Source: Sciurus carolinensis
Taxonomy: Eukaryota; Chordata; Mammalia; Rodentia; Sciuridae
Assembly (NCBI RefSeq): GCF_902686445.1
Contig: NC_062223.1
Coordinates: 39,774,998 to 39,838,997, forward strand
Direction of reading: 5' to 3'
Length of the DNA: 64,000 nt
The notes under the pieces were generated by a model. It ran no database searches, was not told where the DNA came from, and saw only the letters and a program-made list of their open reading frames with translations. Position 1 is the first letter of the stretch. Each line of letters opens with the position of its first letter. The translations under genes and the position numbers were made by a program. Positions 1 to 64,000 of the stretch are shown piece by piece.

Positions 1-1930
1 CAACTATGGGCTTAACATAGATAGCCTTTACAATATTGAAGTATGTTCCCACTATCCCTATCTTTTCTAGTGGTTTAAGCAAGAAAGGGTGCTGCATTTT
101 ATCAAATGCTTTATCAGCATTATTGAACTAATTATATGATTCTTAACTTCAAGTTTATTGATGTGATGAATTATATTTACTGATTTGCAGATGTTCAACC
201 AACCTTATATCCTTGGGATAAACCCCACTTGATCATGATGTACTATCTTTTTAATATGTTTTTTTATGCAATTTTCCAGAATTTTTTAAAGGATTTTTGT
301 ATGTATAGTCATCAGAGATATTGGTCTAAAGTTTTCTTTTCTTGATGTGTCTTTGTCTGGTTTTGGTATCACAGTGATATTATCTTTATAGAATGAGTTT
401 GGAAGGGTTCCCTTATTTTCCATTTCCTGGAATACTTTGAGGAATATTGGTATTAATTATTTTTTAAAAGTTTTGTAGAATTCAGCTGAGAATCCATCTG
501 GTCCTGAGCTTTTCTTGGTTGGTAGGCTTTTGATGACTTCTATTTTGGTGCTTGAAATTGATCTGTTTAAATTGTGTGTGTCTTCCTGATTCAGTTTGGG
601 AGGATCATATGTCTCTAAAAATTTGTCAATGTCTTTGATATTTTCTATTTTGTTGGAGTATAGATTTTCAAAGTAGCTTCTAATTATGTTATGTATTTCA
701 ATGGTATCTGTCTTGATCCTTCCTTTTTCATCACAAATTCTAGTAATTTGATTAGTGTGGCTAAAGGGTTTTTTATTTTGTTTGCTTTTTCAAAAAATCA
801 CCTTTTTGTTTTGTCAATTTTTTGAATTGTTTCTTTTGTTTCAATTTCATTGATTTCAGCTCTAATTTTAATTATTTTCTGGCTTCTTCTACTTTTGTTT
901 CTGATCTGTTCTTTTTCTAGGTCATTTTGTTGTTGACTTTTTATTTTTTTAATGAATGAGCTCAATGCAATGAACTTTCCTGTTAGTACTACTTTCAGAG
1001 TGTCCTTGAGATTTTGATGTGCTATGCTGTTTCTCTTGTTTACCTCTAAGAATTTTTTTTATTTCCTCCCTGATATCTTGTATTATCATTGCTTCATTCA
1101 ATAGCATATTGTTTGGTCTCCAGATGTATTAGTAGATTTTATTTTCTAATTTATCCTTGATTTCTAATTGCATTCCCTATGATCTAAAAGAATACAAGTA
1201 GTATCTCTATATTTTTGTATTTACTAATGACTTCTTTGTGGTATAGAATATGGTCTATTTTGGAGAACGATTCATGAGGTGCTGAGAAGAAAGTGTATTC
1301 ACTCAGTGATGGATAAAATACTCTATAAATGTCTGTTTAGTCTATGTCATTGATTGTATTACTTTATTCTGTAGTTTCTTTGCTCAGTTTTTGTTTGGTG
1401 GCTCTATCTAGTGGTGAGAGTGGTGTGTTCAAGTCACCCACTACTATTGTGTTTTGCACTATTTAATTCTTAAAATTGAGAAAGGTTTGTTTGATGGACA
1501 TAGATACTCCATTTGGGGCGTCATAAATATTTAAAATCATTATGTCTTGTTGGTTTTTGGCTCCGTGGAGCAGTATAAAATGTCCTTCTCTATCCAATCT
1601 GACTAACTTACATTTAAAATCCACTTTACCTTTTACTGTTTTGAATTGATCAAACATTGCCTGCATTTGCTCTCTTATCTCACCTTTTGCTTCACAGATC
1701 ATTTTATTATGTAGAATCTAAACTATTTTTCTGTCATTTCTACTTCCATGTTGTTATTGGATTCTATCAAAATAGCATCTTGGTTCCTTAGGAACATTTT
1801 CTTCCCCTATTTTTTCATATTGTTTCTGTATCTTTCCCTACAGCAGTGAAGATCTGAGGTATTGTAACTTCCTCCCTTTAGGCTTACTGTGACCCTGCAG
1901 ATTTCCAACACCTCCTGCCCCTAGAGGCCA
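1..1930 (-). mobile_element. L1 LINE fragment, minus strand, internally deleted
   Basis: Read on the minus strand, bases 1 to about 1625 follow the order of an L1 ORF2 from the reverse-transcriptase region back to the endonuclease. A 79-residue open stretch at 1463-1702 begins in ORF1-like coding sequence (EQMQAMFDQFK) and passes directly into endonuclease-like sequence (KLVRLDREGHFILLHGAKNQQD). ORF1 is therefore joined to ORF2 by an internal deletion near 1626. From about 1700 to 1930 the sequence resembles the start of ORF1 and the 5' UTR of the better-preserved L1 copies at 47 and 58 kb. Many stops show the copy is dead. The left end lies outside the window. Confidence 0.8.
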
Positions 1931-2659
1931 AGATCAAAATCAGCAGCACCCATACAAACAATATGCAGCCCTACATCAGATAGCCCCTAAAAAGACATTA
2001 ACAGTATTGCAACAAAGAGATAGGACAAGTTTGATTATTATTTGCAGTATAGCCAATAGGCTTTCCATGAGCTCTACAAACTCTAGTGGTGGATGAAGAG
2101 AATGGGAAGGGGTGTAGGATGTAATTGTTAATGGGATAAGAAGTGAGTAAATAGAGGGACCTGATCAAGGGGAGAGTGAGATGGGATCAAAAGATGTTGG
2201 TCTTTAGTATGAGAAAAGAGAGAAAGAGACTTCAAGGGAATAGGTAAATAACATGAAAATAGAGTGAGAAAAAAAGAAGAAATAAAAAATTAAAAATTAA
2301 AAAATCTGTGGTTTACATTCACCACTCAAACCTCCCAGTCCTCAGTATCTTGATGCAAGTGAGGTACCTGTCAAAGGGCCTCCAGTCTCCAGTCTTCGGG
2401 GTCTGGAAGATTTTGGGGGTTTTGTGGTCAGTTTCTGAGCTCTTATGGTTCTTTATGAGTTGTTGGAAGAATTCAAATATTGAGTCTCAAGGACTGGTCC
2501 CTGTTCTCTTGCAGGCTCTCAGTGAGGAGTCACCCTCAATTCCTGGAAACCACTGCCATTGCTCATAATGTGTTCCATTAGCTTCACCCCTACTCCCATA
2601 GAAACTTGTTATATTGGTTTCTTTTCTTTGTAATATTTCTCTGACCCTGAAAGCTAGAT
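1931..2659. other. Unassigned sequence, possibly old L1 5' UTR
   Basis: This stretch follows directly on the L1 5' region and is purine-rich around 2100-2300. I see no coding frame with protein-like composition and recognise no repeat family. An older L1 5' UTR in minus orientation is possible, but I cannot show it. Confidence 0.3.
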
Positions 2660-2862
2660 ATATGTTTAAAGGGATCATGAGGTTAGATCAGGCCCACCCA
2701 GATAATCTCCTCTGCTTAAAGTCATTTGTACAGATCACATTACTGGAACACAAGGTAAATTTCATTACTTTACTAGCCCCAGCATTATACAGGGTATGTG
2801 CCCAAGAAGGACAGGGATTATGGATATCATTCTAGGGTTACACCTCCCACAACAGAGGGTAG
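2660..2862 (-). mobile_element. MLT1-like ERVL-MaLR LTR fragment
   Basis: On the minus strand this matches the pattern of the mammalian MaLR LTR segment that reads through 'ggataatc', 'gatcaggcccacccag' and 'cagggattatgga'. It is diverged and truncated at both ends. The identification is from remembered family structure only; a repeat-library search would settle it. Confidence 0.5.
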
Positions 2863-3539
2863 ATAACCATCCCAAAAGCTGAAGAGAGACAAATGCCCAC
2901 AAGGGGAATAGGATCGTAGCATCATCTTAAATGAAATGAAAGCTTTCACGTGCCATCCACAAAGGCAGAAGAAACATTATACTAGGACTTTTGAAGAAGC
3001 ACTGAAGGCCAGGTGTGTGCTAGCGTGAAGATGTAAGGTTCCTGGGGTAACGGCCTCAGGGAGCTTCTCAAACTTGAGTGGGCTTTTTTATCCAGGAACT
3101 CCAAACAGTGTGCATACAGCTGGGATGGGGTGAGAAATCACCTTCCAGGGCCCTGGTGGGAGAAAGAATGCAACAGATCCTGGGAAGTCCTATCAGGTAG
3201 GTATCCCTTACCGAGCCCAAGGCAGTTTGCAGGGGAAAGAACATTACCTGATGAGATACCTTCAGAACTGGGAGAGGGAAAGTTGGTTCAGCTTTAGCTA
3301 CTCTGCCTCACAAGGGGCAGAAAGGAAAAAGTAAATCACTAAATCAGGGTAGAATGTTTCACAGAGAGTTCAAGACTAGCGGTAGGGACTAACTGGAGCT
3401 GGGGGAAGGAAGTTAGGATATGTGGATAAAATTCTAATCCCGAAAGGGACAGAAATACAGAGAGAAAAATGCACTCATAAGAACAAGCCTCAAATGTGTT
3501 GTAGATTTCAGATCCCTCGGGGTGTTTAAAACAGCGAAT
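2863..3539. other. Unassigned sequence, no gene seen
   Basis: The stretch is slightly more GC-rich than its surroundings around 3000-3250. All reading frames are short, and I find no protein-like segment, no SINE tail and no clear LTR end. Confidence 0.4.
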
Positions 3540-4465
3540 GTTGAAGACTTTTGTGGAAAAGATAAACAACATGCAAGTCTGGGATAGGTAATTTCACAGA
3601 GAGATAGAGAAGGTAAGAAAGAATAAAATGAAAGTGCTAGAAATAAAAGAAAACATAGTCACAGATAAAGAATAGCTCTTGAGGGCTTTTCAGTAGATTC
3701 ACAACTGAAGAAATCACAAAATTGAAGATGAGGTCATGTAAATTACACAAACTGGAACATAAAAAGAAAACAAGTGGAAAAAAATAAGTAGAAAAAATTG
3801 GTTGTGACACAACATCAATCAGGAAAAGCTATACATAGCTGGAATCAGAGAGACAAAAGAGAACATAGGATAGAAGAAATTGAAGAAATAATGGCCAAGT
3901 TTTAAAAAAAAAATTATTTATTTACTTATTTCTATTTTTTACAGACTGCAATTTTGATTCATTGTACACAAATGGGGTACATCTTTTCATTTTTATGCTT
4001 GTGCACAATGTAGTTTCATGCCATTTGTGTACTCATACATGGACATAGGGTAATGATGTCTATCTTATTCCACCATTTTTTATAGAGGGAAAATATAAAA
4101 AATGGCCAAGTTTTTATTCATAAATTAATCAAAAACAGCACATCATAGATCCCAGGGAGGAGGAGGCACAGTAAAGGTGCAATGCCTAGGCAGACCCAGA
4201 ACTGGAGGAAACCAAAGACACAGAGAAAATATTCAAGAAACCAGAGTCCAAGGGAAGCATGTTCCATGTAGGAGAATAAAAACGCAATAAGTCAACATTT
4301 GTCGAATGCAGCTAAAGCAATGCATAAGGTGAAGTGTACTGCACTAAATACATGGAAGAGAAATGAAGAATGTTCTAAAAATCGTCATATGATTTTCTAC
4401 TTTGGGAACAAGAACTAGAAGAGTAAGTTGAATGTAAAGCAAAAGTAGGGATGGGTTTCATAAAA
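3540..4465 (+). mobile_element. Old L1 ORF1-region fragment
   Basis: Phrases such as 'gaagaaataatggccaag' and 'aaccaaagacacagagaaaat' occur in the order expected of a diverged L1 ORF1 on the plus strand. No reading frame survives. The fragment is split by the short L1 tail at 3904-4100, which carries its own target duplication, so this L1 is the older of the two. Confidence 0.6.
3904..4100 (-). mobile_element. Very short L1 3'-end insertion with target duplication
   Basis: A 197-bp insert is flanked by the 14-bp direct repeat aatggccaagtttt (3890-3903 and 4101-4114). Its reverse complement reads like the L1 3' UTR of this genome (catttgtgtacaatgaatc, compare 16900-17000). It is therefore an extreme 5'-truncated L1 that landed in the older L1 ORF1. 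Confidence 0.75.
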
Positions 4466-5830
4466 GTTAAGTGCAGAAATCCATGGAATTTAAACCAGGA
4501 AAATAATTTTCAAAATCAATGTAAACAAAAGCAAGTTCTTTATAAAGATCAATAACATTGATGAATCTAGTTAGATCAAGCAAGAGAAACACAAATGGAC
4601 AAAGACGTAAATGAAAAATATCAGAACTGAAAGATGGGCTATTTTCACTGATCTCACAAACATTCAAAGATTTCTTATTCCACAAAAATCTTTTTTTTTT
4701 TTTTTTTTTTGACGGTGCTGGGGATCGAACCCAGGGCCTCAAGGCAAGCACTTTACCAACTGAGCTCTCCCCAGCCCCACAAAAATCTAAATTGATGAAT
4801 TGGACTTCAATTAAATTAAGAACTTCTGTTCTTATGTTAACTGTTAAGATGCCCAACTGACAAACTCTGTACTAGGACAAATTATTTGCACATGAAAATA
4901 TGTTCTATAATGTTCTGCATCTAGAATATAGATTTTTTTAAAACTTTCCAAACTCAATAATTAGAAAACAAACATTCAATAAAAGAGATAATGAAATAAT
5001 TTAAATAGAAATTTCATCAAAGAAAATATACAGATAACAAAGTAGTACATCTGAAGTTACCAAACACCATTCATCATTAGTATAATGCAAATTAAAACCA
5101 AATTATATACTGGTATACACATATGTAAATGGACAAAATTGGAAAAAATGAATCTTTTTTGTGGCAAACACTGCTACTCATGATAAGCAATTTTGAGGCT
5201 CACATTTTTCTGCAGTGCAAACAACATTTTAAAGAAACCTTGAAAAGTTTGACAATTTCTAATAAACATAACCTTGACATATAGTCTTCCATTCATGAAT
5301 ATTTACCAAAGTGTAAGGAAAAGTTATGTTTGCAAGAAACTATGAAATTATTAATCACAAAAATTCCTGAAAGTAATCTAAGTGCCTTTCAACTCATGGA
5401 AAATGAAAACTGTTCAATCTATTTGATGAAATACACTCCAGCAATAAGACGAATAATCTGTTGATGTAAATAATAACATGAATTTTAAAGAGTGCCAAAT
5501 GCAAGAAGCAACACTCAAATTCTATATTATATGATTACATCTATGTAATGTAATGACATTCTATGTAAATTAAAACTATCTGGATAGAAAACAAACAAGT
5601 CTTTAGCTAAGGGTTAGGTTGGAGTATAAGACATGTACTTTGTTCGTTTACAAAGTACATGAAAGACACGGGGGAATTACATAATTCTTTAATCTTGATT
5701 ATAGCGGTGGTTGAATGTCTATATGCATGTATCAAAACTTACAGAACTGTATACTAAAACAGGTAAATTTTGTTACACGTAAATTATAACTTAAATTTTA
5801 AATTAAGTAATTTAACATAGGAAATTTTAA
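4465..5830 (+). mobile_element. Old L1 ORF2 3' end and 3' UTR
   Basis: The sequence follows the L1 ORF2 C-terminal order on the plus strand, with diverged forms of the usual phrases near 4800-5100 (cttcaattaaattaagaacttc) and a typical old L1M-type tail near 5600-5800. It has many stops and is interrupted by the ID SINE at 4691-4778. Confidence 0.65.
4691..4778 (-). mobile_element. ID SINE (tRNA-derived), minus strand
   Basis: The reverse complement starts ggggctggggagagctcagt, keeps the tRNA-derived A box and the B box ggttcgatccc, and ends in a 20-base A tail (T run at 4691-4710). An 11-bp target duplication, cacaaaaatct, is seen at 4681-4691 and 4778-4788. The good match and intact tail suggest a fairly recent insertion. 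Confidence 0.9.
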
Positions 5831-6354
5831 ATTATACTTTTGAAGAAGATATATGAAAATGACCAAATAAGGGTATTATGTGTTCAGTATCATTAACTAT
5901 GAATGAAATTCAAATTTACCTTACAAGTAATATAAATGGAGTAGGTAGGATATATACATGTATGTTGTGTTTGCCTATATTACATTTTACATATATATGT
6001 ATATATTAACATGTGCATTACAAGTAATCACATTGCATGATTGTGGGTGTGTTCAAGACAAACTAAAGTTCTAAATCTGGTTGTAGAGGACACAATGAAA
6101 TTCTCCAGCTTGAGTTGAATTTATTATCTACAGGGGAAATTTCTTCTGAAAGCTTACATTTTAATGTTAAGGTCTTTTCTTGATTGAATCAGGTCCACAG
6201 TTATATCCCTTACATGAGGTCAATCACTTTTCCTCATAGAAACAGACTGGGGATTGATTGGGTAACTGGAAACTATGACTTACTTAAGTTCATAAATAAA
6301 ACTGAGAGTCATAGAGCCCATCATTGGCAGGTATTAGTTTGTTTATTTGAATTC
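5831..6354. other. Unassigned AT-rich sequence
   Basis: This is AT-rich, with a run of ATATGTAT-type dinucleotides near 5960-6010. No coding frame, SINE or LTR end was recognised. Confidence 0.4.
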
Positions 6355-6505
6355 ATGCTTTTTTTCCCTTATTCTTTGAGATGTGATTTTGCTGGGCTAT
6401 CCAATGAAGTCTTGAATTCTTGGGCACAAGCGATCCCTCCGCTTTCTACTTCTAATCAGGGTAGACCACAGCTGCATGCCACACACCCAACTGAACATAT
6501 GTTTG
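6355..6505 (-). mobile_element. 7SL-derived SINE (B1-like), old
   Basis: On the plus strand it reads tttgagatgtgattttgctg, then cttgaattcttgggcacaag, then catgccacacac. This is the reverse complement of the B1/Alu-type left-monomer order. It is diverged from any consensus, so it looks old. The open frame that covers it (6184-6543) has no protein-like features and is best explained by the SINE. Confidence 0.65.
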
Positions 6506-7059
6506 TCATGTGGAGCAAATCCTTTTCTTGTGAGAAACATTAAAAGATACTATAAATTTAATTGAATATATAACAGTGCCTTATTTGGGCCAGTTTCTAT
6601 TTTCATAAATAGTGTATGAGATTAATTTATTTCTTACAATTTAAACAGAATAATAATAGTGGCTAAGAATTTGTGAATTTGTACTATCCACATTACTGAA
6701 ATTTTTGTAACCAAAAAGTATTCACATTCTTGTATTGTTTGACAGAATTACAGCAAAAAATGCTTCCTAAAAGAGAATGGATAGAAGTCAATCATTTATT
6801 GGAAAAAGTTACTTTCATCATACAAATACAATTCACAGCATAAATTTCACCTCAAAATTATAGACAAATAATGTCATATTTTTTTTCTATTGAAGAAAAT
6901 GACATATATCATATAAACACTGTACCTGTTTTCTTAGTTTTAAAGAATATTAATTGATTTCTCAACTTGACATCTCAGAATATATAATATTAACATGGAA
7001 AAAGTTCAATAGATTCTATAAGTGAAACTTGTAGAGACACAGAAACATTACAATGCAAT
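6506..7059. other. Unassigned AT-rich sequence
   Basis: No recognisable gene, SINE or LTR was found. It runs into the old L1 at about 7060. Confidence 0.35.
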
Positions 7060-7264
7060 TTTGAAGATCGAAACAAACAGAAATTTGCAAAAGCAACAAG
7101 ACTAACTAATAACACATGATTATAGGTAGATTTCTCATCAGTAATTTTGGAGCCCAGAAGGCAGTAGGCTGATATATTAGGAGGGCTTAAGGAAAAAACA
7201 TGAATAAACAATCCTATATCCAGCAAAACTGTCTTGTAAGTGTGAGGGAAAAATTAAGATATTC

Positions 7265-7269
7265 TTAGA

Positions 7270-7301
<32 letters not shown>

Positions 7302-7330
7302 AAAAAAGAAAGAGAAAGAATAAATTGAGT
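7265..7330 (+). repeat. GA-rich simple repeat
   Basis: A purine run made mostly of GA dinucleotides with A-rich interruptions, lying between the L1 ORF1 remnant and the unassigned coding-like block at 7430-7800. Confidence 0.9.
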
Positions 7331-7429
7331 TTATTAAAAACAGGCTTTCCCATCAAAAAATTACTTAAAAAAAAATCTATGGGTTAAATGAAAGGACAGG
7401 GCAAGTTAATCTGCAGAAAACTACTTTCT

Positions 7430-7800
7430 CGCAAGTAAGTCTGGATGATTGCTCTTTGGGATGCTGTTCATACAAGCAGACAAAGCCGGCTAATGCTAAC
7501 AATGCCCTCCTTCTGTGATACATTGAACCCTGCTACCTTATTGAGGGCAATTTGGAAAGGATATGCATCCCTTTTTCAGTCAATTAGTGCTCGAAAAAAC
7601 ACCCTGATGGAGAGGAGGTACTGTTTGGCCAAGACATTCAGAGGTACGATCAGTCTGTCAAAGCTGAATTCTTGGAACAGTCTCTGATCTCTTATAAACT
7701 TGACCTGATTAATCATGTCTCCCATGCTTATTATGGGCACTTTCTCTGGCTTTCCTGCTACTTACCCCACCCATTGCCCTGGCAAGACTGTTGTGAATGA
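7430..7800 (+). pseudogene. Possible processed-pseudogene fragment, parent unknown
   Basis: This block is less AT-rich than the L1 around it. In one frame, from about 7610, it reads without stops as protein-like sequence (EEVLFGQDIQRYDQSVKAEF and onward, with LINHVSHAYYGHF further on). Upstream the same frame continues with several in-frame stops (SYKQTKPANANNALLL then stop). An alternative 80-residue frame at 7445-7687 overlaps it and is less protein-like. The block interrupts the old L1 between its ORF1 and ORF2 parts, as a retrocopied mRNA fragment would. I do not recognise the parent gene, and no poly-A tail or target duplication is clear, so the call is tentative. Confidence 0.35.
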
Positions 7801-9014
7801 GGTAAATAAGTGTTAAGAAAACATGCTATAGCTTTAAATGTTCACATTATAAAACAAGAAATATCTCAATTAAAATCCTTAAAACTTAAAACAAAATTTG
7901 AAAGAACAAATTATATCCAAAGCTAGAAGAAGGAAAGAAATAATAAATATTAGGAATGATGTAAATAAATAAATAATGGAAAAGAAATATAGAAAAACTA
8001 ATAAAATTTAAAGTTCATTGTTTTAAAAGTTTAACAAAATTAACAAACTTTAGCAAGGTGGATTGAAACAAAAGAGATGACCCAAATACTAAAATCAGGA
8101 AAAAAAATCTAAGGACCTTCATAGCAATTTTACAGAAATTAAACAAAAATTATAAGTGAGTGTTACCAGAAATTACTGGCTAATGAATCAATAATTTTAA
8201 TGACATGGACAAATTATTGGAAATCACTCCCCGAACTTTTAGATTTAGACAAAATCATTCTGAAAAAGACAATCTCAATAGATCTATCACAATAAGTAAA
8301 TTGAAATATGGATTCAGCCACCTAAATAAGACAAGTCTTGAACCAGACAGGTTCACTGATGAAACCTAATGAACTTCTAATGAGGAGCTCAAGCCATTAC
8401 TCTATACCAATTCTTCTCTAACATTCCCAGAAATGAAGATGAGACAGCACATTCTAACATTTTTTTTTATGGAGGAAAAATACGATCATCTCAATTAGTG
8501 CAGAAAATACAACTGACAAGTTTCCATACCCTCTCTTAATAAAATTAACCAAAATACTAGGAATAGAAGGATCTACCTCAACATAATGAAAACCATGCCT
8601 GAAAAATCCATAGAAACTTCATTCTCAATAAGTAAAGACTACAGTCTTTTTCCTTAGATAAATAACAAGACAAGATTGCCTGGTTGCACCGCTTCTTTTG
8701 GACATACTGCTACAAGGTCTAGCCAGAGCACCTGGGCAAGGAAAATAATTTAAAATTTGTATTGGGAAGGAAGAAGTAAAATTAATATTACTTAAGATAA
8801 TGTGACCATTTGTGTAGAAAACCCTAAAGAATTCACAAAACAAAAACTTTTAGAACTAATATATGAATTTATCAGAGGATTACAATATTGCAAACCAGTT
8901 AAAAAATCAGTGTTTTTATATACTAATTATAAGCAATCTGTAAAGGAAGTTATAAAAACTATTCAATTTACAATAATATCAAAATAACATAACCAGGATG
9001 TGGAAGAATCCATC

Positions 9015-9027
9015 CATCTATCTATCT

Positions 9028-9072
<45 letters not shown>
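9015..9072 (+). repeat. (CTAT)n microsatellite
   Basis: About 14 near-perfect units of a CTAT/ATCT tetranucleotide with one early interruption (cttcta). The array is followed by a short CA/TA-rich stretch to about 9100. Confidence 0.95.
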
Positions 9073-9151
9073 ACATAAACGCACACACATATATACAATA
9101 AAGCGAATTCCACTTTTATATTTATCTATAAAGCACCAATTTAAAAACTAA

Positions 9152-9229
9152 GGATGGGTTAGGAGATAGCTCAGTTGGTAAAGTGCTTGCCTTGCAAGTA
9201 CAAGGCCATAAGTTTGATCCCCAGCACCA

Positions 9230-9260
<31 letters not shown>
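9152..9260 (+). mobile_element. ID SINE (tRNA-derived), plus strand
   Basis: The unit contains the A-box region agctcagttggtaaagtgct, a B box in gtttgatccc, the end cagcacc, and then a 30-base A tail. It sits in the old L1 ORF2. The open frames that cover it on the minus strand are only the poly-T translation. Confidence 0.9.
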
Positions 9261-9262
<2 letters not shown>

Positions 9263-9440
9263 AAATAAATAGAAGGAATCCAAGTAAAGTAGAGGAAGGG
9301 AAATAGGAGGAGAGAGAAGGGAAGGGAAAGAGGAGGCATTGAGGACTAAAATGGAGAAAATTAAATTTCATGCATAATATGATTGTCAAAAAATCCAACT
9401 GTTATGAATAATTACAATATACTTACAAAAGAACTTTTAA
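9261..9440 (+). repeat. Unclassified repeat, related to 19565-19705
   Basis: A purine-rich start is followed by gaggactaaaatggag, aaatttcatgcataatatg and a tail near aattacaatatactta. The same order of words occurs at 19565-19705, so the two are copies of one dispersed repeat. The ending resembles an L1-type 3' UTR, but I cannot name the family. Confidence 0.45.
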
Positions 9441-9762
9441 AAAGTATAAAATAATGGTGAAAAAATAAAGAATGCATAAATAAAAGGAAATACATCCCAT
9501 GTTCGTAGACCAAATGATAATGTACCAAGATATCATTACTATTCAAAGTGAGCTACAGATTCAAAGCAATCTCCATTAGAACCCCAATGATGTTTTTTTC
9601 AGAAATAAGAGAATCCATTAAATAATAAATGAGCTAAGCAAAGTAGCAAGATTAAATGTTAAAATGTTAAAAATTGGTTGTCTATAGACTAACAATGAAC
9701 AATTCTTAAGGGACACTATGAAGACAATTTTATTTACAGTAGCATCAAAAAGAATATACTAC

Positions 9763-9965
9763 CCCTGGCATAGTGGCACATGCCTATAATCCCAGTAACT
9801 TGGGAGGCTGGGGCATGAGGATCACACATCTGAGACCAGCCTCAGCAACTTAGTAAGGCCCTAAGCAACTTAGACCTTCACCTTAAAATAAAAAATTGAA
9901 AGTACTTCTGATGTAGCTCAGTGTTCAAGCATCTTTCAGTTTGATCCCCAGTTTCTGTAAAAAAA
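9763..9965 (+). mobile_element. Composite B1-dID (MEN-type) SINE
   Basis: The left half is 7SL-derived (catagtggcacatgcctata, cccagtaacttgggaggc, gagaccagcctcagcaact). The right half is ID/tRNA-like (gatgtagctcagtgttcaag, tttgatccccag), followed by a short A-rich tail. A B1-like monomer fused to an ID-like unit is the arrangement known for MEN SINEs of squirrels. This is the main taxonomic clue in the window, together with the copy at 33068-33282. Confidence 0.85.
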
Positions 9966-10144
9966 TGAATATAATAGGAATTAATCAAGGTAGTTAAAGA
10001 CTAAAGGTCATATGATTTTTTTTCAAATGATCCAACTTCATATGAAATCTCAAGGATCTTGAAGAGCAAAATCAATTTTATGAAAGGAACAAATTAGATG
10101 ATTCACACTTTCAAATTTCAAAACATAATACAAAGCTATAGGCA

Positions 10145-11272
10145 TTGATAGTGCTGTTCTCAGACACAAGCCCAAATAAATACAATTTTCTCATACTAGA
10201 CAAAGGTGCCAAAAATATGCAATGGAGAAAAGATAGCCTCTTCAACAAATGGTGCTGGGAAAACTGGAAATCCATATGCAACAGAAGGAAACTAAACCCC
10301 TATCTCTCACCCTGCACAAAAATCAGCTCACAATGGATCAAGGACCTGGAAATCAGACCAGAGACCCTGCATCTTATAGAAGAAAAAGTAGGTCCAAATC
10401 TTCAACTTGTTGGCTTAGGATCAGATTTCCTTAACAGGACTCCCATAGCACAAGAAATAAAAGCAAGAATCAATAACTGGGATAGGTTCAAATTAAATAG
10501 CTTTCTCTCAGCAAAGGAAACAATCAGCAATGTGAAGAGAAAGCCTACAGAGTGGGAGAAAATCTTTGCCACTCATACTTCAGATAGAGCGCTAATTTCC
10601 AGAATCTATAAAGAACTCAAAAAACTCTACACCAAGAATACAAATAACCCAATCAACAAATGGGCTAAGGATATGAACAGACTCTTCACAGAAGAAGATC
10701 TACATGCAATCAACAAACATATGAAAAAATGTTCAACATCTCTAGTAATAAGAGAAATGCAAATCAAAACTACCCTAAGATTCCATCTCACCCCAATTAG
10801 AATGGCGATTATCAAGAATATAAGCAATAATAGGTGTTGGAGAGGATGTGGGGAAAAAGGTACACTCATACTTTGCTGGTGGGATTGCAAATTAGTGCAG
10901 CCACTCTGGAAAGCAGTGTGGAGATACCTTGGAAAACTTGGAATGGAACCGCCATTTGACCCAGCTATCCCACTCCTTGGCCTATACCCAAAGGACTTAA
11001 AATCAGCATACTATAGAGATACAACCACATCAATGTTCATAGCTGCTCAATTCACAATAGCCAGATTGTGGAACCAACCTAGATGCCCCTCAATTGATGA
11101 ATGGATAAAGGAACTGTGGTATACATATACAATGGAATATTACTCAGCCATAAAGAATAATAAAATTATGGCATTTGCAGGCAAGTGGATGCAGTTGGAG
11201 AATATCATGCTAAGTGAGATAAGCCAATCTCAAAAAACCAAAGGAAGAATGATCTTACTGATAAGCGGATGA
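10145..11272 (+). pseudogene. L1 ORF2p C-terminal fragment, open but truncated
   Basis: An open frame of 375 codons. From about residue 8 it is the L1 ORF2 protein downstream of the reverse-transcriptase domain ([20 protein letters not shown] near the start). The cysteine-rich C-terminal region follows: cysteines in [10 protein letters not shown], then CWWDC, and later the WNQPRCPS and [12 protein letters not shown] stretches. The full-length protein has endonuclease and reverse-transcriptase domains upstream; both are missing through 5' truncation, so no activity is expected. The first few codons come from the target L1. It is a retrotransposon relic, not a host gene. Confidence 0.9.
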
Positions 11273-11491
11273 TGACACATATAGGGGGTGCGAAGGGGGC
11301 AAGAATGGAGGAAGAAGGGATGCTATAGAGGGATAAGAGGGGTGGGAGGTGTTGGGGGGAAGAAAAAAATAACAGAATGAATCAAAACTATTACCTAGGT
11401 AAATGTATGTTTACACAAATGATATGACTCTACTTCATGTACAAACAGAGAAACAAGATGCATCCCATTTGTTTACAATAAAAAAAAAGAA
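10161..11491 (+). mobile_element. Young 5'-truncated L1 with target duplication
   Basis: This is the last part of ORF2 plus a 3' UTR with a G-rich stretch (about 11280-11365) and a short A-rich tail ending near 11490. The flanks are atagtgctgttct (10148-10160) and atagtgttgtttt (11492-11504), matching at 11 of 13 bases. The copy lies inside the older L1, only about 60 bp of L1 order away from the equivalent position of the host copy. ORF2 stays open, so it is one of the younger L1s here. Confidence 0.9.
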
Positions 11492-12865
11492 ATAGTGTTG
11501 TTTTGGCATAAATAGGGAAATATAAACTGATGGAATAAAATATACAGCCTAGAAATAATATCATATGTATATCCCCAAAAGATTATGGAAAAACAAGCCA
11601 AGGTCATATAAGAGAAAAAAACAATTGTTTTAAATAAATGGTCCTGTGATAAATATTTAAATAATAAACTTGAATCCTGACCTAAAACCATGTATGAAAT
11701 TATCCCCAAAAGGAAAAAAGATCTGAACCTAGGACTTAAAACTATAAAAACTCGTAGAAGACTATATTTGGCGAAAGCTTTATGACATTGTTTTTGGCAA
11801 TAATGTCTTGGGTATAATACCAAGGGCACAAAGAACTAAGGAAAAAAATCTACAAACTGAATGTTATGAAAATTGTCCTTGAACATCATTATCAAGAGGG
11901 TGACAAGGCAATCAACACAAGTGGACAAAATGTTTGTAAATCAATTATCAATGTCCACTGTATAGAAAGAACTCCCAAAACTCATCAGAAATAAAAACAA
12001 AACAAGACAAATGGAAGACAAGATGCAAATAGACATTTTTTAAGGAAGACATATCAGAAGGTCAATAGGCACTTCAAAATATTGCTCAACATCAGTAACC
12101 ATTAGGAAAATGCAAATTTACACTACAAGGAGATACCACCATCCCCTCATTAAGATGGCTACTAAAAGCAAATAAAACAAAACAAAAAACAGAAAATAAA
12201 TTCTGATGATGATGCCAAGAAATTAGAAAACTTGGGCATTGCTGGTGAGAATGTAAAACAGCACAGTCACGAAATGGGATAAAACTATAGTGGTTTCTCA
12301 AAAACTAAAAATAAATTTACCATAGGATTCAGCACTGGGTATATGCCCCCCAAAATCAAAAGCAGAGTCTTGGTATTTGTACACCCATGTTCACTGTTGA
12401 ATTGTTTACATTACTAAGAAATGGAACAAATCCAGTCTGTCCACGGATGGATAAATGGATGAAATAAGTATGATGTGTGTGTCCAGTGGAATATTAAGAA
12501 AACTTAAAAAGGAATAAAGTTCTGACATACACTTGATGTGGATGAAGCTTGAGGATGTTGTACAAACTAGATAAGTCAGTCAACAAAAATGAAAAAAAGT
12601 GAGCTGAATTATATACACTTACATTAATATGAAGGACTTAGAGTAGTTAAAAATCACAGAATCAGAAAGCAGAATAGTGGCAGTGCAGGAGGGTGAATGG
12701 GGAGCTATTATGCAGTGGATTTAGATGTTCACTTTTATAAGATCAAAAGCATTAAGGAGATGATATTTGTGATGATTATGCAACATTATGAATATACTTG
12801 TTGCTACTGAACGGCATATACCTTATGCTATTTTCATTTTATTAAAATTATACAATTTTCAAAAA

Positions 12866-15800
12866 GTAGGAATAAAAACTGGTAGAAGCATGTTGCTCTC
12901 CTTATAAATGTTTTTCATGGTTTGAACCCTTAAAGAATCAATTATTACCTCTATATTGGTAGGCAAAAAAGTACTTAGTTCACCTGAGTCTTTTTCTACC
13001 TGCAAAATTAATAGTAAGATATCTATCTATCTATATATATATACATATATATTTTGTTGTGCTATTATGTTAATTTTGTTACCTGAGAATTTAACAAGAA
13101 CTTAGGAAACCACAAGTCTCTTAAAATGATACTAATTATAGAATATTGTTTTGATAAATATGCATACCTCCTTGTATTATAAGAAACAAAGTCCTTGTTT
13201 TGCATCATTTCATACAGCAATTACAGTTTCTAAAACAGAACCTCTTTTACAAGTCTAGCCAGAATGATCTATTTTTTGATCTATGTCAAATAAATTGAGT
13301 TAAAATAAGCCATTTTGTTTGCCTGCCTAAGAAAATCCCTGTAAGACTTTTTGAAACCCATGAGTACTCTGAGCATTTGGCATCCGGGGTGGGGCAAAAG
13401 CTTTGCTTGCATTAGCTAAGTAACTGTGTCCAGTCTTTGCTTCAATGCAGCACTCCAGAGTAGCAGGGCACAATGGCTTCCAGGCAGTTTGGGAACAATT
13501 GTCATGCCCTATTAACAAACATAAAGAGAACAGTATGTTTTCGTCTATTATCCAGGGCTGCACTTTTTACTGCTGCCTCTCTAGCCCTTTATTGTGCTAA
13601 ACAGCAGGCAGAGGGATGGTGACAAGTTGAAGCCCACTTCTATCTTCAGACTGTACTCTAGTGATAACCACATGTTGCCCAGAGCTAAAAGATCAGTTCC
13701 CTTTGCTCTTCCCACTCTTATTATGTGGTGAGAAAACACTGATGAATGTATCCAGAAGTTGTTTGACTTTGTTTTAAAATCTCCTTGCATGAACAAGCTA
13801 AAAATATACCTTCCAGGCTGTAACATTTTGGCAGAGCTATTTATTATGACATGCAAACATTGAACACTAGCCAAAATGGAACGTGGCTTCACATGCTAAA
13901 TGAGTTTGACTATTGATATTTTTATGAAGTCTTTATGAAAAACAGAGGGAATGAAAGCATAAATAAATATTAATTAATCAGAAACCAGCCAAAATGATAA
14001 TTATCAGCAGAGATGGATAGTCCCTTACCATAATATACCAAAGGTCGATCTGTGTTGTGCCCTATGGCAGGACAGACTTAAAAGTTTAGTAAGAGAATTG
14101 ATCTCATATGTCATTATTGCAGTAAAAATAGCAATGATAACAATAACAATTAATAATAATAAAGCAAGTAGTCATTTTTCAAGATGCCTGACAAACTTGA
14201 AGAATAATTACTAATTTGAGGTAAAGGAAAAGCTGTGATATACACAACTGTCCCAGCTGTGTTTAAGACTAAGATTAATATCACATAAAATTATATGATA
14301 TAATGTACTATAATATATAATATTTATGGAGCTATATTAATTTCATTGTGTAGTTAAAATTGAGAATGTTATGTCAAGTTTGAGAAAGAAATACTGCCAT
14401 AATTATAATTTACATAGGATACACATTTGAATATGCATACTAAATCACCCTTATCATACTTAAATTATTTCTATTTTGTTTCTACTATTATAAGTGATGA
14501 TGTCTTTGATTATGAGTGAAGTTTGGGAAAATATTGAAATTTTTTTCCATATCATACCCTTCTTTTCTTTTATTTCCTATTTTTTCTAGTAGAGCTATCT
14601 CCACTTCCTTGTTCTTTATGTTATTGATATTGCTTTTGATGATTCTTGAATTATCTGCATCAGATACTTTATAGATACTCCTATAAATCATGGATTTGTG
14701 ATGAGATTCTTTTGTTATCTCAAAGGGTTAGTGATCACGCTTTTCTTTCTGTCCTTTCTTAACATGCAGTTATATTTTCAGACTCTCAGGGTGCTTGTGA
14801 ATGTGTCCTGGGTGATGGTGATCTTTCTTTCAGGTGGTTGATTTGGCAATATCTACACAACTCCTGTTTTTGCACATGTGCAGGAATAAGGTCTTAATAT
14901 AGGTACTCAGTGTCAAATAGTTTTGGGTGGACTCCTACTTACTTTGGAATTGCCTTGGAAGTGAGTCCCAGGTAACAGATGTCTTATACCAGTTAATAAG
15001 ATTGATGCTCTCTCTGCATTTACTCTGTTGATTGGTTCTGTTGGCAACTTGTACAGACAAAATTGTAGCTCTCAATTCTTGATGGTACTATCAAATTCAG
15101 GATTTCTACACAAAATCAAAACAAAATTTTATGAAAATGGTAAGAAGCTCATACAGCCAAACTGCTAAGCGAAAACTTTATGAAAGAAAAGATTTTCTTT
15201 GTTGAGAGGTTATGGCATTAATTCCACAACTATAGTATGAAATTCATCTTAATAACTATAGACCCAAACTGTTTGTTGATTTGTGCAATTCTTAATGGGG
15301 TGTTTCTTTATAGTCACTGCTGCATATATTACCAGAGAAGACAGAAAAAAAATCATATTGGAAATTTTCTTTATCATAAAAAAGAACTCTTCTATGAGCC
15401 AACAAAAATGTGTGTATGTATGCTTCAGATAAATAGATGATAATTACAAAATATTTTATTAACAGGTACACAGAAAAAAGAATGAAACTGGAATATCAGT
15501 TAAATTTAGGTTTAGTTTTCAAAAAGGATTTAATTATGCTATGTAGCCATGAAATAGTTTTCTTCATACAATTATGCTAGTCATGTTTCAATCTTCTGGG
15601 CTCAAATATTCACTGTTTTATTGTAGCAGGTAAATTTGCTTTGTGCCAAAACTTATAAAGGATCACTGTAAAAGCAGAACTGACATGAACATAAGGAATG
15701 TGACTGCACTTTTGTGAAAAGCTTTGTTGATTTCCTGGACACTGAGGTTGATCACTGAAACTAACTGATCTGTGACTGATGAAAATCAGATACAACCTAA

Positions 15801-16092
15801 GGAATAAATTACTGGTAGCATTCACAAAAAAAAAAAAAAAAAAAAGTCAAAAATATATTTTTTTCCTTGTAAGTCTAATTAGAAGGTAACTTTCCATGAT
15901 TTTCAATTTTTTTTAAATTAAATGAAGGACCTGTTCAAAAGAAATAAAAGAAATCTAAGTAGAACCAACTTATAGAAATAGATGAATTCAAACACGCTAC
16001 GTTTTAATGGATGGTCCACTTTCATGTATCTCTCCACTTTACCTACCATGTGCACATTACACACATTTCCCACATTCTGACTCATGCACAGA
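12866..16092. other. Unassigned stretch, no gene seen
   Basis: AT-rich sequence with a (TATC)/(TA) microsatellite at 13019-13052 and a 20-base A run at 15825-15845. The A run could be a retrocopy tail, but nothing recognisable precedes it. All open frames are below about 105 codons and of low complexity or random composition. The block around 14480-15100 is T-rich and vaguely like a minus-strand L1 5' region, but I cannot support that. Confidence 0.4.
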
Positions 16093-16190
16093 GAAGGACA
16101 GAGACCGAGAGATCAGAATAGAGAAAGGAGGATGGGGGGAGAGAGAAAAGAGAGAGAGAGAAAGAAAGAGAAAAAGAGAGAGAAAAAACA
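16093..16190 (+). repeat. GA-rich simple repeat
   Basis: A long purine run made mostly of GAGA and GAAA units. The lysine/glutamate/arginine-rich frame across it (16007-16234) is a by-product of the repeat. Confidence 0.9.
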
Positions 16191-16420
16191 CTCTTTTAAG
16201 GAAGACGTCACTGAGATATGAAAACCTGTTTTAAATTCTCCCCTATTCCATGCAGGTTTCTCTTCTTAATTTTGGGTTTAACTAATGCATTTGTGGAATT
16301 CTTGTGCATAAAGGCAGTAATAATGCAGATCTGTATTTTTATCAGAACTAATCACTTGGTGACTGGACTTGTTTACAATAAGTATCACCAGCAAACATCA
16401 AATTAAGAGTGATGGTGAGT

Positions 16421-16553
16421 TGAGCTGCTATAAACATTGATGGAACCAACCTAGGTAACCTGGGTATCCTTCCAGAGATGAATGGGGAAAGAAAATGTAA
16501 TACATATATATACAAACACACACACAATATAATATATACAATGTAAAATACAT

Positions 16554-16599
<46 letters not shown>

Positions 16600-17027
16600 G
16601 GAATATTACCCAACTTTAAAGAAGAATGAAATTATGGCGCTTGCTGGTAAAGGGATGGAATTTGAGAATATCATACTAAGTGAAATAAGCCAAAACCAAA
16701 AAACCAAAGACCAAATGTGTTCTCTGATATTCAGATGCTGATTTACAATAAGTGGGGGAGGTGTCTAAGGAAGAACAGAGTTACTTTATATTAGGTAGAG
16801 GGGAGTAAAGGGAGGAGAAGGAGTATGGGGTTAGGAAGGATAGTAGAGTGAAACAGACATTATTAACTCATTTACATATATGACTGCATGACTCATGTGA
16901 TCCTACACCATGTACAATCAGATAAATGAGAATTATACTCCATTTATATATGATTTATCAAAATGCATAAATGCATTCTACTGTCATGTATGACTAATTA
17001 GAACAAATTTTAACAAAATTTTTAAAA
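16421..17027 (+). mobile_element. 5'-truncated L1 with target duplication
   Basis: The last part of an ORF2 (gagctgctataaacattgat, aatggaatattaccc, agtgaaataagccaaaacca) and a 3' UTR. The exact 13-bp repeat agtgatggtgagt flanks it (16408-16420 and 17028-17040). The ORF2 stretch between 16500 and 16600 has been converted into an alternating TA/CA microsatellite. It is older than the 10 kb and 21 kb copies judging by divergence. Confidence 0.9.
16556..16598 (+). repeat. (CA)n microsatellite inside L1
   Basis: About 20 uninterrupted CA units directly before the conserved L1 word aatggaatatt. A shorter CA/TA tract lies just upstream (16502-16535). The minus-strand frames full of V/C residues here are artefacts of the repeat. 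Confidence 0.95.
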
Positions 17028-17104
17028 AGTGATGGTGAGTCTAAATAATAACTAATGTACTTGATCCACTTACAAATACAGTTTGCTTAAACTCCTCAAT
17101 GAGT

Positions 17105-17255
17105 GATGTGTTTAACACTTTTAAGCCTCAGATAATTGCATACTGTAGGTATTATTATAATACCATGTCTTAGTTACAGATGAAGAAAGCAAAGCACAAG
17201 GGAAATAACTTGTCCATTTTCATTTATTAAGTACTGAAGACTGAAATCTGAAATT
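17105..17255 (-). mobile_element. MIR SINE, minus strand
   Basis: It reads ggtattattataataccatg, then ttacagatgaagaaagcaaa, then aataacttgtcc. This is the reverse complement of the MIR core and 3' region (two-strand order of 'paying digits of state': gaggaaactgaggcac type words). It is diverged, as expected of this ancient family. Confidence 0.7.
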
Positions 17256-19128
17256 TAAAGGGATTATCTAAGATTTATGTTAGATTCTTTATCAAAGAAT
17301 TATTCACTGGGTTTTTAACAAAGAAATAATATAAAAAATAAAACCTGGGGCAATAATTACAATTATGAAATTCTTCACCCTTGGGATATTTGCATTGACA
17401 CACACACAGGGAAAACTTTGTATGCCAATTATGTAATGTTGAAAAGAACATTCATTTTGTTAACTTCTCAGTGATATTTTATCAATATTGAATGTACTTC
17501 ACTTATGTATAATCTATACAAGGTTTTTATAAATATAGAAGCATTCCATTACTCTCTGCATGAAAAATGCTACAATGTGATAATTACATTTTGCACAGTT
17601 ATTAGAGGAGCTCATTCCTTCATTCCTACTACAAAATTAATTTCTATTTCAGCACATGCTATGTAGGGTTTCCTGAAAGAAAATTACTGTAAAACTCTCT
17701 AGACTTAAGAAGCCATCAGAATACTCTAGGAAGCACTACCATTTCCAAGAACAAGATAACAAACAAAGTGTGTAAATGTTGTTAATACAAGACAAGAAAT
17801 AATGATGTTTGCTAGCATCCTCTTTACATGCTGCCCTTAAACATAGCTTGTAATTCCTAGAGCACAAAAGCCGATGATGAAGAATTCTCCCGCCTTAACT
17901 TATTATCCAGCCATGTGGAACCAAAGCACTTATCTTCATAGTACCTGAGAATTTCTCAATATCGGTTTGAATCAACATTAATTCCATTTAACAAGCAATT
18001 ACACTTCTGTGCCAACTGCATAGCATAGCATCATGTTAAGTCTGTAGGATACCAGCTTAAATAATATATGCTATCTACCCTCAGTGGATCAGTAGTCTTT
18101 TAAATAAGATCATATAAAAAGATGCAATGAAAGATGAAGCCATAATATGAGATTGCATTGTGTGGTATGTGAGGATTGAAGAATAGCATCCGAATAAAAT
18201 GGACTCCAGAGCCAAGGTTGAATTTCTAGAGGAATGTTGTCTTCCTGTATTCTCAAGTTCATATGTTAGTCAAATGGGTATTGTAAAGCATAGGTATTAG
18301 TCTGTGGCAAATCATAGTTGATTCAAATCACGTGACTTCCTTAATAAACCTCATGTCATTTATTATGGTAAACATCATAAACTGAAATGCAGTTTGAGAA
18401 TGAGGCTGGGGAATGGCACATGTTGAATTGGTCATGAAAGTTATATGGAATTTCTGAAGAGTTTACAACTGAATATAACCATGATAATATATTTTACAAA
18501 GAGTATTCTGTTTGTGGTGTTGTGTCCGAACTGAAGACAATCTGATCAGAGGTCATAAATTTATTATTTTTATTATTGTACTAACCTAAATATTAAGAAT
18601 CAGGAGAGTAATGTATGATGAATAAGACGTAATCTGGAGAATTATTATAAGAGTAGACTCTATAGAGTTTGATCAATATAAGGTTTGGAAGAAGTTGTAA
18701 GTGAGCATACAGAAGGCAAACATAATTCCAAGGTTCCTATTTTCGACAGATATTTTCTCCCAGTCTTTAATTAGTAAGAAAAGAGATATTGCAAATGGCA
18801 CATATGCTAAGCCAAAGGTTGTGAATTTGATTTCTGATATGCTCGGTTTGTGGTTCCAGTGGAATACCAATGAAAAATGGTCATATTTTGTGTTAGAAGG
18901 GGTACCTAGTTGAGAAACCCAGAAGGAAGATGGAGACTCAGGAGTCATGAGCATTATATACTCTACTGAAAGTCATGAGTGTTGATGAACGCACCAACTA
19001 GAAATACAGGCATCTAAGGGGCAAACTGACAGAGGAGAGACCACAAAGAATCACCAAGATTTGCTTAGGCAAATATGATGTGATATCTACTAAAATGGTC
19101 CATCTAAATTTTTGACTAAGTATCTAGA
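17256..19128. other. Unassigned stretch, no gene seen
   Basis: AT-rich, no long open frame and no recognised SINE, LTR or L1 words. The 93-codon minus frame at 18673-18954 and its 70-codon plus shadow lack any family resemblance. Confidence 0.4.
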
Positions 19129-19129
19129 T

Positions 19130-19222
19130 ATTAGAGTCAGAACACCTAGGCTCAAAATCTGGCTCTACCTCTTCCACAACATAGCAATTTGGGTAAGTCA
19201 ATGAAGCTCCTTCAGCCTCCTT
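19130..19222 (+). mobile_element. MIR SINE, plus strand
   Basis: The order 'gagtcagaacacctaggctc', 'aatctggctctacctctt', 'gggtaagtcaatgaagctcc' matches the MIR core (a tRNA-derived ancient SINE). It is diverged but clearly ordered. Confidence 0.7.
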
Positions 19223-19229
19223 CATAGGT

Positions 19230-19545
19230 TTTTATGATTTTAATGTATCTAAACACCCCCTAAACAAAATTTTTGTTGAAACTTAGTTGCTCATGTGGCA
19301 GTATGAAGAAGTGGAATATCTTCAGGAGGTTCTACCCTCAGGTTAGGGCTTACTATTTCTATAAAGGGCTAAGAGGGAAGTAGCCAGGCCCCCTTTTCCT
19401 TCAATCCTGACCTCCATGTGAGGCACAACCTTCAAGGGTCCATCTGAGAAGCACAGTCGGGGCCCACTGCAGACACCGAACGTACCAATGAGTGTACCTT
19501 GGACTTCTTCAGTCTCTAGAACTGTGGGAATTAATGTCCACTACT
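19230..19545 (+). mobile_element. MST/MLT-type MaLR LTR, plus strand
   Basis: It contains 'gttgaaacttagttgctcat', 'ggaggttctaccctcagg', 'ccttggacttcttcagtctc' and 'cagaactgtgggaatt', in the order of a MaLR LTR of the MST/MLT group. No matching internal region is next to it, so it is probably a solo LTR. The ends are too eroded to read a target duplication. Confidence 0.65.
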
Positions 19546-19564
19546 GTCATTCTCTCACGTTCAG

Positions 19565-19705
19565 GTTTCAGGGAGAATGCGAGGGAAAAGGGAAGTACTA
19601 GGGACCAAAGTGGAGCAAATTATATTCCATGCACTTATGTTCATGTCAAATAAACCCTAATATTGTATATAACTACAATGAATTAATAAAAACATAAAGA
19701 ATGAA
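19565..19705 (+). repeat. Unclassified repeat, related to 9261-9440
   Basis: A purine-rich start (gggagaatgcgaggg), then 'gggaccaaagtggagcaaat', 'tattccatgcac' and a tail 'attaataaaaacataaa'. It shares word order with 9261-9440, indicating a dispersed repeat with an L1-like 3' end. Confidence 0.45.
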
Positions 19706-19934
19706 ATATCAGTAAATTTATGATTCTACTAAATGATCCACTCTTTTTTTTCAGTGGCCTGTAACCCAACTATGTTATGTTAAATTGCACATAACTTATT
19801 GTTGAATCTTAACTAATCTCTGCCATTTTTTTTCACTCATTTTGTAAAACTGAATAAATGCTGTTGTGTTCTTATTGGACTTTAGGCAGTTTTCTTATTA
19901 ATGGAATATCCTCTTAGAGTTAAATTCTTATTCA

Positions 19935-20412
19935 TGGAGATAAGTAACACACATAGAATATTCACTCAAAAATGTGTACATAAACAGTATAGAGTATTAT
20001 TCATGAAAAAAATGCAAACAACCCAAATGATTTTGCCCTGATAAAGAAACATAATATGATAAACAAATACAATGGAATATTGTTCAGAAGTGAAAAAAAT
20101 GTGGTGTCCCAATGTGGATGTATATTGAAAAGTTGGTGCTATGTAAAAGCAGCTAGTCACAAAAGACTTTATATTATTCTTTTCATATCATATGTCCACA
20201 AAATCTAACTCTATAGAAACAAGAAGAGCTTAATTACTGTGTAATTAAGGGGAGAATGGAGAATGATTGATGATGAGTACAGAGTTTCCTTTTTATTTGA
20301 GGAAAATGCCCTAAAATTAGATCATGGTGATGGGTTAAACGACTGTGAAAATACCAAAGTCCTTCCAAGGGTACAAATGAAGGAGGTGAATTATAGTGTG
20401 TGAATAAAGCTA
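19935..20412 (+). mobile_element. Old L1 3' end
   Basis: A diverged ORF2 end (aatacaatggaatattgttc) and an old L1M-type 3' UTR that ends in gaattatagtgtgtgaataaag. No open frame remains. Confidence 0.65.
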
Positions 20413-20837
20413 TTATAATAGGAATAAAATAAAGAAACTTTTATGTCAGAATATGATAACATTTTCCAGAGGACTGTAAAACAAGAAAGGAAGAGAGAGA
20501 GTAGAACAGGAATGGTCCATGGGGAAGATCTCACCAAGCAGGAGAAATGGCAAATGCAAAGGCACCAAGTCTTGGAACATGTCTGAAGAAGAGTAATAAG
20601 TTCATGTGGTGAAGCAAAAGTGACAAGAAAATTCACCAGAGATGAGAAGAGCAGTTAACAGTTGCCCAGACAGAGAAGATCCTTGTAGGACCTGAGAGGA
20701 AGTTCTTAGTTTTAGAAAGTTTTGAGTAGAACATGTCAACTGACTTGCATCTTATGGGGATCATTCTGGTCACTCCATGAAGACCGGGCTTAGAGGAGCA
20801 GGCAAGAATTATGAGCGACTTTCAGGAGGTTTCAGTC
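20413..20837. other. Unassigned spacer between L1 copies
   Basis: Purine-rich sequence without recognised elements. The 81-codon minus frame here has no protein-like features. Confidence 0.4.
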
Positions 20838-20895
20838 ATTCAGAAGATGGAAAGATCCCCCATGTTCTTGGATAGGCAGAATTAATATTGTCAAA

Positions 20896-22068
20896 ATGGC
20901 CACACTACCAAAAGTGCTATACAGATTCAAAGCAATTCCAATTAAAATTCCAATGATGTACCTTACAGAAATAGAGCAAGCAATTATGAAATTCATCTGG
21001 AAGAATAAGAAACCCAGAATAGCTAAAGCAATCCTTCGCAGGAAAAATGAAGCTGGGGGTATCACAATACCAGAACTTCAACTATACTACAAAGCAATAG
21101 TAACAAAAACAGCATGGTATTGGTACCAAAATAGACAGGTAGATCAATGGTACAGAATAGAGGACATGGACACAAACCCAAATAAATACAATTTTCTCAT
21201 ACTAGACAAAGGTGCCAAAAATATGCAATGGAGAAAAGATAGCCTCTTCAACAAATGGTGATGGGAAAATTGGAAATCCATATGCAACAGAATGAAACTA
21301 AACCCATATCTCTCACCGTGCACGAAACTAAACTCAAAATGGATTAGGGACCTCGGAATCAGACCAGAGACCCTGCAGATTATAGAAGAAAAAGGAAGTC
21401 CAGATCTTGAACATGTTGGCTTAGGACCAGACTTTCTCAACAGGACTCTGATAGCACAAGAAATAAAAGCAAGAATCAATAACTGGGATAGATTCAAACT
21501 AAAAAGCTTTCTCTCAGCAAAGGAAACTATCAGCAATGCGAAGAAAGAGCCTACAGAGTGGGAGAAAATCTTTGCCAATCGTACTTCAGATAGAGCGCTA
21601 ATCTCCAGAATCTATAAAGAACTCAAAAAACTCAACACCAAGAATGCAAATAACCCAATTGACAAATGGGTTAAGGAAATGAACAGACACTTCACAGAAG
21701 AAGATCTACAAGCAATCAACAAACATATGAAAAAATGTTCAACATCTCTGGTAATAAGAGAAATGCAAATCGAAACCACCCTAAGATTCCATCTCACCCC
21801 AATTAGAATGGCGATTATCAAGAATACAAGCAACAACAGGTGTTGGCGAGAATGTGGGAGAAAAGGTACACTCATACATTGCTGGTGGGGTTGCAAATTA
21901 TTGCATCCACTCTGGAAAGCAGTATGGAGATTCCTTAGAAAACTTGGAATGGAACCACCATTTGACCCAGCTATCCCACTCCTTGACCTATACCCAAAGG
22001 ACTTAAAATCAGTATACTACAGAGATATAGCCACATCAATGTTCATTGCTGCTCAGTTCACAACCTAG
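20896..22068 (+). pseudogene. L1 ORF2p C-terminal fragment with one nonsense codon
   Basis: Two open stretches in the same frame (20896-21261 and 21292-22068) are separated by a TGA at 21259-21261, where sister copies have TGC (KWC motif). The encoded part covers the region after the reverse-transcriptase core ([20 protein letters not shown]) through the cysteine-rich region (CWRECGRKG, CWWGC). The frame is lost near 22060 because about 18 bases present in sister copies (gccagattgtggaacc region) are missing. The endonuclease and polymerase cores are absent, so this is dead. Confidence 0.9.
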
Positions 22069-22103
22069 ATGCCCTTCAATTGATGAATGGATCAAGAAAC
22101 TAT

Positions 22104-22146
22104 GATATATATGTATATATATAATATATATATAATATATATATAC
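22104..22146 (+). repeat. (TA)n tract inside L1 ORF2
   Basis: Alternating TA with a few interruptions, placed at the L1 position that reads tggtatatatacaatgg in other copies. It breaks the ORF2 frame. Confidence 0.95.
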
Positions 22147-22311
22147 AATGGAATATTACTCAGCCATAAAGAATGATAAAATGATGGCATTTGCAGGCAA
22201 ATGGATGAAATTGGAGAATATCATGCTAAGTGAGATAAGCCAAACTCAAAAAACGAAAGGACGAATGATCTCGCTGATGAGTGGATGATGACACATAATT
22301 GGGGTGGGAGG

Positions 22312-22350
22312 GGTTAGTGAGGGTTAGGGTTAGAGTTAGGGTTAGGGAGG
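22312..22350 (+). repeat. Telomere-like (GGGTTA)n tract in L1 3' UTR
   Basis: Five or six units of GGGTTAG-type sequence with small variations (gagggttagggttagagtta, then gggttaggg). The full-length L1 at 47 kb has a related but degenerate tract at about 52783-52820, so the tract belongs to the L1 3' UTR and is not a chromosome-end remnant. The G runs could form a quadruplex. Confidence 0.85.
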
Positions 22351-22570
22351 GGGGCAAGAATAGAGGAAGGAATACAGTCGTATTTGCTGAATACAGTCGT
22401 ATAGAGGGAAAAGAGGGGTGAGAGGGGTGGGGGAAAGGGATAAAATAACAGAATGAATCAAACAACATTACCCTATGTAAATTTACGATTACACAAATGG
22501 TATGTCTTTACTCCATGTACAGAGAAACAACATGTATCCCATTTGTTTACAATAAAAAAAATTAAAAAAA

Positions 22571-24544
22571 TAAAAAATAAAAAAAAAGAAGAGAGATAGC
22601 GATGGCCTGGTCAGGTTGTAGCATAAGATGAGGTTCAGTCATCAGATTTTGAATATGTGTCAGAGAAAAATAAATAGGAATTACTGGCAGAAAAAAGTAC
22701 ATCCTTTGCTGGTAAACATTACCTCTTCCTTTCTTCTTTAAAGGTTTCCAACAAGTTAGATTATTTCTTCTTCTAAAGTAGTTTCTAGGTCCCTTCATTT
22801 AGCATCTGTCACATATTACATGTGATGATTACTCCTCCAAGTTAAGTAAAATGATTGAGTGCATTGAACAGTGGACACTACAGAGATGAGCTTTATAAAT
22901 ACTTCAAGAAGAAGCCACAATGGAATCAGACATTCTGCCTATCATTTTGTGCTAGAGCCAGGTTTTCTCTAAGTATTGTTCTTCTGTTGAATATAAAATG
23001 AACTATTTTTCTTCCATTTAGGGAATGTGTTGAATAATTTATATATCTGAAGATGAAGTCACTCACTAGAATAAGATGCTAGTAGATAAAAACTATGAAC
23101 CTCCTATACTAGTTACCACATTTATGTGTTCTGCTTCATATTCTCCTTAGCACATTTTCACAAGAATTGAAATACTATGCATGACATACAAACAATTTAA
23201 ATATTATCTATTACTTCTGAATTTGGATAAGCATGCATATCTAAATACCTGAGTTAATTTCATTATGTAATACTTTTTCTATATTTATACAATTTCATAT
23301 ATTAAAGATTAAAAGAATCTTTTATCTTAATCCGAGTGTCTTTTCTGCTCCTCAGGTTTGAATATCCAAATGTCTATCTGTCTTCTCTGTTGGTCTTATG
23401 TAAACTTTAAACTTAAAGAGTTCACAATTTAGTCATTCTTTTTCACCTCTAAAGTTTCACATGTCATCACAATACTGTTCTCTTGTTTAATGCCATAATC
23501 ACTACCTACTTGCCCAGTTCAGAAATCTACCATTCATTCCCTACATCATTTCTCTTATTATTTTCCCACATTACAGTTTGTCCTGATGCCTTCTCAAGTT
23601 CAGCTATATTTGATTCCCTCTTGGTCTGATCACTCTTGCTTTCTCTCCTATGCTATTAAGATAAACTTCTAAGTAAAATGATCTACTCACATTATTCACT
23701 CAATGGTCCTTTTCTATGAACATAATAGTGAATGATAACATCTGATAATGTTGAGTAATCAAATGATAAAACCTAAACATGACAACTGAAATATCAGTTT
23801 CTTAATAAATTTATTAACCATAATGGTTAATATGGTTATATTCTATTGGATACTTAAGGACAAAATATTTAAGGGTATTTAATATAGTCTCATCTATGTG
23901 AGAAAGTTAATCGTAAGTTCAATAGTGTCAAGGTGTTTCCACTGCTTTTTTTCCAAAGACTCATCATAAATCTGGACCCTGATTATACAATGAATGGATG
24001 CCTAAATGAAAGAAAAAAATAAGTAGACAAATAAAAATTTTATATGCCAACTGACATTTTAAATTTCTATTGTTTCATTACTTGACATGTATCCATTAAA
24101 ATATTTGTTACGTGAGTGAGTAGAAGACTATATATGTGTCACTGAGATTGATATAAACACCCAAAACTTCCAATCTACAAAATTCATTTCTATCAATCAA
24201 ATCCATTTAAAAACATCACTTTCCATAGAGTCCCTTCTCCTGCTTTCCCAACCCTTCATTATTCACTCTTCTCTAAATTTCCAAATTTGAGTTAATCATT
24301 AAATTTGTGATTTTAACTGAAACACCTCAGAGAAAGAAATTACAATGGAAGCAGTAAATAATTTCCTTTTAGAAAGCCATGATTTATTGCATGAAGTAAG
24401 CTCCCCCATCCCCCAAAGCTTTACCCACAGTACACAAAAAATGATTAAGAAGTGCATACATTCTACAGAGTCTGACATTTGTCTTATACTGTTTGGGCTA
24501 CAATATAACAACATGCCATATAGTAGATGTGTCATAAAGACTAA
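22571..24544. other. Unassigned stretch, no gene seen
   Basis: AT-rich sequence with no long open frame. Pyrimidine-rich words around 23450-23660 faintly recall an ancient L2-type LINE but are too diverged to call. Confidence 0.4.
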
Positions 24545-24832
24545 TTGATGTCTCTCAATTCTGGAGTCTGGGAATTCCAAATTCAAGGCATTGTGAGATT
24601 TTGTGTCAGGAAAGGAGTTGCCTTCTCATAGATGGTGGCTTCTTATGGTATCTTTACATGATGGCAGATCACTCTCTGGAGACTTCTCTCATAAGGACAC
24701 TAATTCTTTTCAGAGGGCTCTGCTATCATGATATAATCACTACTCAAAGTCTCCATTACCTTGGAGAATAGGATTATTAATGTACATATTTTGAGGTGAC
24801 CAGATATTCAAACCATAGAACATTTGAAGCAA
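24545..24832 (-). mobile_element. MST/MLT-type MaLR LTR, minus strand
   Basis: On the plus strand it reads 'attctggagtctgggaattc', 'tctctcataaggacactaat', 'cagagggctctgctatcatg' and 'gaccagatattcaaaccata'. This is the reverse-complement order of an MST/MLT LTR, of which the plus-strand copy at 19230-19545 is a relative. Probably a solo LTR. Confidence 0.75.
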
Positions 24833-26089
24833 ACTTGGTAGAATTGTAATGTTATTATATAGATAAATATTAAAAATAAAAAGAATTGTGAATATATTAA
24901 AATTCAATATAAAAAAATCACAACTTTTATATATAAGGAAAAATCCTCAAATATTAGTCCAAAGCAGTAGTATTCACAATTTCAGAAAAAAAACATAATA
25001 AAATCTATCCAAAATGAGCATTTTTAAGTAAGTAAATAAATAGGCTTTAAAAGCATTTTAAAATAAATTCACTGGTACTCTGCCAATACATTTTAAAAGT
25101 TACACTCTCTTTTTACTTAAATGTCAAGCCTAAGAATACCTGTAATAACAGTTCCTCCTTAGCACTTAAGAAAATTTATATATGAATTCAGATGAACAGA
25201 CATAGAAAGGAATTTTAGTTTTTAATACTTTTTGCCACAATTTTAAGGATTGTTTTAACTCTTGTGATGTGAAGACAAGCAATGTGAAAGCATGCATCAA
25301 AATCCCCTAAAAATATATCACGCTTAACCAACTGTTACTCTCTACATAAAGTTAACAGTGGAAAACTGTTAGGAAAACTGAAGAAAAGATATGCAGCAAT
25401 ATGTATATATGCTATAATATTATTATGTTTATGGGAATCATATATACAGAGAAATAATAGAATTAAACTCATTAAGCCCTAAAGTTTAAAATAGACTAGT
25501 CTGAACATTTCCTGGAAGAAGTGAGAAAGTAATGTGAACATAAGTACAAAATAAACCTTATACACAATTATTAAACCCTTGGAGTTTCTGAAATACCCCA
25601 CTCAAATGCATAGCATTATGCTCTTAATAAACTTCCCATTAGCTATTAACTTCCCATTGAGCTCTTTGCTTTAGGTATTGTGATTTTTCAGTTTATTGTG
25701 AGTCTTCAGTTTATTGTAATCCATAGAGCTAAGTCCCGAAAATAGCAGCCACATTTTTCAAGTTTGACCTTAGAGTCAAGGAGAATTGGAGCAATTGATT
25801 TTACAATTTTACTAAATATTTTGACTCTACATGTTATAAAGTAGCCCATGAATTTCAATGTTCTGTACTCTCAGGTAATTATGTTTATAATGTGATTAAC
25901 CTAAATACGATGTGAGGGTTAAATTACCATTTTGTTACAATATGGATGCTTAGGTCAAATACGATATATGAATACCCTTATAAAATGAGCCAATATAATA
26001 GTACCAAGTCATAATATTGACAAATAACCCAGTTGGATAAGTGCTCTATGAAGTTCTACATTTTCATCTTATGTTCCATCTAATCTTTT
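24833..26089. other. Unassigned stretch, no gene seen
   Basis: Very AT-rich, with short frames only and no repeat words that I recognise. Confidence 0.4.
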
Positions 26090-26240
26090 AAAAATATGTC
26101 ATTAATTATGTTTATTTTACACATAAGGAAGTTAAAGCATAGAACTTGCCATTCAAAGTTCACACAGGTGATGGGGGTAAGATGGAATCTGTGATCACCG
26201 ATCTCAAATTCCACACCCTTGCTGTGGTCTCTCTAGAAAG
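26090..26240 (-). mobile_element. MIR SINE, minus strand
   Basis: It reads 'ttattttacacataaggaag', 'catagaacttgccattcaaa' and 'ctcaaattccacacccttgc', which is the reverse-complement order of MIR. The call is moderate because of divergence. Confidence 0.5.
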
Positions 26241-27194
26241 AGTTATGTCATCTGGTGCAATGCCAAAGGCTTTCTCTTCATTTGTACCATCTCTATGTTG
26301 ATTGTAAAGTCCTGTGACCAGGCTAAGTATAACCCAACACGGGTCATATGGATTTATGAGGTTTTCTTCAAAAATATTCAATGAGGAAGGAGTATTTGAT
26401 GCCGGATGAATGTTATGTATAAAGATGAAAAAGGAACAAAAGTAATTGAAGACAGGTAGTAAATTTCCTCCTTATGTGGACGAGTGGCCAGGTGTAATTT
26501 GTGTGGAATCAGAATTTTCAGATTCCAATGCTTATCATCTCTGAAAGTTCTCATTCATAGGTCACACACATTTTGTAAAAGTACGTGGCTTTTTTAAAAT
26601 AACTACACAGAATTGAAGAGGTTTTCCTTTTTGTATGCAGCTAAGAACATTATTAATCAAATGTTATCAAAGACACAGATTTATTGTCCTTAAGTTCTGT
26701 TTTTATTGGAGCTATTGAGTCCCCATTGCAACAACCTAAAGAGTAAGCACAAAACCAGAGATTATGCTTTATTCAAAAATATTTTCATAGTATTGCATCA
26801 TATGAAATATCTTGACTCTGCCTTAATTTCTTTGTCTTTTAACTATAAATTATTTTCTCTTAAATATTTTACTGGTTATTTGTATAACCCTAAAGCATGC
26901 ACTGATGCATATTTGCATATTTGTGGTCTATAATTTTAAAATAGCAAGGCTTTAAGACATTTATATGTTGTAGTTAAAACATGAATCTTTCATATTCCTA
27001 TTGCTAAAAGAAACAGATACACTTTCTTCCAAAAATTACTTCTTGAGTTTGATACCTCATTGGTGAGTTACTGTATATGGACTTGGGCAAAATGCACATT
27101 AAAAAGTTGTAAAATAACAGCAAAATAAGTAAAACAAAATAAATTACATTGATAGTGTAAGACATCTGACATTAAATGTATCCACATACAGTTT
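26241..27194. other. Unassigned stretch, no gene seen
   Basis: No SINE, LTR or coding signal was recognised. The 75-codon frame at 26706-26933 is AT-driven. Confidence 0.4.
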
Positions 27195-27480
27195 GCAGCA
27201 TATTAGTTATCTACTATTGTATAACAAACAACTCCCCAACATTAGTGGCTTAAAGCAATATATTTTTTATTACTTCCCAGTGTCTGAGGATCATTCATTT
27301 CAAATGAATATTGTAGGGATGGCACACTTCTGCTCACTGTGATGTCCAGAGCCTCAGCTGGAATAATCAAAGTTGAAGAACTGAAATCTTAAAGAAGACT
27401 GGAAACTTCACCACCACGTTGATTCAAGAGAACAAGATGGAAGCAACAATTCCTTTCATGCCCTACTTTTAATAATTAAA
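27195..27480 (-). mobile_element. MLT1-like MaLR LTR, minus strand
   Basis: It begins 'ttagttatctactattgtat', then 'aacattagtggcttaaagca' and 'cagagcctcagctggaat'. This is the reverse complement of the MLT1 LTR 3' end ('gccactaag' / 'agataact' type words). It is related to the plus-strand copy at 62850-63242. The distal end is lost. Confidence 0.75.
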
Positions 27481-28529
27481 TAACATCTACTAGGCAACTT
27501 TCCATTCATTATATGGTACTAATAATCAGGCTCATATTTGATATGGTTAATTAGGTTGAGAAATACAGAATACATATACAAACCTTTTATCCAAACTCCT
27601 GTCTGAAGTGATTTGTCCAAACTCTATCATGACTTCTAGCAGCATCAGGTTCTGTCCCCATTATGACACCAAAACTTCTTGAAATGCTTTCATGAGAAAG
27701 TTCCATGCTAAAAGGATTTTATAATTTTTTTTCTTGCTAACACATGGATACCTAACCTACCTTTCTTTAGGCATGAATATAAGTAGCTTAGAATTTTCAG
27801 TATATATTTCTTGCAAAACTGAAGCACCTTTCTCTAAATTTTGAGAGCAGTTCCTTTGAAGTGTAATTGAGAAAGTTGGTGGTTCCACCACAAAAAATAG
27901 GACCCCTTAAGATTAAGAGATGGAAATCTCTCACCGGGAAAATGGACAGGCAAACTCACTCTCAGTCTTAAGTAGTTAACAGACACACCAGAAAATTAGT
28001 GCAGCAACCTTCAATGCTATGGAATTATGATAAAATACCTGGAGACACGAGGTTGAAAAATCAGTTTTCTGAGACTATGTAGTCTGCAGAAATATCAAGA
28101 AGCCAGAACCAGACCAGACAAAGTCACTGGGACATGGCAGTTTTCTTCCCTATTCTGAAAATTGTATTAGGAAGTTTCCCAGATGATTAGGAGAATGCCA
28201 GGTAGTGACAGGAAAACACATGTGTGGAAGTCACTAATGCAATCTGAAGTTACCTTGACTTTGTTGAAAAGCATACCCCAAGGTGGAGACTTAAGATGGT
28301 AATGAGACATGTACTGCATAAAGGAGAAGGATGTGGGAGAGCACAGGGACATATGAAACCCCACATCTACACATTATGGTATGGGAATTGGGTCCCTGTC
28401 TACCCTGTAGATAGCATAAAAGCTGTACATTTTTGTCCTTTGATCCAAGCTGACAGACTCAGTCAGTCAGTTGTGATATGTGAGTCAGTGAGTCTTATTC
28501 ATTGACTTGAACTATACACATCTGATTCC
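27481..28529. other. Unassigned stretch, no gene seen
   Basis: Nothing coding or repeat-like was recognised with confidence. The opposing short frames at 28167-28505 share no known features. Confidence 0.35.
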
Positions 28530-31432
28530 TGTTACTATTGTTATTTTAATTAGTGCATAATTATTATACAGACTAGTGTTTTCATTGGGGCATTCCCATG
28601 CAGGCACCTAACACACTTTGATCCATGTCATCCAACAACATTTTCCCTTCCCCATCTCTTCTCTCTCCCCCTGATTCCCCTCTACCACCTACTCATCTCC
28701 CTTCTATTTACATGAGATCCTGTCCCTCCCATGCCTCTTCCTAATATGAGAGAAAACATAACCCTTGACTTTCTATGTCTGTGTTATTTCACTTAACATG
28801 ATGCTTTCTGCTTCTGTTCATTTTCCAAGGAAAAAAAATGTGAGTTTTTTATCTTCTTTGTGGTTAAATCAAACTACAAAGTGTATACATACCATATTTT
28901 ACTTGTCTGTTCATGTGTTAATGGACACCCAGTCAGATTCAGTAACTTGGTTATTGTGAATTGTTCTACTATAAACCCAGGTATGCTTTTATATCTATTG
29001 TATGCTGATTTTAGTTCTTTTTGGGGAAATATGATGGTTCTATTCCTAGTCTTCTGAGGAACCTAAATACTGATTTCCACTGTGGCTGTACTAATTTATG
29101 TTCCCACAAATAGTATACAATGTTTGTTTTTCCCCACAGTCTCACCAACATTTACTGTTATTTGTATCCTCGATGATTATCATTTCAACTTCAGTGAGAT
29201 GAAATCTCAGGATAGTGTTGATTTGCATTTCCCTGAGGGCTAGAGATATTGAACATTTTTATGTAAAATTGTTGGCTATTTGAAATTTTCTTTTTGAGTA
29301 TTGTGTGTTTACTTCATTTGCCCATTTGTTGATTTTTTGTTTGTTTGTTTACTGGCTCTGTGTTTTTTGTTTGTGTGTGTTATTCATATATTCTAGAAAT
29401 TAACCCTCAGTCAGGAGAGAAGCTGACAAATATTTTCTCCCATTTTGTATGTTCCTTGTTCCCACTGTTGCTTCCTTTGCTATGCAGATTTTTAGTTTCA
29501 TGCCATCCCATTTATTGATTCTTGATATTATTTCCTGAGCTATATCAGTCCTATTCAAAAAGTTGCTGGCTATGCCAACATATTGGAGTGGTTCCCCTGT
29601 GTTCACTCTTAGGAGTTGCAAAGTTTCTGGTATTATTTTAGGTCTTTGATATATTTTGAGTTGACTTTTGACAGCGTGAGAAGGATTTATTTTCAATCTT
29701 TTACATATGGATGTCCAGTTTTCCCAACACCATTTGTTAAAGAGGCTTTCTTTTCTCCATTGTAAGTTTTTGGTAACATTGCCCATAACTAGATGATGTA
29801 GCTGCAAGGTTTTGTCTCTGTCTTATATTCTGTTCCATTGGTTTACCTGCCTATTTTATACCACTATGAACCTGGTTTTGTTACAATGACTCTTTAGTAT
29901 AATTTGAAGTTGAGTATTGGGATGCCTACAGTATTACTTTTTTTTCCCTCACAAGTGTTTTAACTATTCTGGATATTTTGTCCTGCCATATATATTTTAG
30001 TATACTTTTTCTATACTAGAAAATATCATTGATATTTTAAAGGAAGTTCTACTGAATCTGTAGATATCTTTTGGTAGTGTGACCATATTAACAATATTGA
30101 TTTTTCTTATTCACGAATATGGGTGGTCTTTCCATTTTCTGGTTTTTACATCTATTTCATTCCCCCCACCAGTGGTCTGAAATTTTCCTTATAGAGGTCT
30201 TTCATCACTTTAGTTAGAGTTATACCTAAGTATTTTATTTTTTGGTGCTACCATGGATTATATATTTTATTTCCTGCTCTTGCAAAATTGCTCTGGCTTA
30301 AGTTTCAGTTACTGCAGGGGTTTCACCCACGTCCTGCATGGATGAGGGAATGCTTAACTGCTGGAGGACAGTGTGCCTCCTATAAATCAATTAATTACCA
30401 ATAAATTTATCTAATCAATAAACACACAAGAAGCAATACTCTTTTCAAATGGGAGGGGGAGTGATGGATCAGGCTATACCAGATCTGGCCTCTAACAAGA
30501 TGGAGTAGCCCACCTTTGCTTTATTTATAGTTGCACAGGTAAAGGGACTGGGACCAAGAGGGACTTCTTCTGTGAAGAACAGTATGGGGTGGAACTAAGG
30601 AAGCCATTTGTTCAGGAAACTAGCATATCATCAGATGGTAAGTCACTCCTACATGGGGCCACTTACTTCCTGGGCTATCTGGAACAGTTTGTCATGGCTG
30701 CCAGGTCCTGGGAGTTAGGTCTCTGTATCCCATAGCTCAAACAAATCTGATTTTGCTAGATATGGACAGCTCTTCACAAGTTACTACACTGAATAAAATT
30801 GGAGAGAGTAGGCATTCTTGTCTTATTCTAATTTTAGAAGAAATGTTTTCAATTTTTCCCCATTCAGTATGATGCAAACTTAGGAATGTTTCTTCAACCT
30901 ATTTTTTCTTCACTGATTTTGTTATAAATTGGAGCTGAATTTTGCAGAAGATTTTTTTTTCTGCATCTATGAACTTTATCATGTGAAGGTGATCATTTTG
31001 TCCTTGATTTTATTTAAGTGGTGTCTCACATGTATTGATTCGTGAATGTTGGACCATCTTTTCATCCCTGGAATGAAACCTACTTGATCATGACATACAA
31101 TCTTTTAAATATGATTTAGAATACAGTGTGATAATACTTCATGATTTTTTTGCATCCATGTGCATTAGGAATATGGGTCTCAAGTTTTATTTATTTTTTT
31201 TTGAAATGCCCTTATCTTGTTTTGGTATCAGAATTATTCTGGGTTTATAAAGTAAATTTGGAAGTATTTTTTTCCCTTTACATTTCCTGAAATAATTAGA
31301 ATAGTGTTGGCACTGGTTCTTCTGTGAGGGTCTAGTAGAATTCAGCTATGAATCTATCTGGTCTTGGGTTTTTCTTTATTATAAGAGTTTCTATTACTGC
31401 TTCCAATCTTATTGCTAGTTATTGCTCTGTTT
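28530..31432 (-). mobile_element. Old L1 3' half, minus strand
   Basis: From left to right this is an L1 in reverse: a pyrimidine-rich 3' UTR (28640-28740), the ORF2 C-terminus, then the reverse-transcriptase region (to about 31432, where L1 similarity stops). A 135-codon minus frame at 29400-29807 is the ORF2 segment with [19 protein letters not shown], which matches the young copies at many residues. It is interrupted by the solo LTR at 30313-30778. Confidence 0.8.
30313..30778 (-). mobile_element. Solo LTR, ERVK-type, with 6-bp target duplication
   Basis: A 466-bp unit. On the minus strand it starts TGTGAAGAGCTGTCC and ends in CCCTGCA, giving the canonical TG...CA ends. A perfect 6-bp direct repeat, agttac, flanks it (30307-30312 and 30779-30784); this length is usual for ERVK/class II. 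A box ctataaataaag near 30520 (minus strand) could serve as TATA and/or poly-A signal. There is no internal region, so it arose by LTR-LTR recombination. Its sequence is unlike the LTR at 35831, so it is another family. Confidence 0.85.
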
Positions 31433-31724
31433 AGGCTTTCCATACTATTGTGAGCAAAATTTGAAACATATGTGGTTGAAACCTGAATACAAATTGCTAA
31501 AATTATTTATATTAAAAAAAAATTTCCAGGAATCAATGGCAAAGGATGAGTGTTTTGAAAAAAAAAAATTATACATGAAGCTTCATTTTGAAGAATTTGA
31601 GTCTAACGAGGCTGAATAGAGATAAAGCACAACTCTTCTGTGATTTCAGATATTAAAATTGAGACAGTAACTAGGATTAAGACAGTAGTCAAATTTTAAT
31701 CAAGATGGGAAATTATAGTATTCT

Positions 31725-32335
31725 TCCCTTATTTACAGTTTTACTTTCCTCAGTTTTAGTTACATATAATCAATTGCTGTTTGAAAATATTACATGAAAA
31801 ATTCCAGAAATATACAATATACACATTTAAAATTATGCATCATTCTGTGTTGTGAGTCTTGTGTTGAAATATCACACAGGTCCTGTCCTGCTTTGGGATG
31901 TGAATCAGTTCTTTGTCTATGTATCTATGCTGTACAAACCATGCCCCTGTTACTTATTTACCAATCCTCTAGGATATCAGATGGCTTTCCAGGTATTGCA
32001 GTGGTTGTGCTCAATTAACCCTTATTTTACTTAATAAGATTTCCAAAATACTAGGTTAGTGATACTGATACATTAAGATTCTTTGAAAGGAAAAGACAGA
32101 GAAAACTATATTCACATAACTCAACTCACAGCACATTGTTATAATTGATTTAGTTTGCTATTATTGTCTCTTACTGCACTGAATTTATAAACTAAGTTTT
32201 ATCATTGGAATGCAGGTATAGAAAAACATAGTATATACATGGTTGGGCAATAGCCATGGCTTCCCACATTCACTGGGGATCTTGGACTACATCCACTATT
32301 GCTCTTGTATTACTGTATTCCAGTACAAGACACCA
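31725..32335 (+). mobile_element. Tigger-like (TcMar) DNA transposon fragment
   Basis: It contains 'ttttagttacatataatcaa', 'gaaaattccagaaatatac', 'gtgttcaattaaccc'-type words (here gctcaattaacccttatttt) and an end with cactggggatcttggactac. These match a non-autonomous mammalian Tigger-type element as I remember it. Short open frames at 31794-32034 fall within it and are not genes. Terminal repeats are too eroded to delimit exactly. Confidence 0.6.
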
Positions 32336-33067
32336 CAGAGCATGATGCATGATACACATTTGACAAAAAGTGAACTTGAAATGTGAGAATTTCTCAAAAC
32401 ATCTAGAAGCCAAATGTTGAGAAATTAATCAAATTGTCCTTATTTTTATTTTCTAATTTATATTTCCTACATTTCTATATGTATCAGCAATTGTGACTTT
32501 TTCATTCTATATAAAATAGCTAAAATATTAATTTATATAAATATAAACTCAGCAGCTACCCACCCTGCCTTCTTCCCAATAACTTAACTTTATTACTAGT
32601 TCATTAGTGAATTCCTGTAGGTATTTTCGATTTCCTATAAAAAACACTCTTTTACAGACTTTTAGAAATGACTTATCACTGTTTGTAAATAGTAAAAAGT
32701 CATGTGAATTAAGGATTGATTGTCCTCATCACTGCTTGATACATAGTTCAAAGGTATGTCTGTTGGGTTTCCATGCAGTGGCCTCAGTCAAATTAGTATA
32801 GTTTAATTATGAAGATATATATTTCAGAAACATCTTTCTCATGAGAAAAACACACAAGCCATAAAGAATTTAAATTTATTTTCCAAACATCTTGTAAGTT
32901 AACTGCTATACTTTTGAATCCTCATATTTCTCTTTTCATTTTAATTATAAGAAAATCTTTTTTCTAAAAAAAGAACAAGTAAATAGTTCTAGAAAGGTTA
33001 CTATAATTGTGATTGTCAGTAAAGACTATGGAACTCATGATTCAAGTAGAAAAATTTTTTAAAAAAA
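32336..33067. other. Unassigned stretch, no gene seen
   Basis: AT-rich; no recognised element or coding frame. Confidence 0.4.
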
Positions 33068-33282
33068 TTTTTTACCAGATATGGTAGCACCCTCCTTTAT
33101 TCCCAGCAACTCTGGAAGCTGAGGCAGGAGGATCGCAAGTTCAAAGCCAGCCTCAGAAAAGTGAGGCACTAAGCAACTCAGTGAGAACCTGTCTCTAAAT
33201 AAAATATACAATACAGCTGGTGATGTAGCTCAGGGGTCAAGTGCCCCTGAGTTCAACCCCCAGTACCCCTCCCCCAAATTTT
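33068..33282 (+). mobile_element. Composite B1-dID (MEN-type) SINE
   Basis: The 7SL-like left half (atggtagcacc, cagcaactctggaagctgag, aggaggatcgcaagttcaaa) is joined to an ID-like right half (gatgtagctcaggggtcaag, gttcaacccccagtacccc). It is better preserved than the copy at 9763, and it supports a squirrel-family source. Confidence 0.9.
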
Positions 33283-34759
33283 TGTTGTTCTTGTTGGAAT
33301 TCTACATATCATGCAGCTAATTACTCCCCTACTCCTTCTTTCTAAAAAATGCTTTAATTTTAAATTGGTCTAAAGCTATTCTTTTCATTTCATTTTGTGA
33401 TTTTCTCCTTTTATGATTTTTTTATGTTGTATTAGCTCAGTATCTACAGAACAGTAATTTAAGTGACAAGTATTTTGCCCTCATTAATTGTCACTAGCAC
33501 ATAAAATAATTTCAAAAGAATTTCATTAATAATATGAATAGAATGGTTATACAAGTTACTTTTTGGAAGAGGAAAGAAATAGTTAAATTAGAATTTGAAC
33601 AATGGTCTCTTAGTGGTAAACTGAGTCTGCTTTATACTTTCTGGATGATAGAATTTGCCGGTATAGCTCCACAAAACAGCACTACTAATATAGTACTAAA
33701 TGGTACTAAATGGTATTTTTGTAACAAGCATTCACTGGAATTTGACAGTCATTTTGTTCATTCCCTGCTTCTTCCTTAGTAAATGAACCAAAGATGAGCT
33801 ACAGAACACCTCCTTGCTCCTCCTATCTCTGGCCGACCTCACTCAGTAGATAACATCCACTCCAGCTTTAGAGAGTAAATTGATGTATCCATTGTGATTC
33901 CCTCCACAGGGGTAGACATTCCTTGTTAGGCATTTAACCTCTCCTTTCTCTGCCCAAATATGTCCACACTCATGAGAACATCTGAGCTCATCATCCAATA
34001 TTAAGACACATGCCATTATTCAATTTGCTGACTCTAAACTATTCTTCTATGTTATGTATTACCTTGTATCTCTTTACCCTCAGATCTAATGAGAAATGAA
34101 AATTTTTTTTCTCACTTCAAATGCTGCCATATATCTGTAATATCTGAATCTCCTGTTTTCCACCTAACTCTTCATTTTTCTTTACTTTGCAGACTTATTT
34201 CCAGTTCAAAATCATAACATTCTCTAATAAGTCATCCCTATCATTTAGTCTGTTTTACCTCAAATATTTAATCTTCTTGCTTAAACTTTCATCATCAGAA
34301 GATATCTACTAAATCTTTCATATAAGACAAAACTAGTAATTAACTGGCTAATAGTGCTGCCAGCCCTATTAAAATCAATCAATCTGTCCAAAACTGAGCT
34401 TACCCTGTTCTCTTTTTAACTAATATCTCAGTGTGACATCCTCATTCTCAGCTTTGGCATTATGAAATGATCCATTGCTCATACTAGAGAACACTCTATC
34501 CTTTCCATCATTATCCACACTCCCACTTTTTAAACTGCAATTTACACGTTCATATGCTTTAAACCCTACTTCGTAGTTCTGACACTATATGTTCTATAAA
34601 CTTCTAGAAGTTTTACTTATTTCTCACTCTCTTGGAACAAAGTTAAACCTCATGTCTAGCATTTTACATTTTATTTATAATTTTAAAAAATTCATCTCAA
34701 ATATTACCCTTCATGTCTTCAACCAAATATTTTTCTCTTTTTATTATACTGTTTGCTTA
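33283..34759. other. Unassigned stretch, no gene seen
   Basis: Pyrimidine-rich in 33780-34640, with faint resemblance to an ancient L2-type LINE, which I cannot confirm. Open frames of 64-81 codons lack protein-like features. Confidence 0.35.
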
Positions 34760-35830
34760 CTTTGTTTTTATTATACTGTTTGAATTAACTCATGACCATC
34801 TCACAATGCAAAATACATTTAGTTCATTTCCAAGAGTTGCCATAATCTTAACACTTTCAAGAATGTTCAAAAGTTTAAGGCCAATGTCTCCTTTGAGACT
34901 CAGGACAAACTCCCAACATGATCTCCTGAAAAAAATCAAAAGCAACTTATAAGTATCCATTACAAAAAGGTACAGAGTAAACAGCTCCATTCAGAAAAAT
35001 AGGGGCAGAGAAAAAAGCAAGACCAAAGTCGAGCCAGGAAAACAAGTCCTGTAGTTCTGTGTCCAGCATCTGGAGGACATGGCATCATGACATCCTCTCC
35101 AGAGGGCTTGTGTAGCTTTGCCCCTGTGGCCTTGTTGGTTGCAGAACAAGTGCATTTCTGTTAGCTTATCTCTACTCCATTCATAAATGTTTCCCTGGTG
35201 ATATACCAAAGTACTGGCATTTCTTAATTTTAGGGGTCTCCACAGCAGTTTTGGTTTCCTCCTCACATCTGCAAGCATTCCTCTCTCAGGGACAGCCCAC
35301 AAGGAATTTGACCCTGGGGCACTTTGCCTGGTCTCCCAGATCTTCCTTTGAAATTTCAGTGGATGCCTCCATGACCTCCAGCATTCTGCATTCCTGCAGA
35401 ACCAGCAACATATGGTTGATACCAAGTTCTGCCGCCATCTTGAGCTGTATTCAAGCCTTCGGGACTATGACTGTGACAACCTCTGAGTGCCTGAGTGACT
35501 GAACAGTTTGAAAAATGTTCTAGGCCCCTTTATTCAGGAAAATTGCCCCACTGGACTCTTCTGAAGAGAATTTTTACTTTTACTCTCTTGAGTCTGAGGT
35601 GAGTGTGGTCTTGCGAGTTCCTGAGATGCTCTCATGCCATCTGTCCTATTGTCTCTGTGCAAGGTCTTTAGCATTTCTTTAGTGGCACTAATGTCTTTAA
35701 CAATTACCATTTTCTGAGCCCCAGTTTTACTCCTGCCTTTCAAGTACAAGTTTTTTTTTCAAATCTTTCTGCTGTGCTTTCTGCACCTGAGTACCACAAT
35801 AAACTTGACTGAAAGCTGCCAGCTATGCTG
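34760..35830 (-). mobile_element. MaLR (ERVL) internal region, left part, minus strand
   Basis: On the minus strand it reads 'caagatggcggcagaacttg', then 'gccacaggggcaaagctaca', 'gatgtcatgatgcc' and 'acaggacttgttttcctgg'. This is the order of the non-coding-looking internal sequence of MaLR retroelements (THE1/MST/ORR1 group). The 144-codon minus frame at 34991-35425 is part of it; related sequences are not known to encode a working protein. The young retrovirus inserted at 35831 splits it from its 5' portion at 43097. Confidence 0.65.
35825..35830 (+). repeat. Target-site duplication, left copy
   Basis: atgctg directly before the 5' LTR, repeated at 43091-43096 directly after the 3' LTR. 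Six bases is the usual length for ERVK/class II integrases. Confidence 0.95.
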
Positions 35831-36040
35831 TGTCGGGGTGCCCGGGACCCCTGGCCCTAGGTGTGGCTAAGATGGTGCCTGGCAGTGAGCCAGAGCAGTT
35901 AACTTTTGCACAAACAACTGACATCATTTTGAGGAAGTTCCAGGGATTGGTTGAGTTCCCTCGTGGACAGTGCATGATCACTGCATGTCTGCATTTACTG
36001 CCTGTATCTGTTCATGCTCTCCCCTCGTGCAAAAAGGCTG

Positions 36041-36064
36041 ATTGGTTACAGTAATGTATATATT
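36041..36064 (+). promoter_or_regulatory. LTR promoter: inverted CCAAT box and TATA box
   Basis: ATTGG (inverted CCAAT) at 36041-36045 and TATATATT at 36057-36064 stand in the expected order for a retroviral U3 promoter. Transcription would start roughly 25-30 bases after the TATA box, near 36085-36095. The same boxes recur in the 3' LTR at +6894. Confidence 0.7.
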
Positions 36065-36138
36065 GGAGTGTAAGTTCCTCTAAGAAAGAGAACAAAGAAA
36101 GAGAACAAAGAAAGAACTGAGAGGATGGGGGTGCGCGC

Positions 36139-36144
36139 AATAAA
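36139..36144 (+). promoter_or_regulatory. Poly-A signal AATAAA in 5' LTR
   Basis: AATAAA is followed after about 20 bases by a GT/T-rich stretch (aggtgtcgtgtctctctg), as expected for the R-U5 boundary. The working copy would be the equivalent in the 3' LTR at 43033-43038. Confidence 0.8.
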
Positions 36145-36198
36145 AAGGCTGAAAAGAACCAGGTGTCGTGTCTCTCTGCGGGCGGGGAGCGCGATAGG

Positions 36199-36216
36199 TG
36201 GTGCCGAAACCCGGGA
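36199..36216 (+). other. Primer-binding site, complementary to tRNA-Phe
   Basis: tggtgccgaaacccggga begins two bases after the LTR end and is complementary to the 3' 18 bases of mammalian tRNA-Phe including CCA. Phe primers are typical of intracisternal A-particle elements. This supports class II (ERVK) placement. Confidence 0.9.
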
Positions 36217-36231
36217 ACCCGAGGAAAAATA

Positions 36232-36390
36232 AAGAGTAAGTTTTCTTTTTTTCTTTCATTCAAGACGTAAATAGTCCGAGAGTAAGTTTTCATTCAAGAC
36301 GTAAATAGTCCGAGAGTAAGTTTTCATTCAAGACGTAAATAGTCCGAGAGTAAGTTTTTCAATTCAAGACATAAATAGTCCGAGAATAAG
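36232..36390 (+). repeat. Leader tandem repeat 1 (34-bp unit, GTAAGT in each copy)
   Basis: The unit runs from gagtaagttttcattcaaga through cgtaaatagtccga. GTAAGT, the intron-side splice-donor consensus, occurs at 36236-36241, 36282-36287, 36316-36321 and 36350-36355. Spacing is 34 bp for the last three; the first unit carries a 12-base T/C insertion. In each copy the preceding base is A rather than G, so donor strength is uncertain. Confidence 0.9.
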
Positions 36391-36454
36391 ATAGTGAGAC
36401 AGTCTCGACGTTCACAGCATTGCGACAAGCTGAAGTAATTAAAAGGTAAATCTA

Positions 36455-36529
36455 AGCAGTGATATTCATTTTAAGACCTTGAGTCCGAGCAGTGATATTC
36501 ATTTTAAGACCTTGAGTCCGAGCAGTGAT
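36455..36529 (+). repeat. Leader tandem repeat 2 (33-bp unit)
   Basis: Two exact copies (36455-36487 and 36488-36520), plus nine bases of a third, of a unit that starts agcagtgatattcattttaa and ends ttgagtccg. The word agtccgag is shared with the 34-bp repeat upstream, so the two arrays may have a common origin. Confidence 0.9.
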
Positions 36530-36539
36530 CAGAGCTGTG

Positions 36540-39500
36540 TGTATGGTGTGTTATTTTTGTGTTTGTTGTGTGGCTTGTTTGTGTGCTTGGAGCTCTTAGT
36601 GCTGTAAGATTTAATCACAGGAACAGAATTGTCTAAGATTGGGAGATAATTGTTTCATGATTTTCTGCATTCAAACCTAACCTGATTTCTCAACCAGGAA
36701 AAAAAGGGTTAAAAAGTCCTGGGTGATCCTCCCTCCCCTCTGCCTGGCCTTGTCAAAGCCTGCAATGGAATGTAAATTACAGCAGTCTCAGCGGGAAGGA
36801 GGAGGGGTAACCTGAAGAAAAGAAAAAAAAAAAAAGGTGTCCGTTTTAAACTTAACTAACTTATTTTCTAGGATTCTTCGTTTGTTTGTTTTTCTTTAAT
36901 GCTGTATCTTTGAGCTCATAATTTTGATCCTGCATACCTAGGTTAATGATTTTTTTTTCTTTTTGATCAGTTCTATTTTTTATTCAACTGAAGTTTTTAA
37001 ACATCTGTTTCATTGCAATGAACATTTACCTATAAAGTTACAAGGCCTTTGATTTTGTGTTATGTGTTATGTTGTGCTGTCTAATGTCATGTTTTGTTAA
37101 AACTGAGCGCTCTTAAAATTAAAATTTAAAAATGGATCCAAATACTTTTATTCACGTGATTTAAAAAGGTTCAATTTAAATTGGGTAAACTAATAAAAGT
37201 AAAATATCTTTAAAAATAACTTGCAAGTCTCCAGGTGGTCAAACTAATGAAATGTTAATGTTAAACAATGTCTAATATCAATTGCTTCTAGGACTTTTCT
37301 TCAGCAGGAAAGAGGCAACAGATCCTGTTCAGGACACTTGTCTGATATCTTGGTTTTTATAAAATAAATAAATTGGAGTTAACATGTATGGGATTACTCA
37401 AATGTGTTTGTAGAGACGTCTGGTTAATTTACAAAGTTAAAATGCTAATTGTTAAATAACATCAAGTACTTTTAACTCCTTAAATTACTTGGGGTAACAT
37501 ACTTAAACATTATTGGTGTTTTCATAGGTTGGTAAATAAAAAGGGTTTACAATTACTTTATGTCCTCACTAAACTAGAAACAAGGTTACTAAGAGTTATG
37601 TCCTAACAAGTGGAATTCTATATACAAAGGGTCCCAAAAGTTTCAACTGTGTTTCAATTAAGAGTACTATAAACAACAGAATATTTAATCTTATTAAAAT
37701 AGAGCAATTTATCTAAATTCAGAAATTTCATAAGAGTTGTTTCAGAATGTGAACAAAAAGGGGTCAACAGATAGGAAAGAGAAAATAAAAGGTTCTGGGT
37801 TTAAAATGTATTTAATAAAAAGGAAAAGGAAATGTTTCTGGGTAAGAAAGTCTGTGTGTAAGTAAAGGGCAAGTTTCAACAAGTCTGTGTATAACTAAGT
37901 TGTTTGTATGTATGTAAAACAGCTAAAGCTATTTAAGGTTTTTCCTAAGGTGAAATACTAATGTTCTAATATAAGCCAAAGTTTAATCTATATGGTAAAA
38001 TGACATGGTAAAATGGCAAGGATTTCTTAGAAACACTAATTTACTCTTAACTTTGTGTCTCTTAAGTTTTATTCTTTAGAACAATTAGTCTTAAAAATTG
38101 GGGTGTATACAATTATGGTTAAACAACTGTTAAAGTATTGTACTGTGTTACAGAGTCTAAATTTTTCTTTAAAAACTAAATTTGGTAAGAAAAAAGGTGT
38201 CAAGGTAATTGTGAAATGGTTTCTAGTTGTATATTAAATGTGTTCATATTTTCCAGGTATGCAAGTTTTTAAAGCAGAAAATTTATCAAGCTGCTATTCT
38301 CCAGATTAAACTTGTCTGTAATGGTAATCTTAAACTTATAAAGAGTAAATTTTAATTGGGAATTTATTTCTGTCATTTAATGTTCTATTATGGGACATAT
38401 TATCAGTAAGGTATATGTAAAATGGGTTACTTATTTCACTGAGATAAAAATTTAAATGTAAATATATATCTAAGAGTTAGTGACAGCCTGATTTGTTTAA
38501 AGGTTCATATTGTAAAAGGTGAAAACATTTTGCTACACAAAAGAAAAGTTAAAAGCTCTCTCAGCCTTTCTTTGATTCCTGTTTTGGATATAATGTTAGA
38601 CTGTGTTAACTAATGTTCATATGGACTCAGAAATCAATATATATAAACTTCTTAATTGACATTTAAGAAAGAGTATAATGCGTTATAGCAAATATGGGAC
38701 AACAATGACTGAGATTGGGGTCCCTGACTTCATGACTGTAGCATGCCTGGTGCCTGGAAGTGTTCCTGTGTAGGAGCACAAGATGCCTAACTGCTGTGGC
38801 AGTAACCTCCCTGGGGAGGCTCTGTACAGGAGTCCTATCAGCTCTTACATTGATATCAGGCACACAGCTCTTGGGCAGAAAGAAATTGTTTTGCTAGGTA
38901 ACCAGTGTTTCATCAGTTCCCTTCTCTAGTTCCTGCCCACCTTACAGTAACTTTGGACAGTGGACTTCTTTGAGAGCTACACAGAGTTCCTAACATTGTA
39001 CTTTGCAGTTGTGGGAAAAGGTTGCATAGATGGTCTAGTCTCTATAACTCTCCTAAAAACAAAGAATAATGCTTACATAGTCTCTAAAATAATAAGACAT
39101 GTATAAAGATTGCTAACATAACTCTTTAGGTCTGCATTTCCATCAGAGAATAGAGCTCCATCTGATCTCAGCTTAATCTTCAAAATCTGTGTTTATAAAC
39201 CTTTATTTTCTAATACTCCTTTGACCCTCACTGAACTTGAAAATTTGGTCATGCTGGTCATGGCAAAAGGGGCAAAAATTAGTTGTAGGATTAGAACACT
39301 TAAGATCTATAAAGAGTCACGCCTTACCTGAGATAAGGCTCTGCCTCCCACCTTACTGCATGTTAGAGTGACTCCAAAATAAGTCAGACTTCAGCTTATT
39401 TAAAGTTATAATCAATAGATTGGTTTTTTGTTGTAAAATTACTATGATCTCAAATAGGAAATATAATGTGGTTCTCAGTCAAAATTCAAGATAGCTATTA

Positions 39501-41580
39501 TACAAGCAGAATATATTTTTACTCTTGCTAATTTCATTTTGTAAAACTGTTACCTGTTAATGTTTTGCAGAAGTAGCTGCTTCAAGAACACGCAACCTAG
39601 GTAACTTATGATAATAAGCCATCACCTATAGAACAGATAGTGGTAACTTCCAGAACTAATGCAGACTCCAGTTAGATAAAAGGGTAAATAACTGTAAAGT
39701 TATGGACATTAAAGTTAAAGCCCAGTACTCTTACTTTATGACTGGTGAAACTGGCTTGCTGGATGATTAAGATCAAACTTAGAGATTGGAATTAAATACA
39801 GAAGGCAAGATAGGCCAGTATTTGGATCTTTTGTCCTCAGTCAGCCTGAACCCACGAACAAGAGAACTTCTCTAAGGAGCTTTGCAACTCTGTGTCACAC
39901 AACCTCCTGATCAAGGAGATTGTTGAGACTAGAGGATGAGAATCGCTCAGTGCATCTGCTGCAGAGGAGGGTCATGGAAAAAGGGAGACACCCCTTAATG
40001 CTTCCAAAGGAAGTCACCTCATCAAGGAGACCCTGCCTAACCAATGGTACTGGAGGAGCTAAGAAGCTGCTCTTCAGTTCTCTACAAGTGGCCCCTGTGG
40101 GAACTCAGCTGACTCTTTAACAAGACAGGAACCAGGTCAATTTGACCAGCTTGATCTTAGACACCCAGCAAAACAGTGAAAACCAAAATATAGCCATTCT
40201 TGGGCATTTAAGAGAAATAATAATTAAATGTAACTTAAGATGTACACTTATGTTAGTCCACTAGAATAAAGACTGGAAGCTACAAATGAAAGAAAGATTC
40301 TTCAGCAAATGTGCCTGATAACTATCAAGAGAAACTGCCAGAGTCAGAAGTTTTTAGTCAGTTTAAGGCCTGCAGATCTTCCTAAGCTACACAGGTAGAC
40401 TTAATCTATGTTTGCTTGTATGATTACCTAGCCCTAAGTAACAGAAGTATTAGAGCTCTCTACTAAACACAGGTTATACCGATAAAGGGATATATTACAA
40501 AATCAGATGACTTAAGTAGCTTAACTATATTTTTTGGGATATCTATGACATTAAGAGTTAAATGTTGTGTTTACATTCCTGATAACCTGGAGAATGTTAA
40601 AGTTCCCAAATAAAGGCCTTGTCCTTTCCAGCCTTTGCTAGGTCTGGTTATGGGAACAATTTCTCAGTTCTTCCACCTCCTGGTGAGAGATTGACTTCTG
40701 TCATTTTCATGATACTCAGTGGCATGTTCCAGATGCTGCAACATTTACTTTGTACTAATTTCATTTCAGTACTCATGTCTTTTTGTTCTTCTATCATAGA
40801 AGCACCCACCCCCAGATGACTTTACAACCTGCTCTTCCCCAACCAGACTTCTACCTTGGACTCCTCGATTGACCCGATTTTTTAAAAAAAGGAACTCCAA
40901 ACTGCTTGCCCCTCACTGCCCCCTTTCAGCTTCGAAGCAGCCAGAACGACCGACGCCCCCTTTTCCTTAAAGCAGTTGGGAGTTCCTATAGCTAAAGCGG
41001 GGAATGAAGCCAGAATTAAGGACAGGTAGTTAGTGTAGAAATAGGGAATTGGGTCAATTCGAGGAAATGAAGCCATGAAGCCATCTGCCTTTGCAAATGT
41101 CAAGGATCTCCGGAGCCCATTGATTTACCAAATTTACCTGCCTTTATCAAGGACTGCAAGCAAGGAGATGCTAATTGATGCCCCCTGGGCCCTTACCTGC
41201 CTGAATCACCTTGGCCCTCCCCCTGCCCATGGTTTCTCACTTAATGCAAAACCAGGCCTAGTCACGAAGGCAGGAAGGAGAGTAAGGTAAGGGGGGAGAG
41301 AACTGAAGAACAAAGGAAACTTTGACCTATAGGGGATGTAGGGTGCGCTCACTTCTCGGGACTTTTGAATTATCAGCCATGGCCCCTTTCTCCCTGCCGG
41401 GAGAAGTCTGTATTATTCCCTTTAAACAATCCATACTATGGTCCTTACTCAACAGTACCAAATGATTAAGCAAACTGATAACCAAGGCAGGATGGACAAA
41501 TGGATATAAGATTCTATCCATGATAAACAAAAAGGGGGAATAAAGGAGACCTTCAGGTCCCCTAAAGATAAACTTTCTCT
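36540..41580 (+). other. ERV internal region without recognisable gag, pro or pol
   Basis: About 5 kb between the leader and env. The longest open frames are below 75 codons on either strand, and I see no Gag major-homology, zinc-knuckle, protease DTG, reverse-transcriptase or integrase motifs. The part 36840-38650 is very AT-rich; a GC-richer block occupies 40800-41300. A pyrimidine tract ending in ctatcatag at 40789-40799 looks like a splice acceptor and could serve an env-type subgenomic RNA. The origin of this sequence is unknown to me: it could be captured non-viral sequence, a relic of another retrovirus, or very decayed gag-pol carried along by non-autonomous replication. Confidence 0.7.
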
Positions 41581-41589
41581 TTGTCTCTT

Positions 41590-42568
41590 TGTTTGGGGTT
41601 TTTTTAACTCTGGGTAATAAGGGTAACCCGGTGCTTTACTGGAGCTGCGGCACAGTTTGTGTGTTTCCATGGAATAAACTAACTTACAACCTCTTTTTAG
41701 TCTCTTAGGAGGAACAGTTCAACTATGTAACAAAACAACTGCTTCTCTCAATTGTACTTCAGATTTGTGCTATCTCTCAATGTTAAAATGCTTCTAGGTT
41801 CCTGCTGGCAGACTTAATGTGTGTTCCTACCTTCCTACCAGTCCCAGTCTCTGTTACAGATGATGAATTGCCAGTATTGCTTTCCAGAAATAAGAGGGAC
41901 TTTGGAATCACCGCGGCAGTCATTACCGCCGTAGTTGCATCAGCGGCAGCAGCCACTGCAGCAGCTGTAGCCTTAACTGCGTCAGTACAGTCTGCAGCTA
42001 CACTCAATAATGTGGTTCAACAGACTGCTACTGCTTTATCCACTCAGCAAGCAGTGGATCAACACCTAAAAGCAGGGATTCTTCTTGTAACCAGCGAGTG
42101 GACTTACTTCAAGAACAAATGGACATTTTACAGGAACTGTTAAACGTGGGATGTATTTATCATCTGATGGGACTGTGCGTTACACCTGTAGCTTACCATA
42201 ACTTCAGCTATGCAGCAAACTTGTCTAGAATCTTATCTGTTCAGCTTCGTACCAACTGGTCTTATGAATTTGATAATCTTACTGCTATTCTTAGATCTCA
42301 AATTGTTAGCCTTAACGCTACTAGAGTCGATATAGCGCCAATGTCTGAAGTGCTAAGTTGGATATCCTCTTCTTTCAGCTTTGTAAAGCTATGGGCAGGA
42401 ATGGGAGCTTTATTTATCCTCATGGTTATTACTGTTATCTTCCTCACGCGCTTTATCATGCGCATGCGCCAAGATTATGCTAGAGATCGCATCATCTTCC
42501 ATCAGGCCATGGCCGCCCTAGAGGCCGGCAGTTCCCCACAAGTATGGCTCACGATGCTGGACCGGTAG
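41590..42568 (+). pseudogene. env: Retroviral env remnant (end of SU and most of TM), frameshifted
   Basis: Upstream of 41817 short stretches read like the C-terminal part of a surface subunit (YWSCG; LNCTSDLCYLS) but in different frames, with stops. The frame 41817-42143 (108 codons) has a furin-type RNKR at codons 24-27 and a long alanine/valine-rich fusion-peptide-like stretch from codon 29. A second frame, 42098-42568 (156 codons, opening at GTG), continues the transmembrane subunit: a heptad-like start, C19 and C27 (CX7C, as in MMTV-like envelopes), five NX(S/T) sites, a membrane span at about 98-117 and a 39-residue tail. A frameshift between 42060 and 42143 and the broken surface subunit mean no functional envelope is made. 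Confidence 0.85.
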
Positions 42569-42698
42569 TCATACGGGTAAGGAAGGAGGTGACCCCGTAC
42601 CGACCTAAGACAGGAGCTGTAGCATGCTCTACAGTCATCCAATGACGGGTAAGGACGGTGGTTGACCACTCCGCCTAAGACAGGCACGGTCCCGAGCC
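42556..42698 (+). promoter_or_regulatory. Constitutive transport element (CTE), NXF1/TAP-binding type
   Basis: ACGGGTAAGGA occurs at 42573-42583 and 42645-42655; CCTAAGACAGG occurs at 42604-42614 and 42674-42684. The order is A-B-A'-B'. In an extended hairpin A faces B' and B faces A', giving two identical internal loops related by two-fold symmetry, which is the fold known for the Mason-Pfizer virus CTE. A perfect 6-bp apical stem ctgtag/ctacag lies at 42617-42634, and a basal stem joins 42556-42564 with 42687-42697. The position between the env stop (42566-42568) and the polypurine tract is the same as in Mason-Pfizer virus. By family knowledge it binds the mRNA exporter NXF1/TAP and exports unspliced RNA. 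Confidence 0.92.
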
Positions 42699-42710
42699 TA
42701 ATTTTATAAT

Positions 42711-42724
42711 AAAAAAGGGGGAAC
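42711..42724 (+). other. Polypurine tract
   Basis: aaaaaagggggaac directly precedes the 3' LTR. This is the expected primer for plus-strand DNA synthesis. A similar run, aaaaagggggaa, is present at 41529-41540. Confidence 0.9.
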
Positions 42725-43090
42725 TGTCGGGGTGCCCGGGACCCCTGGCCCTAGGTGTGGCTAAGATGGCGCCTGGCAGTGAGCCAGAGCAGTTAACTTT
42801 TGCACAAACAACTGACATCATTTTGAGGAAGTTCCAGGGATTGGTTGAGTTCCCTCGTGGACAGTGCATGATCACTGCATGTCTGCATTTACTGCCTGTA
42901 TCTGTTCATGCTCTCCCCTCGTGCAAAAAGGCTGATTGGTTACAGTAATGTATATATTGGAGTGTAAGTTCCTCTAAGAAAGAGAACAAAGAAAGAGAAC
43001 AAAGAAAGAACTGAGAGGATGGGGGTGCGCGCAATAAAAAGGCTGAAAAGAACCAGGTGTCGTGTCTCTCTGCGGGCGGGGAGCGCGATA
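42725..43090 (+). repeat. 3' LTR
   Basis: 366 bp, identical by eye to the 5' LTR except C at 42770. The poly-A signal AATAAA lies at 43033-43038. It ends GCGATA and is followed at once by the target duplication atgctg (43091-43096). Confidence 0.95.
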
Positions 43091-43096
43091 ATGCTG
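43091..43096 (+). repeat. Target-site duplication, right copy
   Basis: atgctg, matching 35825-35830 exactly. Confidence 0.95.
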
Positions 43097-43489
43097 CCCT
43101 AGAAATTTCTTCCACCAGATTAAGAAGTCCATCACTTTTAAAATCAGTCACACAGAAAATCTCAGGGCACCAGCAAAAGGCAGACAACTTTTCAACCAGA
43201 ACATAATATGAATGGCCTCTAGTCCAATTACCAATAATGTTCTCCTTTTCCTCTAAACCTTCTCAAGCCCTGTCTTCACTGTCTGTAGTCCTATTGGCAT
43301 TCTGGTCTTCTGAGCTCCACCAGAATTGGCCACTAAGCTCAGCTTACAACAATATAAAGTATTTCCAACTTGTACTGCTGACAATCTCGAAATTCTTCCC
43401 CCAAATTCCAAAAGCTTCAAATGTTTCTGAACTACCTGGTCAGGTGGGTCATAAAAACAACCCCACTATTTGGTACCAATTTTTGTTTT
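43097..43489 (-). mobile_element. MaLR (ERVL) internal region, 5' part, minus strand
   Basis: On the minus strand it reads from 'ggtaccaaatagtggggttg' through 'cagaaacatttgaagctttt' and 'ggaatttgggggaagaattt', the order of the first few hundred bases of a MaLR internal region. It continues the element at 34760-35830 and was separated from it by the young ERVK insertion. Confidence 0.65.
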
Positions 43490-43925
43490 ACTCAGCTCTT
43501 TTACTGTTGTGACTAAAATACCTGACAAGAACATTTTTAAGGAGAAATAGTTTATTTGGGGGCTCACAGTTTGAGAAGTCTCATGTCATAGACAGCCAGC
43601 TCCATTCCTGGGGACTCCAGGTGAGACAGAACATCATGGCCAAAGGATGTGATAAAGGGAAGTAGGTCATTTGATGATCAGGAAACAGAGTCTCCATTCA
43701 TTAGTCATTTGACTAAATGTGTAAAATGGTGAACTTGTATACACCTTGGACTTCTGTCATCTCACCTGAACAGTTGGACAGGTGACCTTGCCTGTTCACC
43801 TTCAGAGAGTAGAACTTCTGTCCTCTCATCTAAAAGCCTAAGGTGGTGAGCCAGCTACTCCTTGGCAGAGTTTCAACTCCAATATCTCCCTCAGGAAAAC
43901 ATACCTGCTTAAAATTGCATTTATT
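43490..43925 (-). mobile_element. MaLR LTR (rodent type), minus strand
   Basis: 'ctgttgtgactaaaatacct', 'gaaatagtttatttgggggc', 'ccagctccattcctggggac' and 'gacagaacatcatggcc' follow the usual order of a rodent MaLR LTR on the minus strand. It directly abuts the internal region at 43489, so it is the 5' LTR of the split provirus. I did not find the matching 3' LTR on the left of 34760. Confidence 0.65.
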
Positions 43926-46214
43926 TGATTAGCTAAACAATTTTTATCTTCTACTAGGTTGCTAAAAGCTTTGCCTTAGGCATAAGTAACTGAAATCAGC
44001 CAAAGGTAAGGAGGAGTTGCCATAGATTTTGGATTGTACTTCTCTACTTCCTATTCTTCAGGTCTTTCCACATACGAAACTTCAGTCTCTGTTTCCTTAT
44101 ATAAACTTGCTGCTTTCTTTACTTTATTCCCCCAAACTTCTGGTGTCTGTAAGGAAAGTGCCAGGGCAAATGTAGAGCCGTGCCTTTTCTTCACCTCATC
44201 CTTTTCTTCTCTTGTATTGGCAACCCCACATACTGTGCCTCACCAGTGATGTCAGAAGTTGGTTTCATGTATTTGGGCTGCATTTTATGGTTATTTTTGT
44301 CAGGAAAATTGATCAATTCAATCAACTTCATCAGCTACCTCCTTTTTACTAGACTTAAAAGATTTCTGGAAAATCATCATTCATGAAAATTTTTGGTAAA
44401 ATTCATAAATGAAATCACGTAGAACTAGAAATATCTTTCTTGGGAGTTTTTCCACAGGTATTTTATTTCAATTTTAACTTAGTGAAAAAAAGTTCAGTTT
44501 CATGATTTTAATGTCTCTGAAGGTATTTGTGCATTTTCTCATTTCCCTGGTTGCTTTGGGGTGATTTTGAGAAAGACAATGAAAAAAAATGCTATTTTTA
44601 CTTTGCCATTTTCAACATTGTTCTCTTTTTTTTTAATCTCTTCACCTCCATAATTCTTTATAATTATTTTGATTTGTACTTAGACATTCGTCTTAGCTGC
44701 AGTATTTTCTGATTTTTCTTTCTTTTGCAGGTTCTTGGGGAAGTTATATTATTCTTTTCTTTCTTTATTTTACTTACTACATACTGTTAAGTATTTAGCA
44801 TAGTGTTTGTCACAGAAAAGGTATAATTATTGTATTATGCAATCATGGTTAGTAGAGAAGATTAGTTAATTCTATGGATAAAGATTTTTTTTTAAATGAG
44901 CTTCAGTTGTAGAAAACATAAAGACTTACTAAAAGAGGATTTATTATAAAATTCCAAAACATTTTCTTGTGCTAATAATGGTGAGGAATGTATAATAATA
45001 ATATCTGGTTTAATAATAGTAATAACCTGGTTCCAAATTAACAAAACAAAAGAATAAAATTCAGGTTTGTTGAAGTAAATGTTATGTAATATTTATGATC
45101 TTGTTAGAGATTACAGTGAGACTTACTGGGTCAGGACAGATCTGATTTCGAATCTGGGTTGAACTATATTCAACTGAATTTACAGGAAACAAAAGATATA
45201 TTTATCACTTGTTGATAAACTTTGTTATGCTAAAGCAAATATCTGATAATGAGTTACATATAAAATAAAGAAGTTAATTTTGCTCATGATTCTGGTACCT
45301 GACTTGTTGTCACAGTGAGGATCCCTGCTCAATGATCCAATAGTAGACAAGCAGGAGAAACTAGCCATGTGTAGAAGGAGTACCCAGGGAACAAGGAATC
45401 TGGAGCCTTGGGACACGTTCAACACTTTAATCAACATGCTGTCCTAAGAGTTAATTCACCACTATAAGACCTACTTGCTTCTACTAAGCAACATTAATAT
45501 ATTCATGAGGTGATTAGATGATCTATCTACTGATCTTCCACTGACCATAATTCTTACAGGTTCTGCCACCTCAGTATTGCCACACTGGGGATCATGTTTC
45601 TAGTACATGCACCTTTGCGGAACAAACTGCATCTTAACCAGAGCTCTCATCAAATTGGATCAAATAAATTTTATGCAGTTGGTTCATTTGGACTGGAACA
45701 GCTTATTGTGCTTTGAAAGATTAAATGGAAATTGAATATGTATAAAAGAATATCTGATAAGTGAATTAGAGTGTTCTGAAGAAGATCACAAAATCAGTGT
45801 GGTATTAGAAGATATGCTATGGTCTGGAGAGCATTGACAGGGATATTTTATTCAGATAGAATGGAAGAGTAAGCCCTTAATTAGATAATTAGGCTGAAAG
45901 TGCTACTAAATACAAAATTTAAAAATAATTTAAATATTTTTTTTGTTGAAAATAATTACTGTCAATATTTTACTTTGCTCTCTTTTGTTTACCTCAATAT
46001 ATTTTGATTAGTATTGTTTTTATATTTGTTTATTAAACTCTCTGATATGGCATTCTAATAAAATAGGAAATAGTAAAACTTATGTCTAAAATTTCCAAAA
46101 GATGAACTGATTTTCAGAGGAAACTATATTTTCATTTCTTTGGATCCTTCTTTTAGGTAAAACATGCCACTAATTTTGTCCTTCATAAATTACCTTCTTA
46201 CAGAAAAAAAAAAA
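43926..46214. other. Unassigned stretch, no gene seen
   Basis: AT-rich with short frames only. At about 45540-45650 'gttctgccacctcagtattg' and 'ccacactggggatcatgttt' faintly recall a minus-strand MaLR LTR end, and 45110-45170 could be a decayed MIR; neither is firm. Confidence 0.35.
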
Positions 46215-47193
46215 ATGTTGAACACTCACAGTTCTTCTTTTGAGAAGAGTCTGCCCTTGCCCATGCATTGATAGGGTTATTTGTTTTTTAGTGTTAAGCT
46301 TTTTGGGTTCTTTGCATATTCTGGAAATTAATGACCTATCACAGGTGTAGATGTTAAAGATTTTCTCCAGTTATATAGGTTCTCTCTTCATACTCTTGAT
46401 AGTTTTTGTTTTGTTTTGTTTTGCTATGAAGAAGTCTTTTAGTTTGATGTCATCCCATTCATTAATTTTTTACTTTTATTTCTAGTACTTCAGGAGTCAT
46501 TTAGGAAATCAGTCCTTGTGCCAATATGTTGAAGCGTTGGGCCTATCTTCTCTTCTAGTAGGTGCAGAGTTTTGGTTGTACTTCCTAGGTCTGTGATCTA
46601 TTTAAAGTTGATTTTTGTGCAGGGTGAGTCATAGGAATTAGCTTTCATTCTGTAACATTTGAATTTCCAGTTTTCCCAGTACTATCGTTGAAGGGGGTCT
46701 CTTTTCTCCAGTATTTTTGGTACCCTCATACAGTATGAGTTAATTGTACTTTTTGGGGTTTGTATCTTTGCATTCTATTCTGTTTCATTGATCTTCTTGC
46801 TTATTTTGGTGCCAATACTGCTTTTGTTATTATAGATTAGTAGTATAATTTAAGGTTTGATAGTGTGATGCCTCCTGCCTCCTGCTTCTCACTAAGGATT
46901 GCTTTAGCTATTCTGGGCCTCATCTTTCGTAATGAACTTCATGATTGCTTTTTCTATTTCTATGAAGAATTATTATTGGAATTTTGATGGGAATTGCATT
47001 GAATCTGTATACTGCTTTTTGTAGTATAACCATTTTGATAATATTGATTCAGCCTACCCAAGAAAATGGGAACAATCATGAAATATATGAAAAAGTGTTC
47101 AATATCTCTAGCAATTAGAGGAATGCAAATTAAAAATTCACGGAGATTCCATCTCACTCTAGTCAGAATGGCAATTATCAAGAATACAAGTAA
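46215..47193. mobile_element. Older L1 with 5' inversion (left part)
   Basis: Bases 46215-47068 are ORF2 sequence on the minus strand. From about 47070 the L1 continues on the plus strand (tatatgaaaaagtgttcaat). An inverted 5' segment joined to a sense 3' segment is the signature of twin priming. The sense part is interrupted at 47194 by the full-length L1 and resumes at 53041. Confidence 0.8.
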
Positions 47194-47845
47194 AGATCCA
47201 AGATGGCGGACTAGAGGGTGACTGCATCTCCCGTTGCTCCAGAACTCAGGATTCAAAAGAGGAGGTATTGAGAGACTCAGACCAACATAGAGCCCCGGGG
47301 TGAGTCTCTCCCACCGGGTGAAGCTCGGCCTCGGCGGCAGGCCCAGATAGGGGGCAGCTTCTCAGAGCAAGGCAGGGCAGTGAGAGACTTCTCCAAGCAG
47401 CCCTGCTCCCTCTGGCAGCAGGCGCGATCCACAGCCAGCTTCTTGGAGCAGGCCCAACCAGTGGGAGCTTTTCTGCACAGAGCCAACCACAAGCTCTGGA
47501 TCCAGCAGCAAGACGCGGCCCTCAGGTGGCTTCTGGGACCAAGGCAGGGCAGGGAAAGGCTTTCCCTGAGCAGCCCGGTTCCCTCAGGTGGGGGCAGGCC
47601 CTGTCTATAGCCAGCTCCTAGGAGCAGGACCGCACAGTGAGAGGATTTCCATGCAGAACCAGCCCCCAGCCCTGGACCCAGTAGTGGGCTAGGGAAGCTT
47701 TCTTTGGAAGCCCTGCATTATCAAGTTCCTCCAAGACTTCAGGCTACTGAAGTTTAGGAGGTGATATACTGGAAATCTATAAGGACACTATAAGCCAATA
47801 GAGGAAATCAGCAATATCTCAGAGTCCCAATGATATCTGACCAAT
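47194..47845 (+). promoter_or_regulatory. L1 5' UTR with YY1-like site at the start
   Basis: This is the most GC-rich segment of the L1. ccaagatggcgga at 47198-47210 lies within the first 20 bases; the human L1 5' UTR carries a YY1 motif of the same core (AAGATGGC) at its start, where it sets the transcription start. Related words (gggcagg, agcagccc, ccagctcc) recur at about 47345-47660, so the region may contain decayed tandem units. Promoter function is inferred. Confidence 0.7.
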
Positions 47846-48749
47846 ATGAGAAAACAAGGGAAGAAAATCTCCCAAACAAACCTAGATACTATATCAATAA
47901 AACCCAATGACAGCACAGCAGAAGAAATGTCACAAAGGGAATTCAGAATGTACATAATTAAAACAATCAGGGAGGCAAACGAGGAGATGAAAGAGCAAAT
48001 GCAGGCAATTAAGGAAGAGATGAAAGAGCAAATGCAGGCATTAAATGATCGCACCGATTTAAAAGAGCAAATAAGGGAAGCAAAAGATCATTTCAATAAA
48101 GAATTAGAAATAACTGGGAAAAAAACAAACAGAAATCCTTGAAATGAAGGAAACAATAAGCCAAGTTAAAAACTCCATAGAAAGCATAACCAATAGGATA
48201 GAACACCTGAAAGACAGAACCTCAGACATTGAAGACAAAATATTTAATCTTGAAAACAAAATTGACCAAACAGAGAAGATGGTAAGATATCATGAACAGA
48301 ATCTACAAGAATTAAAAGATATCATGAAAAGGTCAAATTTAAGAATTATTGCGATTGAGGAAGGCTTAGAGAAACAAACCAAAGGAATAAACAATCTATT
48401 CAATGAAATAATATCAGAAAATTTCCCAAACCTGAAGAATGAAATGAAAAACCAGGTACAAGAGGCTTATAGAACTCCAAACAAACAAAATTACAACAGA
48501 CCCACACCAAGGCACATTATTATGAAAATACCTAACATACAAAATAAAGACAGAATTTTAAAGGCCTCGAGTGAAAAGAATCAAATTACATTCAGGTGGA
48601 AACCAATAAGAATATCAGAAGATTTTTCAATCCAGACCCTAAAAGCTAGAAGGGTCTGGAACAACATTTACCAAGACCTGAAAGAAAATGATGCCAACCA
48701 AGAATCTTATACCCAACAAAACTTACTTTCAGATTTGACGACAAAATAA
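47846..48749 (+). pseudogene. L1 ORF1 (RNA-binding protein), frameshifted
   Basis: ORF1p is the trimeric RNA-binding chaperone of L1. The ATG at 47846 opens a 98-codon frame (to 48142), and a +1 shift continues into a 201-codon frame (48144-48749); the shift falls near the A run at 48118-48126. Codons 45-70 of the first part form a coiled coil with an 11-residue unit EEMKEQMQAIK repeated as EEMKEQMQALN. The second frame carries the rest of the coiled coil and the RRM and C-terminal regions (LRIIAIEEG; PRHIIMKIPN). A stop cuts the C-terminal end early. The related copy at 58173-58865 lacks the coiled-coil duplication. Confidence 0.9.
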
Positions 48750-48933
48750 AATCCTTCCATGAAAAACAAAAGATAAAAGAATTTACAAAAAGAAAGCCGG
48801 CATTACAGAACATTCTCAGCAAAATATTCCATGAGGAAGAGATGAAAAACAACGATGCAAATCAGCAACAGGAGGAACTAGCCTAAAGGAATAGCCAAAT
48901 AAAGGAGAAACCAAATCATGTCAAAAAACAAAA

Positions 48934-51900
48934 ATGAGTCAAATGACTGGGAATACAAATCATATCACAATAATAACCCTGAATGTTAATGGCCTGAATT
49001 CATCAATCAAAAGACATAGACTAACAGATTGGATTAAAAAAAGAGATCCAACAATAGGCTGCCTGCAAGAGACTCATCTCATAGAAAGAGATAACCACAG
49101 ACTAAAGGTGAAAGGATGGGAAAAAAATACCATGCAAACAACACAGAAAAAAAAAAAAAAAAAAAGGAATATCCATCCTCATTTCAGTTAATGTGAACTT
49201 CAAGCCAAAACTAGTCAGAAGGGATAAAGAAGGACATTACATACTGCTTAAGGGAAGCATAAATCAGCAAGACAGAACAATCATAAATATCTATGCCCTG
49301 AACATTGTCTCATCCATGTACATCAAACAAATCCTTATCAATTCCAGAAATCAAACAGACCATAACACAATAATACTAGATGATTTTAACACACCTCTCT
49401 CACCACTGGATAGATCTTCCAAACAAAAATTGAATAAAAAAACCACAGATCTCAATTAACACAATCAACAATTTAGACTTAATAGACATATATAGAATAT
49501 ACCATCCAACAAAGAGTGAATACACTTTCTTCTTAGCAGCACATGGATTCTTCTCTAGAATAGACCATATTTTATGCCACAAAACTAGTTAGCAATTACA
49601 AGAAGATAGAGATGCTACCTTGTACTCTATCAGATCATAATGGATTAAAATTAGAAATAAATGACAGAATAAAAAATGGAAACTTCTCCAATACTGGAGA
49701 TTAAATAATATGCTATTATATGATGAATGGATAACAGAAGACATCAGGAGGGAAATAAAAAAATCTTAGAAGTAAACGAGAACAAAGACACAACATATCA
49801 AAATCTCTGGGACACTATGAAAGCAGTACTTAGAGGAAGATTTATTTCATGGGACTCATTCAACAAAACAAGTAAATAAATGACTTAACACTACAGCTAA
49901 AAGCCCTAGAAAAAGAAGAACAGAGCAACACCAAAAGTAGTAAAAGACGGGAAATAGTTAAATCAGAGCCGAAATCAATGAAACTGAAACAAAAGAAACA
50001 ATCAAAAAAATTAACAAAATAAAGAGTTGGATCTTTGAAAAATAAACAAAATTGATAAACCCTTAGCCACACTAACAAATAGAAAGAGAGAGAAAACTCA
50101 AATTACTAAAATATGGAATGAAAAAGGAAGTATCACTACAGACAGGAGTGAAATACAAAACATAATTAGAAGCTATTTTGAAAAATCTATATTCCAAGAA
50201 AACAGAAAACATCAAACACATCAGCAAGTTTCTAGAGACATATGAATTACCTAAATTGAACCAGGAGGACATACACAACTTAAATAATTCAATTTCAAGC
50301 AAAGAAATAGAAGAGGTCATCAAAAGACTACCAAGAAAAAAAGTCCGGGACCAGATGGGTTCTCAGCTGAGTTCTACAAAACCTTTAAAGAAGAGCTCAT
50401 TCCAATACTCCTCAAAATATTCCATGAAATAGAAGAGGAGGGAACCCTCCCAAACTTATACTGAAAGCCAATATCACCCTGATATGTAAACCAGACAGAG
50501 ACACATCGAGGAAAGAAAATTTCAGACCAATATCCTTAATGAACACTGATGCAAAAATTCTCAACAAAATTTTAGCAAATTGCATACAAAAATATATTAA
50601 AAAGATAGTGCACTATGATCAAGTGGGTTTTATCCCAGGGATGCAAGGTTGGTTCAACATCCGGAAATCAATAAATGTCATTCACCATATCAACAGAATT
50701 AAAGTTAAGAATCACATAATTATTGAGATAGTTGCAGAAAAAACATTTGAAAAAATACAGCATCCATTCATGCTCAAAACAGTAGAAAAAATAGAGAGTG
50801 GGAATATTCCTCAACATTGTAAAGACCATCTACGCTAAGCCCATGGCCAATATCATTCTAAATGGTGAAAAACTGAAACTGTTCCCCCTAAAAACTGGAA
50901 CAAAGCAGGGATGCCCTCTTTCACCGCTTGTATTCAACATTGTCCTTGAGACTCTAGCCAGAGCAATCAGACAAACCAAAGAAATTAAAGGGATACGAAT
51001 AGGAAAAGAAGAGCTCAAACTATCCCTGTTCACTTATGACATGATTATATTTAGAGGAACCTGGAAATTCCACCAGAAAACTTTTAGAACTCATAAGTGA
51101 ATTCAGTAAAGTAGCAGGTAACAAGATCAATGCTCATAAATCCAATGCATTTTTATACATAAGTGATGAATCTTCAGAAAGAGAAGTTAGGAAAACTACC
51201 CCATTCACAATAGCCTCGAAAAAAATAAAATATTTGGTAATCAATCTAACAAAAGAGGTGAAAGACCTCTACAGTTAGAACTAAAGAACACTAGAGAAAG
51301 AAATTAAAGAAAATCTTAGAAGATGGAAAGATCTCTCATGTTCTTGGATAGGCAGAATCAATATTGTCAAAATGGCCATACTACCAAAAGTGCTATACAG
51401 ATTCAATGCAATTCCAATTAAAATCCCAATGATGTACCTTACAGAAATAGAGCAAGCAGTTATGAAATTCATCTGGAAGAATAAGAGAAGCAGAATAGCT
51501 AAAGCAATCCTTAGCAGGAAGAGTGAAGCAGCGGTATCAAATACCAGATCTTCAACTCTACTACAAAGCAACAGTAACAAAAATGGCATGGTATTGGTAC
51601 CAAAATAGACAGGTAAATCAATGGTACAGAATAGAGGACATGGACACAAACCCAAATAAATACAATTTTTTCATACTAGACAAAGGTGCCAAAAATATGC
51701 AATGGAGAAAAGATAGCCTCTTCAACAAATGGTGCTGGGAAAACTGGAAATCCATATGCAACAGAATGAAATTAAACCCCTACCTCTCACCCTGCACATA
51801 AATCAACTCAAAATGGATCAAAGACCTTGGAATCAGACTAGAGAATCTGCATCTTATAGAAGAAAAAGTAGGTCCAAATCTTCAACATGTTGGCTTAGGA

Positions 51901-52695
51901 TCAGACTTCCTTAAAAGGACTCCCATAGCACAAGAAATAAAAGCAAGAATCTACAACTGGGATGGATTCAAACTAAAAAGATTTCTCTCAGCAAAGGAAA
52001 CTATCAGTAATGTGAAGAGAGAGCCTAGAGAGTGGGAGAAATTCTTTGCCACACATACTTCAGATAAACCACTAATTTCCAGAATCTATAAAGAACTCAA
52101 AAAACTCTACACCAAGAATACAAATAGCCCAATCACACAACAAATGGGCTAAGGAAATGAACAGACACTTCATAGAAGAAGATCTACAAGCAATCAACAG
52201 ATATATGAAAAAATGTTCATCGTCTCTAATAATCAGAGAAATGCAAATTAAAACTACCCTAAGATTCCATCTCACCCAAATGAGAATGGTGATTATCAAG
52301 AACACAAGCAACAATAGGTGTTGGAGAGGATGTGGGGAAAAAGGTACAGTCATACATTGCTGGTGGGGTTGCAAATTAGTGCAGCCACTCAGGAAAGCAG
52401 TATGGATTTCCTCAGAAAACTTGGAATGGAACCACCATTTGACCCAGCTATCCCACTCCTTGGCCTATACCCAAAGGACTTAAAGTCAGCATACTACAGA
52501 GATACAGCCACATCAATGTTCTTAGCTGCTCAATTCACAAAAGCCAGATTGTGGAACCAACCTAGATGTCCTTCAATTGATGAATGGATAAAGAAACTGT
52601 GGTACATATATACAATGGAATACTACTCAGCCATAAAGAATGATAAAATTATAGCATTTGCAGGCAAATGGATGAAATTGGAGAATATCATGTGA
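48934..52695 (+). pseudogene. L1 ORF2 (endonuclease/reverse transcriptase), broken
   Basis: The start at 48934 gives the endonuclease N-terminus with ITLNVNGLN (catalytic Asn) and QETHL (catalytic Glu). After 85 codons an expanded A run (49146-49165) throws the frame. Further pieces are readable at 49193-49459, 50178-50432, 50539-50838 (reverse-transcriptase start, [14 protein letters not shown]), 50798-51100, 51372-51801 and 52157-52695 (cysteine-rich end). The reverse-transcriptase active site reads FTYD at 51029-51040 instead of F-A-D-D, so the first catalytic aspartate is Tyr. At least eight breaks in total; no function. Confidence 0.9.
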
Positions 52696-53040
52696 AGTGA
52701 GATAAGCCAATCTCAAAAAACCAAAGGATGAATGATCTCGCTGATAAGCGAATGATGACACATAATGGGGGGGGGATGGGTTAGTGAGGGTTAAGGTTAG
52801 GGCTAGTATTAGGGAGGGGGGCAAGAATGGAGGAAGGAAGGACTGTACAGAGGAAAAGAGGGTTGGGAGGGGTGGGGGGTAAGGGAAAAAATAACAGAAT
52901 GAATCAAACAACATTACCCTATGTAAGTTTATGATTACACAAATGGTATGCCTTACTCCATGTGCAAACAGAGAAACAACATGTATCCCATGTGTTTACA
53001 ATAAAAATTTTTTTTTTAAAAAAAAGAAGAATACAAGTAA

Positions 53041-53808
53041 TAACGAATGTTTTCTGGGATGTATGGAAAAGGGAAGGCTCATATATTCTTGGTAGGACTG
53101 CCAATTGTTGCAACCCCTCTGGAAAGCAGTATGGAGATTCCTCAAAAAACTAGGAATGGAACCACCATTTGATCCATTTATACCACTTCTTGGCATCTAC
53201 TCAAAGGATTTAAAATCACTAAACTACAGTCACACAACCACATCAATGTTTAGAGTAGCACAATTCTCAGTAGTTAAGTTATGGAACCAACCTTGATCCC
53301 CATCAATAGATGAATGGATAAAGAAAGTGTATTATATATGCACAATGGAATATTGCTCAATCATAAAGAATGACTTTATGACATTTGCCAGTAAATGGAT
53401 GAATTTGAAGTATACCATGTTAAGCAAAACAAACCAATCCCCAAAAAACCAATGGTCAAATGTTTTTGCTGATATGTGGAAATTAAACCACAATAAAGGG
53501 GTGGGGGAAAGGAAGTAGAGAAGTTTAGTAGATTAGACAAGGTAGAACAAAAGGAATTTGGGGGAATAGGAATAGGAAAGACAGCTGAATGAATTGAACA
53601 TAATTTTCCTCTGTACACATAGGAAAATACCTAATTGAAACACACCATCATGCCCATGCACAAGAATGGAATCTTTCTTAGAATAAGATATATAAGATTG
53701 TTGTATATTTGTATATTTTTATAAATATACAATATATTTTATTGTATTTTATTTTTATCAAAATGAATTATATTATCATGTATAACAAAGAAGAACCAAC
53801 AAAATATG
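53041..53808 (+). mobile_element. Older L1, sense 3' part (continuation of 46215-47193)
   Basis: It picks up exactly where the target L1 was split and runs through the end of ORF2 (cacaatggaatattgctcaa) to an older 3' UTR and A/T-rich tail near 53800. More diverged than the young copies, with an open stretch only at 53105-53296 and 53327-53518. Confidence 0.8.
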
Positions 53809-54161
53809 TATTTTTAATTTTTTTTTTAATTTATTTTTCTTGTAAACAAATTGGATACATCTTGTTTCTTTGTTTGTACATGAAGTAGAGGCATAACATT
53901 TGTGTAAGCATACATTTCCCTGGGTAATAGTTATTGATTCATTCTGTTTTTTTTTTTTTCTTCCTCTCAACCCCTCCCACCCCTCTTTTCCCTCTATAGG
54001 AGTCCTTCCTTCCTCCATTCTTGCCCACCTCCCACCCCCCATTATGTGTCATCATCCACTTATCAGCGAGATCATTCATCCTTGTTTTTTTGAGATTGGC
54101 TTATCTTACTTAGTATGATATTCTCCAATTTCATCCATTTTCTGAAAATGCCATAATTTAA

Positions 54162-54656
54162 TTATTTTTTATGGCTGAGTAATATTCCATGGTATATATA
54201 TATATATATATACGACAGTTTCTTTATCCATTCAATTGAAGAGCATCTAGGTTGGTTCCACAATCTGGCTATTGTGAATTGAGCAGCTATGAACATTGAT
54301 GTGGCTGTATCTCTGTAGTATGCTGATTTTAAGTTCTGTGGGAATAGGCCAAGGAGTGGGATAGCTGGGTCAAATGGTGATTCCATTCCAAGTTTTCTGA
54401 GGACTCTCACCACTGTTTTGCAGAGTGTCTGCTCTAATTTGCAGCCCCACCAGCAATGTATGAGTGTACCTTTTTCTCCGCATCCTCGCCAACACCTATT
54501 GTTGCTTGTGTTCTTGATAATCACCATTCTCATTTGGGTGAGATGGAATCTTAGGGTAGTTTTAATTTGCATTTCTCTGATTATTAGAGACATTGAACAT
54601 TTTTTCGTATACTTGTTGATGGCTTGTAGATCTTCTTCTGTGAAGTGTCTGTTCAT
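54162..54656 (-). pseudogene. L1 ORF2p C-terminal part (3' segment of the rearranged L1)
   Basis: A 164-codon minus-strand frame: [20 protein letters not shown] near its start, the cysteine-rich CWRGCGEKG and CWWGCK stretches in the middle, and WNQPRCSS near the end. A (TA)n expansion at 54195-54213 turns the conserved Y-T-M-E-Y region into an isoleucine/tyrosine run. The open frame stops at the junction with the inverted middle. Confidence 0.85.
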
Positions 54657-55029
54657 TTCCTTAGCCCATTTGTTCTGTGATTGGGCTATTTGTATTCATT
54701 CAAGGGAAATCAATACGGATATCAGCAGATTTTTCAACCCATACCCTAAAAGCTAGAAGGGCCTAGAACAACATTTTTCAAGCTCTGAAAGAAAACGGAT
54801 GCCAACCAAGAATCTTATACCCAGAAAAACTTACCTTTAGATTTGACGATAAAATAAAATCCTTTCGTAAAAATCAAAAGCTAAAAGAATTTACAAAAAG
54901 AAAGCCAGCACTACAGAACATTCTCAGCAAAATATTCCATGAGGAAGAGATGAAAAATGATGTAAATCAGCAAAGGGAGGAACTACCGTAAAGGAATAGC
55001 CAAATAAAGGAGAAACCAAGTCTTGTCAA

Positions 55030-58000
55030 AAAAATGAGCCAAATCATATCACAATAATAACCCTGAGTGTTAATGGCCTGAACTCATCAATCAAAAGACA
55101 TAGACTGGCAGATTGGATTAAAACGAAAGATCCAACAATTTGCTGCCTGCAAGAGACTCATCTTCTGGAAAGTCATACCCACAGACTAAGGAGAAAGGAT
55201 GGGAAAAAATATACCAAGCACATGGACACAGCAAAAAAGCTGGAGTACCCATCCTCATATCAGATAATGTGGATTTCATGCGAAAGTTAGTCAGAAGGGA
55301 TAAAGAAGGACATTTCATACTGCTTAAATGAAGAATAAATCAGCAAGATATAGCAATCATAAAAATCTATGCCCCAAACAGTGACTCATCAATATACATC
55401 AAACAAACCCTTCTCGATTCCAGAAATCAAATAGACCATAACACAATAATACTAGGTGATTTTAACACACCTCTTTCACCACTGGACAGATCCTCCAAAC
55501 AAAAATTGAACAAAGAAACCACAGATCTCAGTAACACAATCAATAATTTAGAGTTAACAAACATATATAGAATATACCATCCAACAAAGAGTGAATACAC
55601 TTTCTTCTCAGCAGCACATGGGTCCTTCTCTAGAATAGACCATATTTTATGCCACAAAACTAGTTAGCAAATACAAGAAGATAGAGATACTACCTTATAT
55701 TCTATCAGATCATAATGGATTAAAAATAGAAATAAATTTCAAAGTAAAAACCAGAAACTACTCCATACCTGGAGATTAAATAATATGCTATTGTATGATA
55801 AATGGATAACAGAAGACATCAGGAAGGAAATTTAACTATTCTTAGAGGTAAACAAGAACAAAGACACATCATATCAAAATCTCTGGCACGCTATGAAAGC
55901 AATACTTAGAGGAAAATTTATTTCATGGAGCATATTCAATAAAAGAAGAAAAAATCAACAAATAAACGACTTAAAACTACAGATTAAAGCCCTAGAAAAA
56001 GAAGAACATATCAATACCAAAAGTAGTAGAAGACAGGAAATAGTTCAAGTCAGAACTGAAATCAAAAAAATTGAAACAAAAGAAACAATTGAAAAAATTG
56101 ACAAAATAAAAAGTTGGTTCTTTGAAAAAATAAACTAAATTGATAAACCCTTAGCCAAATGAACAAAGAGAATGAGAGAGAAAACTTAAATTACTAAAAT
56201 TCAGAATAAACAAGGAAATATCACAACAGACACGAGTGAAATACAAATAATAATTAGAAGCTATTTTGAAAATCTATACTCCAAAAAATCACAAAATCTC
56301 AAAGACATCAACAGGTTTCTAGAGACAAATTAATTACTAAACTGAATCAGGAGGGGATACACAATTTAAATAGATCAATTTCAAGCAATGAAATAGAAGA
56401 GGTCATCAAAAGACTACCAACAAAGAAAGGTCTGGGACTAGATGGGTTCTCAGCCAAGTTCTACAAAACCTTTAAAGAAGAGCTCATTCCAATACTCCTC
56501 AAAATATTCCATGAAATAGAAGAGGAGAGAACCCTCCCAAACTCATTCTATGAAGCCCATATCACCCTGATACCTAAACCAGACAGAGACACATCAAGGA
56601 AAGAAAATTTCAGACCAATATCCTTAATGAATATCGATGCAAAAATTCTCAACAAAATTTTAGCAAATTGCATACAAATGTATATTAAAAAGATAGTGCA
56701 CCACGATCAAGTGGGTTTTATCCCAGGGATGCAAGGTTGGTTCAACATTCGGAAATCAATAAATGTCATTCACCATATCAGCAGACTTAAAGTTAAGAAT
56801 CACGTGATTATTTCAATAGATGCAGAAAAAGCATTCGATAAAATACAGCATCCCTTCATGCTCAAAACACTAGAAAAAATGGGGATAGTGTGAACATTCC
56901 TTAACATTATAAAGACCATCTACACTAAGCCCATGCCCAATATCATTCTAAATGGTGAAAAACTGAAAGCATTCCCCCTAATGACTGGAACAAGGCAGGG
57001 ATGCCCTCTTTCACCACTTCTATTCAACATTGTCCTCAAAACTGTCGCCATACAGTTAGGCAGACCAAGGAAATTAAAGGGCTACAAATAGGAAAAAAAC
57101 AACTCAAAGTATCCCTGTTCACTGACGACATGATTATATATTTAGAGGAACCTGGAAATTCTACCAGAATACTTTTAGAACTCATAAGTGAATTCAGTAA
57201 AGTAGCAGGATATAAGATTAATGCTTATAAATCCAATGCATTTTTATACATAAGTGATGAATCTTCAGAAAGAGAAGTTAGGAAAACTACTCCATTCACA
57301 ATAGCTGCAAAAATAAAATAAAATACTTGGGAATCAATCTAACAAAGGAGGTGAAAGACCTCTGTAATGAGAACTACAGAACACTAAAGAAAGAAAGTAA
57401 AGAAAATCTTAGAAGATGGAAAGATCTCCCATGTTCTTGGATAGGCAGAATTAATATTGTCAAAATGGCCTTACTACCAAAAGTGCTATACAGATTCGAT
57501 GCAATTCCAATTAAAATCTGAATGATGTACCTTACAGAAATAGAGTAAGCAATTATGAAATTCATCTGGAAGAATAAGAGAAGCAGAGTAGCTAAAGCAA
57601 TCCTTAGCAGGAAGAGCGAAGCAGGGGGTATCGCAATACCAAAATTTCAACTGTACTACAAAGCAACAGTAACAACAACAGTATGGTATTGGCATCAAAA
57701 TAGACAGGCAGATCAATGGTACAGAATAGAGGACACGGACACAAACCCAAATAAATACAATTTTCTCATACTAAACAAAAGTGCCAAAAATATGCAATGG
57801 AAAAAATATAGCCTCTTCAACAAATGGTGCTGGGAAAACTGGAAATCCATATGCAACAGAATGAAATTAAACCCCTATCTCTCACCCTGTACATAAATCA
57901 ACTCAAAATGGATTAAGGACCTTGAAATCATACCAGAGAACCTGCATCTTATAGAAGAAAAAGTAGGTCCAAATCTTCAACATGTTGACTTAGGATCAGA

Positions 58001-58154
58001 CTTCCTTAAAAGGACTCCCATAGCACAAGAAATAAAAGCAAGAATCAATAACTGGGACAGATTCAAACTAAATAGCTTTCTCTCAGCAAAGGAAACTATT
58101 AGCAATGTGAAGAGAGAGCCTACAGAGTGGGAGAAAATCTTTGCCACACATACT
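55030..58154 (+). pseudogene. L1 ORF2 (inverted middle segment), broken
   Basis: The endonuclease region is readable from about 55033 (QETHL-equivalent at about 55150; 55140-55331), then 55893-56138, 56627-56893 (reverse-transcriptase start [28 protein letters not shown]), 57001-57321 (active site FTDD at 57118-57129), 57327-57521 and 57555-57896. Several frameshifts and stops separate them. Compared with the 47-kb copy it keeps both active-site aspartates, so the two copies decayed independently. Confidence 0.85.
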
Positions 58155-58172
58155 ACTTTTCTCTCACAGCCT

Positions 58173-58865
58173 TTAAAATTCTGTCTTTATTTTGTATGTT
58201 ATGCATTTACATAATAATGTGCCTTGGTTTGGGTCTGTTGTAATTTTGTGTATTTGGAGTCCTATAAGCCTCTCATATTTGATTTTCCATTCATTCTTCA
58301 GATTTGGGAAATTTTCTGATATTATTTCATTGAATAGATTGTTCTTTCCTTTGGTTTGTTTCTCTGTGCCTTCCTGTATCCCAATAATTCTTAAATTTGG
58401 CCTTTTTGTGATATCCCATAATTCTTGTAGTTTCTGTTCATGATTTCTTTCCATCTTCTCTGTTTGGTCAACTTTGTTTTCAAGATTAAATATTTTTTTC
58501 TTCAATGTCTGAGGTTCTGTCTTCCAGGTGTTCTATTCTATTGGTTATTCTTTCTATGGAGTTCTTAATGTGGTTAATTGTTTCCTTCATTTCAAGGATT
58601 TTTGTCTGTTTTTTTTTTTTTTCAGTATCTCTAATTCTTTATTGAAATGATCTTTTGCTTCCTGTGTTTGCTCTTTTAACTGTTGAGTGGTGCAATCATT
58701 CAAAGCCTGCATTCGCTCTTTCATTTCATCATTTGCTTCTCTGATCATGTTAATTATGTACATTCTGAACTCCCTTTCTGACAGTTCTTCTACCAATCTG
58801 TCATTGGATTTTATTGCGGTAGCATCTAGGTTTGTTTGGGACATTTTCTTCCCTTGTTTTCTCAT
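58173..58865 (-). pseudogene. L1 ORF1 N-terminal two thirds, frameshifted
   Basis: On the minus strand: a 92-codon frame (58587-58865, start ATGAGAAAACAAGGGAAG as in the other copy) and a 110-codon frame (58173-58505) separated by a frameshift near the T run at 58611-58622. It contains one copy of the coiled-coil unit DEMKERMQALN and keeps TTQQL, which the 47-kb copy has lost. The frame is cut at 58155 by the inversion joint. Confidence 0.85.
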
Positions 58866-59275
58866 ATTGCTCAGGTATCAACCCCTCTGAAATATTGAAA
58901 CTCTGAAATATTGCAGATTTCCTCTATTGACTAATATTGTCTCTGTAGATTTCCAATAACTCACCTCTTAGCCTTCAGTAGCCTAAAGTCTTGGAGGAAC
59001 TTGATAAAGTGATGCTCCACAAGGAAGCTGCCGGCACCTCCACTTGTTGACTGATGGTCAGCCAAAGGGAGATTAGACTGCGGACTGGGGCACGTTTGAT
59101 CTGGACCTATGTCTCTGGTTCTACTGCACTGGTGGGAAAGTTTCGCCCAGCGGGAGGACTCACCTGGTGGGGAAGTTTTGCTGGGCAGCTTTCCTCTGAG
59201 AAGTTCCCTTCAGTCCTAAACTACTACCTGGACCGAGCAGCCCTCCTCTGCAACATTCCCAGGGGTCCTGACCTA

Positions 59276-59455
59276 CCTCCTGATAGTTTCCTTTGCTGAG
59301 AGAAAGCTTTTTAGTTTGAATCTATCCCAGTTGTAGATTCTTGCTTTTATTTCTTGTGCTATGGGAGTCCTTTTAAGGAAGTCTGATCCTAAGTCAACAT
59401 GTTGAAGATTTGGACCTACTTTTTCTTCTATAAGATGCAGGTTCTCTGGTATGAT
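59276..59455 (-). mobile_element. Extra L1 ORF2 fragment joined to the 5' end of the rearranged L1
   Basis: Minus-strand ORF2 sequence from 'agaacctgcatcttatagaa' to 'gcaaaggaaactatcag', close to the young copies (compare 57940-58100 and 51845-52010), joined at about 59276 to L1 5' UTR. It duplicates a piece that is also present in the inverted middle. It may be a template switch during insertion, or the inverted 5' part of the L1 that follows on the right. Confidence 0.75.
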
Positions 59456-60330
59456 TAAAGAAATGCAAATGAAAACAATGAGATATCACCTCTCTTTACC
59501 TATAGTGACACACAAACATATACGCCTATGAGATATGCATAGGTACAGCAGAAAATGGGCAGAAAGAACCTTCACACACTAATATGTGAATATAAATTAG
59601 TGCAGCTGCTGTGAAAAACAATGAAATTTTCTTAGAAATTAAAAACAGAACTACTCTATGACTTAGCAATGCCACCAATTGGTTTATATTCCACAGGGAA
59701 CAAAATCAGTATGTTGGAAAAACCTCTATGCTCCCACGTTTACTACAACACTACTCACAATAACCAAGACATAGAAGCAACTTCTGTTCCCACTAATTGA
59801 TGAACAGCTAAAGTGTTGAGCATATATACATAATGGAATCATGTTTAACCATAAAAAATGGAATCCTTACATCTGCCACACTGGATGGAACTGGTGGTCA
59901 TGAGTTTGAGTGAAATAAGGTAGGTGTGGAAAGAAAGGTCAATGTTGTACCACCTGAATCATATGGGGATTCTAAAAAGGTGATCTCATAGAAGTTGAAA
60001 AGAGAATACTAGTTACTAGAGCCTGGTTAATGTAGAAGGGAAGAGAGGTAGGGGAGTGTTGGTTAATGGGTACTAAGCTACAGAGAGATAGAAGAAATAA
60101 ATCCTGGTGTTCTATTGCCCACCAGTGTGACTATAAATCACAATAACATAATCTACATTTTGAAACACCTATAAAAAGTGATTTGAATGTTTTCACCAAA
60201 AGGGAATGACAAATGTTTTAAATAATTTTGCTTACCTTCATTTGAATGTTACATAACGTATACGTGGAGCAGAATGTTACATGGTCCCCACTAATTAGGG
60301 AGAATTTTACATATCAATTAAAATACTTAG
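59456..60330 (+). mobile_element. Old L1 3' end, plus strand
   Basis: It begins 'gattaaagaaatgcaaatga' and 'acaatgagatatcacctctc' and goes through a diverged ORF2 end (tacataatggaatcatgttt) to an old L1M-type 3' UTR near 60330. No open frame. Confidence 0.7.
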
Positions 60331-60909
60331 AAATGAAATATCCCCTACAGATAACAGGATTTTTGCATTGCGTGAGAATATGAACCAAATAACAAATAGA
60401 GTAATTGATCATTTCCTCTTAAGAACCTAGGTCCCTGGTTTAGGAAGAATACAGTTTACACTGCATTTGTAAAAGCATAACAATTATAACTTTTAATCAA
60501 TCAAGACAAATCATCAAATTTGAATAACCAGCATTTAGATTTAATATGCAATATACTATTTTATATTTTATCACACTACAAGTATTCTACTTTTCTTATT
60601 TAAAAGCCAAGGATAGTCAAGGTTGCCTTTTCTCCATTATGTCTCCTTCCTTTGGTGGGGGTGAAGTGGAATACGGAATAACTAGTCTGAAAGATCAGTG
60701 TTTCTTACTAAAAATTCAGATGTCTGGTTTTGTGCAGACTGATGAAATAAAAATATTTTGAGTAGAGACTAGGTATCTAAATTTGGAATTACCTTTTATT
60801 ATGCACATTGCAGTCTGAAAAATATCTGTATCACTCCTCCCTACACATCATGGTAGGAGATATTGTACCTATTCCGAGGTTCCAATTTAGATTGGTAGAG
60901 GAAGACTAG
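60331..60909. other. Unassigned stretch, no gene seen
   Basis: AT-rich; the 71-codon frame at 60546-60761 has no recognisable features. Confidence 0.4.
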
Positions 60910-61115
60910 TGCACTTACAGCTGAACACCTGAGTGTGAAATCTGTCTGTATTATTGATAAGATGTCTCCCTCCAGCTGACTCACGCTCTCAGATTCCATT
61001 TTCCTTGGTTATAAAATGGGATAATATATACTTCAAAATTTTGGGAGATGGTTAAGTTAAATGACTACATAAAATGCCTGGAACAGTGTCATAGTGAACA
61101 AATGTTACATGAACC
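60910..61115 (+). mobile_element. MIR SINE, plus strand
   Basis: 'cattttccttggttataaaa', 'tgggataatatatacttcaa' and 'atgcctggaacagtgtcat' follow the 3' half of MIR in order, ending near 'gtgaacaaatgttacatgaa'. Diverged but well ordered. Confidence 0.75.
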
Positions 61116-62372
61116 CAAATAATCAAACTGCCTCAGTCAATGTGACATTCACTTTCAGCAGAAAAATCTTTTCTGTTGAGTAAATGATCTCTTGAATTAC
61201 AAATGCTCCAGGATATTCTTGCTATTAATTTTATTCTGGTTATAGATTATGGTAACTTGTTTCTTTTTCTTTAACTCACTGACTTAGAAAAATTAATACT
61301 CATCCATTTGATAGCATAATGATTCCAATTAGGGAAATATAGTTAGAGCTCCTCTTTCTATATTATTCTGTAATATAATATGATGTATTCGATATCTTGT
61401 TTTCTTGAATTTTAACCAGCATGTTTTCACTGAAAGAATTCCAAGTACTTTGAAGGACTTATTCCGAGGTAAAATTAAGGGGAGATTTTAGCTGTGGAAA
61501 TTAAATTCAGTAAGAGAGAAACTCTATCTTCATTCATTCATTTTAGGATTTTCCTAGTTTATTTTTGCACCTCTCCTGGTGTCAAAAAAAGCATAAAATG
61601 TAAAAGTGCTGAGTGTTCAATTACTTTTCAATGGCCCATGTCAATAACTGTCTTCGAGAAGTTTAGATAAATACCCATCCTGAATTACTGTATTCCTGTG
61701 AAGTGATTGTGATTATAACTTCTGTTGTGTTCTGTTTGATTATAATTAATCAAGAGGCTTTTCTTAATAACCATCTAAAGAATGCTCCACTAAGTCCTAT
61801 TTTAAGCACAATTTTCAAAGACCTCATTTCTTCTCCAAAGGAATCTAGTTAGTAAGAAAAATCCCTGCATATAACCAAAAAATGGAGATGTAGCATGTCC
61901 TATTATACTAAACTGATTATGTGTAAGATATGAAAAAATAGTTATAAACAAAGTGTCAAATATTAGTACATAACAGGGAGGTAAATAGAATCTCTGATCA
62001 CTCAAAAGAATCTAACAGTCATTGAACACAAACTATGTTCCAGACAGTTTTATCTCATCTTTGCAACAACATTTTATTAGACAATGAAAGAAGAGACTGG
62101 TTTTACTGGAACTGAGCATTTTATGAATTTGTTTTTGTTTTTAATCAGGGTTTTCCATATCTCTGAAATATTGAAATACTCTTTGTTTTGGGGACTTGAA
62201 AACAATTTGTTTTGTGAGTGTGGGATCTGTCTAGAGAGTGACATATTTTGCAACCAGGGGTATTTTCTGTGGAGCTAGGGAGAGTAAGACTGATGGTTTA
62301 GGTCACACTGTTATTTAGTTCCAAGTTTATTCAGTGATAAATTCAAACTTGGGGAATGTCAGGCAATATATG
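61116..62372. other. Unassigned stretch, no gene seen
   Basis: No recognised repeat. The opposing frames near 61802-62278 lack protein-like features. Confidence 0.4.
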
Positions 62373-62380
62373 GAATAGAC

Positions 62381-62588
62381 CAGGGATCCATAAACTTTTT
62401 TTGTAAAGGGCCAGGTAAAATATATTTCAGGTTTTCTAGCCATGCAATCTCCTTTGCAGTTTTTCATCTCTGCTGTTGTAGCACAAAAACATAAACAGAC
62501 ATGCATGGCTATGTTCCAGTAATACTTTATTTGCATAATAAGGCAGTGGGCCAGATTTGGTCCTTGGGCCAATGTTTACTGCTTCCTG
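62381..62588 (+). mobile_element. hAT-type (Charlie-like) MITE with 8-bp target duplication
   Basis: The ends cagggatccataaac and gtttactgcttcctg are imperfect inverted repeats. The flanks gaatagac (62373-62380) and gcatagac (62589-62596) agree at 7 of 8 bases; 8 bp is the hAT target length. The inside ('tgtaaagggccaggtaaaat', 'gctgttgtagcacaaaa', 'ggccagatttggtccttggg') matches a common mammalian Charlie-derived MITE. It is non-coding; minus frames over it (62327-62783) are not genes. Confidence 0.85.
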
Positions 62589-62849
62589 GCATAGACATAA
62601 AATATGGCAATAAGCTTCATGCATGTGAAGAAGAATACTTGCTATAATAAAATTTGCTATGCTAAATTTTAATTGGGTGTGAGTGTGTTTTTTCTGTTTT
62701 TTGTTTTTTATTTTTATCCCATACCTCAAAAAAAAAAAAAAGAAAATTTTAGTCACGTCTTTACATCTGTTTTGTGTGTACATGGTCTTAGTCTTTATTA
62801 TTCTAATATCCCTTCACAAAACATCACATTCTTATGTGTGACAGCCAGT

Positions 62850-63242
62850 ATTTAACATGACACCAGTGTCCCTTGCCTTCTGGGATTCAGACCCTGTGTA
62901 TCCCCCTTCCCTTGCTGAATTAAACATGTGACCAATGCAATAAAATACAAATGAAGTTTCATTACTTCTGTGGACAGATAATTTTAAAATCATGGATTCC
63001 TCTTTACCTTCAGAGGTCTATATCCCCAAACATCATTTCTATTTCAATCTTGTGAGTGGCCTTTGGCCAGAACTCACAGCTGAGTCATTTTTCAATTCCT
63101 GATACACATAAAGTATACAAGATGTTGTTTTAAATCACTAAGTTTTGTAGCTTTTTCATCATTGGTAACTGATATACCATGTATATATTTTAAATCACTA
63201 AGTTTTGTAGCTTTTTCATCATTGGTAACTGATATACCATGT
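62850..63242 (+). mobile_element. MLT1-like MaLR LTR, plus strand, 3' end duplicated
   Basis: 'gggattcagaccctgtgtat', 'gaccaatgcaataaaatac' and 'gttgttttaaatcactaagt' fit the MLT1 LTR order. The 3' end is present twice through the 60-bp tandem duplication at 63128-63242. It is the plus-strand relative of 27195-27480. Confidence 0.75.
63128..63242 (+). repeat. Exact 60-bp tandem duplication
   Basis: The segment from tttaaatcactaagttttgt to aactgatataccatgt is repeated at a distance of exactly 60 bases, with about 55 bases identical by eye and five differing bases at the joint. The identity contrasts with the old age of the LTR it lies in, so the duplication is recent. Confidence 0.95.
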
Positions 63243-63447
63243 TACATATGAGAGGGTAGCAAACATTTTGTGTAATGGTGAAATGTTAAGTAACTTGAGA
63301 TTTACGTATCCTGTGATCTCTGCTCTAAGTTATTTTATTCTACCATTGTGCAGCAGTATCCATAAGCAACAAAGAAATTACTAGGAAACAAAGGTAGAAT
63401 CAATTTTATTTATTAAAAATTGATGTTGGGTCAGATTTGACCCTCCT

Positions 63448-63449
<2 letters not shown>

Positions 63450-63481
<32 letters not shown>

Positions 63482-63530
63482 AGAAAAGAAAAGAAGAGAA
63501 AAAGAAAAAAGAAAGAAAAGGAAGAGAAAC
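63450..63530 (+). repeat. (CA)-(A)n-(GA)-rich simple repeat
   Basis: A short CA run, then an A run of about 23 bases, then a GAAAA/GAGAA purine tract. It could be the tail of an unrecognised retroposon; nothing identifiable lies upstream. Confidence 0.85.
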
Positions 63531-64000
63531 AGGTTGAGAGACATCATCACAAAACTAGTACAAAATAAGATTACTTACAAAATAAGATTATCAGATTAGA
63601 AAGTCATAAGGATAGATATATATTTTCATTTTTTCAGCTATATATTTTACTTTTATTTACATTGACCCAAATTTTATATACAGTATTGAAGTTTGGAGGA
63701 ATTTTAGAATAAAATATACCCAATTTAACGGGAAGATTCTATGACTTATCTCACTGAATTTTCTGCAGCTATCCTGGAATTATTTTTGTAAGTTTTTAAT
63801 TTTAGTTGGAGAAAAAGATTTTAAAAAGTGCAATAAAGATGCCATGGGAAAGTTATTAGGAGGTATACTAGGTCTTGTTTTCTGTCAGTAGAAGGAAGAA
63901 CTCACCAAATTCATTCTCCTCTTCAATCATAGGGCACACTTCTCATGCGCAACCCATACTTCTTGATTATTTATGACACCAAGAGACTGATTTTAAAATG
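63531..64000. other. Unassigned AT-rich sequence
   Basis: No element or coding frame recognised up to the end of the window. A short local repeat ('aaaataagattac', 'aaaataagattat') is present at 63562-63592. Confidence 0.4.

What the first reader, a model, noticed from the sequence alone, without database searches (positions are those of the whole stretch)
35831..43090. Young chimeric-looking ERVK element: IAP-type primer site, CTE, MMTV-like TM, no gag-pol
Seen: paired 366-bp LTRs, 6-bp target duplication, tRNA-Phe primer site, CTE, polypurine tract and a broken env, but no recognisable gag, pro or pol in 7.26 kb. Known: Phe primers mark IAPs, the CTE is a Mason-Pfizer/IAP feature, and CX7C is the TM spacing of MMTV-like envelopes. 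Inference: this is a rodent (probably squirrel) non-autonomous family, like ETn in mouse, that kept the cis signals for transcription, priming, export and packaging. It may not have been described in this lineage.
Basis: partly seen in the sequence, partly recalled or inferred. Interest (0 to 1): 0.8.

Follow-up and report, generated by a model that had tools for sequence, protein, structure and literature searches.

The report
Young retroviral passenger carrying host-like DNA
This is a recently inserted, defective retrovirus-like element, probably in a squirrel, whose own genes are mostly replaced by about 5,000 bases that look like ordinary host DNA, so it was most likely copied by the proteins of a related virus.

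Summary
The anatomy is real. Paired 366-bp LTRs differ at 1 site, with a 6-bp target duplication, a perfect tRNA-Phe primer site, a polypurine tract and a two-lobed CTE-like element. No gag, pro or pol domain appears in six frames of the interior, while the same treatment finds LINE-1 RT and, weakly, the element's env. Env is a fragment (41604-42565) with two stops and a frame change. Phe primer plus a two-cysteine beta-type TM needs no chimera: mouse IAPE elements have both (PMC7472051, PMC3758190, passages). New here: the ~5 kb interior has CpG observed/expected 0.15, like the host flanks (0.13), against 0.51-1.21 in LTRs, leader, env and 3' end. This favours captured, long-methylated DNA (host locus or old ERV) over gag-pol decayed in place. 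Best reading: a non-autonomous, trans-mobilised IAPE-like ERV2 that works like mouse ETn and deer-mouse non-autonomous ERVKs (PMC10089650, passages). Copy number, helper, parent locus and Dfam status could not be tested. New member of a known kind.

The parts
35825..35830 (.). 5' copy of the 6-bp target-site duplication ATGCTG
   Evidence: read
35831..36196 (+). 5' LTR, 366 bp; TATA-like 36057, AATAAA 36139; ends TG...TA
36199..36216 (+). primer binding site, exact 18-nt match to tRNA-Phe 3' end
   Evidence: tRNA letters recalled
36254..36390 (+). leader tandem repeat, 34-nt unit x4.0 (96%); GTAAGT at 36236, 36282, 36316, 36350
36455..36529 (+). second leader tandem repeat, 33-nt unit x2.3, probably a diverged form of the 34-nt unit (3 of 2000 shuffles score as high)
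36540..41603 (+). non-coding interior with host-like CpG depletion, in place of gag-pro-pol and most of SU; edges approximate
41604..42565 (+). env fragment: C-terminal SU and TM; stops at 41706 and 41784, frame change near 42089; TM with CX7C loop
42573..42684 (+). two-lobed CTE-like export element between env and 3' LTR
   Evidence: fold
42711..42724 (+). polypurine tract
42725..43090 (+). 3' LTR
43091..43096 (.). 3' copy of the target-site duplication ATGCTG
   Evidence: read

Best explanation
A young non-autonomous class II (ERV2/ERVK) element of IAPE-like type. An env-bearing, tRNA-Phe-primed progenitor kept its LTRs, primer site, leader, TM tail, export element and polypurine tract, while gag-pro-pol and most of SU were replaced by about 5 kb of host-derived (or old ERV-derived) methylated DNA through recombination. 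Its RNA was transcribed from the LTR, then packaged, reverse-transcribed and integrated by proteins of a related intact element. Shown: anatomy, absence of recognised coding domains, env lesions, CpG contrast. Inferred: recombination, source of the interior, helper, route of mobilisation.
For: LTR pair, duplication and PBS intact. 0 Pfam families in 6 of 6 X-masked frames of 36540-41480; the same masking finds RVT_1 in a decayed LINE-1 (best E 3.6e-14) and GP41 in env (E 0.0042, below cut-off). Env homology begins at 41604 in the best case. Three env lesions are unlikely since insertion at the LTR rate: P=0.0009, or 0.085 at the upper bound of LTR divergence (14% disabling share assumed). CpG o/e: interior 0.15, flanks 0.133, LTRs 0.51 and 0.55, leader 1.21, env 0.51, 3' end 0.76; best two-breakpoint fit gains 27 log units. 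Of 549 flank windows of env length (962 bp) 0 reach 0.51; of 561 of LTR length 4 do. Precedent: deer-mouse non-autonomous ERVKs keep homology mainly just upstream of the 3' LTR and are thought to have swapped their interior (PMC10089650).
Against: Only one copy is seen; none elsewhere in the window. No helper, parent locus or RNA was seen. At the upper bound of LTR divergence the env lesions alone are not decisive. The CpG step is not a clean boundary: the SU part of env (41604-41910) is also CpG-poor, 0.16, and the high value comes from 41911-42565, 0.64; the fitted segment is 36521-41910. The patch 40801-41004 is CpG-richer, 0.58, so the interior may be composite. The leader value is raised by its repeats (array 1.84, but 1.14 and 1.25 outside the 34-mer array). 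Some retroviral genomes are CpG-poor by themselves (recalled), so low CpG alone does not prove host origin.
Confidence: 0.72

Rival explanations
1. A formerly complete IAPE-like provirus whose gag-pro-pol decayed in place, or was lost in this single copy after insertion.
For: Env is broken by stops and a frame change; no second copy in the window; CpG-poor sequence runs on into the SU part of env.
Against: One LTR difference in 366 allows about 1.3 expected substitutions in the 962-bp env stretch (7.3 at the upper bound), too few to erase gag-pol. CpG loss is not shared by LTRs, leader and TM.
Confidence: 0.08
2. The interior is wholly or partly the remains of an older class I ERV captured by the element, making a class II/class I mosaic.
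For: A purine run directly before TG at 40994-41006, a second PPT-like 12-mer at 41529-41540 (mean 0.02 matches expected per window) and a CpG-richer patch 40801-41004. The look of 41005-41460 as a class I LTR is from recall only.
Against: No retroviral Pfam family at E<=10 in three forward frames of 39800-41010; no second copy of that stretch in the window.
Confidence: 0.12
3. A true chimera of separate retroviral lineages (IAP primer site, type-D CTE, MMTV TM).
For: Each feature is present. In the passages I read, a 3'-end two-fold CTE is described for type-D viruses (PMC4330390), not for IAPE.
Against: IAPEs combine Phe PBS and beta-type env (PMC7472051, PMC3758190). [quoted passage not shown]
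Confidence: 0.06

Closest known systems
Mouse IAPE (intracisternal A-particle element with envelope)
   Same: tRNA-Phe primer and beta-type env (PMC7472051 Figure 2 legend; PMC3758190 passage)
   Different: IAPE copies with gag-pro-pol exist (recalled); here they are absent and SU is truncated. No IAPE sequence was compared directly.
Mouse ETn / MusD pair
   Same: works alike: LTRs and cis signals kept, non-autonomous, mobilised by a coding relative (PMC7472051, PMC10089650 passages)
   Different: ETn uses tRNA-Lys (PMC7472051); this one tRNA-Phe
Deer-mouse non-autonomous ERVK subfamilies (mysTR-related)
   Same: no coding domains; interior thought swapped, region before the 3' LTR retained (PMC10089650)
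   Different: no env found in the mysTR-related subfamilies (PMC10089650); here the retained 3' part includes an env TM
Prairie-dog ERV-PDRV.1 and GPDRV (sciurid betaretroviruses)
   Same: class II retroviruses of squirrels (PMC7354474, passages)
   Different: both have gag-pro-pol; GPDRV TM is CX6CC and its LTR is 403 bp bounded by CAAG/CTTG; no sequence comparison made

Membership tests
IAP/IAPE | tRNA-Phe primer binding site | tested here: met
   exact 18-nt site, (tRNA letters recalled)
IAP/IAPE | beta-type TM with two-cysteine loop | tested here: met
   CX7C in window frame and in 8 of 8 aligned relatives (sequences, alignment)
IAP/IAPE | RT/pol clusters with IAPs | not testable with these tools
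   no pol in the element
IAP/IAPE | direct homology to mouse IAPE env | not tested
   no row named IAPE or in the 120 of 156 rows listed; best of 40 long Envs is from Peromyscus
Non-autonomous ERVK (ETn-like) | no coding domains for mobilisation | tested here: met
[quoted passage not shown]
   genome search unreachable
ETn proper | tRNA-Lys primer | tested here: not met
   Phe primer
CTE (NXF1-binding) | two-fold symmetric stem-loop near the 3' end | tested here: inconclusive
   two lobes pair in the fold but z -1.40 and no Rfam hit at the gathering score
MMTV-like env | TM clusters with MMTV within beta-type | not tested
   no row labelled MMTV in the tree

The most novel reading that the evidence does not exclude
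A squirrel lineage holds an undescribed IAPE-derived passenger family that captured about 5 kb of a host locus, and the copying of that host-like RNA by a helper retrovirus is recent or ongoing.
Probability: 0.33. Interest if true: 0.55.

Novelty: new member of a known kind. Interest (0 to 1): 0.4.

Why it matters
If it is a family, it is a Phe-primed counterpart of ETn outside mouse-like rodents, and the CpG contrast inside a young element suggests a simple test for captured resident DNA as against decayed viral genes.

Tried and rejected
No close DNA or protein kin in viral contigs: (10 stretches matched a pattern, 0 confirmed); genome contigs one search found 0. PDB search with the TM piece gave three hits at E 0.014-0.71, all to unrelated molecules. 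Rfam gave no match at the gathering score and one chance-level hit to a mycobacterial sRNA, E 0.077. Self-comparison found no second copy of LTR, leader, interior or env elsewhere in the window, apart from the LTR pair itself. ARAGORN found no tRNA genes. The TM tree (93 of 139 fetched proteins had an alignment spanning at least 121 residues of the query piece and were kept, plus the window row; my species labels left some named rows as 'unlabelled') puts the window in a 14-row group with mustelid, Peromyscus, Nannospalax, Cricetulus and unlabelled rows, support 89/99, but no starred set holds it. In one search, tblastn with 40 long Envs at E<=10 gave 188 HSPs, also scattered outside env, including 17 that start in 41400-41599 on the minus strand; I did not follow these. 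One search scored only the 7998 candidates sharing most words and lists 120 of 156 hits. One search left 37401-38599 out.
Full report
Anatomy. The element spans 35831-43090. Its LTRs are 366 bp each and differ at one site, where the 5' copy reads TG and the 3' copy CG, as expected for loss of a methylated CpG. A 6-bp duplication, ATGCTG, flanks the element. Two bases after the 5' LTR lies an exact 18-nt tRNA-Phe primer site, the only one reported in the window at up to 3 errors (tRNA letters recalled). A polypurine tract abuts the 3' LTR. With assumed rates of 2-3e-9 per site per year, one difference means about 0.5-0.7 million years, with an upper bound of 2.5-3.8.

Leader. After the primer site come four copies of a 34-nt unit (36254-36390) and 2.3 copies of a 33-nt unit (36455-36529). 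In alignment the two units reach a score that only 3 of 2000 shuffles match, so they are probably diverged forms of one repeat. Of seven GTAAGT in the element, the core of a 5' splice site, four lie in the leader, at 36236, 36282, 36316 and 36350. Use as splice donors is inference.

No gag-pro-pol. Six frames of 36540-41480, with X at each stop, give 0 Pfam families at E<=0.1. The same masking applied to a decayed LINE-1 in the window finds RVT_1 (best E 3.6e-14), and applied to the env region finds GP41 weakly, E 0.0042, below its curated cut-off; the open env pieces alone give GP41 at 0.00011 and 0.018, also below cut-off. Forward frames of 36197-37400, 38600-39800 and 39800-41010 at E<=10 give only PsaF and TRIF-NTD, both below cut-off and not retroviral. 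The longest stop-to-stop frame inside 36540-41580 is 83 aa, and 164 of 200 shuffles reach that; the env remnant's 185 aa is reached by 0 of 200.

Env. Against full-length relatives, homology begins at 41604 in the best case, at residue 254 of a 562-aa Peromyscus protein (with other relatives shown at 41643-41766), and ends at 42559-42565 in the four compared closely, with stops at 41706 and 41784 and a frame change near 42089. The window's TM piece found 1 relative among 33 candidates, from Mustela erminea, at 56% identity over 68%. A search with that protein listed 46, itself included, and a search with an alignment of 8 gave 156, of which 120 are listed, among them mustelids, muroid rodents, pangolins, lemurs and rabbit. 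The loop is CX7C in 8 of 8 aligned. The tree places the window loosely with mustelid, Peromyscus, Nannospalax, Cricetulus and unlabelled sequences, without starred support.

Export element. Between env and the 3' LTR, ACGGGTAAGGA and CCTAAGACAGG each occur twice, 70-72 nt apart, and pair as two lobes in the minimum-energy fold. PMC4330390 (passages) describes the CTE of type-D viruses as a two-fold symmetric stem-loop near the 3' end that binds NXF1. Against: fold z-score -1.40 with 18 of 200 shuffles as stable, and no Rfam match at the gathering score.

Host-like interior. CpG observed/expected is 0.15 in 36540-41603 and 0.133 in the rest of the window (94 windows of 5 kb: 0.05-0.21), but 0.51 and 0.55 in the LTRs, 1.21 in the leader, 0.51 in env and 0.76 in the 3' end. 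Of 549 flank windows of env length none reaches 0.51, and 4 of 561 of LTR length do. A two-breakpoint fit gains 27 log units for a low-CpG segment 36521-41910, with start 36431-37511 and end 40790-41910 within 2 units. The boundary is not clean: the SU part of env, 41604-41910, has 0.16, and the rest of env 0.64; the leader value is raised by its repeats, though 1.14 and 1.25 remain in the two short stretches measured outside the 34-nt array. Decay in place should have struck LTRs, leader and TM as well. I infer that the interior was resident methylated DNA before the element took it up, with the caveat that some retroviral genomes are CpG-poor by themselves (recalled). Whether it was a host locus or an old ERV is open: a patch at 40801-41004 is CpG-richer, 0.58, a purine run precedes TG at 41005, and a second copy of the 12-mer of the polypurine tract lies at 41529-41540 (expected 0.02).

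Already defective when inserted. At the rate of the LTRs, about 1.3 substitutions are expected in the 962-bp env stretch. Three disabling changes then have P=0.0009, or 0.085 at the upper 95% bound, assuming 14% of changes disable. Together with the missing genes this means the inserted RNA probably came from an already defective parent, so the proteins came from elsewhere.

Not chimeric in primer and TM. PMC7472051 (passages) lists both IAP and IAPE as tRNA-Phe primed. [quoted passage not shown] The CTE is less settled: PMC1904242 (passages) describes IAP export elements, one in pol and one called RTE, beside the type-D CTEs, and I saw no passage placing a two-lobed CTE before the 3' LTR of an IAPE.

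Known kind. In deer mouse the most abundant lineage-specific ERVK subfamilies are non-autonomous and lack coding domains. The part before the 3' LTR is the one best shared with autonomous kin, and a swap of the interior is proposed, with ETn cited (PMC10089650, passages). Prairie dogs have described betaretroviruses, but those keep gag-pro-pol, and the exogenous one has a CX6CC TM (PMC7354474, passages). Of nine paper searches, five used squirrel terms; in their listed rows (1 of 1, 20 of 295, 12 of 25, 12 of 154 and 10 of 59; titles and starts of abstracts) I saw no element of this kind. The library lacks most subscription papers, and no repeat library was on hand, so I do not claim that it is undescribed.

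Limits. Copy number, helper, RNA and species could not be tested; the genome search did not complete. The squirrel assignment rests on one composite SINE recognised from memory.

Noticed in passing
window 36193-36196 and 43087-43090: Both LTRs end in TA, not the usual CA, while the start is TGTCG; the parent RNA seemingly carried the variant, yet integration with a 6-bp duplication succeeded.
   Followed up: partly
window 36254-36529: Leader built of two related tandem repeats, with repeated GTAAGT motifs.
   Followed up: partly
window 41529-41540: Second exact copy of the polypurine-tract 12-mer, 63 bases upstream of where env homology begins.
   Followed up: partly
window 40801-41460: CpG-richer patch and purine run before TG; reminds me, from recall only, of a class I ERV 3' end and LTR.
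   Followed up: partly
window 33075-33270: B1-like plus ID-like composite SINE, recalled as the sciurid MEN type.
   Followed up: partly
window 48585-52059 and 54694-58154: Two LINE-1-like copies 88.6% alike over 3.5 kb, with further related fragments at 10163-11488, 20842-22574 and 29031-30243 (RVT_1 in the first copy).
   Followed up: partly
window 63128-63242: 60-nt tandem repeat, 1.9 copies, 100% alike.
   Followed up: no
P0012: Env of this type listed under the chigger mite Leptotrombidium deliense; possibly host DNA carried over from a rodent (my guess).
   Followed up: no
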